Below are positions 1 to 64,000 of a stretch of DNA of 64,000 bases, piece after piece. The stretch is from Tubulanus polymorphus (lineage: Eukaryota; Nemertea; Palaeonemertea; Tubulaniformes; Tubulanidae), in contig NC_134034.1 in assembly GCF_964204645.1 (NCBI RefSeq), positions 1-64,000 of the forward strand, written 5' to 3'. How positions within the stretch are numbered: position 1 is the stretch's first letter; each line of letters begins with the position of its first letter. Position numbers and translations under genes: made by a program. A model generated the notes under the pieces. That model was not told where the DNA came from. It did not search any database and was given only the letters and a program-made list of their open reading frames with translations.

Positions 1-1328
1 ACCCTAACCCTAACCCTAACCCTAACCCTAACCCTAACCCTAACCCTAACCCTAACCCTAACCCTAACCCTAACCCTAACCCTAACCCTAACCCTAACCC
101 TAACCCTAACCTAACCCTAACCCTAACCCTAACCCTAACCCTAACCCTAACCCTAACCCTAACCCTAACCTACCCTAACCCTAACCCTAACCCTAACCCT
201 AACCCTAACCCTAACCCTAACCCTAACCCTAACCCTAACCCTAACCCTAACCCTAACCCTAACCCTAACCCTAACCCTAACCCTAACCCTAACCCTAACC
301 CTAACCCTAACCCTAACCCTAACCCTAACCCTAACCCTAACCCTAACCCTAACCCTAACCCTAACCCTAACCCTAACCCTAACCCTAACCCTAACCCTAA
401 CCCTAACCCTAACCCTAACCCTAACCCTAACCCTAACCCTAACCCTAACCCTAACCCTAACCCTAACCCTAACCCTAACCCTAACCCTAACCCTAACCCT
501 AACCCTAACCCTAACCCTAACCCTAACCCTAACCCTAACCCTAACCCTAACCCTAACCCTAACCCTAACCCTAACCCTAACCCTAACCCTAACCCTAACC
601 CTAACCCTAACCCTAACCCTAACCCTAACCCTAACCCTAACCCTAACCCTAACCCTAACCCTAACCCTAACCCTAACCCTAACCCTAACCCTAACCCTAA
701 CCCTAACCCTAACCCTAACCCTAACCCTAACCCTAACCCTAACCCTAACCCTAACCCTAACCCTAACCCTAACCCTAACCCTAACCCTAACCCTAACCCT
801 AACCCTAACCCTAACCCTAACCCTAACCCTAACCCTAACCCTAACCCTAACCCTAACCCTAACCCTAACCCTAACCCTAACCCTAACCCTAACCCTAACC
901 CTAACCCTAACCCTAACCCTAACCCTAACCCTAACCCTAACCCTAACCCTAACCCTAACCCTAACCCTAACCCTAACCCTAACCCTAACCCTAACCCTAA
1001 CCCTAACCCTAACCCTAACCCTAACCCTAACCCTAACCCTAACCCTAACCCTAACCCTAACCCTAACCCTAACCCTAACCCTAACCCTAACCCTAACCCT
1101 AACCCTAACCCTAACCCTAACCCTAACCTAACCCTAACCCTAACCCTAACCCTAACCCTAACCCTAACCCTAACCCTAACCCTAACCCTAACCCTAACCC
1201 TAACCCTAACCCTAACCCTAACCCTAACCCTAACCCTAACCCTAACCCTAACCCTAACCCTAACCCTAACCCTAACCCTAACCCTAACCCTAACCCTAAC
1301 CTTAACCCTAACCCTAACCCTAACCCTA
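1..1328. repeat. Terminal telomeric repeat array (CCCTAA)n
   Basis: About 220 tandem copies of CCCTAA run from the first base, which is the C-rich strand of a TTAGGG telomere at the left end of a chromosome. Rare variant units occur: CCTAA near 109 and 1127, CCTACCC near 170 and CCTTAA near 1301. The array stops at 1328, where an inverted PLE fragment begins. Long open frames here are translations of the repeat, not genes. Confidence 0.98.
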
Positions 1329-1490
1329 GGTCGCGCAATTAATTGTGCTGCGGATCGCGTGCATTTTGTTGTGGCTGCGGCAAACGGTTGTTTCTCGGAC
1401 GAGTGGACACGTACGACATCGTACGACCCGTGCACTAGTGGGGTCTCCAAACCTTCGGTTTGGTCCCCTAACCTCTATCTCTAAACCTAA
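1329..1490. mobile_element. Rearranged PLE fragment: inverted internal piece joined to sense 3' end
   Basis: Positions 1329-1420 are the reverse complement of PLE ORF2 sequence at about 7330-7421 (C-rich motif and start of the GIY-YIG region). Positions 1427-1485 are the PLE 3' terminus in sense orientation, including its hairpin and the CTAACCTCTATCTCTAAACC tail. The six bases GTACGA at the switch point occur on both sides, so the inversion used microhomology. This resembles the 5' inversions typical of incomplete target-primed reverse transcription. It is the most telomere-proximal retroelement piece. Confidence 0.85.
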
Positions 1491-1767
1491 CCTTAGCCCG
1501 TGCCAGGTTTCCCTCGTAAATTATCTTAACTGATTAATTATTAATCATCAATCTTTTTGCAGAATCATCCTCCGTCGCCTGAAGCAGAAACCCGCTCAGA
1601 GACAGAGTACAAAACAAACTCCAAGATCACAAGCTCCACAGGAATCATCAACCTTTTATCTTTTAATTAGTTCTCTCTGCTTTACTTTGAAAACTCAATC
1701 GAAATTCAGTAAGTAAGAAGACAGACCAAATATCAGAAACAGTTAGAAAAATAAACAAAAGCGCGAT

Positions 1768-2370
1768 ATCGGGAACCGAACCCTAACCGCTAGTACAGAC
1801 TGGTTGCCTGTCCCAGGACGATAGAAACCGGTAACCAGTCCACCGCTATTATCTATTTCGAAAATATGCGCCAGCACTGAGATTATATCATAGAAACACC
1901 CGAAAAGTATTAATTAATCTATTATAAATTTAGAAAGAAAGGGAATCTAGAATAGGTAAGAATATACTCAATTACTAAAACGGCGCGCCTGATCGGGACT
2001 CGAACCCGCGGCACCCGAATTAAGCTCCGGAGAATACTCGGGAACCGTACCCGCCGCTCCGAAATTAACCGCTAGTACTGACGGGTTGCCGGTGCCCCGC
2101 GTTAGATACCGGTAACCAGTCCACCGCTCTTATTTATTTTGAAAATATGCGTCGGCACTAAGATTATATCGTAGAAACATCTGAAAAGTACTATTGTATC
2201 CGTCAAAGATTCAGAATTAAAAGGAATCCAGAATAGGTAAAAAACATTTAGAATAGAACTATTCAATTACTAAACGGCGCCTGGTCGGGACTCGAACCCG
2301 CGGCACCCTAATTAACCTCCGTTTAATCTATAACGTTCGGTCGGGGACCTAACCCGCCACGTCCTAATTA
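1768..2370 (-). repeat. Two ~290-bp leader repeats with antisense tRNA B-box-like motifs and hairpins
   Basis: Two diverged tandem units (about 1788-2069 and 2070-2370) share several blocks, including CCGCTAGTAC and GGTAACCAGTCCACCGCT. Each contains a hairpin: CTGGTTGCC with GGTAACCAG near 1801, and GGTTGCCGGT with ACCGGTAACC near 2084. Five antisense motifs resemble a Pol III B box / tRNA T-arm: near 1770, 1995, 2040, 2287 and 2345. The two closest read TCGGGACTCGAACCCGC. No complete tRNA can be folded, so tRNA-derived debris or an element leader are both possible. Confidence 0.55.
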
Positions 2371-3665
2371 ACTATTATCGTATCTACGCGCCAACTCTTG
2401 GAACATACTCTATATAGATCCGGGTGTCAAGTTTCAAATTTCTCTAAAACAGACAGGTTATTTTCGGATAACAATTCTAATGAGATCGCTCAAAAGTATT
2501 AGTAGCTATATTCAAAAACCGCACTATAGGTTGTAGAAGTATAAGAAGTTTATAGGATAAATAATAGTCCACGGACATCAATCACTGTTCACAAGTCACT
2601 CATAATTAGTGACCGATCGGCCACCTGCGCCTCTTGACTAATTATCCGACTCAATTCTATACAAAATCGCAGTTACGACGCCTTCAAACTCATCAGTTTT
2701 TTTCAAAGAACACAGCCCAATATTCCCGATTCTAAAAGAGTTTTATATCACGTATATATTTCAACCTTCGGATTAAAGAAGAGATCATAGTGTTTTTGAA
2801 CCACTCAAACTACGCAAGCTTAAACCGATTTACTGAATACCCGCGCTCCGGTCTGAATATATTTGTCACATATTCAAGTTCACATAGCTTTACTCGATCA
2901 TAATAACTCTAAATAAGCGTAGTTTATCTAATAGAATTATATTTAAGAACTTAGAATTAAAACAGACGTATCAGTAAGACATTTCTATCAAAACTCGTCA
3001 CCCATAATTAGGGCTAATTAACCACCCGCGCTCACTCAGTAATTTAGATCTTACGGGTATAACTTCCTACTAAATCGCCGACGCCGCGCTGTCTAATTCA
3101 TCCAATCTTCGGTAGAATACCGCGTAGATATTTCAAAATCCGCTCTTAAAAGCTTTTGAATACGGAGAAAACTTGATTAACTAAGAACCGGATTTCACCA
3201 TTTACGACTATTTAGTAAACACGCGTATATCGGAATACGCCTCGGCCGCGCACCGCTAATTAACGCGTCTAAACTAATTAGGAATTAAGCAATTTTGAAA
3301 CTGAACTCGGACATATTTCGAACATTCCGGTTCACGTATATTAATAATACATATTCTAGATTTCTCTTTATAGAAAACACTCTGAGTATTTATTAGGTTA
3401 TATCGAAATAAACTTTTCAATTCTATATTAGACACGCCGTTCTTTAGATCTTTAGAACTATACATCAAAGCAAACTATTCAACAGCTAGATCAAGGGCCA
3501 TAATTAGTGCTGTTTTCTAGTCACTCTGGATCAAAGGCATAATTAGTCAGACCCCTAGTTTGTCTATTAGCTTGATCACAGAAGTACAATTAGTCTAGAT
3601 CACAAGGTCTCATATGGTCACTTAACTTCTCACTCAAATACTGTTCACTTGTTGCGCGCTGCGTG

Positions 3666-3673
3666 TATAAAAA
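3666..3673 (+). promoter_or_regulatory. TATA box of PLE copy 1
   Basis: TATAAAAA lies 31 bp before the ORF1 ATG, in the same place in copies 1-5 (near 3666, 8620, 17543, 22500 and 27463). A TATA box places initiation about 28-34 bp downstream, so transcripts would begin essentially at the ATG. The 5' end of copy 6 falls at this position, which supports real promoter use. Confidence 0.65.
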
Positions 3674-3696
3674 CCCGTGTCTAATCCTAGTTCAGC

Positions 3697-5253
3697 ATGA
3701 TTCCTGCACTGACACTGACGAAGGCAACCTCGCCGAAATATCTGTCAATGGAGCGATCTACTCGAAAGAAGAAACGACCACCAGCTGAGAAGACCAGCAA
3801 GGGCGGAGGACGCCCTGAGCGACACCAGCAACCCGGAATGTCGCCGAAAAATTACTATAGAGCTCTTCAAGTGGCGCACCACCTTGCCCAGTTGAGCTCT
3901 GGTCCGAAAGCGATTCGGAGGAAGAAGGACCATCTGAAGATGTTCCTGCGGCCGGCGGCTTGCACCGAAGCAGTAACGGTGCAGCTGCACGCTGCCGCGG
4001 ACGTCTGGATGGAGACAGTTTCGAAAGAGCTGACCATCCATTACGCTGCCACATTTGTTCAGCTAATGGGTGATCCTCTGCCGGACTGTCTATCAGCACA
4101 GGATGTCGCCCTGACATGGGCCCGGAGGAATTTCGGCTCCCGTCTGAGCCCCGGAACGATCCGGCTTTTCAACATCGCGCTGGATTTGCGGTCGAAATTC
4201 CGCGGTCAGGCTCTGTCTGACAAACTCAGAAATGTCCTATCTAACCCACCTTCTTCCCCTTCTCATTTCAGGTCACACCACCAGGAGGCACCACCGGAGC
4301 CGAAGATTCGTCCGCCGCCGAGACCGAGCCGGAAGATTCGAAAGCCCGCGACGCCGAGGACGCCTGCACCAACCGCAGCCGCGCCCGCCGCGCCCACAGC
4401 GCCTCCTTCTTTTTCTGATTCCAGGTCACCGAGAAGCTACGCGGATGTCACCAGGACGCCACCAACCAAAATGGCGCCACCACCGAGAAGTCCGATGCCG
4501 ACGCCGCCGCCGCCACCAAGAAGTCCGACGCCACCGAGAAGTCCGACGCCGCCGCCTCGAAACCCGACGCCGCCGCCGCAGAGAACGCCGACCGCACCAA
4601 CCAGCAGTCCGACGCCGTCTCTCTGTTCTTCTCTTTCCAGCTCTCCGTCTCATTACAGGTCACCAGGGCGCCTACTGCCAGCGCGAAGTCCGACGCCAAC
4701 ACCGAGACCGATGGCGCCCCAGGAAGTTCGCCGTCATCCGAATACGGGTCGGAAGAAACAGGATTGGAGTCTGCCACCAACCCGGCGACCCATTCTGGTG
4801 ATTGGTGACTCAAATCTGAGTAACATCACATCAAGCCGCCGTCCGGATGACGTCCAGATCGAGAGCTTCCCCGGCTGCAAGATAGCTCATCTCGCCGACC
4901 TGATCGATGCTGTACCGGAGCGCCGAGATCGCCCGGACACGGTGATCATCAGCGTCGGAATCAACAACCGCGACAACAACTTCGAAGCGACCGCCAAGAA
5001 GACCACACAGCGCCTGATCAACGCCGCAGTCAAGAAGTATCAGCACTCGTTCGTCCACTTCGTTCAACTCAACACGACCCGCGAACACCAGCAGTTCGCC
5101 CGGAAGTTCAACGAATTCCTCGAGATTCACGACGACGTCACCGCGATACCACCCATCGATGATCGACGCTTCAGAGTTGTTGGAGACGGGATCCACTGGA
5201 ACCGTGGTACAGCTAACACCCTGCTGGACCACTGGCTCAGTGGTTTAAACTAA
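3697..5253 (+). CDS. PLE ORF1 (copy 1): basic/proline-rich protein with SGNH esterase-like domain
   Basis: 518 aa. Residues 1-60 are rich in Lys and Arg. Residues about 50-190 are predicted mainly helical, with no family recognised. Residues about 195-345 are a proline/serine/arginine low-complexity linker with repeated PPRSPTP-like units. The C-terminal part (about 365-518) looks like an SGNH/GDSL hydrolase: GDSN with Ser372, GINN with Asn423-424, and DGIH with Asp497 and His500 as the candidate catalytic Asp/His. Esterase domains of this kind occur in ORF1 of CR1-type LINEs and some PLE-related elements; their role in retrotransposition is unclear. The frame ends on a slippery heptamer. The ATG at 3697 is the first start, but transcripts beginning there might use Met18 instead. 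Confidence 0.9.
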   Translation: MIPALTLTKATSPKYLSMERSTRKKKRPPAEKTSKGGGRPERHQQPGMSPKNYYRALQVAHHLAQLSSGPKAIRRKKDHLKMFLRPAACTEAVTVQLHAAADVWMETVSKELTIHYAATFVQLMGDPLPDCLSAQDVALTWARRNFGSRLSPGTIRLFNIALDLRSKFRGQALSDKLRNVLSNPPSSPSHFRSHHQEAPPEPKIRPPPRPSRKIRKPATPRTPAPTAAAPAAPTAPPSFSDSRSPRSYADVTRTPPTKMAPPPRSPMPTPPPPPRSPTPPRSPTPPPRNPTPPPQRTPTAPTSSPTPSLCSSLSSSPSHYRSPGRLLPARSPTPTPRPMAPQEVRRHPNTGRKKQDWSLPPTRRPILVIGDSNLSNITSSRRPDDVQIESFPGCKIAHLADLIDAVPERRDRPDTVIISVGINNRDNNFEATAKKTTQRLINAAVKKYQHSFVHFVQLNTTREHQQFARKFNEFLEIHDDVTAIPPIDDRRFRVVGDGIHWNRGTANTLLDHWLSGLN

Positions 5254-5279
5254 GTATTAGTGAGACCAACGGGTCCACT
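5244..5279 (+). promoter_or_regulatory. Predicted -1 ribosomal frameshift signal (copy 1)
   Basis: The last codons of ORF1 read GGT TTA AAC TAA, so T TTA AAC is a canonical X XXY YYZ heptamer in the zero frame, directly before the stop. A -1 slip gives TTT AAA CTA and enters an open frame that runs without a stop into ORF2. Eight nucleotides downstream a hairpin can form: AGTG-A-GACC (5259-5267), loop AACG, GGTC-CACT (5272-5279), with one bulged A. Equivalent heptamers are at 10198, 19130, 24087, 29041 and 33186. Copies 3 and 4 have TTTAAAT, a synonymous change that remains slippery. Confidence 0.75.
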
Positions 5280-7709
5280 ATTGGTGAGTTAAATCAACCG
5301 GAATTAACCAATGCTTCTCTGATTTCTTCCATTTCCAGGTCCGACGAACACGAAGAACCGGCACCGAACCAAGCGCGACGCGATCCGGTCACCGCTCTCG
5401 GGAGCCCGGTGGTCAACCTCACACGTTCACTCCGCCTAAGTCCGGCGCAACATCAGCTACTCCGAAAGGGCCTCACTTATTGCCCGACTCCAAAAATCGG
5501 TTCTGATGCCGCCGCGACCGAGCGCACCAAGGGAGTGTGCCGATTCAACCGGCTAGTGAAACTCGACCATCACTTCCGTGACAAACCGGACCGCGAGGCT
5601 CCGCGTTTCCGTCTGCCCAGCAGTTGGGCTCCGGATGAAATAGAACCAGTAATCGCCGGGTTCTGCAACGACGCGCACGAATTGGCTCAACAAACCAGGG
5701 ATACGCGTCGCGTAAATGATAACCTCACTAAACAGGAACGCGAAGCCCTCCAGCAGCTGCGTGACAACACTAATATTGTCATCAAAGCCGCCGATAAGGG
5801 TTCCGCTACGGTTATCATGGACCGCGACGACTACGTCCACGAAGCCATGCGCCAACTAGCCGATCTCGAGTATTATCAGCCGCTGCAGCAACCGATCTTC
5901 GAACAGACCGGGGAAGAAATTCGCGAAATCATCGAAAATATGGCTCGACGAAAAATCATCCCGCTAAAAACCGCCGAATATCTATTACCGCCCGATAATC
6001 CGAAACAGAGGCAGTTCTATCTGCTTCCCAAAATCCATAAAGAACGCGAGAAGTGGACGGTACCCGATCGCGTACCGCCGGGGAGACCGATCGTCTCCGA
6101 CTGCGGCTCCGAAACCTACGAAATTTCGGAATGGATCGACTACTATTTGCAGCCGATCGCCCGCGGTCACCCGTCGTACGTCAAAGATACCAACCACTTT
6201 CTAGATATTTTGGCCGGTAAACAATTTAGCGCCGATGCGTTACTCGTCACCATGGACATCGATTCGCTCTACACCAACATCCCCCACGAAGAGGGTATCG
6301 CCAGCATCCGACAAGCTCTCCGAGATAACCCGAACCCGGGACGCCCGGATGCCGAGCTGCTGAAACTACTCGAAATCAGCCTGAAGAAAAATGACTTTAA
6401 CTTTAACGAAAACACATATTTACAGGTAAAAGGTACCGCAATGGGTAAGCGTTTTGCTCCTTCTTATGCCAATATCTTTGTAGCCGAATGGGAAAAAGAA
6501 GGTCTGTCCAGAAGCGAACTCCAACCATCGCTATACGCTCGGTTCATCGACGACATCTACGTAGTTTGGGAACACGGCCGCGAAACGTTGATGCAATTCA
6601 TCGACGTCCTACAAACAGTGAGCCGATCCATCAAACTCAAGTTCGAAATCAGCGACACCAGCGTCAACTTCCTGGACGTAACCACTTTCAAAGGCCCGCG
6701 ATTCGAGACAAGTGGCACAGTAGACACCAAAGTCTACTTCAAACCAACCGATTCGCATCAATTACTACATCGATCCTCGTTTCACCCTAAACACACATTT
6801 TCCGGTATAGTTAAAAGTCAAATTCTCCGGTTCCGGCGCATCTGCAATAACGATTCGGACTTACACGCAGCGTCCGGAACCGTCCTTAAAGTACTCAGAG
6901 GTCGTGGCTACAAAGACCGCGAACTGCGACACATCAAAAGCCAAGCTCTACGGCACCACGCCGAACGAGATCTACGAGAACAACAACGGGCCGACGAAGC
7001 GCCGAAAAAGCGTTTACCGCTTATCTTACCTCACTCCGAAGCCAACCGAACCCTAGCCCGTAACATCCGAACCAGATTTACGGAACTGGCTACGGCCACC
7101 GGCCGGTCTGACGAGGTAACCACGGTCACCGCCTACACCAAGCACAAGAGTCTCAAAGATCTCCTAACTTCGTCGCAGCTCAAACCCACGGAGCCACCCC
7201 CTCCCCGAGTCCCCTCTTCACCGCATCGTAACAGAAATACTTCCGTTGTTTCCAATTCTTCTATTTCCAGGTCTACTCAAAGAACTCCGTCAACCCGACG
7301 TCGAGGCACCGAGAAATGCAGAACACCGAGATGTCGTACGTGTCCACTCGTCCGAGAAACAACCGTTTGCCGCAGCCACAACAAAATGCACGCGATCCGC
7401 AGCACAATTAATTGCGCGACCCGTGAAATTGTATACTGCATCGAATGCACCAAGTGCAACATGCTGTACGTCGGCCAAACCGGAATGTCTCTACGAGAAC
7501 GCGTCACTCATCACGTCTCACGCATCAGAACGAAGAATTCGACTCCAGTCTCGGACCACTTCAACCAAGTCGACCACACCCGCGAACACTTTCGGGTGTA
7601 CGGTCTCCAACACCTACCAGGCTCCACGAGACCGATCCGCGAAGCAGCCGAACAAGACTGGATACGACGACTCGACACGAACACGCCCCGAGGCATGAAC
7701 GTCCCGTAG
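5250..7709 (+). CDS. PLE ORF2 (copy 1): reverse transcriptase with GIY-YIG endonuclease
   Basis: Reverse transcribes element RNA and nicks DNA. Residues here are counted from a GTG at 5409, but the frame is open from 5244 and has no ATG before the RT core. RT motifs are characteristic of PLEs: KAADKG, LPKIHK, GRPIVSD, DIDSLYTNIP (catalytic Asp283), GTAMGKRFAPSYAN, and YARFIDDIY (Asp381-Asp382). The stretch from about 540 to 630 is basic. CX4CX2C follows (Cys637, 642, 645). The GIY-YIG nuclease spans about 674-750, with Tyr676, Tyr687 and YVGQTG. Expression is inferred to be as an ORF1-ORF2 fusion of about 1,337 aa by -1 frameshifting. The Cys motif suggests a Neptune/Nematis-like clade, which is unverified. 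No inactivating change is visible. Confidence 0.93.
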   Translation, partial: LSISETNGSTIGELNQPELTNASLISSISRSDEHEEPAPNQARRDPVTALGSPVVNLTRSLRLSPAQHQLLRKGLTYCPTPKIGSDAAATERTKGVCRFNRLVKLDHHFRDKPDREAPRFRLPSSWAPDEIEPVIAGFCNDAHELAQQTRDTRRVNDNLTKQEREALQQLRDNTNIVIKAADKGSATVIMDRDDYVHEAMRQLADLEYYQPLQQPIFEQTGEEIREIIENMARRKIIPLKTAEYLLPPDNPKQRQFYLLPKIHKEREKWTVPDRVPPGRPIVSDCGSETYEISEWIDYYLQPIARGHPSYVKDTNHFLDILAGKQFSADALLVTMDIDSLYTNIPHEEGIASIRQALRDNPNPGRPDAELLKLLEISLKKNDFNFNENTYLQVKGTAMGKRFAPSYANIFVAEWEKEGLSRSELQPSLYARFIDDIYVVWEHGRETLMQFIDVLQTVSRSIKLKFEISDTSVNFLDVTTFKGPRFETSGTVDTKVYFKPTDSHQLLHRSSFHPKHTFSGIVKSQILRFRRICNNDSDLHAASGTVLKVLRGRGYKDRELRHIKSQALRHHAERDLREQQRADEAPKKRLPLILPHSEANRTLARNIRTRFTELATATGRSDEVTTVTAYTKHKSLKDLLTSSQLKPTEPPPPRVPSSPHRNRNTSVVSNSSISRSTQRTPSTRRRGTEKCRTPRCRTCPLVRETTVCRSHNKMHAIRSTINCATREIVYCIECTKCNMLYVGQTGMSLRERVTHHVSRIRTKNSTPVSDHFNQVDHTREHFRVYGLQHLPGSTRPIREAAEQDWIRRLDTNTPRGMNVP

Positions 7710-7823
7710 ACCGCCTCACTACAACAATTAACTCTCACTACTTTTTTACAGGGATAACCCGCTGCCCGTGCACTAGTGGGGTCTCCAAACCTTCGGTTTG
7801 GTCCCCCAACCTCTATCTCTAAA
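7710..7823 (+). promoter_or_regulatory. PLE 3' UTR with terminal hairpin and telomere-complementary tail
   Basis: After the ORF2 stop comes a pyrimidine tract ending TTTTTTACAG, then the block CCCGCTGCCCGTGCACTAGTGGGG (7758-7781), which is shared with the SINEs. Positions 7778-7806 fold into a hairpin: GGGG, CCAAACC, loop TTC, GGTTTGG, CCCC (11 pairs with a TCT/T internal loop). The tail after the hairpin is a degenerate telomeric sequence. It could base-pair with a TTAGGG overhang and be the RT recognition and priming region. Confidence 0.75.
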
Positions 7824-7845
7824 CCTAACCCTAACCCTAACCCTA
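7824..7845. repeat. Telomeric repeat between PLE copies 1 and 2
   Basis: About 3.5 units of CCCTAA separate the 3' tail of copy 1 from the 5' edge of copy 2. Similar short spacers lie between copies 3/4 (about 21711-21725), 4/5 (about 26669-26688) and 5/6 (about 31621-31636). Confidence 0.9.
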
Positions 7846-8650
7846 CTCGATCCTAATAACTCTAAATAAGCGTAGTTTATCTAATAGAATTATATTTAAG
7901 AACTTAGAATTAAAACAGACGTATTAGTAAGACATTTCTATCAAAACTCGTCACCCATAATTAGGGCTAATTAACCACCCGCGCTCACTCAGTAATTTAG
8001 ATCTTACGGGTTATAACTTCCTACTAAATCGCCGACGCCGCGCTGTCTAATTCATCCAATTTTCGGTAGAATACCGCGTAGATATTTCAAAATCCGCTCT
8101 TAAAAGCTTTAGAATACGGAGAAAACTTGATTAACTAAGAACCGGATTTCACCATTTACGACTATTTAGTAAACACGCGTTTATCGGAATACGCCTCGGC
8201 CGCGCACCGCTAATTAACGCGCCTAAACTAATTAGGAATTAAGCAATTTTGAAACTGAACTCGGACATATTTCGAACATTCCGGTTCACGTATATTAATA
8301 ATACATATTCTAGATTTCTCTTTATAGAAAACACTTTGAGTATTTATTAGGTTATATCGAAATAAACTTTTCAATTCTATATTAGACACGCCGTTCTTTA
8401 GATCTTTAGAACTATACATCAAAGCAAACTATTCAACAGCTAGATCAAGGGCCATAATTAGTGCTGTTTTCTAGTCACTCTGGATCAAAGGCATAATTAG
8501 TCAGACCCCTAGTTTGTCTATTAGCTTGATCACAGAAGTACAATTAGTCTAGATCACAAGGTCTCATATGGTCACTTAACTTCTAACTCGAATACTGTTC
8601 ACTTGTTGCGCGCTGCGTGTATAAAAACCCGTGTCTAATCCTAGTTCAGC

Positions 8651-10207
8651 ATGATTCCTGCACTGACACTGACGAAGGCAACCTCGCCGAAATATCTGTC
8701 AATGGAGCGATCTACTCGAAAGAAGAAACGACCACCAGCTGAGAAGACCAGCAAGGGCGGAGGACGCCCTGAGCGACACCAGCAACCCGGGATGTCGCCG
8801 AAAAATTACTATAGAGCTCTTCAAGTGGCGCACCACCTTGCCCAGTTGAGCTCTGGTCCGAAAGCGATTCGGAGGAAGAAGGACCATCTGAAGATGTTCC
8901 TGCGGCCGGCGGCTTGCACCGAAGCAGTAACGGTGCAGCTGCACGCTGCCGCGGACGTCTGGATGGAGACAGTTTCGAAAGAGCTGACCATCCATTACGC
9001 TGCCACATTTGTTCAGCTAATGGGTGATCCTCTGCCGGACTGTCTATCAGCACAGGATGTCGCCCTGACATGGGCCCGGAGGAATTTCGGCTCCCGTCTG
9101 AGCCCCGGAACGATCCGGCTTTTCAACATCGCGCTGGATTTGCGGTCGAAATTCCGCGGTCAGGCTCTGTCTGACAAACTCAGAAATGTCCTATCTAACC
9201 CACCTTCTTCCCCTTCTCATTTCAGGTCACACCACCAGGAGGCACCCACGGAACCGAAGATTCGTCCGCCGCCGAGACCGAGCCGGAAGATTCGAAAGCC
9301 CGCGACGCCGAGGACGCCTGCACCAACCGCAGCCGCGCCCGCCGCGCCCACAGCGCCTCCTTCTTTTTCTGATTCCAGGTCACCGAGAAGCTACGCGGAT
9401 GTCACCAGGACGCCACCAACCAGAATGGCGCCACCACCGAGAAGTCCGATGCCGACGCCGCCGCCGCCACCAAGAAGTCCGACGCCACCGAGAAGTCCGA
9501 CGCCGCCGCCTCGAAACCCGACGCCGCCGCCGCAGAGAACGCCGACCGCACCAACCAGCAGTCCGACGCCGTCTCTCTCTTCTTCTCTTTCCAGCTCTCC
9601 GTCTCATTACAGGTCACCAGGGCGCCTACTGCCAGCGCGAAGTCCGACGCCAACACCGAGACCGATGGCGCCCCAGGAAGTTCGCCGTCATCCGAATACG
9701 GGTCGGAAGAAACAGGATTGGAGTCTGCCACCAACCCGGCGACCCATTCTGGTGATTGGTGACTCAAATCTGAGTAACATCACATCAAGCCGCCGTCCGG
9801 ATGACGTCCAGATCGAGAGCTTCCCCGGCTGCAAGATAGCTCATCTCGCCGACCTGATCGATGCTGTACCGGAGCGCCGAGATCGCCCGGATACGGTGAT
9901 CATCAGCGTCGGAATCAACAACCGCGACAACAACTTCGAAGCGACCGCCAGGAAGACCACACAGCGCCTGATCAACGCCGCAGTCAAGAAGTATCAGCAC
10001 TCGTTCGTCCACTTCGTTCAACTCAACACGACCCGCGAACACCAGCAGTTCGCCCGGAAGTTCAACGAATTCCTCGAGATTCACGACGACGTCACCGCGA
10101 TACCACCCATCGATGATCGACGCTTCAGAGTTGTTGGAGACGGGATCCACTGGAACCGTGGTACAGCTAACACCCTGCTGGACCACTGGCTCAGTGGTTT
10201 AAACTAA
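8651..10207 (+). CDS. PLE ORF1 (copy 2)
   Basis: 518 aa, nearly identical to ORF1 of copy 1. Differences include Thr for Pro in the EAPTEPK segment, Arg for Lys near the GDS domain, and Ser for Cys in the serine-rich stretch. All SGNH motifs (GDSN, GINN, DGIH) are intact. It ends on TTTAAAC followed by TAA. Because ORF2 is missing downstream, this copy could only make ORF1 protein. Confidence 0.88.
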   Translation: MIPALTLTKATSPKYLSMERSTRKKKRPPAEKTSKGGGRPERHQQPGMSPKNYYRALQVAHHLAQLSSGPKAIRRKKDHLKMFLRPAACTEAVTVQLHAAADVWMETVSKELTIHYAATFVQLMGDPLPDCLSAQDVALTWARRNFGSRLSPGTIRLFNIALDLRSKFRGQALSDKLRNVLSNPPSSPSHFRSHHQEAPTEPKIRPPPRPSRKIRKPATPRTPAPTAAAPAAPTAPPSFSDSRSPRSYADVTRTPPTRMAPPPRSPMPTPPPPPRSPTPPRSPTPPPRNPTPPPQRTPTAPTSSPTPSLSSSLSSSPSHYRSPGRLLPARSPTPTPRPMAPQEVRRHPNTGRKKQDWSLPPTRRPILVIGDSNLSNITSSRRPDDVQIESFPGCKIAHLADLIDAVPERRDRPDTVIISVGINNRDNNFEATARKTTQRLINAAVKKYQHSFVHFVQLNTTREHQQFARKFNEFLEIHDDVTAIPPIDDRRFRVVGDGIHWNRGTANTLLDHWLSGLN

Positions 10208-10392
10208 GTATTAGTGAGACCAACGGGTCCACTATTGGTGAGTTAAATCAACCGGAATTAACCAATGCTTCTCTGATTTCTTCCATTTCCAGGTCCGACG
10301 AACACGAAGAACCGGCACCAAACCAAGCGCGACGCGATCCGGTCACCGCTCTCGGGAGCCCGGTGGTCAACCTCACACGTTCACTCCGCCTA
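10204..10392 (+). pseudogene. PLE ORF2 remnant (copy 2)
   Basis: Only the first ~60 codons of the -1 frame remain, through the segment encoding VVNLTRSLRL. The frame then runs into telomeric repeat and the SINE array. The RT and endonuclease are absent. Confidence 0.85.
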
Positions 10393-10401
10393 ACCCTAAC
10401 C

Positions 10402-13400
10402 CTGGTAGAGCAGTCGTCCGGCAAACGAAAGGTCCGTGGTTCGAGTCCCGGTCTAGGTGGTGGACTGTGCTTTTCCCGATGCCCCTAACTCTAATGCCTT
10501 CCGACAGGTGGGAGTTAGCCTGATTTCCCGCTGCCCGTGCTCTAGTGGGGAACTGAAAAAGAAATTAATTAATACATCTCGATTAACAGTCTCGGGGGTT
10601 AATCTGAAGAACACACTTGTCATATAATTAATATTCAAATTCAAAAATTGGTTCCCCTAACCTCTATCTCTATACCTAACCTCAGCCTGTGCCAGGAATG
10701 AAGGAATGCGAGGTCACAGGAAATGACAGTCGTCGGTCTGCCCAGGTAGCTCAACTGGTAGAGCAGTCGTCCGGCAAACGAAAGGTCCGTGGTTCGAGTC
10801 CCGGTCTAGGTGGTGGACTGTGCTTTTCCCGATGCCCCTAACTCTAATGCCTTCCGACAGGTGGGAGTTAGCCTGATTTCCCGCTGCCCGTGCTCTAGTG
10901 GGGAACTGAAAAAGAAATTAATTAATACATCTCGATTAACAGTCTCGGGGGTTAATCTGAAGAACACACTTGTCATATAATTAATATTCAAATTCAAAAA
11001 TTGGTTCCCCTAACCTCTATCTCTATACCTAACCTCAGCCTGTGCCAGGAATGAAGGAATGCGAGGTCACAGGAAATGACAGTCGTCGGTCTGCCCAGGT
11101 AGCTCAACTGGTAGAGCAGTCGTCCGGCAAACGAAAGGTCCGTGGTTCGAGTCCCGGTCTAGGTGGTGGACTGTGCTTTTCCCGATGCCCCTAACTCTAA
11201 TGCCTTCCGACAGGTGGGAGTTAGCCTGATTTCCCGCTGCCCGTGCTCTAGTGGGGAACTGAAAAAGAAATTAATTAATACATCTCGATTAACAGTCTCG
11301 GGGGTTAATCTGAAGAACACACTTGTCATATAATTAATATTCAAATTCAAAAATTGGTTCCCCTAACCTCTATCTCTATACCTAACCTCAGCCTGTGCCA
11401 GGAATGAAGGAATGCGAGGTCACAGGAAATGACAGTCGTCGGTCTGCCCAGGTAGCTCAACTGGTAGAGCAGTCGTCCGGCAAACGAAAGGTCCGTGGTT
11501 CGAGTCCCGGTCTAGGTGGTGGACTGTGCTTTTCCCGATGCCCCTAACTCTAATGCCTTCCGACAGGTGGGAGTTAGCCTGATTTCCCGCTGCCCGTGCT
11601 CTAGTGGGGAACTGAAAAAGAAATTAATTAATACATCTCGATTAACAGTCTCGGGGGTTAATCTGAAGAACACACTTGTCATATAATTAATATTCAAATT
11701 CAAAAATTGGTTCCCCTAACCTCTATCTCTATACCTAACCTCAGCCTGTGCCAGGAATGAAGGAATGCGAGGTCACAGGAAATGACAGTCGTCGGTCTGC
11801 CCAGGTAGCTCAACTGGTAGAGCAGTCGTCCGGCAAACGAAAGGTCCGTGGTTCGAGTCCCGGTCTAGGTGGTGGACTGTGCTTTTCCCGATGCCCCTAA
11901 CTCTAATGCCTTCCGACAGGTGGGAGTTAGCCTGATTTCCCGCTGCCCGTGCTCTAGTGGGGAACTGAAAAAGAAATTAATTAATACATCTCGATTAACA
12001 GTCTCGGGGGTTAATCTGAAGAACACACTTGTCATATAATTAATATTCAAATTCAAAAATTGGTTCCCCTAACCTCTATCTCTATACCTAACCTCAGCCT
12101 GTGCCAGGAATGAAGGAATGCGAGGTCACAGGAAATGACAGTCGTCGGTCTGCCCAGGTAGCTCAACTGGTAGAGCAGTCGTCCGGCAAACGAAAGGTCC
12201 GTGGTTCGAGTCCCGGTCTAGGTGGTGGACTGTGCTTTTCCCGATGCCCCTAACTCTAATGCCTTCCGACAGGTGGGAGTTAGCCTGATTTCCCGCTGCC
12301 CGTGCTCTAGTGGGGAACTGAAAAAGAAATTAATTAATACATCTCGATTAACAGTCTCGGGGGTTAATCTGAAGAACACACTTGTCATATAATTAATATT
12401 CAAATTCAAAAATTGGTTCCCCTAACCTCTATCTCTATACCTAACCTCAGCCTGTGCCAGGAATGAAGGAATGCGAGGTCACAGGAAATGACAGTCGTCG
12501 GTCTGCCCAGGTAGCTCAACTGGTAGAGCAGTCGTCCGGCAAACGAAAGGTCCGTGGTTCGAGTCCCGGTCTAGGTGGTGGACTGTGCTTTTCCCGATGC
12601 CCCTAACTCTAATGCCTTCCGACAGGTGGGAGTTAGCCTGATTTCCCGCTGCCCGTGCTCTAGTGGGGAACTGAAAAAGAAATTAATTAATACATCTCGA
12701 TTAACAGTCTCGGGGGTTAATCTGAAGAACACACTTGTCATATAATTAATATTCAAATTCAAAAATTGGTTCCCCTAACCTCTATCTCTATACCTAACCT
12801 CAGCCTGTGCCAGGAATGAAGGAATGCGAGGTCACAGGAAATGACAGTCGTCGGTCTGCCCAGGTAGCTCAACTGGTAGAGCAGTCGTCCGGCAAACGAA
12901 AGGTCCGTGGTTCGAGTCCCGGTCTAGGTGGTGGACTGTGCTTTTCCCGATGCCCCTAACTCTAATGCCTTCCGACAGGTGGGAGTTAGCCTGATTTCCC
13001 GCTGCCCGTGCTCTAGTGGGGAACTGAAAAAGAAATTAATTAATACATCTCGATTAACAGTCTCGGGGGTTAATCTGAAGAACACACTTGTCATATAATT
13101 AATATTCAAATTCAAAAATTGGTTCCCCTAACCTCTATCTCTATACCTAACCTCAGCCTGTGCCAGGAATGAAGGAATGCGAGGTCACAGGAAATGACAG
13201 TCGTCGGTCTGCCCAGGTAGCTCAACTGGTAGAGCAGTCGTCCGGCAAACGAAAGGTCCGTGGTTCGAGTCCCGGTCTAGGTGGTGGACTGTGCTTTTCC
13301 CGATGCCCCTAACTCTAATGCCTTCCGACAGGTGGGAGTTAGCCTGATTTCCCGCTGCCCGTGCTCTAGTGGGGAACTGAAAAAGAAATTAATTAATACA

Positions 13401-15976
13401 TCTCGATTAACAGTCTCGGGGGTTAATCTGAAGAACACACTTGTCATATAATTAATATTCAAATTCAAAAATTGGTTCCCCTAACCTCTATCTCTATACC
13501 TAACCTCAGCCTGTGCCAGGAATGAAGGAATGCGAGGTCACAGGAAATGACAGTCGTCGGTCTGCCCAGGTAGCTCAACTGGTAGAGCAGTCGTCCGGCA
13601 AACGAAAGGTCCGTGGTTCGAGTCCCGGTCTAGGTGGTGGACTGTGCTTTTCCCGATGCCCCTAACTCTAATGCCTTCCGACAGGTGGGAGTTAGCCTGA
13701 TTTCCCGCTGCCCGTGCTCTAGTGGGGAACTGAAAAAGAAATTAATTAATACATCTCGATTAACAGTCTCGGGGGTTAATCTGAAGAACACACTTGTCAT
13801 ATAATTAATATTCAAATTCAAAAATTGGTTCCCCTAACCTCTATCTCTATACCTAACCTCAGCCTGTGCCAGGAATGAAGGAATGCGAGGTCACAGGAAA
13901 TGACAGTCGTCGGTCTGCCCAGGTAGCTCAACTGGTAGAGCAGTCGTCCGGCAAACGAAAGGTCCGTGGTTCGAGTCCCGGTCTAGGTGGTGGACTGTGC
14001 TTTTCCCGATGCCCCTAACTCTAATGCCTTCCGACAGGTGGGAGTTAGCCTGATTTCCCGCTGCCCGTGCTCTAGTGGGGAACTGAAAAAGAAATTAATT
14101 AATACATCTCGATTAACAGTCTCGGGGGTTAATCTGAAGAACACACTTGTCATATAATTAATATTCAAATTCAAAAATTGGTTCCCCTAACCTCTATCTC
14201 TATACCTAACCTCAGCCTGTGCCAGGAATGAAGGAATGCGAGGTCACAGGAAATGACAGTCGTCGGTCTGCCCAGGTAGCTCAACTGGTAGAGCAGTCGT
14301 CCGGCAAACGAAAGGTCCGTGGTTCGAGTCCCGGTCTAGGTGGTGGACTGTGCTTTTCCCGATGCCCCTAACTCTAATGCCTTCCGACAGGTGGGAGTTA
14401 GCCTGATTTCCCGCTGCCCGTGCTCTAGTGGGGAACTGAAAAAGAAATTAATTAATACATCTCGATTAACAGTCTCGGGGGTTAATCTGAAGAACACACT
14501 TGTCATATAATTAATATTCAAATTCAAAAATTGGTTCCCCTAACCTCTATCTCTATACCTAACCTCAGCCTGTGCCAGGAATGAAGGAATGCGAGGTCAC
14601 AGGAAATGACAGTCGTCGGTCTGCCCAGGTAGCTCAACTGGTAGAGCAGTCGTCCGGCAAACGAAAGGTCCGTGGTTCGAGTCCCGGTCTAGGTGGTGGA
14701 CTGTGCTTTTCCCGATGCCCCTAACTCTAATGCCTTCCGACAGGTGGGAGTTAGCCTGATTTCCCGCTGCCCGTGCTCTAGTGGGGAACTGAAAAAGAAA
14801 TTAATTAATACATCTCGATTAACAGTCTCGGGGGTTAATCTGAAGAACACACTTGTCATATAATTAATATTCAAATTCAAAAATTGGTTCCCCTAACCTC
14901 TATCTCTATACCTAACCTCAGCCTGTGCCAGGAATGAAGGAATGCGAGGTCACAGGAAATGACAGTCGTCGGTCTGCCCAGGTAGCTCAACTGGTAGAGC
15001 AGTCGTCCGGCAAACGAAAGGTCCGTGGTTCGAGTCCCGGTCTAGGTGGTGGACTGTGCTTTTCCCGATGCCCCTAACTCTAATGCCTTCCGACAGGTGG
15101 GAGTTAGCCTGATTTCCCGCTGCCCGTGCTCTAGTGGGGAACTGAAAAAGAAATTAATTAATACATCTCGATTAACAGTCTCGGGGGTTAATCTGAAGAA
15201 CACACTTGTCATATAATTAATATTCAAATTCAAAAATTGGTTCCCCTAACCTCTATCTCTATACCTAACCTCAGCCTGTGCCAGGAATGAAGGAATGCGA
15301 GGTCACAGGAAATGACAGTCGTCGGTCTGCCCAGGTAGCTCAACTGGTAGAGCAGTCGTCCGGCAAACGAAAGGTCCGTGGTTCGAGTCCCGGTCTAGGT
15401 GGTGGACTGTGCTTTTCCCGATGCCCCTAACTCTAATGCCTTCCGACAGGTGGGAGTTAGCCTGATTTCCCGCTGCCCGTGCTCTAGTGGGGAACTGAAA
15501 AAGAAATTAATTAATACATCTCGATTAACAGTCTCGGGGGTTAATCTGAAGAACACACTTGTCATATAATTAATATTCAAATTCAAAAATTGGTTCCCCT
15601 AACCTCTATCTCTATACCTAACCTCAGCCTGTGCCAGGAATGAAGGAATGCGAGGTCACAGGAAATGACAGTCGTCGGTCTGCCCAGGTAGCTCAACTGG
15701 TAGAGCAGTCGTCCGGCAAACGAAAGGTCCGTGGTTCGAGTCCCGGTCTAGGTGGTGGACTGTGCTTTTCCCGATGCCCCTAACTCTAATGCCTTCCGAC
15801 AGGTGGGAGTTAGCCTGATTTCCCGCTGCCCGTGCTCTAGTGGGGAACTGAAAAAGAAATTAATTAATACATCTCGATTAACAGTCTCGGGGGTTAATCT
15901 GAAGAACACACTTGTCATATAATTAATATTCAAATTCAAAAATTGGTTCCCCTAACCTCTATCTCTATACCTAACC
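10402..15976 (+). mobile_element. Tandem array of 16 tRNA-derived SINE units (353 bp, family A)
   Basis: Sixteen head-to-tail units repeat at exactly 353 bp. The first is 5'-truncated inside the tRNA head, at CTGGTAGAGC, directly after telomeric repeat. Each unit has a tRNA-like head with A and B boxes, a TTTT run, a CTAACTC/GAGTTAG hairpin, an AT-rich body, and a 3' block shared with the PLE (CCCGCTGCCCGTGC, TAGTGGGG, then CCCCTAACCTCTATCTCTA). There are no telomeric spacers between units. I saw no differences between units. A 63-aa minus-strand frame recurs in every unit and is a shadow of the repeat. Confidence 0.9.
10747..10827 (+). promoter_or_regulatory. Pol III A box, B box and TTTT run in the SINE head (representative unit)
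   Basis: The A box TAGCTCAACTGG (10747-10758) fits TRGCNNARYNGG exactly. The B box GGTTCGAGTCC (10791-10801) fits GGTTCGANTCC. They are 32 bp apart, as in tRNA genes. A TCGT/ACGA stem encloses the 7-nt loop CCGGCAA in the anticodon-arm position. TTTT at 10824-10827 is a potential Pol III terminator. The set recurs every 353 bp. Confidence 0.8.
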
Positions 15977-16081
15977 CTAACCCTAACCCTAACCCTAACC
16001 CTAACCCTAACCCTAACCCTAACCCTAACCCTAACCCTAACCCTAACCCTAACCCTAACCCTAACCCTAACCCTAACCCTA
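15977..16081. repeat. Interstitial telomeric repeat block
   Basis: About 18 perfect CCCTAA units join the 3' end of the last family A SINE unit to the first family B unit. The SINE tail ends ATACCTAACC and passes into repeat without a visible boundary. Confidence 0.95.
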
Positions 16082-16728
16082 GCGGAGATATAGAGGTGAA
16101 ACCGAGAGCAATCGTCGGTCCGCCCAGGTAGCTCAATCGGTAGAGCAGTCGTCCGGCAAACGAAAGGTCCGGTGTTCGAGTCCCGGTCTAGGTGGTGGAT
16201 TGCTTTTCGGTATCCCTAACTCTAATACCTTCCGGCAGGTGGAGTTAGCCGGCTTTCCCGCTGCCAGTGTCACAGTGGGGTTCTGAAAAGATATCAGTTA
16301 ATTACTCTCGATTAATTGTGGTGGGTTAATCTGAAGAACACAAAAACATTAATTGATACTCTGATTGGTTCCCCTAACCTATACCTCTAAACCTAACCCC
16401 GACCAGTGCCAGGAAAGTGCGGAGATATAGAGGTGAAACCGAGAGCAATCGTCGGTCCGCCCAGGTAGCTCAATCGGTAGAGCAGTCGTCCGGCAAACGA
16501 AAGGTCCGGTGTTCGAGTCCCGGTCTAGGTGGTGGATTGCTTTTCGGTATCCCTAACTCTAATACCTTCCGGCAGGTGGAGTTAGCCGGCTTTCCCGCTG
16601 CCAGTGTCACAGTGGGGTTCTGAAAAGATATCAGTTAATTACTCTCGATTAATTGTGGTGGGTTAATCTGAAGAACACAAAAACATTAATTGATACTCTG
16701 ATTGGTTCCCCTAACCTATACCTCTAAA
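16082..16728 (+). mobile_element. Two tandem SINE units, diverged family B (337 bp)
   Basis: Two units starting GCGGAGATATAGAGG (16082 and 16419) have the same design as family A: A-box-like TAGCTCAATCGG, the loop CCGGCAAACG, B-box-like TGTTCGAGTCC, TTTT, a CTAACTC/GAGTTAG hairpin, and a terminal block CCCGCTGCCAGTGTCACAG...GGTTCCCCTAACC. The body differs from family A by substitutions and small indels. The two units look identical to each other. Confidence 0.88.
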
Positions 16729-16768
16729 CCTAACCCTAACCCTAACCCTAACCCTAACCCTAACCCTA
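16729..16768. repeat. Telomeric repeat between SINE family B and PLE copy 3
   Basis: About six CCCTAA units, ending CCCTA directly before CTCGATCC, the common 5' edge of PLE copies. Confidence 0.92.
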
Positions 16769-17573
16769 CTCGATCCTAATAACTCTAAATAAGCGTAGTT
16801 TATCTAATAGAATTATATTTAAGAACTTAGAATTAAAACAGACGTATTAGTAAGACATTTCTATCAAAACTCGTCACCCATAATTAGGGCTAATTAACCA
16901 CCCGCGCTCACTCAGTAATTTAGATCTTACGGGTTATAACTTCCTACTAAATCGCCGACGCCGCGCTGTCTAATTCATCCAATTTTCGGTAGAATACCGC
17001 GTAGATATTTCAAAATCCGCTCTTAAAAGCTTTAGAATACGGAGAAAACTTGATTAACTAAGAACCGGATTTCACCATTTACGACTATTTAGTATACACG
17101 CGTATATCGGAATACGCCTCGGCCGCGCACCGCTAATTAACGCATCTAAACTAATTAGGAATTAAGCAATTTTGAAACTGAACTCGGACATATTTCGAAC
17201 ATTCCGGTTCACGTATATTAATAATACATATTCTAGATTTCTCTTTATAGCAAACACTTTGAGTATTTATCAGGTTATATCGAAATAAACTTTTCAATTC
17301 TATATTAGACACGCCGTTCTTTAGATCTTTAGAACTATACATCAAAGCAAACTATTCAACAGCTAGATCAAGGGCCATAATTAGTGCTGTTTTCTAGTCA
17401 CTCTGGATCAAAGGCATAATTAGTCAGACCCCTAGTTTGTCTATTAGCTTGATCACAGAAGTACAATTAGTCTAGATCACAAGGTCTCATATGGTCACTT
17501 AACTTCTAACTCGAATACTGTTCACTTGTTGCGCGCTGCGTGTATAAAAACCCGTGTCTAATCCTAGTTCAGC

Positions 17574-19139
17574 ATGATTCCTGCACTGACACTGACGAAG
17601 GCAACCTCGCCGAAATATCTGTCAATGGAGCGATCTACTCGAAAGAAGAAACGACCACCAGCTGAGAAGACCAGCAAGGGCGGAGGACGCCCTGAGCGAC
17701 ACCAGCAACCCGGGATGTCGCCGAAAACGTATTATAGAGCTCTTCAAGTGGCGCACCACCTTGCCCAGTTGAGCTCTGGTCCGAAAGCGATTCGGAGGAA
17801 GAAGGACCATCTGAAGATGTTCCTGCGGCCGGCGGCTTGCACCGAAGCAGTAACGGTGCAGCTGCACGCTGCCGCGGACGTCTGGATGGAGACAGTTTCG
17901 AAAGAGCTGACCATCCATTACGCTGCCACATTTGTTGAGCTAATGGGTGATCCTCTGCCGGACTGTCTATCAGCACAGGATGTCGCCCTGACATGGGCCC
18001 GGAGGAATTTCGGCTCCCGTCTGAGCCCCGGAACGATCCGGCTTTTCAACATCGCGCTGGATTTGCGGTCGAAATTCCGCGGTCAGGCTCTGTCTGACAA
18101 ACTCAGAAATGTCCTATCTAACCCACCTTCTTCCCCTTCTCATTTCAGGTCACACCACCAGGAGGCACCCACGGAGCCGAAGATTCGTCCGCCGCCGAGA
18201 CCGAGCCGGAAGATTCGAAAGCCCGCGACGCCGAGGACGCCTGCACCAACCGCAGCCGCGCCCGCCGCGCCCACAGCGCCTCCTTCTTTTTCTGATTCCA
18301 GGTCACCGAGAAGCTACGCGGATGTCACCAGGACGCCACCAACCAGAATGGCGCCACCACCGAGAAGCCCGATGCCGACGCCGCCGCCGCCGCCGCCACC
18401 AAGAAGTCCGACGCCACCGAGAAGTCCGACGCCGCCGCCTCGAAACCCGACGCCGCCGCCGCCGCAGAGAACGCCGACCGCACCAACCAGCAGTCCGACG
18501 CCGTCTCTCTCTTCTTCTCTTTCCAGCTCTCCGTCTCATTACAGGTCACCAGGGCGCCTACTGCCAGCGCGAAGTCCGACGCCAACACCGAGACCGATGG
18601 CGCCCCAGGAAGTTCGCCGTCATCCGAAGACGGGTCGGAAGAAACAGGATTGGAGTCTGCCACCAACCCGGCGACCCATTCTGGTGATTGGTGACTCAAA
18701 TCTGAGTAACATCACATCAAGCCGCCGTCCGGATGACGTCCAGATCGAGAGCTTCCCCGGCTGCAAGATAGCTCATCTCGCCGACCTGATCGATGCTGTA
18801 CCGGAGCGCCGAGATCGCCCGGATACGGTGATCATCAGCGTCGGAATCAACAACCGCGACAACAACTTCGAAGCGACCGCCAGGAAGACCACACAGCGCC
18901 TGATCAACGCCGCAGTCAAGAAGTATCAGCACTCGTTCGTCCACTTCGTTCAACTCAACACGACCCGCGAACACCAGCAGTTCGCCCGGAAGTTCAACGA
19001 ATTCCTCGAGATTCACGACGACGTCACCGCGATACCACCCATCGATGATCGACGCTTCAGAGTTGTTGGAGACGGGATCCACTGGAACCGTGGTACAGCT
19101 AACACCCTGCTGGACCACTGGCTCAGTGGTTTAAATTAA
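17574..19139 (+). CDS. PLE ORF1 (copy 3)
   Basis: 521 aa, three residues longer than in copy 1 because proline codons were added in the GCC-rich linker. Private changes include KTYYRA for KNYYRA, VELMG for VQLMG and RRHPKTG for RRHPNTG. The SGNH motifs are intact. The end reads T TTA AAT TAA, a silent variant of the slip site. The downstream hairpin loses one pair (GGTC to GGCC). Confidence 0.9.
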   Translation: MIPALTLTKATSPKYLSMERSTRKKKRPPAEKTSKGGGRPERHQQPGMSPKTYYRALQVAHHLAQLSSGPKAIRRKKDHLKMFLRPAACTEAVTVQLHAAADVWMETVSKELTIHYAATFVELMGDPLPDCLSAQDVALTWARRNFGSRLSPGTIRLFNIALDLRSKFRGQALSDKLRNVLSNPPSSPSHFRSHHQEAPTEPKIRPPPRPSRKIRKPATPRTPAPTAAAPAAPTAPPSFSDSRSPRSYADVTRTPPTRMAPPPRSPMPTPPPPPPPRSPTPPRSPTPPPRNPTPPPPQRTPTAPTSSPTPSLSSSLSSSPSHYRSPGRLLPARSPTPTPRPMAPQEVRRHPKTGRKKQDWSLPPTRRPILVIGDSNLSNITSSRRPDDVQIESFPGCKIAHLADLIDAVPERRDRPDTVIISVGINNRDNNFEATARKTTQRLINAAVKKYQHSFVHFVQLNTTREHQQFARKFNEFLEIHDDVTAIPPIDDRRFRVVGDGIHWNRGTANTLLDHWLSGLN

Positions 19140-21595
19140 GTATTAGTGAGACCAACGGGCCCACTATTGGTGAGTTAAATCAACCGGAATTAACCAATGC
19201 TTCTCTGATTTCTTCCATTTCCAGGTCCGACGAACACGAAGAACCGGCACCGAACCAAGCGCGACGCGATCCGGTCACCGCTCTCGGGAGCCCGGTGGTC
19301 AACCTCACACGTTCACTCCGCCTAAGTCCGGCGCAACATCAGCTACTCCGAAAGGGCCTCACTTATTGCCCGACTCCAAAAATCGGTTCTGATGCCGCCG
19401 CGACCGAGCGCACCAAGGGAGTGTGCCGATTCAACCGGCTAGTGAAACTCGACCATCACTTCCGAGACAAACCGGACCGCGAGGCTCCGCGTTTCCGTCT
19501 GCCCAGCAGTTGGGCTCCGGATGAAATAGAACCAGTAATCGCCGGGTTCTGCAACGACGCGCACGAATTGGCTCAACAAACCAGGGATACGCGTCGCGTA
19601 AATGATAACCTCACTAAACAGGAACGCGAAGCCCTCCAGCAGCTGCGTGACAACACTAATATTGTCATCAAAGCCGCCGATAAGGGTTCCGCTACGGTTA
19701 TCATGGACCGCGACGACTACGTCCACGAAGCCATGCGCCAACTAGCCGATCTCGAGTATTATCAGCCGCTGCAGCAACCGATCTTCGAACAGACCGGGGA
19801 AGAAATTCGCGAAATCATCGAAAATATGGCTCGACGAAAAATCATCCCGCTAAAAACCGCCGAATATCTATTACCGCCCGATAATCCGAAACAGAGGCAG
19901 TTCTATCTGCTTCCCAAAATCCATAAAGAACGCGAGAAGTGGACGGTACCCGATCGCGTACCGCCGGGGAGACCGATCGTCTCCGACTGCGGCTCCGAAA
20001 CCTACGAAATTTCGGAATGGATCGACTACTATTTGCAGCCGATCGCCCGCGGTCACCCGTCGTACGTCAAAGATACCAACCACTTTCTAGATATTTTGGC
20101 CGGTAAACAATTTAGCGCCGATGCGTTACTCGTCACCATGGACATCGATTCGCTCTACACCAACATCCCCCACGAAGAGGGTATCGCCAGCATCCGACAA
20201 GCTCTCCGAGATAACCCAAACCCGGGACGCCCGGATGCCGAGCTGCTGAAACTACTCGAAATCAGCCTGAAGAAAAATGACTTTAACTTTAACGAAAACA
20301 CATATTTACAGGTAAAAGGTACCGCAATGGGTAAGCGTTTTGCTCCTTCTTATGCCAATATCTTTGTAGCCGAATGGGAAAAAGAAGGTCTGTCCAGAAG
20401 CGAACTCCAACCATCGCTATACGCTCGGTTCATCGACGACATCTACATAGTTTGGGAACACGGCCGCGAAACGTTGATGCAATTCATCGACGTCCTACAA
20501 ACAGTGAGCCGATCCATCAAACTCAAGTTCGAAATCAGCGACACCAGCGTCAACTTCCTGGACGTAACCACTTTCAAAGGCCCGCGATTCGAGACAAGTG
20601 GCACAGTAGACACCAAAGTCTACTTCAAACCAACCGATTCGCATCAATTACTACATCGATCCTCGTTTCACCCTAAACACACATTTTCCGGTATAGTTAA
20701 AAGTCAAATTCTCCGGTTCCGGCGCATCTGCAATAACGATTCGGACTTACACGCAGCGTCCGGAACCGTCCTTAAAGTACTCAGAGGTCGTGGCTACAAA
20801 GACCGCGAACTGCGACACATCAAAAGCCAAGCTCTACGGCACCACGCCGAACGAGATCTACGAGAACAACAACGGGCCGACGAACCGCCGAAAAAGCGTT
20901 TACCGCTTATCTTACCTCACTCCGAAGCCAACCGAACCCTAGCCCGTAACATCCGAACCAGATTTACGGAACTGGCTACGGCCACCGGCCGGTCTGACGA
21001 GGTAACCACGGTCACCGCCTACACCAAGCACAAGAGTCTCAAAGATCTCCTAACTTCGTCGCAGCTCAAATCCACGGAGCCACCCCCTCCCCGAGTCCCC
21101 TCTTCACCGCATCGTAACAGAAATACTTCCGTTGTTTCCAATTCTTCTATTTCCAGGTCTACTCAAAGAACTCCGTCAACCCGACGTCGAGGCACCGAGA
21201 AATGCAGAACACCGAGATGTCGTACGTGTCCACTCGTCCGAGAAACAACCGTTTGCCGCAGCCACAACAAAATGCACGCGATCCGCAGCACAATTAATTG
21301 CGCGACCCGTGAAATTGTATACTGCATCGAATGCACCAAGTGCAACATGCTGTACGTCGGCCAAACCGGAATGTCTCTACGAGAACGCGTCACTCATCAC
21401 GTCTCACGCATCAGAACGAAGAATTCGACTCCAGTCTCGGACCACTTCAACCAAGTCGACCACACCCGCGAACACTTTCGGGTGTACGGTCTCCAACACC
21501 TACCAGGCTCCACGAGACCGATCCGCGAAGCAGCCGAACAAGACTGGATACGACGACTCGACACGAACACGCCCCGAGGCATGAACGTCCCGTAG
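19136..21595 (+). CDS. PLE ORF2 (copy 3): RT and GIY-YIG endonuclease
   Basis: Same architecture as copy 1 with all catalytic motifs present. It differs by FIDDIYIVW for FIDDIYVVW, ADEPPKK for ADEAPKK and QLKSTEP for QLKPTEP. The frame is open back to the slip site at 19130 and lacks an ATG before the RT core, so frameshift expression is inferred. The fusion would be about 1,340 aa. Confidence 0.93.
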   Translation, partial: LSISETNGPTIGELNQPELTNASLISSISRSDEHEEPAPNQARRDPVTALGSPVVNLTRSLRLSPAQHQLLRKGLTYCPTPKIGSDAAATERTKGVCRFNRLVKLDHHFRDKPDREAPRFRLPSSWAPDEIEPVIAGFCNDAHELAQQTRDTRRVNDNLTKQEREALQQLRDNTNIVIKAADKGSATVIMDRDDYVHEAMRQLADLEYYQPLQQPIFEQTGEEIREIIENMARRKIIPLKTAEYLLPPDNPKQRQFYLLPKIHKEREKWTVPDRVPPGRPIVSDCGSETYEISEWIDYYLQPIARGHPSYVKDTNHFLDILAGKQFSADALLVTMDIDSLYTNIPHEEGIASIRQALRDNPNPGRPDAELLKLLEISLKKNDFNFNENTYLQVKGTAMGKRFAPSYANIFVAEWEKEGLSRSELQPSLYARFIDDIYIVWEHGRETLMQFIDVLQTVSRSIKLKFEISDTSVNFLDVTTFKGPRFETSGTVDTKVYFKPTDSHQLLHRSSFHPKHTFSGIVKSQILRFRRICNNDSDLHAASGTVLKVLRGRGYKDRELRHIKSQALRHHAERDLREQQRADEPPKKRLPLILPHSEANRTLARNIRTRFTELATATGRSDEVTTVTAYTKHKSLKDLLTSSQLKSTEPPPPRVPSSPHRNRNTSVVSNSSISRSTQRTPSTRRRGTEKCRTPRCRTCPLVRETTVCRSHNKMHAIRSTINCATREIVYCIECTKCNMLYVGQTGMSLRERVTHHVSRIRTKNSTPVSDHFNQVDHTREHFRVYGLQHLPGSTRPIREAAEQDWIRRLDTNTPRGMNVP

Positions 21596-22530
21596 ACCGC
21601 CTCACTACAACAATTAACTCTCACTACTTTTTTACAGGGATAACCCGCTGCCCGTGCACTAGTGGGGTCTCCAAACCTTCGGTTTGGTCCCCTAACCTCT
21701 ATCTCTAAACCTAACCCTAACCCTACTCGATCCTAATAACTCTAAATAAGCGTAGTTTATCTAATAGAATTATATTTAAGAACTTAGAATTAAAACAGAC
21801 GTATTAGTAAGACATTTCTATCAAAACTCGTCACCCATAATTAGGGCTAATTAACCACCCGCGCTCACTCAGTAATTTAGATCTTACGGGTTATAACTTC
21901 CTACTAAATCGCCGACGCCGCGCTGTCTAATTCATCCAATTTTCGGTAGAATACCGCGTAGATATTTCAAAATCCGCTCTTAAAAGCTTTAGAATACGGA
22001 GAAAACTTGATTAACTAAGAACCGGATTTCACCATTTACGACTATTTAGTATACACGCGTATATCGGAATACGCCTCGGCCGCGCACCGCTAATTAACGC
22101 ATCTAAACTAATTAGGAATTAAGCAATTTTGAAACTGAACTCGGACATATTTCGAACATTCCGGTTCACGTATATTAATAATACATATTCTAGATTTCTC
22201 TTTATAGCAAACACTTTGAGTATTTATCAGGTTATATCGAAATAAACTTTTCAATTCTATATTAGACACGCCGTTCTTTAGATCTTTAGAACTATACATC
22301 AAAGCAAACTATTCAACAGCTAGATCAAGGGCCATAATTAGTGCTGTTTTCTAGTCACTCTGGATCAAAGGCATAATTAGTCAGACCCCTAGTTTGTCTA
22401 TTAGCTTGATCACAGAAGTACAATTAGTCTAGATCACAAGGTCTCATATGGTCACTTAACTTCTAACTCGAATACTGTTCACTTGTTGCGCGCTGCGTGT
22501 ATAAAAACCCGTGTCTAATCCTAGTTCAGC

Positions 22531-24096
22531 ATGATTCCTGCACTGACACTGACGAAGGCAACCTCGCCGAAATATCTGTCAATGGAGCGATCTACTCGAA
22601 AGAAGAAACGACCACCAGCTGAGAAGACCAGCAAGGGCGGAGGACGCCCTGAGCGACACCAGCAACCCGGGATGTCGCCGAAAACGTATTATAGAGCTCT
22701 TCAAGTGGCGCACCACCTTGCCCAGTTGAGCTCTGGTCCGAAAGCGATTCGGAGGAAGAAGGACCATCTGAAGATGTTCCTGCGGCCGGCGGCTTGCACC
22801 GAAGCAGTAACGGTGCAGCTGCACGCTGCCGCGGACGTCTGGATGGAGACAGTTTCGAAAGAGCTGACCATCCATTACGCTGCCACATTTGTTGAGCTAA
22901 TGGGTGATCCTCTGCCGGACTGTCTATCAGCACAGGATGTCGCCCTGACATGGGCCCGGAGGAATTTCGGCTCCCGTCTGAGCCCCGGAACGATCCGGCT
23001 TTTCAACATCGCGCTGGATTTGCGGTCGAAATTCCGCGGTCAGGCTCTGTCTGACAAACTCAGAAATGTCCTATCTAACCCACCTTCTTCCCCTTCTCAT
23101 TTCAGGTCACACCACCAGGAGGCACCCACGGAGCCGAAGATTCGTCCGCCGCCGAGACCGAGCCGGAAGATTCGAAAGCCCGCGACGCCGAGGACGCCTG
23201 CACCAACCGCAGCCGCGCCCGCCGCGCCCACAGCGCCTCCTTCTTTTTCTGATTCCAGGTCACCGAGAAGCTACGCGGATGTCACCAGGACGCCACCAAC
23301 CAGAATGGCGCCACCACCGAGAAGCCCGATGCCGACGCCGCCGCCGCCGCCGCCACCAAGAAGTCCGACGCCACCGAGAAGTCCGACGCCGCCGCCTCGA
23401 AACCCGACGCCGCCGCCGCCGCAGAGAACGCCGACCGCACCAACCAGCAGTCCGACGCCGTCTCTCTCTTCTTCTCTTTCCAGCTCTCCGTCTCATTACA
23501 GGTCACCAGGGCGCCTACTGCCAGCGCGAAGTCCGACGCCAACACCGAGACCGATGGCGCCCCAGGAAGTTCGCCGTCATCCGAAGACGGGTCGGAAGAA
23601 ACAGGATTGGAGTCTGCCACCAACCCGGCGACCCATTCTGGTGATTGGTGACTCAAATCTGAGTAACATCACATCAAGCCGCCGTCCGGATGACGTCCAG
23701 ATCGAGAGCTTCCCCGGCTGCAAGATAGCTCATCTCGCCGACCTGATCGATGCTGTACCGGAGCGCCGAGATCGCCCGGATACGGTGATCATCAGCGTCG
23801 GAATCAACAACCGCGACAACAACTTCGAAGCGACCGCCAGGAAGACCACACAGCGCCTGATCAACGCCGCAGTCAAGAAGTATCAGCACTCGTTCGTCCA
23901 CTTCGTTCAACTCAACACGACCCGCGAACACCAGCAGTTCGCCCGGAAGTTCAACGAATTCCTCGAGATTCACGACGACGTCACCGCGATACCACCCATC
24001 GATGATCGACGCTTCAGAGTTGTTGGAGACGGGATCCACTGGAACCGTGGTACAGCTAACACCCTGCTGGACCACTGGCTCAGTGGTTTAAATTAA
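22531..24096 (+). CDS. PLE ORF1 (copy 4)
   Basis: 521 aa, same predicted protein as ORF1 of copy 3, including the expanded proline linker and intact GDSN, GINN and DGIH motifs. Ends on the TTTAAAT slip site at 24087-24093. Confidence 0.9.
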   Translation: MIPALTLTKATSPKYLSMERSTRKKKRPPAEKTSKGGGRPERHQQPGMSPKTYYRALQVAHHLAQLSSGPKAIRRKKDHLKMFLRPAACTEAVTVQLHAAADVWMETVSKELTIHYAATFVELMGDPLPDCLSAQDVALTWARRNFGSRLSPGTIRLFNIALDLRSKFRGQALSDKLRNVLSNPPSSPSHFRSHHQEAPTEPKIRPPPRPSRKIRKPATPRTPAPTAAAPAAPTAPPSFSDSRSPRSYADVTRTPPTRMAPPPRSPMPTPPPPPPPRSPTPPRSPTPPPRNPTPPPPQRTPTAPTSSPTPSLSSSLSSSPSHYRSPGRLLPARSPTPTPRPMAPQEVRRHPKTGRKKQDWSLPPTRRPILVIGDSNLSNITSSRRPDDVQIESFPGCKIAHLADLIDAVPERRDRPDTVIISVGINNRDNNFEATARKTTQRLINAAVKKYQHSFVHFVQLNTTREHQQFARKFNEFLEIHDDVTAIPPIDDRRFRVVGDGIHWNRGTANTLLDHWLSGLN

Positions 24097-26552
24097 GTAT
24101 TAGTGAGACCAACGGGCCCACTATTGGTGAGTTAAATCAACCGGAATTAACCAATGCTTCTCTGATTTCTTCCATTTCCAGGTCCGACGAACACGAAGAA
24201 CCGGCACCGAACCAAGCGCGACGCGATCCGGTCACCGCTCTCGGGAGCCCGGTGGTCAACCTCACACGTTCACTCCGCCTAAGTCCGGCGCAACATCAGC
24301 TACTCCGAAAGGGCCTCACTTATTGCCCGACTCCAAAAATCGGTTCTGATGCCGCCGCGACCGAGCGCACCAAGGGAGTGTGCCGATTCAACCGGCTAGT
24401 GAAACTCGACCATCACTTCCGAGACAAACCGGACCGCGAGGCTCCGCGTTTCCGTCTGCCCAGCAGTTGGGCTCCGGATGAAATAGAACCAGTAATCGCC
24501 GGGTTCTGCAACGACGCGCACGAATTGGCTCAACAAACCAGGGATACGCGTCGCGTAAATGATAACCTCACTAAACAGGAACGCGAAGCCCTCCAGCAGC
24601 TGCGTGACAACACTAATATTGTCATCAAAGCCGCCGATAAGGGTTCCGCTACGGTTATCATGGACCGCGACGACTACGTCCACGAAGCCATGCGCCAACT
24701 AGCCGATCTCGAGTATTATCAGCCGCTGCAGCAACCGATCTTCGAACAGACCGGGGAAGAAATTCGCGAAATCATCGAAAATATGGCTCGACGAAAAATC
24801 ATCCCGCTAAAAACCGCCGAATATCTATTACCGCCCGATAATCCGAAACAGAGGCAGTTCTATCTGCTTCCCAAAATCCATAAAGAACGCGAGAAGTGGA
24901 CGGTACCCGATCGCGTACCGCCGGGGAGACCGATCGTCTCCGACTGCGGCTCCGAAACCTACGAAATTTCGGAATGGATCGACTACTATTTGCAGCCGAT
25001 CGCCCGCGGTCACCCGTCGTACGTCAAAGATACCAACCACTTTCTAGATATTTTGGCCGGTAAACAATTTAGCGCCGATGCGTTACTCGTCACCATGGAC
25101 ATCGATTCGCTCTACACCAACATCCCCCACGAAGAGGGTATCGCCAGCATCCGACAAGCTCTCCGAGATAACCCAAACCCGGGACGCCCGGATGCCGAGC
25201 TGCTGAAACTACTCGAAATCAGCCTGAAGAAAAATGACTTTAACTTTAACGAAAACACATATTTACAGGTAAAAGGTACCGCAATGGGTAAGCGTTTTGC
25301 TCCTTCTTATGCCAATATCTTTGTAGCCGAATGGGAAAAAGAAGGTCTGTCCAGAAGCGAACTCCAACCATCGCTATACGCTCGGTTCATCGACGACATC
25401 TACATAGTTTGGGAACACGGCCGCGAAACGTTGATGCAATTCATCGACGTCCTACAAACAGTGAGCCGATCCATCAAACTCAAGTTCGAAATCAGCGACA
25501 CCAGCGTCAACTTCCTGGACGTAACCACTTTCAAAGGCCCGCGATTCGAGACAAGTGGCACAGTAGACACCAAAGTCTACTTCAAACCAACCGATTCGCA
25601 TCAATTACTACATCGATCCTCGTTTCACCCTAAACACACATTTTCCGGTATAGTTAAAAGTCAAATTCTCCGGTTCCGGCGCATCTGCAATAACGATTCG
25701 GACTTACACGCAGCGTCCGGAACCGTCCTTAAAGTACTCAGAGGTCGTGGCTACAAAGACCGCGAACTGCGACACATCAAAAGCCAAGCTCTACGGCACC
25801 ACGCCGAACGAGATCTACGAGAACAACAACGGGCCGACGAACCGCCGAAAAAGCGTTTACCGCTTATCTTACCTCACTCCGAAGCCAACCGAACCCTAGC
25901 CCGTAACATCCGAACCAGATTTACGGAACTGGCTACGGCCACCGGCCGGTCTGACGAGGTAACCACGGTCACCGCCTACACCAAGCACAAGAGTCTCAAA
26001 GATCTCCTAACTTCGTCGCAGCTCAAATCCACGGAGCCACCCCCTCCCCGAGTCCCCTCTTCACCGCATCGTAACAGAAATACTTCCGTTGTTTCCAATT
26101 CTTCTATTTCCAGGTCTACTCAAAGAACTCCGTCAACCCGACGTCGAGGCACCGAGAAATGCAGAACACCGAGATGTCGTACGTGTCCACTCGTCCGAGA
26201 AACAACCGTTTGCCGCAGCCACAACAAAATGCACGCGATCCGCAGCACAATTAATTGCGCGACCCGTGAAATTGTATACTGCATCGAATGCACCAAGTGC
26301 AACATGCTGTACGTCGGCCAAACCGGAATGTCTCTACGAGAACGCGTCACTCATCACGTCTCACGCATCAGAACGAAGAATTCGACTCCAGTCTCGGACC
26401 ACTTCAACCAAGTCGACCACACCCGCGAACACTTTCGGGTGTACGGTCTCCAACACCTACCAGGCTCCACGAGACCGATCCGCGAAGCAGCCGAACAAGA
26501 CTGGATACGACGACTCGACACGAACACGCCCCGAGGCATGAACGTCCCGTAG
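24093..26552 (+). CDS. PLE ORF2 (copy 4): RT and GIY-YIG endonuclease
   Basis: Predicted protein matches copy 3, with RT motifs DIDSLYTNIP and FIDDIYIVW, the CX4CX2C motif and the GIY-YIG nuclease intact. In the -1 frame relative to ORF1 and open through the overlap. Confidence 0.93.
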   Translation, partial: LSISETNGPTIGELNQPELTNASLISSISRSDEHEEPAPNQARRDPVTALGSPVVNLTRSLRLSPAQHQLLRKGLTYCPTPKIGSDAAATERTKGVCRFNRLVKLDHHFRDKPDREAPRFRLPSSWAPDEIEPVIAGFCNDAHELAQQTRDTRRVNDNLTKQEREALQQLRDNTNIVIKAADKGSATVIMDRDDYVHEAMRQLADLEYYQPLQQPIFEQTGEEIREIIENMARRKIIPLKTAEYLLPPDNPKQRQFYLLPKIHKEREKWTVPDRVPPGRPIVSDCGSETYEISEWIDYYLQPIARGHPSYVKDTNHFLDILAGKQFSADALLVTMDIDSLYTNIPHEEGIASIRQALRDNPNPGRPDAELLKLLEISLKKNDFNFNENTYLQVKGTAMGKRFAPSYANIFVAEWEKEGLSRSELQPSLYARFIDDIYIVWEHGRETLMQFIDVLQTVSRSIKLKFEISDTSVNFLDVTTFKGPRFETSGTVDTKVYFKPTDSHQLLHRSSFHPKHTFSGIVKSQILRFRRICNNDSDLHAASGTVLKVLRGRGYKDRELRHIKSQALRHHAERDLREQQRADEPPKKRLPLILPHSEANRTLARNIRTRFTELATATGRSDEVTTVTAYTKHKSLKDLLTSSQLKSTEPPPPRVPSSPHRNRNTSVVSNSSISRSTQRTPSTRRRGTEKCRTPRCRTCPLVRETTVCRSHNKMHAIRSTINCATREIVYCIECTKCNMLYVGQTGMSLRERVTHHVSRIRTKNSTPVSDHFNQVDHTREHFRVYGLQHLPGSTRPIREAAEQDWIRRLDTNTPRGMNVP

Positions 26553-27493
26553 ACCGCCTCACTACAACAATTAACTCTCACTACTTTTTTACAGGGATAA
26601 CCCGCTGCCCGTGCACTAGTGGGGTCTCCAAACCTTCGGTTTGGTCCCCCAACCTCTATCTCTAAACCTAACCCTAACCCTAACCCTACTCGATCCTAAT
26701 AACTCTAAATAAGCGTAGTTTATCTAATAGAATTATATTTAAGAACTTAGAATTAAAACAGACGTATTAGTAAGACATTTCTATCAAAACTCGTCACCCA
26801 TAATTAGGGCTAATTAACCACCCGCGCTCACTCAGTAATTTAGATCTTACGGGTTATAACTTCCTACTAAATCGCCGACGCCGCGCTGTCTAATTCATCC
26901 AATTTTCGGTAGAATACCGCGTAGATATTTCAAAATCCGCTCTTAAAAGCTTTAGAATACGGAGAAAACTTGATTAACTAAGAACCGGATTTCACCATTT
27001 ACGACTATTTAGTAAACACGCGTTTATCGGAATACGCCTCGGCCGCGCACCGCTAATTAACGCGCCTAAACTAATTAGGAATTAAGCAATTTTGAAACTG
27101 AACTCGGACATATTTCGAACATTCCGGTTCACGTATATTAATAATACATATTCTAGATTTCTCTTTATAGAAAACACTTTGAGTATTTATTAGGTTATAT
27201 CGAAATAAACTTTTCAATTCTATATTAGACACGCCGTTCTTTAGATCTTTAGAACTATACATCAAAGCAAACTATTCAACAGCTAGATCAAGGGCCATAA
27301 TTAGTGCTGTTTTCTAGTCACTCTGGATCAAAGGCATAATTAGTCAGACCCCTAGTTTGTCTATTAGCTTGATCACAGAAGTACAATTAGTCTAGATCAC
27401 AAGGTCTCATATGGTCACTTAACTTCTAACTCGAATACTGTTCACTTGTTGCGCGCTGCGTGTATAAAAACCCGTGTCTAATCCTAGTTCAGC

Positions 27494-29050
27494 ATGATTC
27501 CTGCACTGACACTGACGAAGGCAACCTCGCCGAAATATCTGTCAATGGAGCGATCTACTCGAAAGAAGAAACGACCACCAGCTGAGAAGACCAGCAAGGG
27601 CGGAGGACGCCCTGAGCGACACCAGCAACCCGGGATGTCGCCGAAAAATTACTATAGAGCTCTTCAAGTGGCGCACCACCTTGCCCAGTTGAGCTCTGGT
27701 CCGAAAGCGATTCGGAGGAAGAAGGACCATCTGAAGATGTTCCTGCGGCCGGCGGCTTGCACCGAAGCAGTAACGGTGCAGCTGCACGCTGCCGCGGACG
27801 TCTGGATGGAGACAGTTTCGAAAGAGCTGACCATCCATTACGCTGCCACATTTGTTCAGCTAATGGGTGATCCTCTGCCGGACTGTCTATCAGCACAGGA
27901 TGTCGCCCTGACATGGGCCCGGAGGAATTTCGGCTCCCGTCTGAGCCCCGGAACGATCCGGCTTTTCAACATCGCGCTGGATTTGCGGTCGAAATTCCGC
28001 GGTCAGGCTCTGTCTGACAAACTCAGAAATGTCCTATCTAACCCACCTTCTTCCCCTTCTCATTTCAGGTCACACCACCAGGAGGCACCCACGGAGCCGA
28101 AGATTCGTCCGCCGCCGAGACCGAGCCGGAAGATTCGAAAGCCCGCGACGCCGAGGACGCCTGCACCAACCGCAGCCGCGCCCGCCGCGCCCACAGCGCC
28201 TCCTTCTTTTTCTGATTCCAGGTCACCGAGAAGCTACGCGGATGTCACCAGGACGCCACCAACCAGAATGGCGCCACCACCGAGAAGTCCGATGCCGACG
28301 CCGCCGCCGCCACCAAGAAGTCCGACGCCACCGAGAAGTCCGACGCCGCCGCCTCGAAACCCGACGCCGCCGCCGCAGAGAACGCCGACCGCACCAACCA
28401 GCAGTCCGACGCCGTCTCTCTCTTCTTCTCTTTCCAGCTCTCCGTCTCATTACAGGTCACCAGGGCGCCTACTGCCAGCGCGAAGTCCGACGCCAACACC
28501 GAGACCGATGGCGCCCCAGGAAGTTCGCCGTCATCCGAATACGGGTCGGAAGAAACAGGATTGGAGTCTGCCACCAACCCGGCGACCCATTCTGGTGATT
28601 GGTGACTCAAATCTGAGTAACATCACATCAAGCCGCCGTCCGGATGACGTCCAGATCGAGAGCTTCCCCGGCTGCAAGATAGCTCATCTCGCCGACCTGA
28701 TCGATGCTGTACCGGAGCGCCGAGATCGCCCGGATACGGTGATCATCAGCGTCGGAATCAACAACCGCGACAACAACTTCGAAGCGACCGCCAGGAAGAC
28801 CACACAGCGCCTGATCAACGCCGCAGTCAAGAAGTATCAGCACTCGTTCGTCCACTTCGTTCAACTCAACACGACCCGCGAACACCAGCAGTTCGCCCGG
28901 AAGTTCAACGAATTCCTCGAGATTCACGACGACGTCACCGCGATACCACCCATCGATGATCGACGCTTCAGAGTTGTTGGAGACGGGATCCACTGGAACC
29001 GTGGTACAGCTAACACCCTGCTGGACCACTGGCTCAGTGGTTTAAACTAA
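27494..29050 (+). CDS. PLE ORF1 (copy 5)
   Basis: 518 aa, very close to copy 2. Basic N-terminus, proline-rich linker and SGNH motifs intact. Ends on TTTAAAC then TAA (slip site 29041-29047), with the full 8-pair downstream hairpin. Confidence 0.9.
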   Translation: MIPALTLTKATSPKYLSMERSTRKKKRPPAEKTSKGGGRPERHQQPGMSPKNYYRALQVAHHLAQLSSGPKAIRRKKDHLKMFLRPAACTEAVTVQLHAAADVWMETVSKELTIHYAATFVQLMGDPLPDCLSAQDVALTWARRNFGSRLSPGTIRLFNIALDLRSKFRGQALSDKLRNVLSNPPSSPSHFRSHHQEAPTEPKIRPPPRPSRKIRKPATPRTPAPTAAAPAAPTAPPSFSDSRSPRSYADVTRTPPTRMAPPPRSPMPTPPPPPRSPTPPRSPTPPPRNPTPPPQRTPTAPTSSPTPSLSSSLSSSPSHYRSPGRLLPARSPTPTPRPMAPQEVRRHPNTGRKKQDWSLPPTRRPILVIGDSNLSNITSSRRPDDVQIESFPGCKIAHLADLIDAVPERRDRPDTVIISVGINNRDNNFEATARKTTQRLINAAVKKYQHSFVHFVQLNTTREHQQFARKFNEFLEIHDDVTAIPPIDDRRFRVVGDGIHWNRGTANTLLDHWLSGLN

Positions 29051-31506
29051 GTATTAGTGAGACCAACGGGTCCACTATTGGTGAGTTAAATCAACCGGAA
29101 TTAACCAATGCTTCTCTGATTTCTTCCATTTCCAGGTCCGACGAACACGAAGAACCGGCACCAAACCAAGCGCGACGCGATCCGGTCACCGCTCTCGGGA
29201 GCCCGGTGGTCAACCTCACACGTTCACTCCGCCTAAGTCCGGCGCAACATCAGCTACTCCGAAAGGGCCTCACTTATTGCCCGACTCCAAAAATCGGTTC
29301 TGATGCCGCCGCGACCGAGCGCACCAAGGGAGTGTGCCGATTCAACCGGCTAGTGAAACTCGACCATCACTTCCGAGACAAACCGGACCGCGAGGCTCCG
29401 CGTTTCCGTCTGCCCAGCAGTTGGGCTCCGGATGAAATAGAACCAATAATCGCCGGGTTCTGCAACGACGCGCACGAATTGGCTCAACAAACCAGGGATA
29501 CGCGTCGCGTAAATGATAACCTCACTAAACAGGAACGCGAAGCCCTCCAGCAGCTGCGTGACAACACTAATATTGTCATCAAAGCCGCCGATAAGGGTTC
29601 CGCTACGGTTATCATGGACCGCGACGACTACGTCCACGAAGCCATGCGCCAACTAGCCGATCTCGAGTATTATCAGCCGCTGCAGCAACCGATCTTCGAA
29701 CAGACCGGGGAAGAAATTCGCGAAATCATCGAAAATATGGCTCGACGAAAAATCATCCCGCTAAAAACCGCCGAATATCTATTACCGCCCGATAATCCGA
29801 AACAGAGGCAGTTCTATCTGCTTCCCAAAATCCATAAAGAACGCGAGAAGTGGACGGTACCCGATCGCGTACCGCCGGGGAGACCGATCGTCTCCGACTG
29901 CGGCTCCGAAACCTACGAAATTTCGGAATGGATCGACTACTATTTGCAGCCGATCGCCCGCGGTCACCCGTCGTACGTCAAGGATACCAACCACTTTCTA
30001 GATATTTTGGCCGGTAAACAATTTAGCGCCGATGCGTTACTCGTCACCATGGACATCGATTCGCTCTACACCAACATCCCCCACGAAGAGGGTATCGCCA
30101 GCATCCGACAAGCTCTCCGAGATAACCCGAACCCGGGACGCCCGGATGCCGAGCTGCTGAAACTACTCGAAATCAGCCTGAAGAAAAATGACTTTAACTT
30201 TAACGAAAACACATATTTACAGGTAAAAGGTACCGCAATGGGTAAGCGTTTTGCTCCTTCTTATGCCAATATCTTTGTAGCCGAATGGGAAAAAGAAGGT
30301 CTGTCCAGAAGCGAACTCCAACCATCGCTATACGCTCGGTTCATCGACGACATCTACATAGTTTGGGAACACGGCCGCGAAACGTTGATGCAATTCATCG
30401 ACGTCCTACAAACAGTGAGCCGATCCATCAAACTCAAGTTCGAAATCAGCGACACCAGCGTCAACTTCCTGGACGTAACCACTTTCAAAGGCCCGCGATT
30501 CGAGACAAGTGGCACAGTAGACACCAAAGTCTACTTCAAACCAACCGATTCGCATCAATTACTACATCGATCCTCGTTTCACCCTAAACACACATTTTCC
30601 GGTATAGTTAAAAGTCAAATTCTCCGGTTCCGGCGCATCTGCAATAACGATTCGGACTTACACGCAGCGTCCGGAACCGTCCTTAAAGTACTCAGAGGTC
30701 GTGGCTACAAAGACCGCGAACTGCGACACATCAAAAGCCAAGCTCTACGGCACCACGCCGAACGAGATCTACGAGAACAACAACGGGCCGACGAACCGCC
30801 GAAAAAGCGTTTACCGCTTATCTTACCTCACTCCGAAGCCAACCGAACCCTAGCCCGTAACATCCGAACCAGATTTACGGAACTGGCTACGGCCACCGGC
30901 CGGTCTGACGAGGTAACCACGGTCACCGCCTACACCAAGCACAAGAGTCTCAAAGATCTCCTAACTTCGTCGCAGCTCAAACCCACGGAGCCACCCCCTC
31001 CCCGAGTTCCCTCTTCACCGCATCGTAACAGAAATACTTCCGTTGTTTCCAATTCTTCTATTTCCAGGTCTACTCAAAGAACTCCGTCAACCCGACGTCG
31101 AGGCACCGAGAAATGCAGAACACCGAGATGTCGTACGTGTCCACTCGTCCGAGAAACAACCGTTTGCCGCAGCCACAACAAAATGCACGCGATCCGCAGC
31201 ACAATTAATTGCGCGACCCGTGAAATTGTATACTGCATCGAATGCACCAAGTGCAACATGCTGTACGTCGGCCAAACCGGAATGTCTCTACGAGAACGCG
31301 TCACTCATCACGTCTCACGCATCAGAACGAAGAATTCGACTCCAGTCTCGGACCACTTCAACCAAGTCGACCACACCCGCGAACACTTTCGGGTGTACGG
31401 TCTCCAACACCTACCAGGCTCCACGAGACCGATCCGCGAAGCAGCCGAACAAGACTGGATACGACGACTCGACACGAACACGCCCCGAGGCATGAACGTC
31501 CCGTAG
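29047..31506 (+). CDS. PLE ORF2 (copy 5): RT and GIY-YIG endonuclease
   Basis: Intact RT and GIY-YIG nuclease. Private change EPIIAGF for EPVIAGF early in the frame. No stop or frameshift. Expected to be made by -1 frameshifting from ORF1 of this copy. Confidence 0.93.
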   Translation, partial: LSISETNGSTIGELNQPELTNASLISSISRSDEHEEPAPNQARRDPVTALGSPVVNLTRSLRLSPAQHQLLRKGLTYCPTPKIGSDAAATERTKGVCRFNRLVKLDHHFRDKPDREAPRFRLPSSWAPDEIEPIIAGFCNDAHELAQQTRDTRRVNDNLTKQEREALQQLRDNTNIVIKAADKGSATVIMDRDDYVHEAMRQLADLEYYQPLQQPIFEQTGEEIREIIENMARRKIIPLKTAEYLLPPDNPKQRQFYLLPKIHKEREKWTVPDRVPPGRPIVSDCGSETYEISEWIDYYLQPIARGHPSYVKDTNHFLDILAGKQFSADALLVTMDIDSLYTNIPHEEGIASIRQALRDNPNPGRPDAELLKLLEISLKKNDFNFNENTYLQVKGTAMGKRFAPSYANIFVAEWEKEGLSRSELQPSLYARFIDDIYIVWEHGRETLMQFIDVLQTVSRSIKLKFEISDTSVNFLDVTTFKGPRFETSGTVDTKVYFKPTDSHQLLHRSSFHPKHTFSGIVKSQILRFRRICNNDSDLHAASGTVLKVLRGRGYKDRELRHIKSQALRHHAERDLREQQRADEPPKKRLPLILPHSEANRTLARNIRTRFTELATATGRSDEVTTVTAYTKHKSLKDLLTSSQLKPTEPPPPRVPSSPHRNRNTSVVSNSSISRSTQRTPSTRRRGTEKCRTPRCRTCPLVRETTVCRSHNKMHAIRSTINCATREIVYCIECTKCNMLYVGQTGMSLRERVTHHVSRIRTKNSTPVSDHFNQVDHTREHFRVYGLQHLPGSTRPIREAAEQDWIRRLDTNTPRGMNVP

Positions 31507-31636
31507 ACCGCCTCACTACAACAATTAACTCTCACTACTTTTTTACAGGGATAACCCGCTGCCCGTGCACTAGTGGGGTCTCCAAACCTTCGGTTTGGTC
31601 CCCTAACCTCTATCTCTAAACCTAACCCTAACCCTC

Positions 31637-33195
31637 TTGATTCCTGCACTGACACTGACGAAGGCAACCTCGCCGAAATATCTGTCAATGGAGCGATCTA
31701 CTCGAAAGAAGAAACGACCACCAGCTGAGAAGACCAGCAAGGGCGGAGGACGCCCTGAGCGACACCAGCAACCCGGGATGTCGCCGAAAAATTACTATAG
31801 AGCTCTTCAAGTGGCGCACCACCTTGCCCAGTTGAGCTCTGGTCCGAAAGCGATTCGGAGGAAGAAGGACCATCTGAAGATGTTCCTGCGGCCGGCGGCT
31901 TGCACCGAAGCAGTAACGGTGCAGCTGCACGCTGCCGCGGACGTCTGGATGGAGACAGTTTCGAAAGAGCTGACCATCCATTACGCTGCCACATTTGTTC
32001 AGCTAATGGGTGATCCTCTGCCGGACTGTCTATCAGCACAGGATGTCGCCCTGACATGGGCCCGGAGGAATTTCGGCTCCCGTCTGAGCCCCGGAACGAT
32101 CCGGCTTTTCAACATCGCGCTGGATTTGCGGTCGAAATTCCGCGGTCAGGCTCTGTCTGACAAACTCAGAAATGTCCTATCTAACCCACCTTCTTCCCCT
32201 TCTCATTTCAGGTCACACCACCAGGAGGCACCCACGGAGCCGAAGATTCGTCCGCCGCCGAGACCGAGCCGGAAGATTCGAAAGCCCGCGACGCCGAGGA
32301 CGCCTGCACCAACCGCAGCCGCGCCCGCCGCGCCCACAGCGCCTCCATCTTTTTCTGATTCCAGGTCACCGAGAAGCTACGCGGATGTCACCAGGACGCC
32401 ACCAACCAGAATGGCGCCACCACCGAGAAGTCCGATGCCGACGCCGCCGCCGCCACCAAGAAGTCAGACGCCACCGAGAAGTCCGACGCCGCCGCCTCGA
32501 AACCCGACGCCGCCGCCGCCGCAGAGAACGCCGACCGCACCAACCAGCAGTCCGACGCCGTCTCTCTCTTCTTCTCTTTCCAGCTCTCCGTCTCATTACA
32601 GGTCACAGGGCGCCTACTGCCAGCGCGAAGTCCGACGCCAACACCGAGACCGATGGCGCCCCAGGAAGTTCGCCGTCATCCGAATACGGGTCGGAAGAAA
32701 CAGGATTGGAGTCTGCCACCAACCCGGCGACCCATTCTGGTGATTGGTGACTCAAATCTGAGTAACATCACATCAAGCCGCCGTCCGGATGACGTCCAGA
32801 TCGAGAGCTTCCCCGGCTGCAAGATAGCTCATCTCGCCGACCTGATCGATGCTGTACCGGAGCGCCGAGATCGCCCGGATACGGTGATCATCAGCGTCGG
32901 AATCAACAACCGCGACAACAACTTCGAAGCGACCGCCAGGAAGACCACACAGCGCCTGATCAACGCCGCAGTCAAGAAGTATCAGCACTCGTTCGTCCAC
33001 TTCGTTCAACTCAACACGACCCGCGAACACCAGCAGTTCGCCCGGAAGTTCAACGAATTCCTCGAGATTCACGACGACGTCACCGCGATACCACCCATCG
33101 ATGATCGACGCTTCAGAGTTGTTGGAGACGGGATCCACTGGAACCGTGGTACAGCTAACACCCTGCTGGACCACTGGCTCAGTGGTTTAAACTAA
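31637..33195 (+). pseudogene. PLE ORF1 (copy 6), start lost and frameshifted
   Basis: The initiation codon is TTG in place of ATG; the next in-frame ATG is codon 18. A single base is missing near 32607 (CAGGTCACAGGGCG for CAGGTCACCAGGGCG). The frame therefore diverts after the SHYRS motif and ends at 32743, before the SGNH domain. The SGNH half remains readable in its original frame (32653-33195) and still ends on TTTAAAC. Confidence 0.88.
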
Positions 33196-35651
33196 GTATT
33201 AGTGAGACCAACGGGTCCACTATTGGTGAGTTAAATCAACCGGAATTAACCAATGCTTCTCTGATTTCTTCCATTTCCAGGTCCGACGAACACGAAGAAC
33301 CGGCACCAAACCAAGCGCGACGCGATCCGGTCACCGCTCTCGGGAGCCCGGTGGTCAACCTCACACGTTCACTCCGCCTAAGTCCGGCGCAACATCAGCT
33401 ACTCCGAAAGGGCCTCACTTATTGCCCGACTCCAAAAATCGGTTCTGATGCCGCCGCGACCGAGCGCACCAAGGGAGTGTGCCGATTCAACCGGCTAGTG
33501 AAACTCGACCATCACTTCCGAGACAAACCGGACCGCGAGGCTCCGCGTTTCCGTCTGCCCAGCAGTTGGGCTCCGGATGAAATAGAACCAGTAATCGCCG
33601 GGTTCTGCAACGACGCGCACGAATTGGCTCAACAAACCAGGGATACGCGTCGCGTAAATGATAACCTCACTAAACAGGAACGCGAAGCCCTCCAGCAGCT
33701 GCGTGACAACACTAATATTGTCATCAAAGCCGCCGATAAGGGTTCCGCTACGGTTATCATGGACCGCGACGACTACGTCCACGAAGCCATGCGCCAACTA
33801 GCCGATCTCGAGTATTATCAGCCGCTGCAGCAACCGATCTTCGAACAGACCGGGGAAGAAATTCGCGAAATCATCGAAAATATGGCTCGACGAAAAATCA
33901 TCCCGCTAAAAACCGCCGAATATCTATTACCGCCCGATAATCCGAAACAGAGGCAGTTCTATCTGCTTCCCAAAATCCATAAAGAACGCGAGAAGTGGAC
34001 GGTACCCGATCGCGTACCGCCGGGGAGACCGATCGTCTCCGACTGCGGCTCCGAAACCTACGAAATTTCGGAATGGATCGACTACTATTTGCAGCCGATC
34101 GCCCGCGGTCACCCGTCGTACGTCAAAGATACCAACCACTTTCTAGATATTTTGGCCGGTAAACAATTTAGCGCCGATGCGTTACTCGTCACCATGGACA
34201 TCGATTCGCTCTACACCAACATCCCCCACGAAGAGGGTATCGCCAGCATCCGACAAGCTCTCCGAGATAACCCGAACCCGGGACGCCCGGATGCCGAGCT
34301 GCTGAAACTACTCGAAATCAGCCTGAAGAAAAATGACTTTAACTTTAACGAAAACACATATTTACAGGTAAAAGGTACCGCAATGGGTAAGCGTTTTGCT
34401 CCTTCTTATGCCAATATCTTTGTAGCCGAATGGGAAAAAGAAGGTCTGTCCAGAAGCGAACTCCAACCATCGCTATACGCTCGGTTCATCGACGACATCT
34501 ACATAGTTTGGGAACACGGCCGCGAAACGTTGATGCAATTCATCGACGTCCTACAAACAGTGAGCCGATCCATCAAACTCAAGTTCGAAATCAGCGACAC
34601 CAGCGTCAACTTCCTGGACGTAACCACCTTCAAAGGCCCGCGATTCGAGACAAGTGGCACAGTAGACACCAAAGTCTACTTCAAACCAACCGATTCGCAT
34701 CAATTACTACATCGATCCTCGTTTCACCCTAAACACACATTTTCCGGTATAGTTAAAAGTCAAATTCTCCGGTTCCGGCGCATCTGCAATAACGATTCGG
34801 ACTTACACGCAGCGTCCGGAACCGTCCTTAAAGTACTCAGAGGTCGTGGCTACAAAGACCGCGAACTGCGACACATCAAAAGCCAAGCTCTACGGCACCA
34901 CGCCGAACGAGATCTACGAGAACAACAACGGGCCGACGAACCGCCGAAAAAGCGTTTACCGCTTATCTTACCTCACTCCGAAGCCAACCGAACCCTAGCC
35001 CGTAATATCCGAACCAGATTTACGGAACTGGCTACGGCCACCGGCCGGTCTGACGAGGTAACCACGGTCACCGCCTACACCAAGCACAAGAGTCTCAAAG
35101 ATCTCCTAACTTCGTCGCAGCTCAAACCCACGGAGCCACCCCCTCCCCGAGTCCCCTCTTCACCGCATCGTAACAGAAATACTTCCGTTGTTTCCAATTC
35201 TTCTATTTCCAGGTCTACTCAAAGAACTCCGTCAACCCGACGTCGAGGCACCGAGAAATGCAGAACACCGAGATGTCGTACGTGTCCACTCGTCCGAGAA
35301 ACAACCGTTTGCCGCAGCCACAACAAAATGCACGCGATCCGCAGCACAATTAATTGCGCGACCCGTGAAATTGTATACTGCATCGAATGCACCAAGTGCA
35401 ACATGCTGTACGTCGGCCAAACCGGAATGTCTCTACGAGAACGCGTCACTCATCACGTCTCACGCATCAGAACGAAGAATTCGACTCCAGTCTCGGACCA
35501 CTTCAACCAAGTCGACCACACCCGCGAACACTTTCGGGTGTACGGTCTCCAACACCTACCAGGCTCCACGAGACCGATCCGCGAAGCAGCCGAACAAGAC
35601 TGGATACGACGACTCGACACGAACACGCCCCGAGGCATGAACGTCCCGTAG
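33192..35651 (+). CDS. PLE ORF2 (copy 6): RT and GIY-YIG endonuclease
   Basis: The 766-residue portion after the GTG is intact with all RT and nuclease motifs. Because ORF1 of this copy is broken, frameshift-coupled expression would start only from an internal ATG in the SGNH half. The protein may not be made despite the open frame. Confidence 0.88.
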   Translation, partial: LSISETNGSTIGELNQPELTNASLISSISRSDEHEEPAPNQARRDPVTALGSPVVNLTRSLRLSPAQHQLLRKGLTYCPTPKIGSDAAATERTKGVCRFNRLVKLDHHFRDKPDREAPRFRLPSSWAPDEIEPVIAGFCNDAHELAQQTRDTRRVNDNLTKQEREALQQLRDNTNIVIKAADKGSATVIMDRDDYVHEAMRQLADLEYYQPLQQPIFEQTGEEIREIIENMARRKIIPLKTAEYLLPPDNPKQRQFYLLPKIHKEREKWTVPDRVPPGRPIVSDCGSETYEISEWIDYYLQPIARGHPSYVKDTNHFLDILAGKQFSADALLVTMDIDSLYTNIPHEEGIASIRQALRDNPNPGRPDAELLKLLEISLKKNDFNFNENTYLQVKGTAMGKRFAPSYANIFVAEWEKEGLSRSELQPSLYARFIDDIYIVWEHGRETLMQFIDVLQTVSRSIKLKFEISDTSVNFLDVTTFKGPRFETSGTVDTKVYFKPTDSHQLLHRSSFHPKHTFSGIVKSQILRFRRICNNDSDLHAASGTVLKVLRGRGYKDRELRHIKSQALRHHAERDLREQQRADEPPKKRLPLILPHSEANRTLARNIRTRFTELATATGRSDEVTTVTAYTKHKSLKDLLTSSQLKPTEPPPPRVPSSPHRNRNTSVVSNSSISRSTQRTPSTRRRGTEKCRTPRCRTCPLVRETTVCRSHNKMHAIRSTINCATREIVYCIECTKCNMLYVGQTGMSLRERVTHHVSRIRTKNSTPVSDHFNQVDHTREHFRVYGLQHLPGSTRPIREAAEQDWIRRLDTNTPRGMNVP

Positions 35652-35786
35652 ACCGCCTCACTACAACAATTAACTCTCACTACTTTTTTACAGGGATAAC
35701 CCGCTGCCCGTGCACTAGTGGGGTCTCCAAACCTTCGGTTTGGTCCCCTAACCTCTATCTCTAAACCTAACCCTAACCCTAACCCT

Positions 35787-36020
35787 AGTCCCGGTCTAGG
35801 TGGTGGACTGTGCTTTTCCCGATGCCCCTAACTCTAATGCCTTCCGACAGGTGGGAGTTAGCCTGATTTCCCGCTGCCCGTGCTCTAGTGGGGAACTGAA
35901 AAAGAAATTAATTAATACATCTCGATTAACAGTCTCGGGGGTTAATCTGAAGAACACACTTGTCATATAATTAATATTCAAATTCAAAAATTGGTTCCCC
36001 TAACCTCTATCTCTATACCT
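35787..36020 (+). mobile_element. 5'-truncated SINE, family A
   Basis: A single SINE begins inside the B box at AGTCCCGGTCTAGG, between telomeric repeats on both sides. It matches the 353-bp family through the 3' block ending CTATACCTAACCC. This is an independent insertion proximal to all PLE copies. Confidence 0.9.
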
Positions 36021-36198
36021 AACCCTAACCCTAACCCTGAGACCCTAACCCTAACCCTGAGACCCTAACCCTAACCCTGAGACCCTAACCCTAAGACCCT
36101 AACCCTAAAACCCTAACCCTAAAACCCTAACCCTAACCCAAGACCCTAACCCTAAGACCCTAACCCTAAGACCCTAACCCTAAGACCCTAACCCCAGT
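36019..36198. repeat. Degenerate interstitial telomeric repeat
   Basis: CCCTAA units are interspersed with variants such as CCCTGAGAC, CCCTAAGAC and CCCTAAAAC. This is the inner edge of the telomere-derived zone and is probably the oldest part of it; single-copy DNA begins just beyond. Confidence 0.9.
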
Positions 36199-36232
36199 AC
36201 CCTAGGTACTATATATAAAAAGACTGAGGATA
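36188..36232. repeat. Short inverted repeat at the telomere/unique boundary
   Basis: ACCCCAGTA near the start and TACTGGGGT near the end are perfect 9-bp inverted arms around an AT-rich centre. It may be a remnant of a small terminal-inverted-repeat transposon or simply a hairpin. Confidence 0.45.
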
Positions 36233-36420
36233 CTGGGGTCGAAATGCTCAAATGCTCCATCTGTATTGATAGTAATAGTTTATATTAGGCCTCCATCCAC
36301 ACTTAATATTATTCATACATTTAACTAATTGTATCTTGAATGTCGGCCGACAGTTTTACACGCATCAGCTCGACATGGCGGTTAAACCCGAGTGTTTTAT
36401 GTCCAACACACAGGAGCTTA

Positions 36421-36511
36421 TCACAATTTGATGGAGGATGGACCACACCAGTATCGTTATATAGATAGGGATAGTGGCAACTGGTGTCATCCATCCTCCG
36501 TCAAATTGTGA
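36421..36511. repeat. Imperfect palindrome with ~31-bp arms
   Basis: TCACAATTTGATGGAGGATG on the left matches the reverse complement of CATCCTCCGTCAAATTGTGA on the right, and the arms continue inward to ACACCAGT/ACTGGTGT. The centre is about 27 bp. It resembles a MITE or folded-back element. The remaining DNA from 36512 to 38811 shows no supportable gene. Confidence 0.6.
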
Positions 36512-37926
36512 CAAGCCGAGACCTTTCCATCTTGAATCACCTTCAACTGTACAACAAAAGTATTCGATTCATAAGTAAATTTACTTACTGTATTTCAATG
36601 TTGAAATGGTTTGAAGACATTCTGTCGCTTCTTAGTTGAAAGAGAAGCTTCTAAATGTTTCAAGTGTAAATTGCGATTGATTCGTCCGCCATCATTCTTA
36701 AATGGGACATACTCCACTTGGGAGGGCTAGTTCTGTAGTCCGCGCAGATCGAGGTCGACTAGGACTCAGGAGCATTAGCGCTCCGGGCACCAACTAAAGA
36801 GTTCACGGTAGTGCCCGCAGTAGACTTAACATGCCGCTCCGAATTGATAGTTGCGGGAAATAAAACCACGAAATTAGGAATTTGTAGCGATTTCCGTACA
36901 ATCACAGAAAAATTATGTGAAAAATATTCCCAATTAAATACCGGTATTTCAAGCAAAGGAACTTTATAACTTAAATCAGTGACTCACAATAGGTATTTCA
37001 CCTAGTTTTTCAGCAGGGCGCGGCCGACATCGACAAGTTCTATATTTCTGTGACAAATTTCTATAAAGTAGTTCATTATCATATCGATGAAAATAAGTGT
37101 AGTTATTCATTCCAGTATGAAATTTGGCTCTGTTTTGACGATTAAGTTTCTAGCTCCGCAATCAAGGGTCATTTTTTAATGTTTGTGTATTTGTAGGAGA
37201 CCCTCCCCTAGGTCTCTGAGTCATTATTCATTTGTTTATCGTTACGGTCTGTATCTCATTCACACCGTCACAGTTTAACTGAGTTTATCCGCTAGATGGC
37301 AGACGAGTCGAGTATGACACACATAAATGTTGAAGGGATTGTAGTAATTTTGGAGTCGATCGAATTTAGGATGAATTTTACTGTTAAGGGTTATAAAGCT
37401 TAAAAATGGATTAAAAATGGATTAATCAAATTTCCAGTCTCAGATAATGAACAATTTCCACCAGTGTTATTTGTATTAATAACCAGTTCAGTTTTAGAAA
37501 AAATTCTGATCCAGTTTCGATAACAGAAAATTCTAATAGTTTATGAACGACGGTTTATTTTTGTGCGGTTGTGCGCCATTCCTGGTTCCATCATTGTGTC
37601 CTAGATAGTGAATATTTTAGAGAAATAGCTGTTCCAAAAGTGGACTGTTTGGGAAGCGGCGCTGTATTTACATATGTTTGTCCGATTTGAATGAATGAAA
37701 AATAGATAACAAAAACAAAATAAGTTCTATGGTTTTTAAACATCGCTTTTTATTGTTCGTATTTGATACGAGCTGCGAACATTACGTGTCACAAACATAC
37801 AACACATCGATTATTAAAAAGCGCAATAAAAAATGCAGTAAGCGTGATTTACCAATATCCAAAACAATTCAAATATATGCTTCTATATTTATATGTTATA
37901 CAGATATCTATTGTTCCATTGATTTA

Positions 37927-38035
<109 letters not shown>

Positions 38036-38811
38036 GGCTATATGTCTGCAGTCCCCCCCCCTTCCTACACTACAGGTGTCTACAGCGTGCCAGGCTGGTA
38101 ATGCCACTGTTTGAGTCCTGCCTTTTTGGTGCATAACTGCTGCTCCTGATTTCAAGGCCGGGTTGTCAAAACATTTACCAAGCGGCTACACCTAAAACCC
38201 CCTGGATAAAGGGCTGAATATCAGTTCATATCGATTCGAATGGATTTAAACAATTATAAAATCAATCCTCGTGAGATTTGTGTATTCAAAAATACATGTC
38301 CTACCAAAAATCATTGCTCTTATACAAAAACCCAATCAGCGCATTCAAAATACAAAGTAATACAGTATTAAACATTACACTATAATATCATATTAAAAAC
38401 TGCCATATCTATTACTTACATCTATCATTCTAAAAAAACTAATTTATTATCAATGTTTTATTAACGTTAGAAATTGATGAAAAAATAAGGAAATATAGTG
38501 ATAATTTCTGACATCAATTAAAAGGCGTTAGATGTAAATAGCTGATAGTCCCCTAGCGACTGTCAATCGAACTAATGATTATATATAAAACACTGCATAG
38601 ATGATGACGTCAAAGATCGAACGAGCGTCTGTTAGATTGTAATTTATAACCCGAGGATAATCAGTCCGATAATGAAATGTTATTGCTTTTGTTTGGCCTC
38701 GGGCTCTGGAACACATCTCTATACTGATCGGCACTCTCTGATGTTTATGAGCAGGCACGGCTAGGGTGATGTTGATGATGTTCAAGTTTGATGTTTTCTG
38801 TTGTTGTCTCT

Positions 38812-41790
38812 TTAATACAGTTGCGTGGCAACGAACATCACCGACAATACTGATAGAATGATACTGGTTTGCGCCGCGGACGGAGATGCTACAAACAACA
38901 ACATTCAGATAGATATAAGGTTATTCCTGGCAGTTTGAGCAATAAGGCACTATACGATCTATTATGATCTAATTGTGGAAAACGTCGCTACATTTTGACT
39001 CTTCTGAACTCAAAGCTAAACAATTAACTCGAAACTTGAAAGAATCAATTGCAGCAGTAAACGTAAGGTATGGTTTCCATGGAAACCACGGATGTACCTT
39101 CGTTATATAAACTGACATGATAATAGTCGAATATATGTTCGCGTCAATGGCGGTTGGGGTGTTAATGGGTGTTGGGCTGTTAATGGGGGTTGGGTGGGTG
39201 GGGGGTGTTGGGGTGTTAATGGGGGTGAGGGGGGTAGTTGGCCTGATGGTAGCTACATATGTTGGAAGGTATTCTTCAGATTATCAAACGACGGTTTACG
39301 AGAGAGGCGGATGAGGTTAATATAACTTACATGATAATTGTCCAAAGGCCATTTCCTTGTTACAGAATTTAGCGTGGTAGTAACCGACTGACGACTTAGT
39401 GACATTCATCAAGGTCAACGTGGAGGTCTTCATTTCTCCGGTCATCTACGATACGAAGAAGAGGACAGTTTGATGTTCCAGTTAAGTTAGTTTATTCAAC
39501 ACATGATATGTTATGGGTTCAAATAATGAAAACGGTACCTTAGTGGCTACAGAAGTAATTGTATCGTTCAGCTGTTTCAAATCGTTCTTCTCCAGTTGAG
39601 GATCGGGAACTTTAGAAAAAAACCAGTTGATTTCGCAGAGGTTCTGAGAATCGATCGGATTCGCATAAAACGACGCCACAAACTTCACGTCTGTTCCGGC
39701 AACTAATCTCTGTTTCTTCGGTAGAACTTTCTCGCGTTCCGGTGGATCTGAGTTAAACACATGTTCATAGCGATAGTGTTAAAAAGATTGAATCAGATTC
39801 CGGGGTTAGGGGAATATTGAGCTTGCAAGTGAGGTTACTGGAGGTTTTTGAAAGCCTTGCTCATGATTTAATGGAATTTACTGGAAGTTTCTTGGAATTT
39901 AGTGAAATTTCGTTGATATTTTACTGCAGGTATTTATTGTCAGTATGAGTAATACTTACATTCAAGAGAAAGTATAATAGATTTTGACATAGGAGCACTA
40001 CCATCCGGATTTGACGCTGTACAAGTTATATTTTTATTGTTCAATTCTCCGTTAATGGCATAAAATGGAAAGCCATTTTTCATGATGACGCTGTACCACG
40101 AGAACGTTTTAGTTACTGCGCAGTTTCTGTAATAGACATTCATATAATGTATATATTGTAGTCCACAAGGGAATCACAGGACCGAGTCAAACTAGAAGAC
40201 ACGGCTAGGTTAATCTATGTTAAACTAGGTTAAACTAGCTGAGGGGGTATATATAGTTAACTTACTGGTCAGGACAAGAATCTGGTAAAACATCAGCTGC
40301 TTTCTTTGTTCCATCATTCAAGAGGTTTTTAGACGCAGTTTTCACGCTTACTGAACCGTATGAATTGAATTCGGTTTCTACAACACATTGAAGACTGTCT
40401 TTCGGAGTTGCGGGAACTTGACTCAAATCCAATGATACCTTTTCGTTTTTCCCTATTACAGTCATTTGACTGGTACCTGGATTCTTGAATTGCCATCGAA
40501 CCGAAGTTACAGGTCCTGTAATTATCGTAAATATCAACATCTATGAGCTTAACCTTAGAAAATATGTCTGTTTCGATAAATCCCCCTATGACGTTATCAT
40601 ATAATCGATTGATTCTATTTTAAGAAGAGATACTATGTCGCCGTTTCGTGTAAAGCTGATGCAAATATATAAATCCGTTTTATAGCTAAAACCGATTAGT
40701 GCTACCGAAACAGATGTTCGGGATTTCCGAAAAATGCCGAATAGTTACGAAATAACCCGACGATATAACGCACCTTTGACCGTTAAAGTTTTCCAGTTTT
40801 TGCTAGACTCTCCCTCACACGTGTACTGACCAGCGTCCGTGGCATCGACCGCTACAATAAATACACACACTTTAATTAGATAGCTGTTTGATACGACACC
40901 TGGTGGGATACCGTGTAATTACTCACTTACCGGTGATAGTGAAGATCAGTAAAGTTCCACCCTGTGATGAGTATTCGGAAGGAATTGTACCTTCAGTGAC
41001 GCTAACCTTACTCTGGTATGAACGGGTAACTGTCAATCCATTGCTGATATAAGCGACTTGTTCATCTTTGTTTTTCCGTTTCAAAAAATCGATATTTTCG
41101 GCGGACTTGGCGCTGCTGAACTGTGGTTAAATGAAAAGATATATGAGTTTAATTCCGGACAGGGTTAGGGTTAGCGTTAGAGTCAGAACTATGTCTGATC
41201 TGAGGTCAAACAATCAAGTTCAATTATTATGCAGATGATTGAATTGATGTTTATTTTATTGATTGATACTTACGCCACATTTGAATTCCCATTTACTGCC
41301 GACCTGTACTGGTTTATCAGAAGCCTGTGAGATACTCCAAGCGGCCTGACAAATACCTGAACAGAAAAAAACACAGATAATATTCAACAAACAGAGTAGA
41401 AAACTGGAATCCTCATTAAAAAATGCAATCGAGGAACCGCTAGGTGGCGCTAGTGATGAATTCATACAATATGAACTTAAAACATCAAATAGAAGTTGTT
41501 TCTAAATCTCAGATCAAGCACAAATGGATTAAATGAAGATACGTTAGAAATGTTTAGTGATGATCTACCCGTCGCGGCGCCATCTGGCGGATAATAGGAT
41601 TAAAGCAGATTATCGAGTCAAACATTTTTATGCGACTCGAATAATTTCATAATCGCTCCACATAAATCAAACAGTTGCTTCATTCTAAGCGTGATGTGTA
41701 GAGTAATAAATTCCAATAGTTAATCCTACTTCATTGCAGAGCAGCGCGTTCAACTCCAGTCTGGTGGTGCTGTTAAAAATTTGTGAGAAC

Positions 41791-41830
<40 letters not shown>

Positions 41831-41967
41831 CTGTTGATGAACTGTGGATCCACGATTGACGCATCGTCGTAAAAAGACTGTTGTCAGAATTGATTTGCAG
41901 TCAGATATACTGTGTGAGGGGGATAAATGTATTAACGCGCTCTGATAGGACGATTAACAGTTCATCC

Positions 41968-42023
<56 letters not shown>

Positions 42024-45000
42024 CCACCACCACCACCACCACCACCACCGCCACCACCACCACCACCAGCAACAGCAGCAGCAGCTGCTTTCCTACTATC
42101 AATTGTATCTGGATAGGGAGGTGGATACTCGTATAAGGGTAGGGAGGTGGATACTCGTATCAGGATAGGGAGGTGGATACTCGTATCAGAGTAGGGAGGT
42201 GGATACTCGTATCAGAGTAGGGAGGTGGATACTCGTATCAGAGTAGGGAGGTGGATACTCGTATCAGAGTAGGGAGGTGGATACTCGTATCAGGATAGGG
42301 AGGTGGATACTCGTATCAGGGTAAGGAGGTGGATACTCGTATCAGAGTAGGGAGGTGGATACTCGTAGAACTCATAGAATGGCCGGCACGCCTTGCTGCT
42401 ATTCATATGACTATGAATATATTATCGCTTGCCGGTCGGTCGGGTTTGCGTGTTGAGCTGCTGTTCTGTCAAGTGACGATGGTTGTTCTAATATTTGCCG
42501 ACGTTTGAAGAGTGACACTTGTCCTACTAATATTTATTATTCAAGCACTACAGTTATTGCGGCTATCAGTGAGATACGGGTTGACTAACTGCACCCCGAC
42601 TCTCAGTCAGATCCCATCAGATTCTAGTTTCGTTTTTTCTCTGATCCACATTTTGTTGTTATACATTGAACAACATATATACACGTGAATACATGCAGAA
42701 ATTCAAACACGATAGATTTATATTCGGACGCGATCGAAGTCACGCAGTGGAACAATGCACGCTTTTTTTCCTTGACCCGTTTAATTTCTATACGCGTCTG
42801 ATATGTCACATAAATAATGAGAATAAAAGAATTCTATTCATACTCGTCAGACTGGTTGTTGGCGGTTTGAACTACTTTGCGAGATTCGAATGGGTTTTTT
42901 GCTATTCAAATTCGCTGTTGATATATCGAGACTGATATCGAGACTGTGATAGTGTATGATAGTGTATTATATTGTCTGTGACGCCAATAAAAGCTTTCAC
43001 TTGAAGCTAAACGAGAAACTAAAAATGATTATCGCATCATTTAGATTTCATACAACCTAAATAAACTTCGATCGTTTATGCGGTTGCGAGGAGGAGAGCG
43101 CTAGTTCATTAACAGGACAATAGACATTAGACATTGTTTTTTAAGGACAATCCGTGATATTTATCTGACGTATTTTATAAAAACTTGTTTGAATTATAAA
43201 TGATATGTAAATGTATTCGTAACAGTCGCTATTGTTGCATCCCCGGTAACTATGTGTACAGATCTATTTCAAAAGGTGCGGTTTATGTGGAATAATAGAG
43301 TAATTCAAACATGAGGGGTATTTTTTAGGTTAATAACGCCACTCGGTCGGTTTGTACAGAGTGACACAGACTCGCTGTGTACTCTATATTCACAGCATGT
43401 ATTAATGCTTAATTGACCAAATAAAAACCGACTATTATCAATAGGAGCGAAATAAAAATCACATCAGAATTATTTGTGTGATGTTGTTATTAGATTCCGT
43501 AATCGTGACACATTAAAGTTAGGGTTCGGTTTAACTGGGTTATTCCATCCACAGTTCCACAGTTCCACAGTACTACACCCAGTTCCACAGTTTTCTGAAC
43601 TCAATTCTACAGCACACTCAGTTCCACAGTAAATGTGTGCGAATATGTAGTAAATTTGATATTCAAAAATGAAAACCGTTCAGGTGAATATATACGGATC
43701 TGTCAGATTCTAGTCGCTGCTGCTCGTTGCTGCTCGTTACTGCTGCTCACTGCTGCTCGTTACTCTGCTCGCGAGTGATGTGATTACGAGTAAAGAGATT
43801 TTCTAACTGTCATTAGGAGCTGATCGATAATCCGTCTCTCGATCACGCGATACTCCCACAGCGCCGCCGGTTTAATCTGCGGTTAGAACACCGTAGCTGC
43901 GTGAAGGCCGTCGCCGCCAAGGTCGTAGGTCAGATCAGGCGCGTCGTTTCCTCCTCCAGCTCCTCCTTTCCCCCCCCCCCTGCTCGCCCGCTCTGGGATC
44001 TCTGTTTATTTGTTCCATGTAGCAAAATGTTTATCATTGCTTTGATGTTGTTGAAGTTTAAATGCGGCTATAGCTACATGTATTAAAACAGTCGTAGCAG
44101 CAGCAGCGGGAACCCCGCTCCTGGAGGGGTTCAACAATAACTGTGTGGATCTAAGAGGTCCATGCCTGACGGTGATAACAATATCCACCCTATTTAATCC
44201 ACGCTGTAGGCGCTACCCACCCAGTCAAAGTTCCACCCTGTATCCACCCTGTAGGCGTGCTGCTGTGTGAAAACAGCAAATAAAAAATCAAATATGATCA
44301 GAAAGAAAAGATCGATTCCGTGATGAAAACATGTGTCGATTTATATGTGAGCGCCGCGCGGTAAATGTAGATTTCACAGCAGATAGGGTATTAAATAATA
44401 AACCAAGCGGGTCTGTCTAGGACACCGGGGATCTGTCTAGGACACCGGGGATCTGTCTAGGACACCGGGGATCTGTCTAGGACACCGGGGATCTGTCTAG
44501 GACACCGGGGATCTGTCTAGGACACCGGGGATCTGTCTAGGACACCGGGGATCTGTCTAGGACACCGGGGATCTGTCTAGGACACCGGGGATCTGTCTAG
44601 GCCACCGGGGATCTGTCTAGGCCACCGGGGATCTGTCTAGGACACCGGGGACCGTTGAGTTGTTGAGAACATGGACTAGTTATCATAACACTAAATGCCG
44701 CTGGTTTAGCCTTATTGGTCTAGTTAAGCAGTTTAAACTAAGCAAGATAACACAAGGCTATGTTTTAGTGTTTGTACGCGTGAAAAGGGACAGTTTTTAT
44801 TGAAAAAGGATTTTGAGATCTGATTTTTTCGTTACTCAACTTAAAACAACATCTCGTTTATAGTTTTTATGACGTTAAACTCAATAATAAGATATTTACA
44901 AGACGGGATGATTCTCAACAATATAGTTTGACTATATATAAACAGTTTAACTTTAACGCCACCCCCGAAACCAACAGATTTTCGAATACTACAGAGAATA

Positions 45001-45055
45001 ACTTACCCGAGCATGAAACCAGTGCTAAAACTGTAGCTGCAAAAATCGTATCCAT
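38812..45055 (-). CDS. GPI-tailed immunoglobulin-superfamily protein, 9 coding exons, 405 aa
   Basis: Exons on the minus strand: 45055-45007, 41356-41274, 41120-40931, 40851-40774, 40515-40266, 40126-39960, 39747-39539, 39445-39331 and 38888-38812. All introns are GT-AG and phases match; the total is 1218 nt including the stop. Exon 1 encodes a signal peptide (starts MDTIFAATVLALVSC). Ig-like modules follow: the first pairs Cys43 with Cys119 in DAGQYTCEG, the second is less complete around Cys177, the third ends NITCTASNPDG, and the last ends SSVGYYHAKFCNK. The C-terminus (about 381-405) is small residues followed by a hydrophobic tail, as in GPI-anchor signals. A cell-surface adhesion or recognition role is inferred. 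The family within the superfamily is not identified. Intron 1 is 3.65 kb. Confidence 0.85.
39147..39240 (+). repeat. G-rich tract in the last large intron of the Ig gene
   Basis: Many runs of three to six G (GGGTGTTGGGG-like units) on the plus strand, between exons 8 and 9 of the minus-strand Ig gene. It fits G-quadruplex patterns in the non-template strand. Confidence 0.6.
41793..42370. repeat. Microsatellites and a 26-bp minisatellite in Ig-gene intron 1
   Basis: (AT)n at about 41793-41830; (CAG)n then (CAC)n then CAG at about 41971-42085; then about ten copies of a 26-bp unit containing GGGAGGTGGATACTCGTATC (42111-42367). The CAG/CAC tract is readable as polyGln/polyHis, but it sits inside an intron. 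Confidence 0.9.
42371..44411. other. Intronic sequence without recognised genes
   Basis: Middle of Ig-gene intron 1. Contains repeated CCACAGTTCCACAG motifs (43550-43630) and a TGCTGCTCGTTACTG-rich patch (43712-43765). The short open frames here have no family features. Confidence 0.5.
44412..44651. repeat. 20-bp minisatellite, 12 copies
   Basis: Unit TCTGTCTAGGACACCGGGGA, nearly perfect, with two copies carrying GGCCACC. Lies in intron 1 of the Ig gene. Confidence 0.95.
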
Positions 45056-45200
45056 ATTGATTAGTGTTTCACGACCGAGCTGCCTGTATTCTGTCACTGT
45101 GTGTCTCACTGTGAGTACAGTGCGGCTTGTGACGCGTATCGCGGGCGCGGTCTCGACGCGCACGCGCGCGCTGGTCGCACCGCGCGTACACTACAGAGAC
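45056..45200 (-). promoter_or_regulatory. CpG-rich upstream region of the Ig gene
   Basis: A stretch dense in CG dinucleotides (about 45125-45188) lies just upstream of the start codon at 45055, in otherwise AT-rich DNA. It is the likely 5' UTR/promoter. No TATA box was identified. Confidence 0.45.
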
Positions 45201-46394
45201 ACCACAGAGAGACACCAGCTGATTTACTTTTCTAAAACAGATTAGGTTAAATTTCGAGGTTTCAGTTATAGCTTTACTTGAACCCTTACTTCTTTAACCC
45301 TAAACATAAACAAGGGTACGGTTGTCACTTCGAAATACATATACATCTATAGCGACAGCACTGATTAGGTTACTTAACATAGTTTTAGAGTAGAACAGAG
45401 TTTAACTGAAACAAGGTTATATAGGTTTAGTGATGTGGAATTCGGTAAGGGTTAGGGTTAGATTTCAACTCGTACGCCGAAAGCCATCATTCTTTCCAAT
45501 GGCCCGATCCAGGAGCCTGATCAGATTCCCAAAATAAGTTTCGCCTTATTTTCTGGGTTCAGCAAGGCCTGTCATAATCGAAACGAAAACAATTCAATTC
45601 AGTTTCTACAGTCATTAGTTATCAATATCAATTACCAGTGGTTGGATTATCCCCCGTCGCTGGTCACGTTCACTTTTCGTCGAGAAAGCAGCCCTGGAAA
45701 GCGTGCATCGGATATCTCCACCCATGCGCCATCTAACGGAACGCACTAGCGTACGCGGTATCAATTATTCGTTCTCGAACCCATCTAACCGCAAAACGAA
45801 TCAACATTTATTTCATTCAAATTGTTTATTCTTTCATTAGAAAAACAGATAGTTTAATTCGTTATAAACACAAGGAAAGATTCCATAAAATACACAAATT
45901 CCGTCGTCGGAGCAGCCCCGAGTTAGTCAAAGAGCACTGCAATCCGTCCGGTGCTGCCATCTGGAAGGTTTATACTGATGTAGTTAATTACGTATCGGCT
46001 TCAGTAACCTCTTTACCTCTGAAGAAAGGTAAAAATATCAATCGAATTCTAAATTTGAAGTCACTATTTATAGAACAAACAGTCGTAGTTTGAGTAAATC
46101 TTGGTCTAATGATTATTTATTCTCCATAAATTTGTAAATTTACGTTTAAATCGGGGTGATGGGTAGTCTGTGTCTGTTCCTTCCGTTTGAAAAAGTTGAC
46201 AGTGAAAGTCCCGAAAATTGAAACAATGATATTTCACTCTGTGCGAACCTGCAGAGTATCAACTAACAAACACACACCTTCCTGCCCCAATTATACCCGC
46301 AGTATTTAGCGCCAGTGACAAAATGAAGATAATGTAACGCACATCACCAGGATTCGAACCCGATTTGATGTGCTGGTGAAGTGAGTATTGAAAG
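45201..46394. other. Intergenic region between Ig gene and dsRBD gene
   Basis: No coding region supported. A non-coding first exon of the dsRBD gene is expected here but could not be placed. An isolated B-box-like motif in antisense (GGATTCGAACCCG, about 46350) may be an old tRNA/SINE remnant. Confidence 0.4.
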
Positions 46395-47040
46395 GCTCTG
46401 GAGGAGTTTGGGGGGGAGGTGAGCGGGCTAGGAGTAGAGCGTTATCTAATTGTCTAACACTTATCGATGTTTTGTAGATGGCAGCCCCAGGGTTAGGGTT
46501 TGGGGGGGGAGGTGAGCGGGCTAGGAGTAGAGCGTTATCTAATTGTCTAACACTTATCGATGTTTTGTAGATGGCAGCCCCAGGGTTAGGGTTTGGGGGG
46601 GAGGTGAGCGGGCTAGGAGTAGAGCGTTATCTAATTGTCTAACACTTATCGATGTTTTGTAGATGGCAGCCCCAGGGTTAGGGTTTGGGGGGAGAGGTGA
46701 GCGGGCTAGGAGTAGAGCGTTATCTAATTGTCTAACACTTGTCGATGTTTGTAGATGGCAGGCCCAGGGTTAGGGTTTGGGGGGAGGTGAGCGGGCTAGG
46801 AGTAGAGCGTTATCTAATTGTCTAACACTTGTCGATGTTTTGTAGATGTCAGCCCCAGGGTTAGGGTTTGGGGAGGAGGTGAGCGGGCTAGGAGTAGAGC
46901 GTTATCTAATTGTCTAACACTTATCGATGTTTTGTAGATGTCAGCCCCAGGGTTAGGGTTTGGGGGGAGAGGTGAGCGGGCTAGGAGTAGAGCGTTATCA
47001 AATTGTCTAACACTTGTCGATGTTTTGTAGATGGCAGGCC
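46395..47040 (+). repeat. ~92-bp tandem repeat carrying the splice acceptor and start codon of the dsRBD gene
   Basis: Seven copies at spacings of 91-93 bp. Each contains AGCGTTATC[T/A]AATTGTCTAACACTT, then an acceptor-like TTTGTAG followed by ATG (at 46478, 46571, 46663, 46755, 46846, 46938 and 47031), then CCCAGGG. Only the last copy runs into the dsRBD coding sequence; the others continue as GTTAGGGTTTGGGG into the next unit. Confidence 0.92.
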
Positions 47041-48724
47041 CAGGGAAAACTCCAATAGGATATTTACAGGAAGTCTGCTCTAAACGTGGTATAACCCCGA
47101 CGTATGATCTGGTAGCCACTGAAGGAGCGGTCCATGAGCCTACATTCGTCTTCAGATGTACAGCAGGGGACTACCAAGCTACTGGCAAAGGTAACGAACA
47201 ACAGCGCCACCACACGTCTCGTCGTAAGGAGGCGGAGTCTGTTTAATTGTTGTATCGTTTTTTATCGACAGGTCCGAACAAGAAGAAAGCCAAACATGAA
47301 GCAGCTATGGCTGTTTTGGGGACAATGTTTGGAACAACGAACACAGCTGAAAAACAAGGGTAAATCATTCATATATACCTCACAGGGGGAGGGTACCTGA
47401 AACCTCACAGGGGTCCCCTACGAGTCCTTGATTCCTTTAATCTTCTAAATGGAAAATGCTTTTCAAGGTTCCTAAACTCCTTCAATAATAATTGGAAAAT
47501 GTAAGGACCCTGTTGTAAATCAGCTGAATTATGATCTTTGTAAACAGCCACCAAGTCGCCACCTATCAGCGATAACTCACACTAATGGTTGTATTTTCAG
47601 GGTCGCAATCCCTCAAATCCCACAGATTAGCGATGACGGTATCCCAGGTAACCCGATCGGTCAACTTCAGGAACTCACGCAGAAAAAGAAATGGGCGCCC
47701 CCTATATACGAGTTTGCACAGGAACAGGGACCGGCTCACAGTCGCGAGTTTGTCTGCATCGTGAGACTGTTTAATAAGATTAAAGAAACAGGTGAGTGTT
47801 TTAACCATGAGACACCGGGGGTCAGTGGACCCGAGACACCGGGGGTCAGTGGACCCGAGACACAGTGGACCCGAGTGAGTCTAGTCTACTAATCCGTGAG
47901 TGTTAAACTTCTAAAACCAGGGTGACTTAATGTCTAAATGTGATCTCGAGTATTTTCACTCGTCCTGTTGTAAGATTAAATGAGTCTAATCAATTGTATT
48001 TATTTTATTTAGGTCTCGGCAAATCGAAGAAAAGCGCGAAACGTAAAGCTGCGTTCAGCCTCCTACAGCGGATTAATCAGGGTATAAACCTGACAGCTGA
48101 GGATATGGAACCTCCCGAAGAGTTTGACGATGATACGGTCCCTCTGATGGACGCTAAGGGCTCGTATACGGCTCTGAAAGAAGGCAGACGAATCCCGACT
48201 ATCACGCCTCACGCTAGTAAACAGATCGGTCAATTCTACGCTAAAATGAAGAATTCTAACGGTAAATACCTGATAGCGCTTCATCAGAAACAGTTAAACA
48301 CACCTGCTTCTAATTACTGTCAGATGTTACAAGAGATCGCTGAGGAACAACGTTTTGAGGTGACTTACGTTGACTTACAGGAACAAACTACTGATCCATC
48401 GGGAAAAAAAGGTGAATATTTCATCAGTGAAGAGGGAGAGGGAGACTACTCATCGACCTAGTTCATTAGATAAGGGCTTGGGCGGCTATGTGGGCACATC
48501 CAGGGACTGTCGGGCTCGATTAAACAGAAAGTGCTATGGGTCGATACTCTATAATGAACTGTATTAATAATTTGTATATTGTAGGAATGCGTCAATGTTT
48601 GGTTCAGTTATCTACGATGCCCGTAGCGGTGTGCCACGGCTCCGGGCCGCACACGGATGACGCACACGCTCGTGCCGCCCAAAACGCTCTTCACTACCTG
48701 AAAATAATGACGAAAAAGGCTTAA
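47031..48724 (+). CDS. TARBP2/PRKRA: Three-dsRBD protein of the TARBP2/PRKRA/Loquacious family, 5 coding exons, 325 aa
   Basis: Exons 47031-47190, 47272-47359, 47601-47791, 48013-48411 and 48585-48724; GT-AG introns and consistent phases give 978 nt. dsRBD1 (about 5-72) starts KTPIGYLQEVC and ends in the basic KKKAKHEAA helix. dsRBD2 (about 99-165) starts GNPIGQLQEL and ends GKSKKSAKRKAA. dsRBD3 (about 247-322) has NYCQMLQEIAEEQRFEV, CLVQLST and VCHGSG, and ends ALHYLKIM, which is the Dicer-binding type of this family. Family members hand dsRNA substrates to Dicer and load Argonaute. Length is close to human PRKRA. Whether it is nearer TARBP2 or PRKRA cannot be decided by eye. The ATG sits exactly at an exon start inside a tandem repeat, so upstream coding sequence cannot be excluded. 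Confidence 0.92.
47808..47875. repeat. Short minisatellite in dsRBD-gene intron 3
   Basis: Three partial copies of a ~24-bp unit GACACCGGGGGTCAGTGGAC, starting about 15 bp after the splice donor. Shares GACACCGGGG with the array at 44412. Confidence 0.85.
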
Positions 48725-49335
48725 TTCGAAAATGGCCTCGATTAGTTAGAAAAGTAACCCAACTTCAGACACCAGAAAATTCAGTTCGTTCATCAGCAGA
48801 AATGTAATAAAACCTGCTTAATTCTGATAAACGGAAATAGAATCCGTATTAGATCAAAATACAGGTTAAACTGATCTGGATTAGGTACAGATTAAACTGA
48901 TCTGGATTTGATACAGATTAAACTGATCTGGATTAGATACAGATTAAACTGATCTGGATTAGGAGGGTTTTTCACTATTCTCTCCAGAGTAGTGTCGGTG
49001 TACATATGATAATTATACAGAAATGGTTCCTGGATTCACTGAATCGCACTGGATTCACTGAATCGCACTGGATTCACTGAATCGCACTGGATTCACTGAA
49101 TCGTTGTAAATCATGTGTCAATTGATGTTTCTTATTGAATTGGAATTAATGTTTTAATTATTGTGTATGTCACACACATGATGCGCTTGTGACGCCCCCT
49201 ATAGTATGTATCTTATACTAATTGCTTGTAACATTTTGTTTATCGCCCAAGTTTTAAGATATTTCATTTGAAATGTGTTCATTTTTTGTGGCGCTAAAAA
49301 AATTCATTTTCTGTAAATAATTGATAAATAAACAT
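48725..49335 (+). other. 3' flank of the dsRBD gene with minisatellites and a poly(A) signal
   Basis: About five copies of a ~28-bp unit around TTAAACTGATCTGGATTAG (48860-48962) and four of TGGATTCACTGAATCGCAC (49030-49105). AATAAA near 49327-49332 is a plausible polyadenylation signal for the dsRBD gene. Confidence 0.6.
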
Positions 49336-50261
49336 CGAAAATAACGAGTCATTTCTTAGTTTCTGTTTTATTGGCACTTCATCTCGAGGCTCGTCACCTC
49401 GAGGTCACGCCCCTTCGGGATGCAAGTTGTGCTTCCTTTTTGGGCCTATGCGAGATAATTTGGAACAACTGTCGATTCCCCTATACTTGTAGTAACTAAC
49501 TATTCTATCCATACCAGTGAACAATAGAGACACCCAGCTACCGGTCTGAGTCGAGGAGCACTCCACGAGATGATGCTAATACAGAGTTCTGTTATCCCCC
49601 TCTGGCCCTAAACCATCTACATTAATAATTAAATAAAACGATATACGTTGTTTTTTTTCAGTAATCAATAATCGTTTTATTCGTAAAAAATTCACAATAA
49701 AATTCTACCCGTCTCAAACACTAGCCGTGAGTACACCGGACAGGGATAAAGCGGCTAACCATAAACACCGGACAGGGATAAAGGGGCTAACCATAAACAG
49801 CGGACAGGGATTAAACGGCTAACCATAAACACCGGACAGGGATAAAGCGGCTAACCATAAACAGCGGACAGGGATTAAACGGCTAACCATAAACAGCGGA
49901 CAGGGATTAAGTGGCTAACCACACGTGACTTCCTGTTCGTAGCCACGCGGAAAAAACTTATTCCATATCTTAAAAAATAATAACTTGATACTGCCATTTA
50001 TCAAAACAGTGGGAAAAATAGAGTTCAAAATTCTTCCGAAGGGCCCTAAGAGAACCGATAGTGCAGGTGGGTAGCCACAACCCGGCGGGTCGGTCGCCGC
50101 CGTGGCGATTACTCAGCTTAGCAAAAACAAGACGTACAAGTTATTACCGGATATTGATAGGCAGCGCCATCTTTATTCTATTCGAAAACAGAAACTGGGA
50201 GGTTCCCCGAAACCACAAATGGACAGATTGACAAACTCAATCCCGCTGCGATAGAAATGTT
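49336..50261. other. Intergenic region, convergent gene ends
   Basis: Between the 3' ends of the dsRBD and patatin genes. Contains six copies of a ~33-bp unit with CGGACAGGGAT[A/T]AA and GGCTAACCATAAAC (49735-49925). No gene seen. Confidence 0.6.
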
Positions 50262-53200
50262 TTATTTTTTTCGATATTTATCCTTGATGAATTCTATCGT
50301 CGCTCGGTATCCAAGCTAAAAATAGAACATATAATTGAAATAATCGATGTAGGTAGCGCGGTTCGTGCAGGTGCGCGTTCGCAATCATGTTTAACTCACG
50401 TTTATTATGTATTTTTGATCTTCCATTTCCAAATCAAAATCAGTAGTTTTTAGGTAGTCAGTGTAAATCGGGATCGTCCTTTCTTCGTCAGATTTCTGCA
50501 TTTCAGAAGAAGAAATAAAACAGTTTTAGCCAGAGATAGAGATCATCGTGCAGGGTTCCACAGTCTGGGGCAGGGTTCCACAGTCTGGGGCAGGGTTGCA
50601 CAGTCGGGGGCAGGGTTCCGCAGTCTGGGGCAGGGTGTCCCAGAGGTTAGATTATAGGACAGGCTTCCCAGGAGCAACCCGTCCCAGGAACAACCCATCT
50701 TAGCTAATTACTGATTGAGATATTTTAGGCTTCCCAGGAGCAACCCATCTTAGCTAATTACTGATTGAGATATTTTTACCTTTGCGATATTTGCTCTTAG
50801 ATTGAATTCTATAGAGCTGTATATTTTAGCGAAAAAGTCGCTGATATTTCCAATTTCATTACACGCAAAAAACGACTTGGTTCCGTCTAATAGTGTTACA
50901 CCTTTCTTTTGTATAAACCATATCAGTTCATCGTAGGAGATCTATTAGAAAAAAAGAGTGAGATTGATGACGCATTCTGATTGATTGCTACCGTCAGGAT
51001 TCGAACCTACTTCAAACAGCACCTACATTTCCATCATTGTTTAAATCAATATCCTGAAACATGGCGTCGATATCTCTCTCCTGTCCAAACAGCGCCACCC
51101 AGTGGTCGTTTGTGAAAACAGTTCTCTAGAATAATGATAAACGGAAGTAGAATCAGCGCACATGTTGTAACATGTTAAAACTTTCAGTATTCAGTCATGG
51201 TCCAGTGCCCAGTCATTGTCCAGTGCCCAGTCATTGTCCAGTACCCAGTCATTTCCTAGTGCCCAGTGATTGTACAGTCACCAGTCATTGTCCAGTGCCC
51301 AGTGATTGTACAGTCACCAGTCAATGTCCAGTGCCCAGTGATTGTCCAATGCCCAGTCATTGTCCAGTACCCAGTCATTTCCTAGTGCCCAGTGATTGTA
51401 CAGTCACCAGTCATTGTCCAGTGCCCAGTGATTGTACAGTCACCAGTCAATGTCCAGTGCCCAGTGATTGTCCAATGCCCAGTCATTGTCCAGTACCCAG
51501 TCATTTCCTAGTGCCCAGTGATTGTACAGTCACCAGTCAATGTCCAGTGCCCAGTCATTGTCCAATGTACAGTAAGCGCCATTAAGTGCCTTACAGTGGT
51601 TAGAATTCAAATTTATCTCAATTCTATAACGCGGAGGTTTTTGATTGACGACTGCAGCTACTGGTTTTACTGGTTAACAACAGACCCTCGACTGCCAGAG
51701 GTTACCTCATCCAGTGCAACTCGTAACTCATCGATATCTATCTGTCCGTCTCCGTTTTTATCCGCGGCCGCGAGAACTTTCAGAAACACTTTCGCTGCTT
51801 CAGAAACTTTACTCCGTTCGATCGTGATTTTAGAATTTTTCTCCAACATCGATTTCCGTTTCCTACGAAAAGAATTGACAATGTATTATATAAAAGTTAC
51901 TGCGGTAATCGAGGATCCGCTAGGTGCGCTAGTGTACACAATACCTCATTAATCGAGTTTCTGGTCGTTTCGGAATCGAATTTTGCCATTTCAACCAAAT
52001 TTCCTTCGACAATTCCGGTTCCTCGATATCAAACTGTAGTCAAAAATCAATAATCAACGTATGTAGGCACATCAATGTGACACCTGAGGAGGTGCGCGGT
52101 AAATACAGCTGATTGAAGAAGGGGTGTGGCTACGGGCAGCTGATTGACAGAACTCCAAGTGAACGTCGAGCGTCACTCGATGTTTAAGTGGCTTGTTGAA
52201 ATTCACGGTGTATATATATATATTACACCGGTGCTGGGTGCGACAGTCACGAGTGAATACATACCAAAATGGCGCCTATTGATTTATTATTGATTTGCCC
52301 GAAAGGAGCTTCCGGTGAATCGATCATGTGCAGAAATGAATGTTCCTTTTTCAAACTCAAATACCAGCCTATAAATTCAACAACAGAAAACTCGTTTCAG
52401 TGACTGTTTTATAGCTAGTTTTTAAACTCTTACCGTCTTACCATCGAATGCGTTGATTGGATAGTTTAGAAGTATTCCACCATCTGAGTAGTACTCCTCG
52501 TGATTGAGCTGCTTGCTGTAAACAATCGGCTGATAAACAACTGTAAAATACGGAATTCGAAACTTCATTTATTTGAAAACTGCACATTTTACCAGGAGGA
52601 GGCCTATCATATATAAATATGTTTGATTGAATTTGAAACAGCTGAACAGACTTGAACACTGCGAATCACTCTCTGAAACCTAATATATATTTGAAGTATG
52701 GAGTCGAAAATAAAAAGGTAATATATTCCATGGTGCCAGTTGTGATAATTACGTGGTAAAGCCATAGACATCAATACAGCTTTGTAAATAGGTAAATCCG
52801 GGGTAGTTTTAACGTGACAATATTCAATTCTCATCGAACTAACATTAGTTACTACGATACACAGTTCTTTACCAGTTTTCTTGTAAAACTGAAATAGAAA
52901 CAATAATCAATTACTGTCAAACTCCGTCATGTCCATAAAGTTCTACCCCGATTTTACATTAAAGCGGCCATCTTGGATTTTGATGAAGGAAGAGTTTATC
53001 AAGATTTCCTCCAAGTCTCACGTGACAGCCACTTGTTCGTCACGTGGTATTTCAAATACTGCGAGGTGTGATTTTTCTTACCTCGGTAAAAGTGATTTCG
53101 GGATCGTGCTGTTTGTCTTGAAGAATTTGGTGAACGAAATCACGGATGTTTTCGCCGGCGTTCCAACCGAATCGAGTTAAAATATTGGGTAAAAATGAAA

Positions 53201-54395
53201 GAGGAGACATCCCTGAAAATAAAACATATACATGGCTGTATGAAATCTGAGAAGATACGGAGATTCGAACCCACCTGAAATCTAAATGCGGGGTCGAACC
53301 CTGAAAAAACCCGGTTAGAAATTCGAAATATACCTGGTTTAAGGTTTTTCATGCAGTAAATAGAATGTTCAGTAATTTCCTCGGAACTCAAACCTATAGC
53401 ACCCATTACTGCATAAAGTGATCCGATACTGGCACCAGCGAAACGTTTTAATTTGTGTAGAATACCTAAATCACTGAGAGCCTGAATCAAAATAAACAAC
53501 TTTACACATTTACCAGATTTTTGCCTCGGATCCACACATTACACTGATACCTGCTGCATTAGAATGACATCACAAATAGTGGGGACACAGGGGGACTAGG
53601 GGGGAGGGCTAGGGGGGGGCTACGTATATGAGAAATCGACTGTTTTCACTCTAGATTCAGGACACTTTAATGAAGGTATTTAAACACCGTCAGCTGTTTG
53701 TAACTACGAGATTGAAATCCACTTTTTGATGGGGAAATGTATCTGATTTGTATAGAACTACGAATTGAGTGACGAAATAAAAAATGTACCGCGCACAAGA
53801 TCAAGTTTCGAAATATTTTTAACCAACACGTGTTCAATGGTAAAACATATATTCTATATATTCAGTATGATTGTGTATAATGTACGAGTATAAATTGTAC
53901 ATTGAACATTTTGATGGAAATTAATATCACAAACTTTCATTACTTTTTGAAAATACGATCGATCCTTTCTGTATTATATACTGATTACTATAGATTATAT
54001 TTGACTTCGAGGGATGAGCTTTACACTGAACCCAGTTGGGAATCGAGAGTCAAATTAAACTCACACAACTGTGGAACTGGATTCAGAGTTCACAACTGTG
54101 GAACTGGATTCAGAGTTCACAACTGTGGAACTGGGTCCATAGTCAAATTAAACTTAAATATGCGTAACTGTGTAACTGTGTAACTGTGTAACTGTGGAAC
54201 AGTGTTTACCTGATACATTCCGGCATAAGCGATACCTTTAACTCCTCCACCTTCGAGAACGAGATTTTCAAAATCAATTTCTGATGTGTTGATATCTCTG
54301 GAATCCAATTGATCTTTAAACGACTCGATTATTTTAACGGTTTGTCTTCGGTGAATTTCGTTTAAACTGGCGCCGAAAACTAGAGAATTACCCAT
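50262..54395 (-). CDS. Patatin-like phospholipase with two EF-hands, 12 coding exons, 486 aa
   Basis: Minus-strand exons: 54395-54210, 53481-53334, 53212-53082, 52888-52753, 52540-52442, 52368-52265, 52033-51945, 51862-51706, 51125-51027, 50941-50780, 50495-50400 and 50315-50262; phases fit and the total is 1461 nt. The patatin fold has the oxyanion loop GGGVKG (49-54), nucleophile Ser80 in GASIG and catalytic Asp220 in DGG, so lipid acyl hydrolase activity is expected. EF-hand loops are DKNGDGQIDIDE (332-343) and DLNNDGNISYDE (377-388, split by an intron), implying calcium control. The C-terminus reads LGYRATIEF. No signal peptide seen. Start chosen at the ATG 7 nt inside an exon; upstream exons may be untranslated. 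The patatin/EF-hand pairing is uncommon as far as I know. Confidence 0.88.
50545..50640. repeat. 20-bp minisatellite, about 5 copies
   Basis: Unit CAGGGTTCCACAGTCTGGGG in a patatin-gene intron, with small variants. Confidence 0.85.
51180..51575. repeat. Higher-order minisatellite in a patatin-gene intron
   Basis: About 33 copies of a ~12-bp unit (CCAGTCATTGT / CCAGTGCCCAGT variants), organised in larger blocks of about 120 bp, between exons 8 and 9. Open frames in it are artefacts. Confidence 0.9.
54055..54200. repeat. Minisatellite next to patatin exon 1 donor
   Basis: Three copies of a 27-bp unit around CACAACTGTGGAACTGG, then short GTGTAACT units, within a few bases of the splice donor of the first coding exon. 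Confidence 0.85.
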
Positions 54396-56284
54396 CTCTC
54401 TGAAACTATAAAAAAACTATCCAGGGCTGATTTAGATCCGTCTAGCCAAAATATAATAAGGCCGATACGAGTTCTCGCGACCTCCTGGTGACCTCCTGGT
54501 GACGCTATCGAATTAAAGTATCTTAACTCTTTAGTTTTTGAGATGAGTGATCATCATCCCTCGCAAACTAGAATGACTGCCGGATATAGCACGACCTGTA
54601 TTTCGTAATGATATACAGATTTAATATTCATCCTGCAGATATTCACTCTTTAAAACAACAAGATCTACTGTTAATTAGCAACTTTCATATTCACTCCAGT
54701 ACCAAGCAGCTGGGACGAGTCAGTCAGGGACGCTCAGTGTGGCGAGTGTGGCCATTTACAGCTGTCCCAGCACCAATGAAATTGTTGTTGATACTGGTAC
54801 TGTGTTTGAGAGTGAACTAGTGCAATTAGAGACCGGCATTAAATCGTATACAATTAATTCGTCAAACGAAGGTGAATTTTCAACGCCACAACTATCTCCT
54901 GAAAAGGGCGGTAAAAAGACTGAATAAGTCCTATAAGTCTCACAGCTCACGGTTCCGGTTCCTGATATCAACTTCTCATATGATGGCCACAAATCCGGGT
55001 GCAATCATCACATTACCTACTAGTGATTCATCTATTTACAATTCTAGAAACGATGTCTGCCTCCATGAATCCCCCTATGACATCATCTAATTATCTACTA
55101 GTGATTTGATCTATAGACACTTCTAGAATTGATAGCATCATATATTTACCTCGAGATCTCTCCGGAAACCCCTCCCTATCACATCAGTGAATCCTCTCTG
55201 TTAACTGTTGTCTGTATGACCAGATAACTTAGTCCATAGTTTAGAATGAGATTTAATTGTTTTAATAGACACATCAATCATTTAAATTCGAAATAAAATC
55301 GTGACCGTTCGACCGTTATTTCAACATGTGACACGATTAACACGAACATCGTCTATAACCGATTGAACTCGATGTGATGTGATGACCTAGACCTCCCAAC
55401 CCCTTCCCAGAAAACACATTCCCGACACGACAGAGTAACGTTATTAATTGTTATTTACCTGTGATATGAATGAAAGTTTCCCGCACTTTTCCGCGTAGAA
55501 TCGCCTTAAATATCGATGAACAGATCGAAAATAAAACTGTTCAGCCGGATATAAATACATATGTTTCATCAAACAGCTGCAGGTGAAGAGACCTGAATGG
55601 TCCAATAAACCAATATCATTCACTTTCAAACGGCGTTTAACCCGTGTTTTGTTTAAAGAACGGTAAATATTTTATATCATTATTTTTAATATTTATGGAT
55701 GTTAGAGGAAATTGAATGTAGAAAAATAAATTTATGCTGGAAGTGATTTTAATGTTGTTAGATTGGATATAGAACCAAAATGGGCTTGGACTGTTCTTAT
55801 CTAAACGTGGCCCCGGGCAACTAGGCCCAGCTTTACAGCCCTATACACTGCTGGAAAGTTAATCCCGTACATTCTTAAACAGCAATGATAAACACTGTAA
55901 TAGTTAAATCTATGCGGAGACATTCACCAACTCGCCATCTAGCGGAATTGCTTGATCGCACAGGGTTGGACAATCGGCTTGATAAGAAGAAGTTAAAATA
56001 TCACTTGCTGATTAAAAAGAAGCAAATTCGATAGAATAGAAGGTTTTAAATTAGAATTATTTCGCAAAGGAAGATACCACACTTGATTTCGGGGATTCAT
56101 TCTGAAAAATTCCTGGATTAAACGCGATGATTTTTTGTTTGTTTTTATTTTCTCCTCACATTCATCGTTAATCGATATCACACGCGCTTTAATTAATGAC
56201 ATTTAATATAAAACCGCCTTATTTATAATAAACACCGAACATTATATGAATGTTTATGCATTAGTAGATAATATAGGACGGCTT
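54396..56284 (-). other. Upstream region of the patatin gene, possible 5' exon
   Basis: The first coding exon begins at an acceptor at 54402 (TAGTTTCAG). An open stretch 55459-55629 (minus) ends in CACAG|GTAAAT, a good donor. Joining it to the acceptor at 54402 in its own open frame reaches a stop, so it is more likely untranslated or unrelated. A 69-codon ATG frame at 55993-56202 has no recognisable domain. Confidence 0.35.
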
Positions 56285-56461
56285 GTACCGGTACCGCGCA
56301 TGCGGACCAGTTTGTCTTTCTTAGACTTGTTGTCGGTTGGGACTAGTTTAGACCTCTCAGGCGCTGAACGGGTCTCAGTTCGGCAGCGGCGGCGGCGGAA
56401 CCGTGTTTTCTAAAGGACATCGTCTCATAGTCAGGATTTACCCTTCAAAAAAACTCAAGAG
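56285..56461 (+). promoter_or_regulatory. GC-rich promoter-like region and possible non-coding first exon
   Basis: Contains CCGCGCATGCGG (NRF1-like) and a GCGGCGGCGGCGG run, and ends at AAGAG|GTAATTTC, a fair donor. It could serve the lachesin-like gene to the right, the patatin gene to the left, or both. Confidence 0.35.
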
Positions 56462-58332
56462 GTAATTTCTATATAATTGTCTATTATAAACCTGTTATTT
56501 AAGGGATAAAGGTTTGGGTAAGATTCGAAATGTCTTTATTAATGCAAAGTTAGGATGAGAGATAGAGGTTTGGGGGATAACACACCTAATTAAGGCAGAG
56601 ATACCCCATCCTAGTTCGAGCTGCAGACAGCTGGTGGGTTAGTCAAACGCCATCGTATGGTGTAAAAAGGTACGTTGCTTTTGGGAGGGTCTAAGTTCCA
56701 GCTATCTTTGTTGAATTGGTTTTTTAGGAGAAAACCTTTCTAAAATGTATACATATTTCAAGAATATTAACTATTTCAAGAATTATTGCGCAAAAAATCA
56801 AAGACCCTTCAGAATTGTTCATGTTTGTTGTTGTCTCGAACTCTAACGTAATCCAGGTCAACGACACCGGTTATAAATAAAGGGTCTTCGCCCTTTTCGG
56901 TTGTCTGTGGTCTGAAGAACTTATTGCGTTCAAATATCTTCGATAAATAGATGTAATAAATATAGGTCATGATGAGACTTGAAATTCGAGCCGAATTGAA
57001 GAATGTTTGTCTAGGTTTTTAGACGTCATTTGAAATATGAGGAGAGAGACATCGTTCAGATTGGTCACCGATATTTACAGAGTTTAATCCGGCCACCTTT
57101 TCATTCTTCAATTCTGTAAATGACTAATTTCTCTTAAAGACTTTGATGACTCAGTAAAATTATGATTAGTTACTATTGACGACCTATTCATTTTCAATGA
57201 CTGTTGAATAACTTTCGTAATTCTGCTGATATTGTTGATAATTGTGAAACTGTTTGGCGGCCAATATAACTGACACATAGCTGTTATAGTAATGATCTAA
57301 TAGCGCAGATTCGAATTGGAGGCCCCGATACACAAAGTCTAGATTTGTGCTATTCAGGACCAGTTTTTTAGTATTTATTATATATTCAATCGAATAGTTT
57401 TTGCTTGAATCATTTTTTTCCTCTTTTTCAAGTATAAACAATATCGTAATGAGGTCACATGAGCATTGCGCATGCGCAACAACATAAGAAAAAGGAATTA
57501 ATTCATCGACCAAGTGACTTAGAAAATAGACTAATTTTTTCAGATGAGGCAAAATTAGATTCGCTCGAATTCAAACTGCCTCCTATAAATGTGGACCCAG
57601 TTCCACAGTTCCACAGTTTGAGAGGTGAATGTGTGGAGTTTGAATGGTAATTTGAGTGTATAGAGGAGTTAAGGGTGGAACTGTATCCACAGCCGCTGCC
57701 GTTAAACCGGTGCCTAGGAATTAATACATAATCTATTCACGATATGCGCATGCGTGATGTTTTGAATCAGTCGGTTGGCGACATCTGTAGTTTCATCGTT
57801 ATTTGGAACAGACTGTAATAGAGCCGCCCTAGTACTACTGGTTACTATTGGTATTTAATGCTGACCGATTTGTCAATTATTTATTGATATCGACTCCGAT
57901 TTGGATGCATCATTGATATTCTATCTGGTTTTTATCGGGTAGGTCGTTTTAAAGATGTTTAAATCGTTGTGTTTTAGGTGCTGTTTGTGACGGTGTTTGT
58001 GTAACATGGCTTCCTCCTGGAACCTGTACGCACGGGCGGGCGGGGGGGGGGGGTGGTAGGGGGTGCGGGGGAGCTGCTGATTCTACGTGGATCGCGGAAC
58101 TTCGTTTACATCTAAAATTGATAATGAACGAAACAATCTTTGAAATAAATTCTATATTCAAAATAGGTAGCATCAGTCATCAGGTCACCTCCCTCTCGAC
58201 TACCCCTGAGGGGGAGGGGAGGGGGGGGGGGGTTGACAGCGCAAATTCTCACCCTGTTCAAGAACCAACACCACACAAATTAATACATGGTTTTTATTCA
58301 AAAATCTAAAATGTTCAAATATTTTGTTTCAG
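56462..58332. other. Intergenic/intronic region upstream of the lachesin-like gene
   Basis: No supportable coding exon. Notable items: the palindrome TTGCGCATGCGCAA near 57465, a second GCGCATGCG near 57745, and G-runs near 58040 and 58215. A 122-codon minus-strand frame (57184-57552) shows no domain. Confidence 0.4.
57465..57478. promoter_or_regulatory. Palindromic NRF1-type site
   Basis: TTGCGCATGCGCAA is a perfect 14-bp palindrome containing the full NRF1 consensus. No gene start was found next to it; a non-coding first exon nearby is possible. Confidence 0.4.
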
Positions 58333-58379
58333 TAACAAGAATCAAAAACTGATGATACGTGGATAAGAGTCACGTGACA

Positions 58380-61300
58380 ATGATGAAATATATCGTGTTA
58401 TTGGGACCGATACTGGCCGTCCTCTTTCTATTGACAGTAACAGGTAAAACCTCTACCAATAAACATTGAGTACATCTGAACCTAGATTTACAATGATTAA
58501 TAGAAGTTGTTTCATGTCTGTTGTTAAATGACCCGGTCATAAATTTACCGCCTTGACGGGTGTTTGATGTCTGAACTTATTGTCTGAGTCCGCGTCGCGG
58601 TCAGTGAGATATGAGTCTCACTTAGGTTTGAATACTGGACTCTCTGGTCGCCGGGGAGGGTAGAGCCTCACCGGGGAGGGTAGAGCCTCGCCGGGGAGGG
58701 TAGAGCCTCGCCGGGGAGGGTAGAGCCTTGCCGCGGAGGGTAGAGCCTCGCCGGGGAGAGTAGAGCCTCACCGGGGAGGGTAGAGTCTAGCCGGGGAGGG
58801 TAGAGCCTCGCCGGGGAGGGTAGAGCCTCACCGCGGAGGTTAGAGCCTCACCGCGGAGAGTAGAGCCTCATAACGTAGGTTCCAGGTGAATATTCATGTC
58901 TCAAATCGAGCGCAAAACGAAGCACTTAAAATCGACATCAACGATATTTACAAACCTGTCTTAATAAGTCAAGAATGATTGAATAGTTTTTCACCGTTAT
59001 TTTATTCGTCGAATAGTTTTTAAACTTTAGAGAAATATATAATTGTGAGACTAGAGTTAGACTAGAATGGACTAGAGTTAGACTAGAATGGACTAGAGTT
59101 AGACTAGAATGGACTAGAGTTAGACTAGAATGGACTAGAGTTAGACTAGAATGGACTAGAGTTAGACCAGAATGGACTAGAGTTAGACCAGAATGGACTA
59201 GAGTTAGACTAGAATTAGGTTAAAAACTGCGGATTGAATGACAGAAATACAACAGTGAAATACCACGATATACAACACTTATATTTGTACAATCATTGAA
59301 ATACGACCGAACTCATTTCTATAAATGTTTACCGACATATAATGAGAATTTTAAACCAAAGTAAACCAGAGAGGGCTGGAATTGTTATTTTTGGTATTTG
59401 AGAAGGTATCTAGTTAAACTCGGTCAGTTTGTGTTGGGATCCACTGATAGTGAGCTTCCCTACTGCGTTAACTGATATCGAGCACCCACCTAGAACCACC
59501 TAGAACCACCTAGGGCAATTAGGGCACCTAGAACCACCTAGAACCACCTAGGACACCTGGAACCACCTATAGGGCACCTAGAACCCAGGACTACGGAATT
59601 GGTTCTCCCCCTCCCCCTGTATTGTGTTGAAGATAGAAGTATCAATTTCAGGCATCCTAATTAGAATGTTCTCTTTGTTCTGCACTATAGATGGCGCTGA
59701 ACGGGACCAGTCTGTGATCACGAAGAGTATCAGAGGTCAGATAGTTCACACGGGAGCCACCGCTTATTTGAACTGCACAGTTTCGAATCCATTTAATTAT
59801 CCGGTAAGAGTTATGTGTGCAGTAAATATATAAAATCTCAGCACAATGAGAATGGAAAAATGAAATATGTCGTTGAGGTAGAGATGGAATTTGGCTTAAT
59901 CAACATTTCAACTTTATCCATTTACACGAATATGTCGCAATTTTATTTTTCATTCTAAGTGTCAGATTTTCATGGTTTCGTCAATATTTAACACGGTTCA
60001 AGACGCATAAAAACTTAAGGCTTTAAGAAACCCGAAGCTCCATGATGTACAGTCATATCTCCACCGTGTTTAACTACTGCCTGTTTATTTTCGTACGAAA
60101 GCTTTGTTAAAATCAGCACAAAAAATGCGTCTATTGAAACTCGTGGAGCTCGATTGAAATCTAGTATAAACCGGTTCCACCAGGAATCATTTCGCTGCTT
60201 TTTAGTGACATTAAGTTTTGTTCCTTCGATATGATTAAAATATGAAAGGATTTCAGTGAGACCGGTTCTGTCGGACTAGGCCAGTGCCACGGAGGGTGGG
60301 GCAGGGTAACTAGACCGGTTCTGTCGGACTAGGCCAGTGCCACGGAGGGTGGGGCAGGGTAACTAGACCGGTTCTGTCGGACTAGGCCAGTGCCACGGAG
60401 GGTGGGGTAGGGTAAATCTAGACCGGTTCTGTCGGACTAGGCCATTGCCGGAGGGTAAACCTTAGTGTCTGTATGAAACCTTTTCAATTAAGAATTTTTG
60501 ATTTTGTTTGTACAAAAAATATTTACAATCAATCCAGAAATATGAGTTATTGTGGGAAATGTGTTTATTCCACGAGAAACCTCTAGATTATGAATGAATT
60601 TGTGGAAAGCGTTTTACTTCGAAATACGTAAAATTCTTAAATTTCGAGATGTTTTTATGATAAAAGATGTTTATCTGTAGGTGAAATGAGGGTTCGGGGT
60701 TATAATATGTCTATATTCTCGGTTGTTTGTAGGTTCACTGGTGGCGTATTATTGGACCTAAAAACATGGTTCCATTGGCCACAAATACGGGAATAAACAT
60801 CATTAATTATCCGGTATCGAACGGTAAAAACAAGTACGAGATATTATTAAAACGTCAATCAGGACGCATCAAGCAGTATGTGTTAGTGATCAGGTCTGTA
60901 CAACAGGAAGATGCCGGTAAATACAGGTGTCAAATAGCTGTTCCTAATGTCGTCGATTCACCGTTCAAAGATGGTTCATTAGTCGTTCAACGTAAGTATA
61001 AACCGTCCTATGTTTGGAGGAAATCAGAATAATTTCATTTCTGTACGAGTCCTAGGACGCAACACAAACATGTGCTATGAATTTTGCAAGTTGGAACTTC
61101 CAAAAAACCACCAGTATCAGCAATATTTGTACCGCGTTCTGGTTTCTATAGAAATGAATGTATTCATTTCAGAAAAACACGCGATGACTTCACGACCTTG
61201 ATATCGCGTACTGAACCGCGCTGATGTCACCGGATTAGGTTCGAATCCCATATTTATACGAATTTGACGAATTGTATTTTAGGCTCACCGATGATTGACA

Positions 61301-63536
61301 CATCTCTATCTTCGATGGGTCCGATCTACGCCAATGAAGGCAGTAACATTACACTGAAATGTTTTGCCGAAGGAATTCCGAATCCGGAAATATCCTGGAC
61401 TCGAGTCAATGGTGATCTTCTCCCAACTGGAAAATATAAAGAAGTGGTAAAACACACTACAACAAAAACAACATCTCAAAAAAAACATTATTTGGATGAG
61501 TTTCTCAATTTCTTTGTGTTTTTGTTCTATTTAGGGAAATTATTACACTTTAACGAATATTACTAAGGAATATCGAGGTGTTTATAGGTGTAATGCTGAG
61601 AACAGAGTCCCGCCGACATCTAGAGTCGATATTGAAGTCATTGTTTACTTCACACCAGCAGCTAAAGCGTTTAGACACGAGATCGGTCAAATGCCTGATA
61701 AAAACTACAAGAGTATTATGGATTGTGTCATTAAAGGTAAGTCTCCTCTCTCTCCTCTCTCCTCTCTCTCCGCCCCTCCCCCTCTCACTCACTCTCTCCT
61801 CTCTCCTTCTCTCCTTCTCTCCCTCTCCTCTCTCCTTTCCTCTCTCCTCTCTCTCCTCTCTCCTCTCTCCTCTCTCATCTCTCTCCTCCCCTCCCCCTCT
61901 CACTCGCTCTCTCCTCTCTCCTTCTCTCCTTCTCTCCCTCTCCTCTCTCCTTTCCTCTCTCCTCTCTCTCCTCTCTCCTCTCTCTCCTCTCTCCTCTCTC
62001 CTCTCTCCTCTCTCTCCGCCCCTCCCCCTCTCACTCACTCTCTCCTCTCTCCTTCTCTCCTTCTCTCCCTCTCCTCTCTCCTTTCCTCTCTCCTCTCTCT
62101 CCTCTCTCCTCTCTCCTCTCTCATCTCTCTCCTCCCCTCCCCCTCTCACTCGCTCTCTCCTCTCTCCTTCTCTCCTTCTCTCCCTCTCCTCTCTCCTTTC
62201 CTCTCTCCTCTCTCTCCTCTCTCCTCTCTCCTCTCTCATCTCTCTCCTCCCCTCCCCCTCTCACTCACTCTCTCCTCTCTCCTTCTCTCCTTCTCTCCCT
62301 CTCCTCTCTCCTTTCCTCTCTCCTCTCTCTCCTCTCTCCTCTCTCCTCTCTCATCTCTCTCCTCCCCTCCCCCTCTCACTCGCTCTCTCCTCTCTCCTTC
62401 TCTCCTTCTCTCCATCTCTCCCTCTCTCTCCTCTCTCCCCTCCTCTTCTTGACGACTTGTCTCTTGACTGACCTGTTTTGCTATTACAAATTTCAGGTTT
62501 TCCAGAACCGGATATCAACTGGTACAAACTGACATCCGGTAATGATCGGGTTCTCATTACAACCGACTCGAAGCATTCAATATCTGAAACATTCCCTAAA
62601 GGTTCCTCAGATTTACTGGAAGGAGATAAATGGACATCTTTAGTGATAATGAACGTACAATCTGGTGATTTCGGGATGTATGCGTGTGAGGGTAAATCAC
62701 CACTCGGTAGAAATAGCGCCTACATTAAACTATACGGTATGTATTAGTCTAACACAGGGAGATAGCTCCCACCTCCCTGGTCTAACACAGGGAGATAGCT
62801 CCCACCTCCCTGATCTAACACAGGGAGATAGCTCCCACCTCCCTGATCTAACACAGGGAGATAGCTCCCACCTCCCTGGTCTAACACAGGGAGATAGCTC
62901 CCACCTCCCTGGTCTAACACAGGGAGATAGCTCCCACCTCCCTGGTCTAACACAGGGAGATAGCTCCCACCTCCCTGGTCTAACACAGGGAGATAGCTCC
63001 CACCTCCCTGGTCTAACACAGGGAGATAGCTCCCACCTCCCTGGTCTAACACAGGGAGATAGCTCCCACCTCCCTGGTCTAACACAGGGAGATAGCTCCC
63101 ACCTCCCTGATCTAACACAGGGAGATAGCTCCCACCTCCCTGGTCTAACACAGGGAGATAGCTCCCACCTCCCTGGTCTAACACAGGGAGATAGCTCCCA
63201 CCTCCCTGATCTAACACAGGGAGATAGCTCCCACCTCCCTGGTCTAACACAGGGAGATAGCTCCCATCTCCCTGTCTCAATTAGTGTGACAATGTCTCAA
63301 TACGTTACACTCAGTCCAGGTTCCAACCCACGAACCCTTCATTCATTTACAACGTGTCATAACAGAATGGAAATCAATGCCTGTTATACATTTTTTCAGG
63401 TACGACCACTTGCCAGGGACCACTTTGTCAAGCGTTCGGTAGAGAGAAACAAGCAGGGGGCGCTGTAGTATTAACCGCTAATTTACTCGTGATCTGTAGC
63501 AGTACCCTGCTGCTCCTGAGTCGTATGTTTCCATAG
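58380..63536 (+). CDS. Lachesin/IgLON-like GPI-tailed protein with three Ig domains, 7 coding exons, 392 aa
   Basis: Exons 58380-58443, 59691-59803, 60733-60991, 61283-61446, 61535-61736, 62497-62736 and 63400-63536; phases fit and the total is 1179 nt. The exon with the start begins after an acceptor at 58332. Signal peptide in residues 1-21. Ig1 (V-like) pairs Cys50 with Cys125 in EDAGKYRCQIA. Ig2 pairs Cys172 with Cys219 around ISWTR. Ig3 pairs Cys264 with Cys331 in GMYACEGKSPLG. The last exon encodes AGGA followed by a ~20-residue hydrophobic stretch and a very short end, a typical GPI-anchor signal. Order, spacing and anchoring match lachesin/neurotrimin-type neuronal adhesion proteins. 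Exact orthology is not claimed. A GTCACGTGAC palindrome lies just before the ATG. Confidence 0.9.
58640..59215. repeat. Two 20-bp minisatellites in intron 1 of the lachesin-like gene
   Basis: About eleven copies of CCGGGGAGGGTAGAGCCTCG (58650-58870) and about eight of GACTAGAGTTAGACTAGAAT (59050-59215). A smaller CACCTAGAAC repeat follows at 59487-59590. Confidence 0.92.
60255..60462. repeat. ~55-bp tandem repeat in intron 2
   Basis: Four copies of a unit containing GACCGGTTCTGTCGGACTAG, the last shortened. Confidence 0.9.
61740..62450. repeat. CT-rich satellite-like intron 5
   Basis: About 700 bp of CTCTCTCC-type sequence in longer blocks of about 110-150 bp, occupying most of the intron between exons 5 and 6. 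It generates long Ser/Leu/Pro frames on plus and Arg/Glu frames on minus, all artefacts. Confidence 0.95.
62747..63280. repeat. 33-bp minisatellite, 16 copies, in intron 6
   Basis: Near-perfect unit starting TCTAACACAGGGAGATAGCT. It begins about 10 bp after the exon 6 donor. The period is a multiple of three, so both strands read open. Confidence 0.95.
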
Positions 63537-64000
63537 AAACTCGCGGTATTTAGAAACGACTCATGGACAAATCCATCCATATTCATTGAGTACAGACTGT
63601 ATAGAACTGCATCCAGAACTTTGGGTCTAGGTGGAACTGAGTCCCGAATGTGTAACTGAGTCTAGAGTAAAACTGGGTCCTTAACTGTGGAACTGGATCC
63701 AGAACTGTGGAACTGGATCTAAAAGTGTGGAACTAGATCTAAAACTGTGGAACTGGATCCAGAATGTTTACAATTGATGAAGCTAAAAATTAGTGCCAAA
63801 TCCATCCGTTAAAATCTGAACCGTCCAGATCAAAAATATTCTAAAAAAAAGTTGATAAAATCCTAGTCAGAATCTGATAAACCAGAAATGGATTAAATTG
63901 TGGCGGAATCTCCAATATTTATGTACAACGCGCTGAGATGTAAAACATTTCATTAATTAAACTTCTAAAGTCTATTGCATAAATATTTGTATAAAATCAG
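63537..64000 (+). other. 3' flank of the lachesin-like gene
   Basis: Contains about six copies of a ~20-bp unit GTGGAACTGGATCCAGAACT (63640-63765). The remainder is AT-rich with no further gene seen before the window ends. Confidence 0.5.

What the first reader, a model, noticed from the sequence alone, without database searches (positions are those of the whole stretch)
5244..5279. Coronavirus-type slippery heptamer joins PLE ORF1 to RT/endonuclease ORF2
ORF1 ends T TTA AAC TAA in frame. ORF2 lies exactly in the -1 frame, is open back across the ORF1 stop, and has no ATG before its RT core. A bulged 8-pair hairpin starts 8 nt after the heptamer, the classical spacing. All six copies keep a functional heptamer; copies 3 and 4 have TTTAAAT, changed only at a silent position. 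Frameshifting is not, to my knowledge, a described expression mode for Penelope-like elements.
Basis: partly seen in the sequence, partly recalled or inferred. Interest (0 to 1): 0.92.

Follow-up and report, generated by a model that had tools for sequence, protein, structure and literature searches.

The report
Penelope retroelement uses coronavirus-type ribosome slip
A Penelope-like jumping gene at a ribbon-worm chromosome end carries a coronavirus-type slippery sequence exactly where its first gene ends and its copying-and-cutting gene takes over in another reading frame, relatives keep the same or an equivalent sequence at that spot, and ribosomes are therefore predicted to slip back one base there and make one fused protein, a mode of expression that I did not find described for this class of element.

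Summary
ORF1 (3697-5253, SGNH esterase-like) ends T TTA AAC TAA; ORF2 (RT + GIY-YIG) is open from 5217 in the -1 frame, with no ATG before codon 192. It is the only in-frame X XXY YYZ site in ORF1. The six window copies are nearly identical and weak evidence alone. Relatives give the strong evidence. A contaminant contig, probably fish, has TTTAAAC at the homologous place, again the only such site in ORF1; its ORF2 has no ATG before codon 371. A second family in the same worm genome (52% identical) has A AAA AAC there. In proteins, 116 of 132 ORF1 relatives read WxxxLN at the end, and 21 of 107 usable ORF2 N-termini read FKL in the matching -1 register; both together spell TTTAAA[C/T]. One relative is fused in frame; another lacks the heptamer and has an ATG. 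The downstream hairpin is weaker evidence: it loses a pair in window copies 3 and 4. Splicing is not excluded but fits badly. A -1 frameshift fusion of 1,337 aa is the best explanation; no RNA, ribosome-profiling or protein data were available.

The parts
1..1328 (.). telomere, (CCCTAA)n: the window begins at a chromosome end
   Evidence: (period 6, 222 copies)
3697..5253 (+). ORF1, 518 aa: helical N-terminal domain, proline-rich linker, C-terminal SGNH esterase-like domain, ends GLN*
   Evidence: profile match to 4c1b, E 1.8e-8, which PMC3905857 gives as the ZfL2-1 ORF1p esterase; predicted fold matches SGNH hydrolases; no Pfam match on its own
5217..5253 (+). 37-nt overlap of ORF1 with the open -1 frame: the only place where a -1 shift can join the two
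5244..5250 (+). slippery heptamer T TTA AAC, in phase, directly before the ORF1 stop TAA (5251-5253)
   Evidence: only in-frame X XXY YYZ site in ORF1
5258..5280 (+). bulged 9-pair hairpin, 7 nt after the heptamer: possible stimulator, weak evidence
   Evidence: -13.4 kcal/mol for the 50 nt, z -2.43, 3 of 200 shuffles as good; copy 3 -8.6, z -0.54
5250..7709 (+). ORF2 as it would be read after the shift (819 aa; open frame from 5217); first ATG at 5817
6234..6644 (+). reverse transcriptase, PF00078 match
   Evidence: E 1.8e-7, 31.5 bits (cut-off 29.6)
7428..7673 (+). GIY-YIG endonuclease, PF01541 match just under the cut-off
   Evidence: E 3.8e-4, 21.1 bits (cut-off 22.6)
7828..7844 (+). telomeric-complement repeats in the element's 3' tail
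10198..10204 (+). copy 2 heptamer TTTAAAC (similarity to copy 1 ends 150-200 nt after the ORF1 stop)
19130..19136 (+). copy 3 heptamer TTTAAAT
24087..24093 (+). copy 4 heptamer TTTAAAT
29041..29047 (+). copy 5 heptamer TTTAAAC
33186..33192 (+). copy 6 heptamer TTTAAAC (ORF1 of this copy is 5'-truncated and frame-disrupted, ORF2 open)
5284..5338 (+). intron-like 55-nt stretch GTGAGT...TTTCCAG, entirely downstream of the ORF1 stop; removing it would not join ORF1 to ORF2

Best explanation
The element is predicted to make its reverse transcriptase/endonuclease as a C-terminal extension of the esterase protein by -1 ribosomal frameshifting on T TTA AAC at 5244-5250. Most ribosomes would stop at TAA (5251) and release ORF1p (518 aa). 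A minority, with tRNA-Leu and tRNA-Asn in the P and A sites, would slip from TTA AAC to TTT AAA and read on through CTA AGT ATT, giving a 1,337-aa ORF1p-RT-EN protein with the junction ..HWLSGLN|LSISETNGSTIGELNQPE.. Shown in the sequence: the heptamer in phase, the 37-nt overlap, the open -1 frame, no ATG before codon 192, and recurrence of the site in relatives. Inferred: that slipping happens, at what rate, and that the fused protein is the working enzyme. The same arrangement is likely the usual expression mode of this esterase-bearing PLE group, with TTTAAAC the commonest slip site and A AAA AAC in at least one family.
For: DNA level, three families. (1) Window family: 54 junction rows in fetched stretches, all TTTAAAC (by coordinates two places are counted twice; window copies 1, 5 and 6 are among them), plus window copies 2-4 (TTTAAAC, TTTAAAT, TTTAAAT). 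(2) L001: TAT TTA AAC, heptamer at 3119-3125 in ORF1's frame, ORF2 in the -1 frame from 3056, first ATG at codon 371 inside GTAMGKKF, only slippery site in its ORF1. (3) L036: GTA AAA AAC GAA TAG, that is A AAA AAC, ORF2 in the -1 frame from 2613, first ATG at codon 188. Protein level: LN at residues +4/+5 after the SGNH-block Trp in 116 of 132 ORF1 relatives, background 0.0047 per position; FKL in 21 of 107 ORF2 N-terminal parts against a shuffle mean of 1.3, maximum 7 in 2000. LN in frame 0 together with FK in frame -1 can only be TTTAAA[C/T]. Register: the -1 reading of the Trp codon (L or M, then G/A/V/D/E) stands four residues before FKL in 15 of 17 with that residue present (second FKL of P0080 left out). 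FKL lies on both sides of the midpoint root of the RT tree. P0096 has the esterase fused in frame to RT-EN.
Against: No RNA, ribosome-profiling or peptide data. The surveys used the best-listed hits only: 120 of 2,692 for ORF2, 15 of 15 and 120 of 167 for ORF1. The hairpin is damaged in copies 3 and 4; downstream folding in L036 is weak (-7.0 kcal/mol) and in L001 only z -1.65 (15 of 200 shuffles). 16 of 132 ORF1 relatives lack LN, and 9 of the 116 with LN have Q, K or W before it, whose codons cannot end in T. Among representatives under 60% identity LN holds in 19 of 28, under 50% in 9 of 16. Of 18 ORF2 N-terminal parts of 46 residues or more, 8 lack FKL. In L001's longer overlap any slippery heptamer turns up by codon sampling in 7.4%. 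L036's ORF1 has a second in-frame A AAA AAC. L002 has no heptamer. Two families carry an intron-like stretch just downstream.
Confidence: 0.87

Rival explanations
1. Splicing joins ORF1 to ORF2: an intron removes the ORF1 stop and brings ORF2 into frame; the heptamer is incidental.
For: PLE copies can keep introns (PMC3846280, passages). The window element has one strong donor (5284) and six strong acceptor-like sites, one at 5338; 100 weak frame-joining GT-AG pairs exist in the stretch scanned. Two gene models start in or skip this region (P0001, P0133).
Against: The strong pair 5284-5338 lies downstream of the ORF1 stop and its removal puts ORF2 in the third frame, behind stops. The best-scoring frame-joining intron has a donor that scores 0.0; in L001 the best total is 3.0 (donors from 4700 and 2500 on, acceptors to 5470 and 3260). 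P0001's locus L037 is an old copy with one stop inside the match and a changed acceptor. Splicing gives no reason for LN and FKL being kept in two frames at one spot. In L036 one of two possible splices (50 nt) would bring ORF2 into ORF1's frame behind the TAG, the other (54 nt) keeps the -1 frame.
Confidence: 0.06
2. ORF2 is started on its own, by re-initiation after the ORF1 stop or at a non-AUG or internal site.
For: L002 has TTTATGTTAG at the junction, so an ATG overlapping the end of ORF1. In seven FKL relatives the called ORF2 start is a Met four residues before FKL, at the place of the ORF1 Trp codon.
Against: In the window family, L036 and L001 the first ATG of ORF2 is codon 192, 188 and 371, inside conserved sequence. 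The conserved NL(S/T)..GL.(F/Y).P block lies upstream of that ATG. Re-initiation does not need TTTAAAC.
Confidence: 0.05
3. LN is kept for the esterase fold and FKL merely follows; there is no frameshifting.
For: LN (517-518) sits just behind the last helix of the predicted ORF1 domain (503-515).
Against: LN alone allows 12 codon pairs, but the -1 frame shows FK, which forces TTA AA. The in-frame fused relative P0096 has no LN there (HWIKYTSKF), and L036 has VKN with A AAA AAC.
Confidence: 0.02

Closest known systems
Neptune-like, endonuclease-bearing Penelope-like elements with a GDSL/SGNH esterase (PMC5408684 and PMC3905857, passages)
   Same: RT and GIY-YIG in one ORF, esterase in a preceding ORF; esterases in Neptune-like PLEs of fish and molluscs and in Penelope-like ORF1p are in print
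   Different: the passages seen do not say how the two ORFs are joined; a -1 frameshift site is the new point
Coronavirus ORF1a/1b (TTTAAAC) and retroviral gag-pro (A AAA AAC) -1 frameshift sites (recalled)
   Same: same heptamers in the same phase, short overlap, long downstream enzyme ORF, stop close behind the site
   Different: host element is a PLE; no pseudoknot was tested or shown, and only a modest hairpin here
Athena/Terminon PLEs at bdelloid telomeres (PMC6431247, passages)
   Same: head-to-tail arrays at a chromosome end, a 5'-truncated copy, reverse-complement telomeric repeats at the 3' end
   Different: this element has a GIY-YIG endonuclease and no hammerhead match was found
HeT-A, a Drosophila telomeric non-LTR element whose gag needs frameshifting (PMC5009743, passages)
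   Same: telomeric retroelement with recoding
   Different: other element class; there it is gag itself, not an ORF1-RT fusion

Membership tests
Penelope-like elements, EN+ | PLE-type reverse transcriptase | tested here: met
   PF00078; 2,692 proteins at E <= 0.001 among 7,991 candidates scored, RT blocks aligned with 10 of them. That these are PLEs is recalled family knowledge; few hits bear names, and no PDB sequence matched the ORF2 alignment.
Penelope-like elements, EN+ | C-terminal GIY-YIG endonuclease | tested here: met
   PF01541 E 3.8e-4, 21.1 bits against a cut-off of 22.6; the YVGQT motif aligns with relatives that bear PF01541
Neptune-like PLE | groups with named Neptune RTs | not tested
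   no named Neptune sequence was in hand; the label rests on the esterase association in PMC5408684
SGNH/GDSL esterase ORF1 | SGNH fold with catalytic Ser and the HW..TA block | tested here: met
   4c1b match E 1.8e-8; Foldseek SGNH hydrolases; GDSN and HW blocks aligned. Esterase activity not tested.
-1 programmed ribosomal frameshifting | X XXY YYZ heptamer in the zero frame inside the ORF overlap | tested here: met
   also L001 and L036; not met in L002
-1 programmed ribosomal frameshifting | downstream ORF in the -1 frame without its own start | tested here: met
-1 programmed ribosomal frameshifting | stimulatory RNA structure about 5-9 nt downstream | tested here: inconclusive
   copy 1 z -2.43, copy 3 z -0.54, L001 z -1.65; L036 weak
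-1 programmed ribosomal frameshifting | measured -1 product | not testable with these tools
   needs reporter, ribosome profiling or mass spectrometry
Athena/Terminon | endonuclease-deficient | tested here: not met
   GIY-YIG present
Athena/Terminon | telomeric-complement repeats at the 3' end | tested here: met
Athena/Terminon | hammerhead ribozyme near the 3' end | tested here: not met
   no Rfam match at E <= 1 in 7400-8700

The most novel reading that the evidence does not exclude
Minus-one ribosomal frameshifting is the ancestral way in which esterase-bearing Penelope-like elements make their reverse transcriptase: a TTTAAAC (or equivalent) slip site kept across elements from ribbon worms to fish, traded for A AAA AAC, in-frame fusion or an ATG in side branches. 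That would give this telomerase-related retroelement class a gag-pol-like control of the ratio of ORF1p to ORF1p-RT-EN.
Probability: 0.78. Interest if true: 0.82.

Novelty: new variant of a known kind. Interest (0 to 1): 0.8.

Why it matters
PLEs share ancestry with telomerase (PMC3846280, passages), and how they make their proteins, and in what ratio, is to my knowledge poorly known. A kept frameshift site would mean that ORF1p and the RT-EN are one fused protein in a fixed minority, as in gag-pol, which changes how these elements should be annotated, expressed and reconstituted. It would also explain why gene models and gene callers break these elements at this place, and it makes the expression question testable with a 130-nt reporter.

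Tried and rejected
Splicing: GT-AG pairs that would join the frames were scored with a matrix recalled from textbook frequencies: 100 in the window stretch, best with a weak donor; 45 in L001, none good. The strong 55-nt pair joins nothing. For L036.

Hairpin as main evidence: rejected after folding against shuffles and against windows of the whole element: copy 1 ranks in the best 15%, copy 3 in the best 46%, L001 in the best 1.3%.

Six-copy conservation as main evidence: rejected, copies nearly identical.

P0001 as evidence for splicing: rejected, its locus L037 is an old copy with one stop inside the match and a changed acceptor.

Other DNA sources: IMG/VR scans, phage records and plasmid records gave no relatives; an ORF1 alignment was too variable to scan with. 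L003 (Bathymodiolus symbiont record) shows a PLE without an esterase ORF on its 3.5 kb and was not used; L004 was not examined.

Literature: 'Penelope-like' with 'frameshift' gave 34 papers (listing and abstract starts); passages read in PMC3846280, PMC6431247, PMC4465651 and PMC5408684 speak of frameshift defects or of LTR gag-pol; the other 30 were not opened for this, except PMC5911963 and PMC2582038, seen again only as listings (PMC2582038 is not among the 34). 'Penelope, retroelement, slippery': 0. 'Penelope, ribosomal frameshift, retrotransposon': 2. Further searches, listings only; passages of PMC3905857. The 2016 frameshifting review PMC5009743 has no 'Penelope' in the first 300,000 of 475,107 characters, which is all that is held. 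Four central PLE papers (msab225, msx159, PMC1890498, PMC4209133) are not held, so prior mention there is not excluded.

Full report
What is there. The window starts with 1.3 kb of (CCCTAA)n and is C10:1-64000 of a 267.8-Mb assembly. The best database match to ORF2 is a Tubulanus polymorphus gene, 97% identical over 71% of the query, on a contig of 32,063,560 bases; contig C1 of the window's assembly has exactly that length, and that gene's copy was found on it (L037), so the worm is this nemertean. Six copies of one Penelope-like element lie on the + strand with heptamers at 5244, 10198, 19130, 24087, 29041 and 33186. Copies 1, 3, 4 and 5 have both ORFs open; copy 2 loses similarity 150-200 nt after the ORF1 stop and copy 6 lacks an intact ORF1.

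ORF1 (518 aa) has a helical domain, a proline-rich linker and an SGNH esterase-like domain: profile match to 4c1b, which PMC3905857 gives as the ZfL2-1 ORF1p esterase, and a predicted model (mean pLDDT 74.7, pTM 0.47) whose best Foldseek matches are SGNH hydrolases. Pfam gave no family for ORF1. ORF2 has RT and GIY-YIG matches, the latter just under its cut-off.

The junction. ORF1 reads ..AGT GGT TTA AAC TAA; the -1 frame is open from 5217 to 7709. The first ATG of ORF2 is codon 192 after the heptamer, inside a block conserved in relatives, and the conserved NL(S/T)..GL.(F/Y).P block lies upstream of it. T TTA AAC is the only in-frame X XXY YYZ site among 516 positions of ORF1; sampling ORF1's own codons gives a 1.4% chance for such a site in 12 codons.

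DNA from relatives. A scan of prokaryotic genome contigs gave four records that encode relatives, out of 74 stretches that matched a pattern; they are by inference contaminating animal DNA. L001, filed under Epulopiscium (a gut bacterium of surgeonfish, recalled), holds two tandem copies of an esterase-bearing PLE; ORF2 is 38% identical to the window's in the best segment. Its ORF1 ends TAT TTA AAC TTC AAA GCC CCT TAA, ORF2 is in the -1 frame, its first ATG is codon 371 inside the RT core, and TTTAAAC is again the only slippery site in ORF1; in its 28-codon overlap some slippery heptamer is expected by codon sampling in 7.4%. L002 has the same -1 layout but TTTATGTTAG, that is an ATG in place of the heptamer. 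L003 and L004 were not used.

In the worm's own genome the ORF2 search gave 72 matches, counts being lower bounds. Junctions were sought, by likeness to the window's (up to 22 mismatches in 66 nt), in the 30 loci that came with it and in 30 further stretches: 53 of 60 stretches gave 54 rows, all TTTAAAC; 7 gave none, two of them the second family, whose junction differs. By coordinates two places are counted twice. The stretches do not cover all 72 matches, and the copies are young. Family two (C4:46.5-57.8 kb, L035 and L036, 52% identical in ORF2) ends ORF1 with GTA AAA AAC GAA TAG; ORF2 lies in the -1 frame, with its first ATG at codon 188. A AAA AAC is a canonical retroviral slip site (recalled). 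So the two families differ in the letters but both have a slip site. L036's ORF1 has a second in-frame A AAA AAC upstream at 1578.

Protein survey. Frame 0: 134 ORF1 relatives (P0121-P0254: all 15 and the best 120 of 167, one shared), 132 with the SGNH HW..TA..W block (P0133 and P0136 dropped). LN stands at +4/+5 after the last Trp in 116 of 132; in those 116 ORF1 ends after four more residues in 89 and at once in 9. With relatives thinned to under 60% identity it is 19 of 28, under 50% 9 of 16. Before LN stands Q, K or W, whose codons cannot end in T, in 9 of 116. Frame -1: of the best 120 of 2,692 ORF2 relatives 107 have a usable N-terminal part; 21 hold FKL (shuffles: mean 1.3, maximum 7 of 2000). 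Many of the others are called from a start downstream of the site. Of 18 parts of 46 residues or more, 10 hold FKL; the other eight are IKL (2), PKL, GKL, two without a KL motif, the in-frame fusion P0096 and one mis-parsed row, P0040. LN in frame 0 with FK in frame -1 forces TTTAAA[C/T]. That they are the same bases in one register is shown in DNA for the window and L001, and suggested for the rest by the Trp codon: four residues before FKL stands L or M followed by G/A/V/D/E in 15 of 17 with that residue present (leaving out a second FKL of P0080); where that residue is not the called start, L is found in 6 of 8. FKL occurs on both sides of the midpoint root of the RT tree of 119 rows (quick tree; 22 FKL rows, namely the window, L001 and 20 of the 21).

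Structure downstream. Copy 1: 9 pairs, 7-nt spacer, z -2.43; copy 3: z -0.54; L001: -22.4 kcal/mol, z -1.65, in the best 1.3% of 45-nt windows of its element, against 15% for copy 1 and 46% for copy 3. A C-rich arm in relatives is hinted at by P at the ninth residue after the Trp in 76 of 132 ORF1 tails. I count the structure as inconclusive; pseudoknots were not tested.

Alternatives. Splicing: PLE copies can hold introns (PMC3846280, passages), and the window element has strong acceptor-like sites, but frame-joining pairs have poor donors or poor acceptors and the strong 55-nt pair leads to the third frame. Both worm families have an intron-like stretch behind the site; in L036 one splice choice would leave ORF2 behind an in-frame TAG, the other would keep the -1 frame. 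Re-initiation is plausible for L002 and possible where an ATG lies at the Trp codon. Protein-level conservation of LN alone is countered by FK in the other frame, by P0096 and by L036.

Known or new. Esterase in Penelope-like and Neptune-like elements is in print; frameshifting in PLEs was not found in the searches listed under Tried and rejected, but four central PLE papers are not in the library. Frameshifting at TTTAAAC is a known mechanism and PLEs a known class; their combination, kept across the group, is the new part, hence 'new variant of a known kind'.

Noticed in passing
window 10402-16736: A 353-bp unit with a tRNA-like domain (Rfam tRNA, 15 + 2 matches) stands in 15.8 tandem copies, plus 1.9 copies of a 337-bp version, and carries nearly the same 3' tail (CCCCTAACCTCTATCTCTATACCTAACCCTAA) as the PLE: looks like a tRNA-derived SINE that borrows the PLE's telomeric 3' end. 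ARAGORN called no tRNA there.
   Followed up: partly
window 7828-7844, 26671-26687, about 31635, 35770-35786: PLE copies end in telomeric-complement repeats; at the copy 5/6 border a 5'-truncated copy follows the tail directly, as described for EN-deficient Terminons, although this element has an endonuclease.
   Followed up: partly
window 4271, 4424, 4640, 4658, 5338, 7270: Six strong 3'-splice-site-like segments (acceptor score 11 or more of 205 AG sites) lie in the coding sequence; five of the six encode S..RS peptides. Only one of 160 GT sites is a strong donor (5284).
   Followed up: partly
L036 2706-2759 and window 5284-5338: Both worm families have an intron-like GTRAGT...YAG stretch of 50-55 nt shortly after the slip site; unexplained.
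   Followed up: partly
ORF2 relatives P0003, P0008, P0019, P0026, P0096 against the window ORF2: Two domain orders among relatives: the ..P(H/Y/F)S.. to Y.(K/R)..NL..L segment lies before the GIY-YIG domain in the window element and after it in these relatives.
   Followed up: no
P0121, P0123, P0131, P0135: Some ORF1 relatives carry a precomputed PF08719 domain, by the alignment within the linker region.
   Followed up: no
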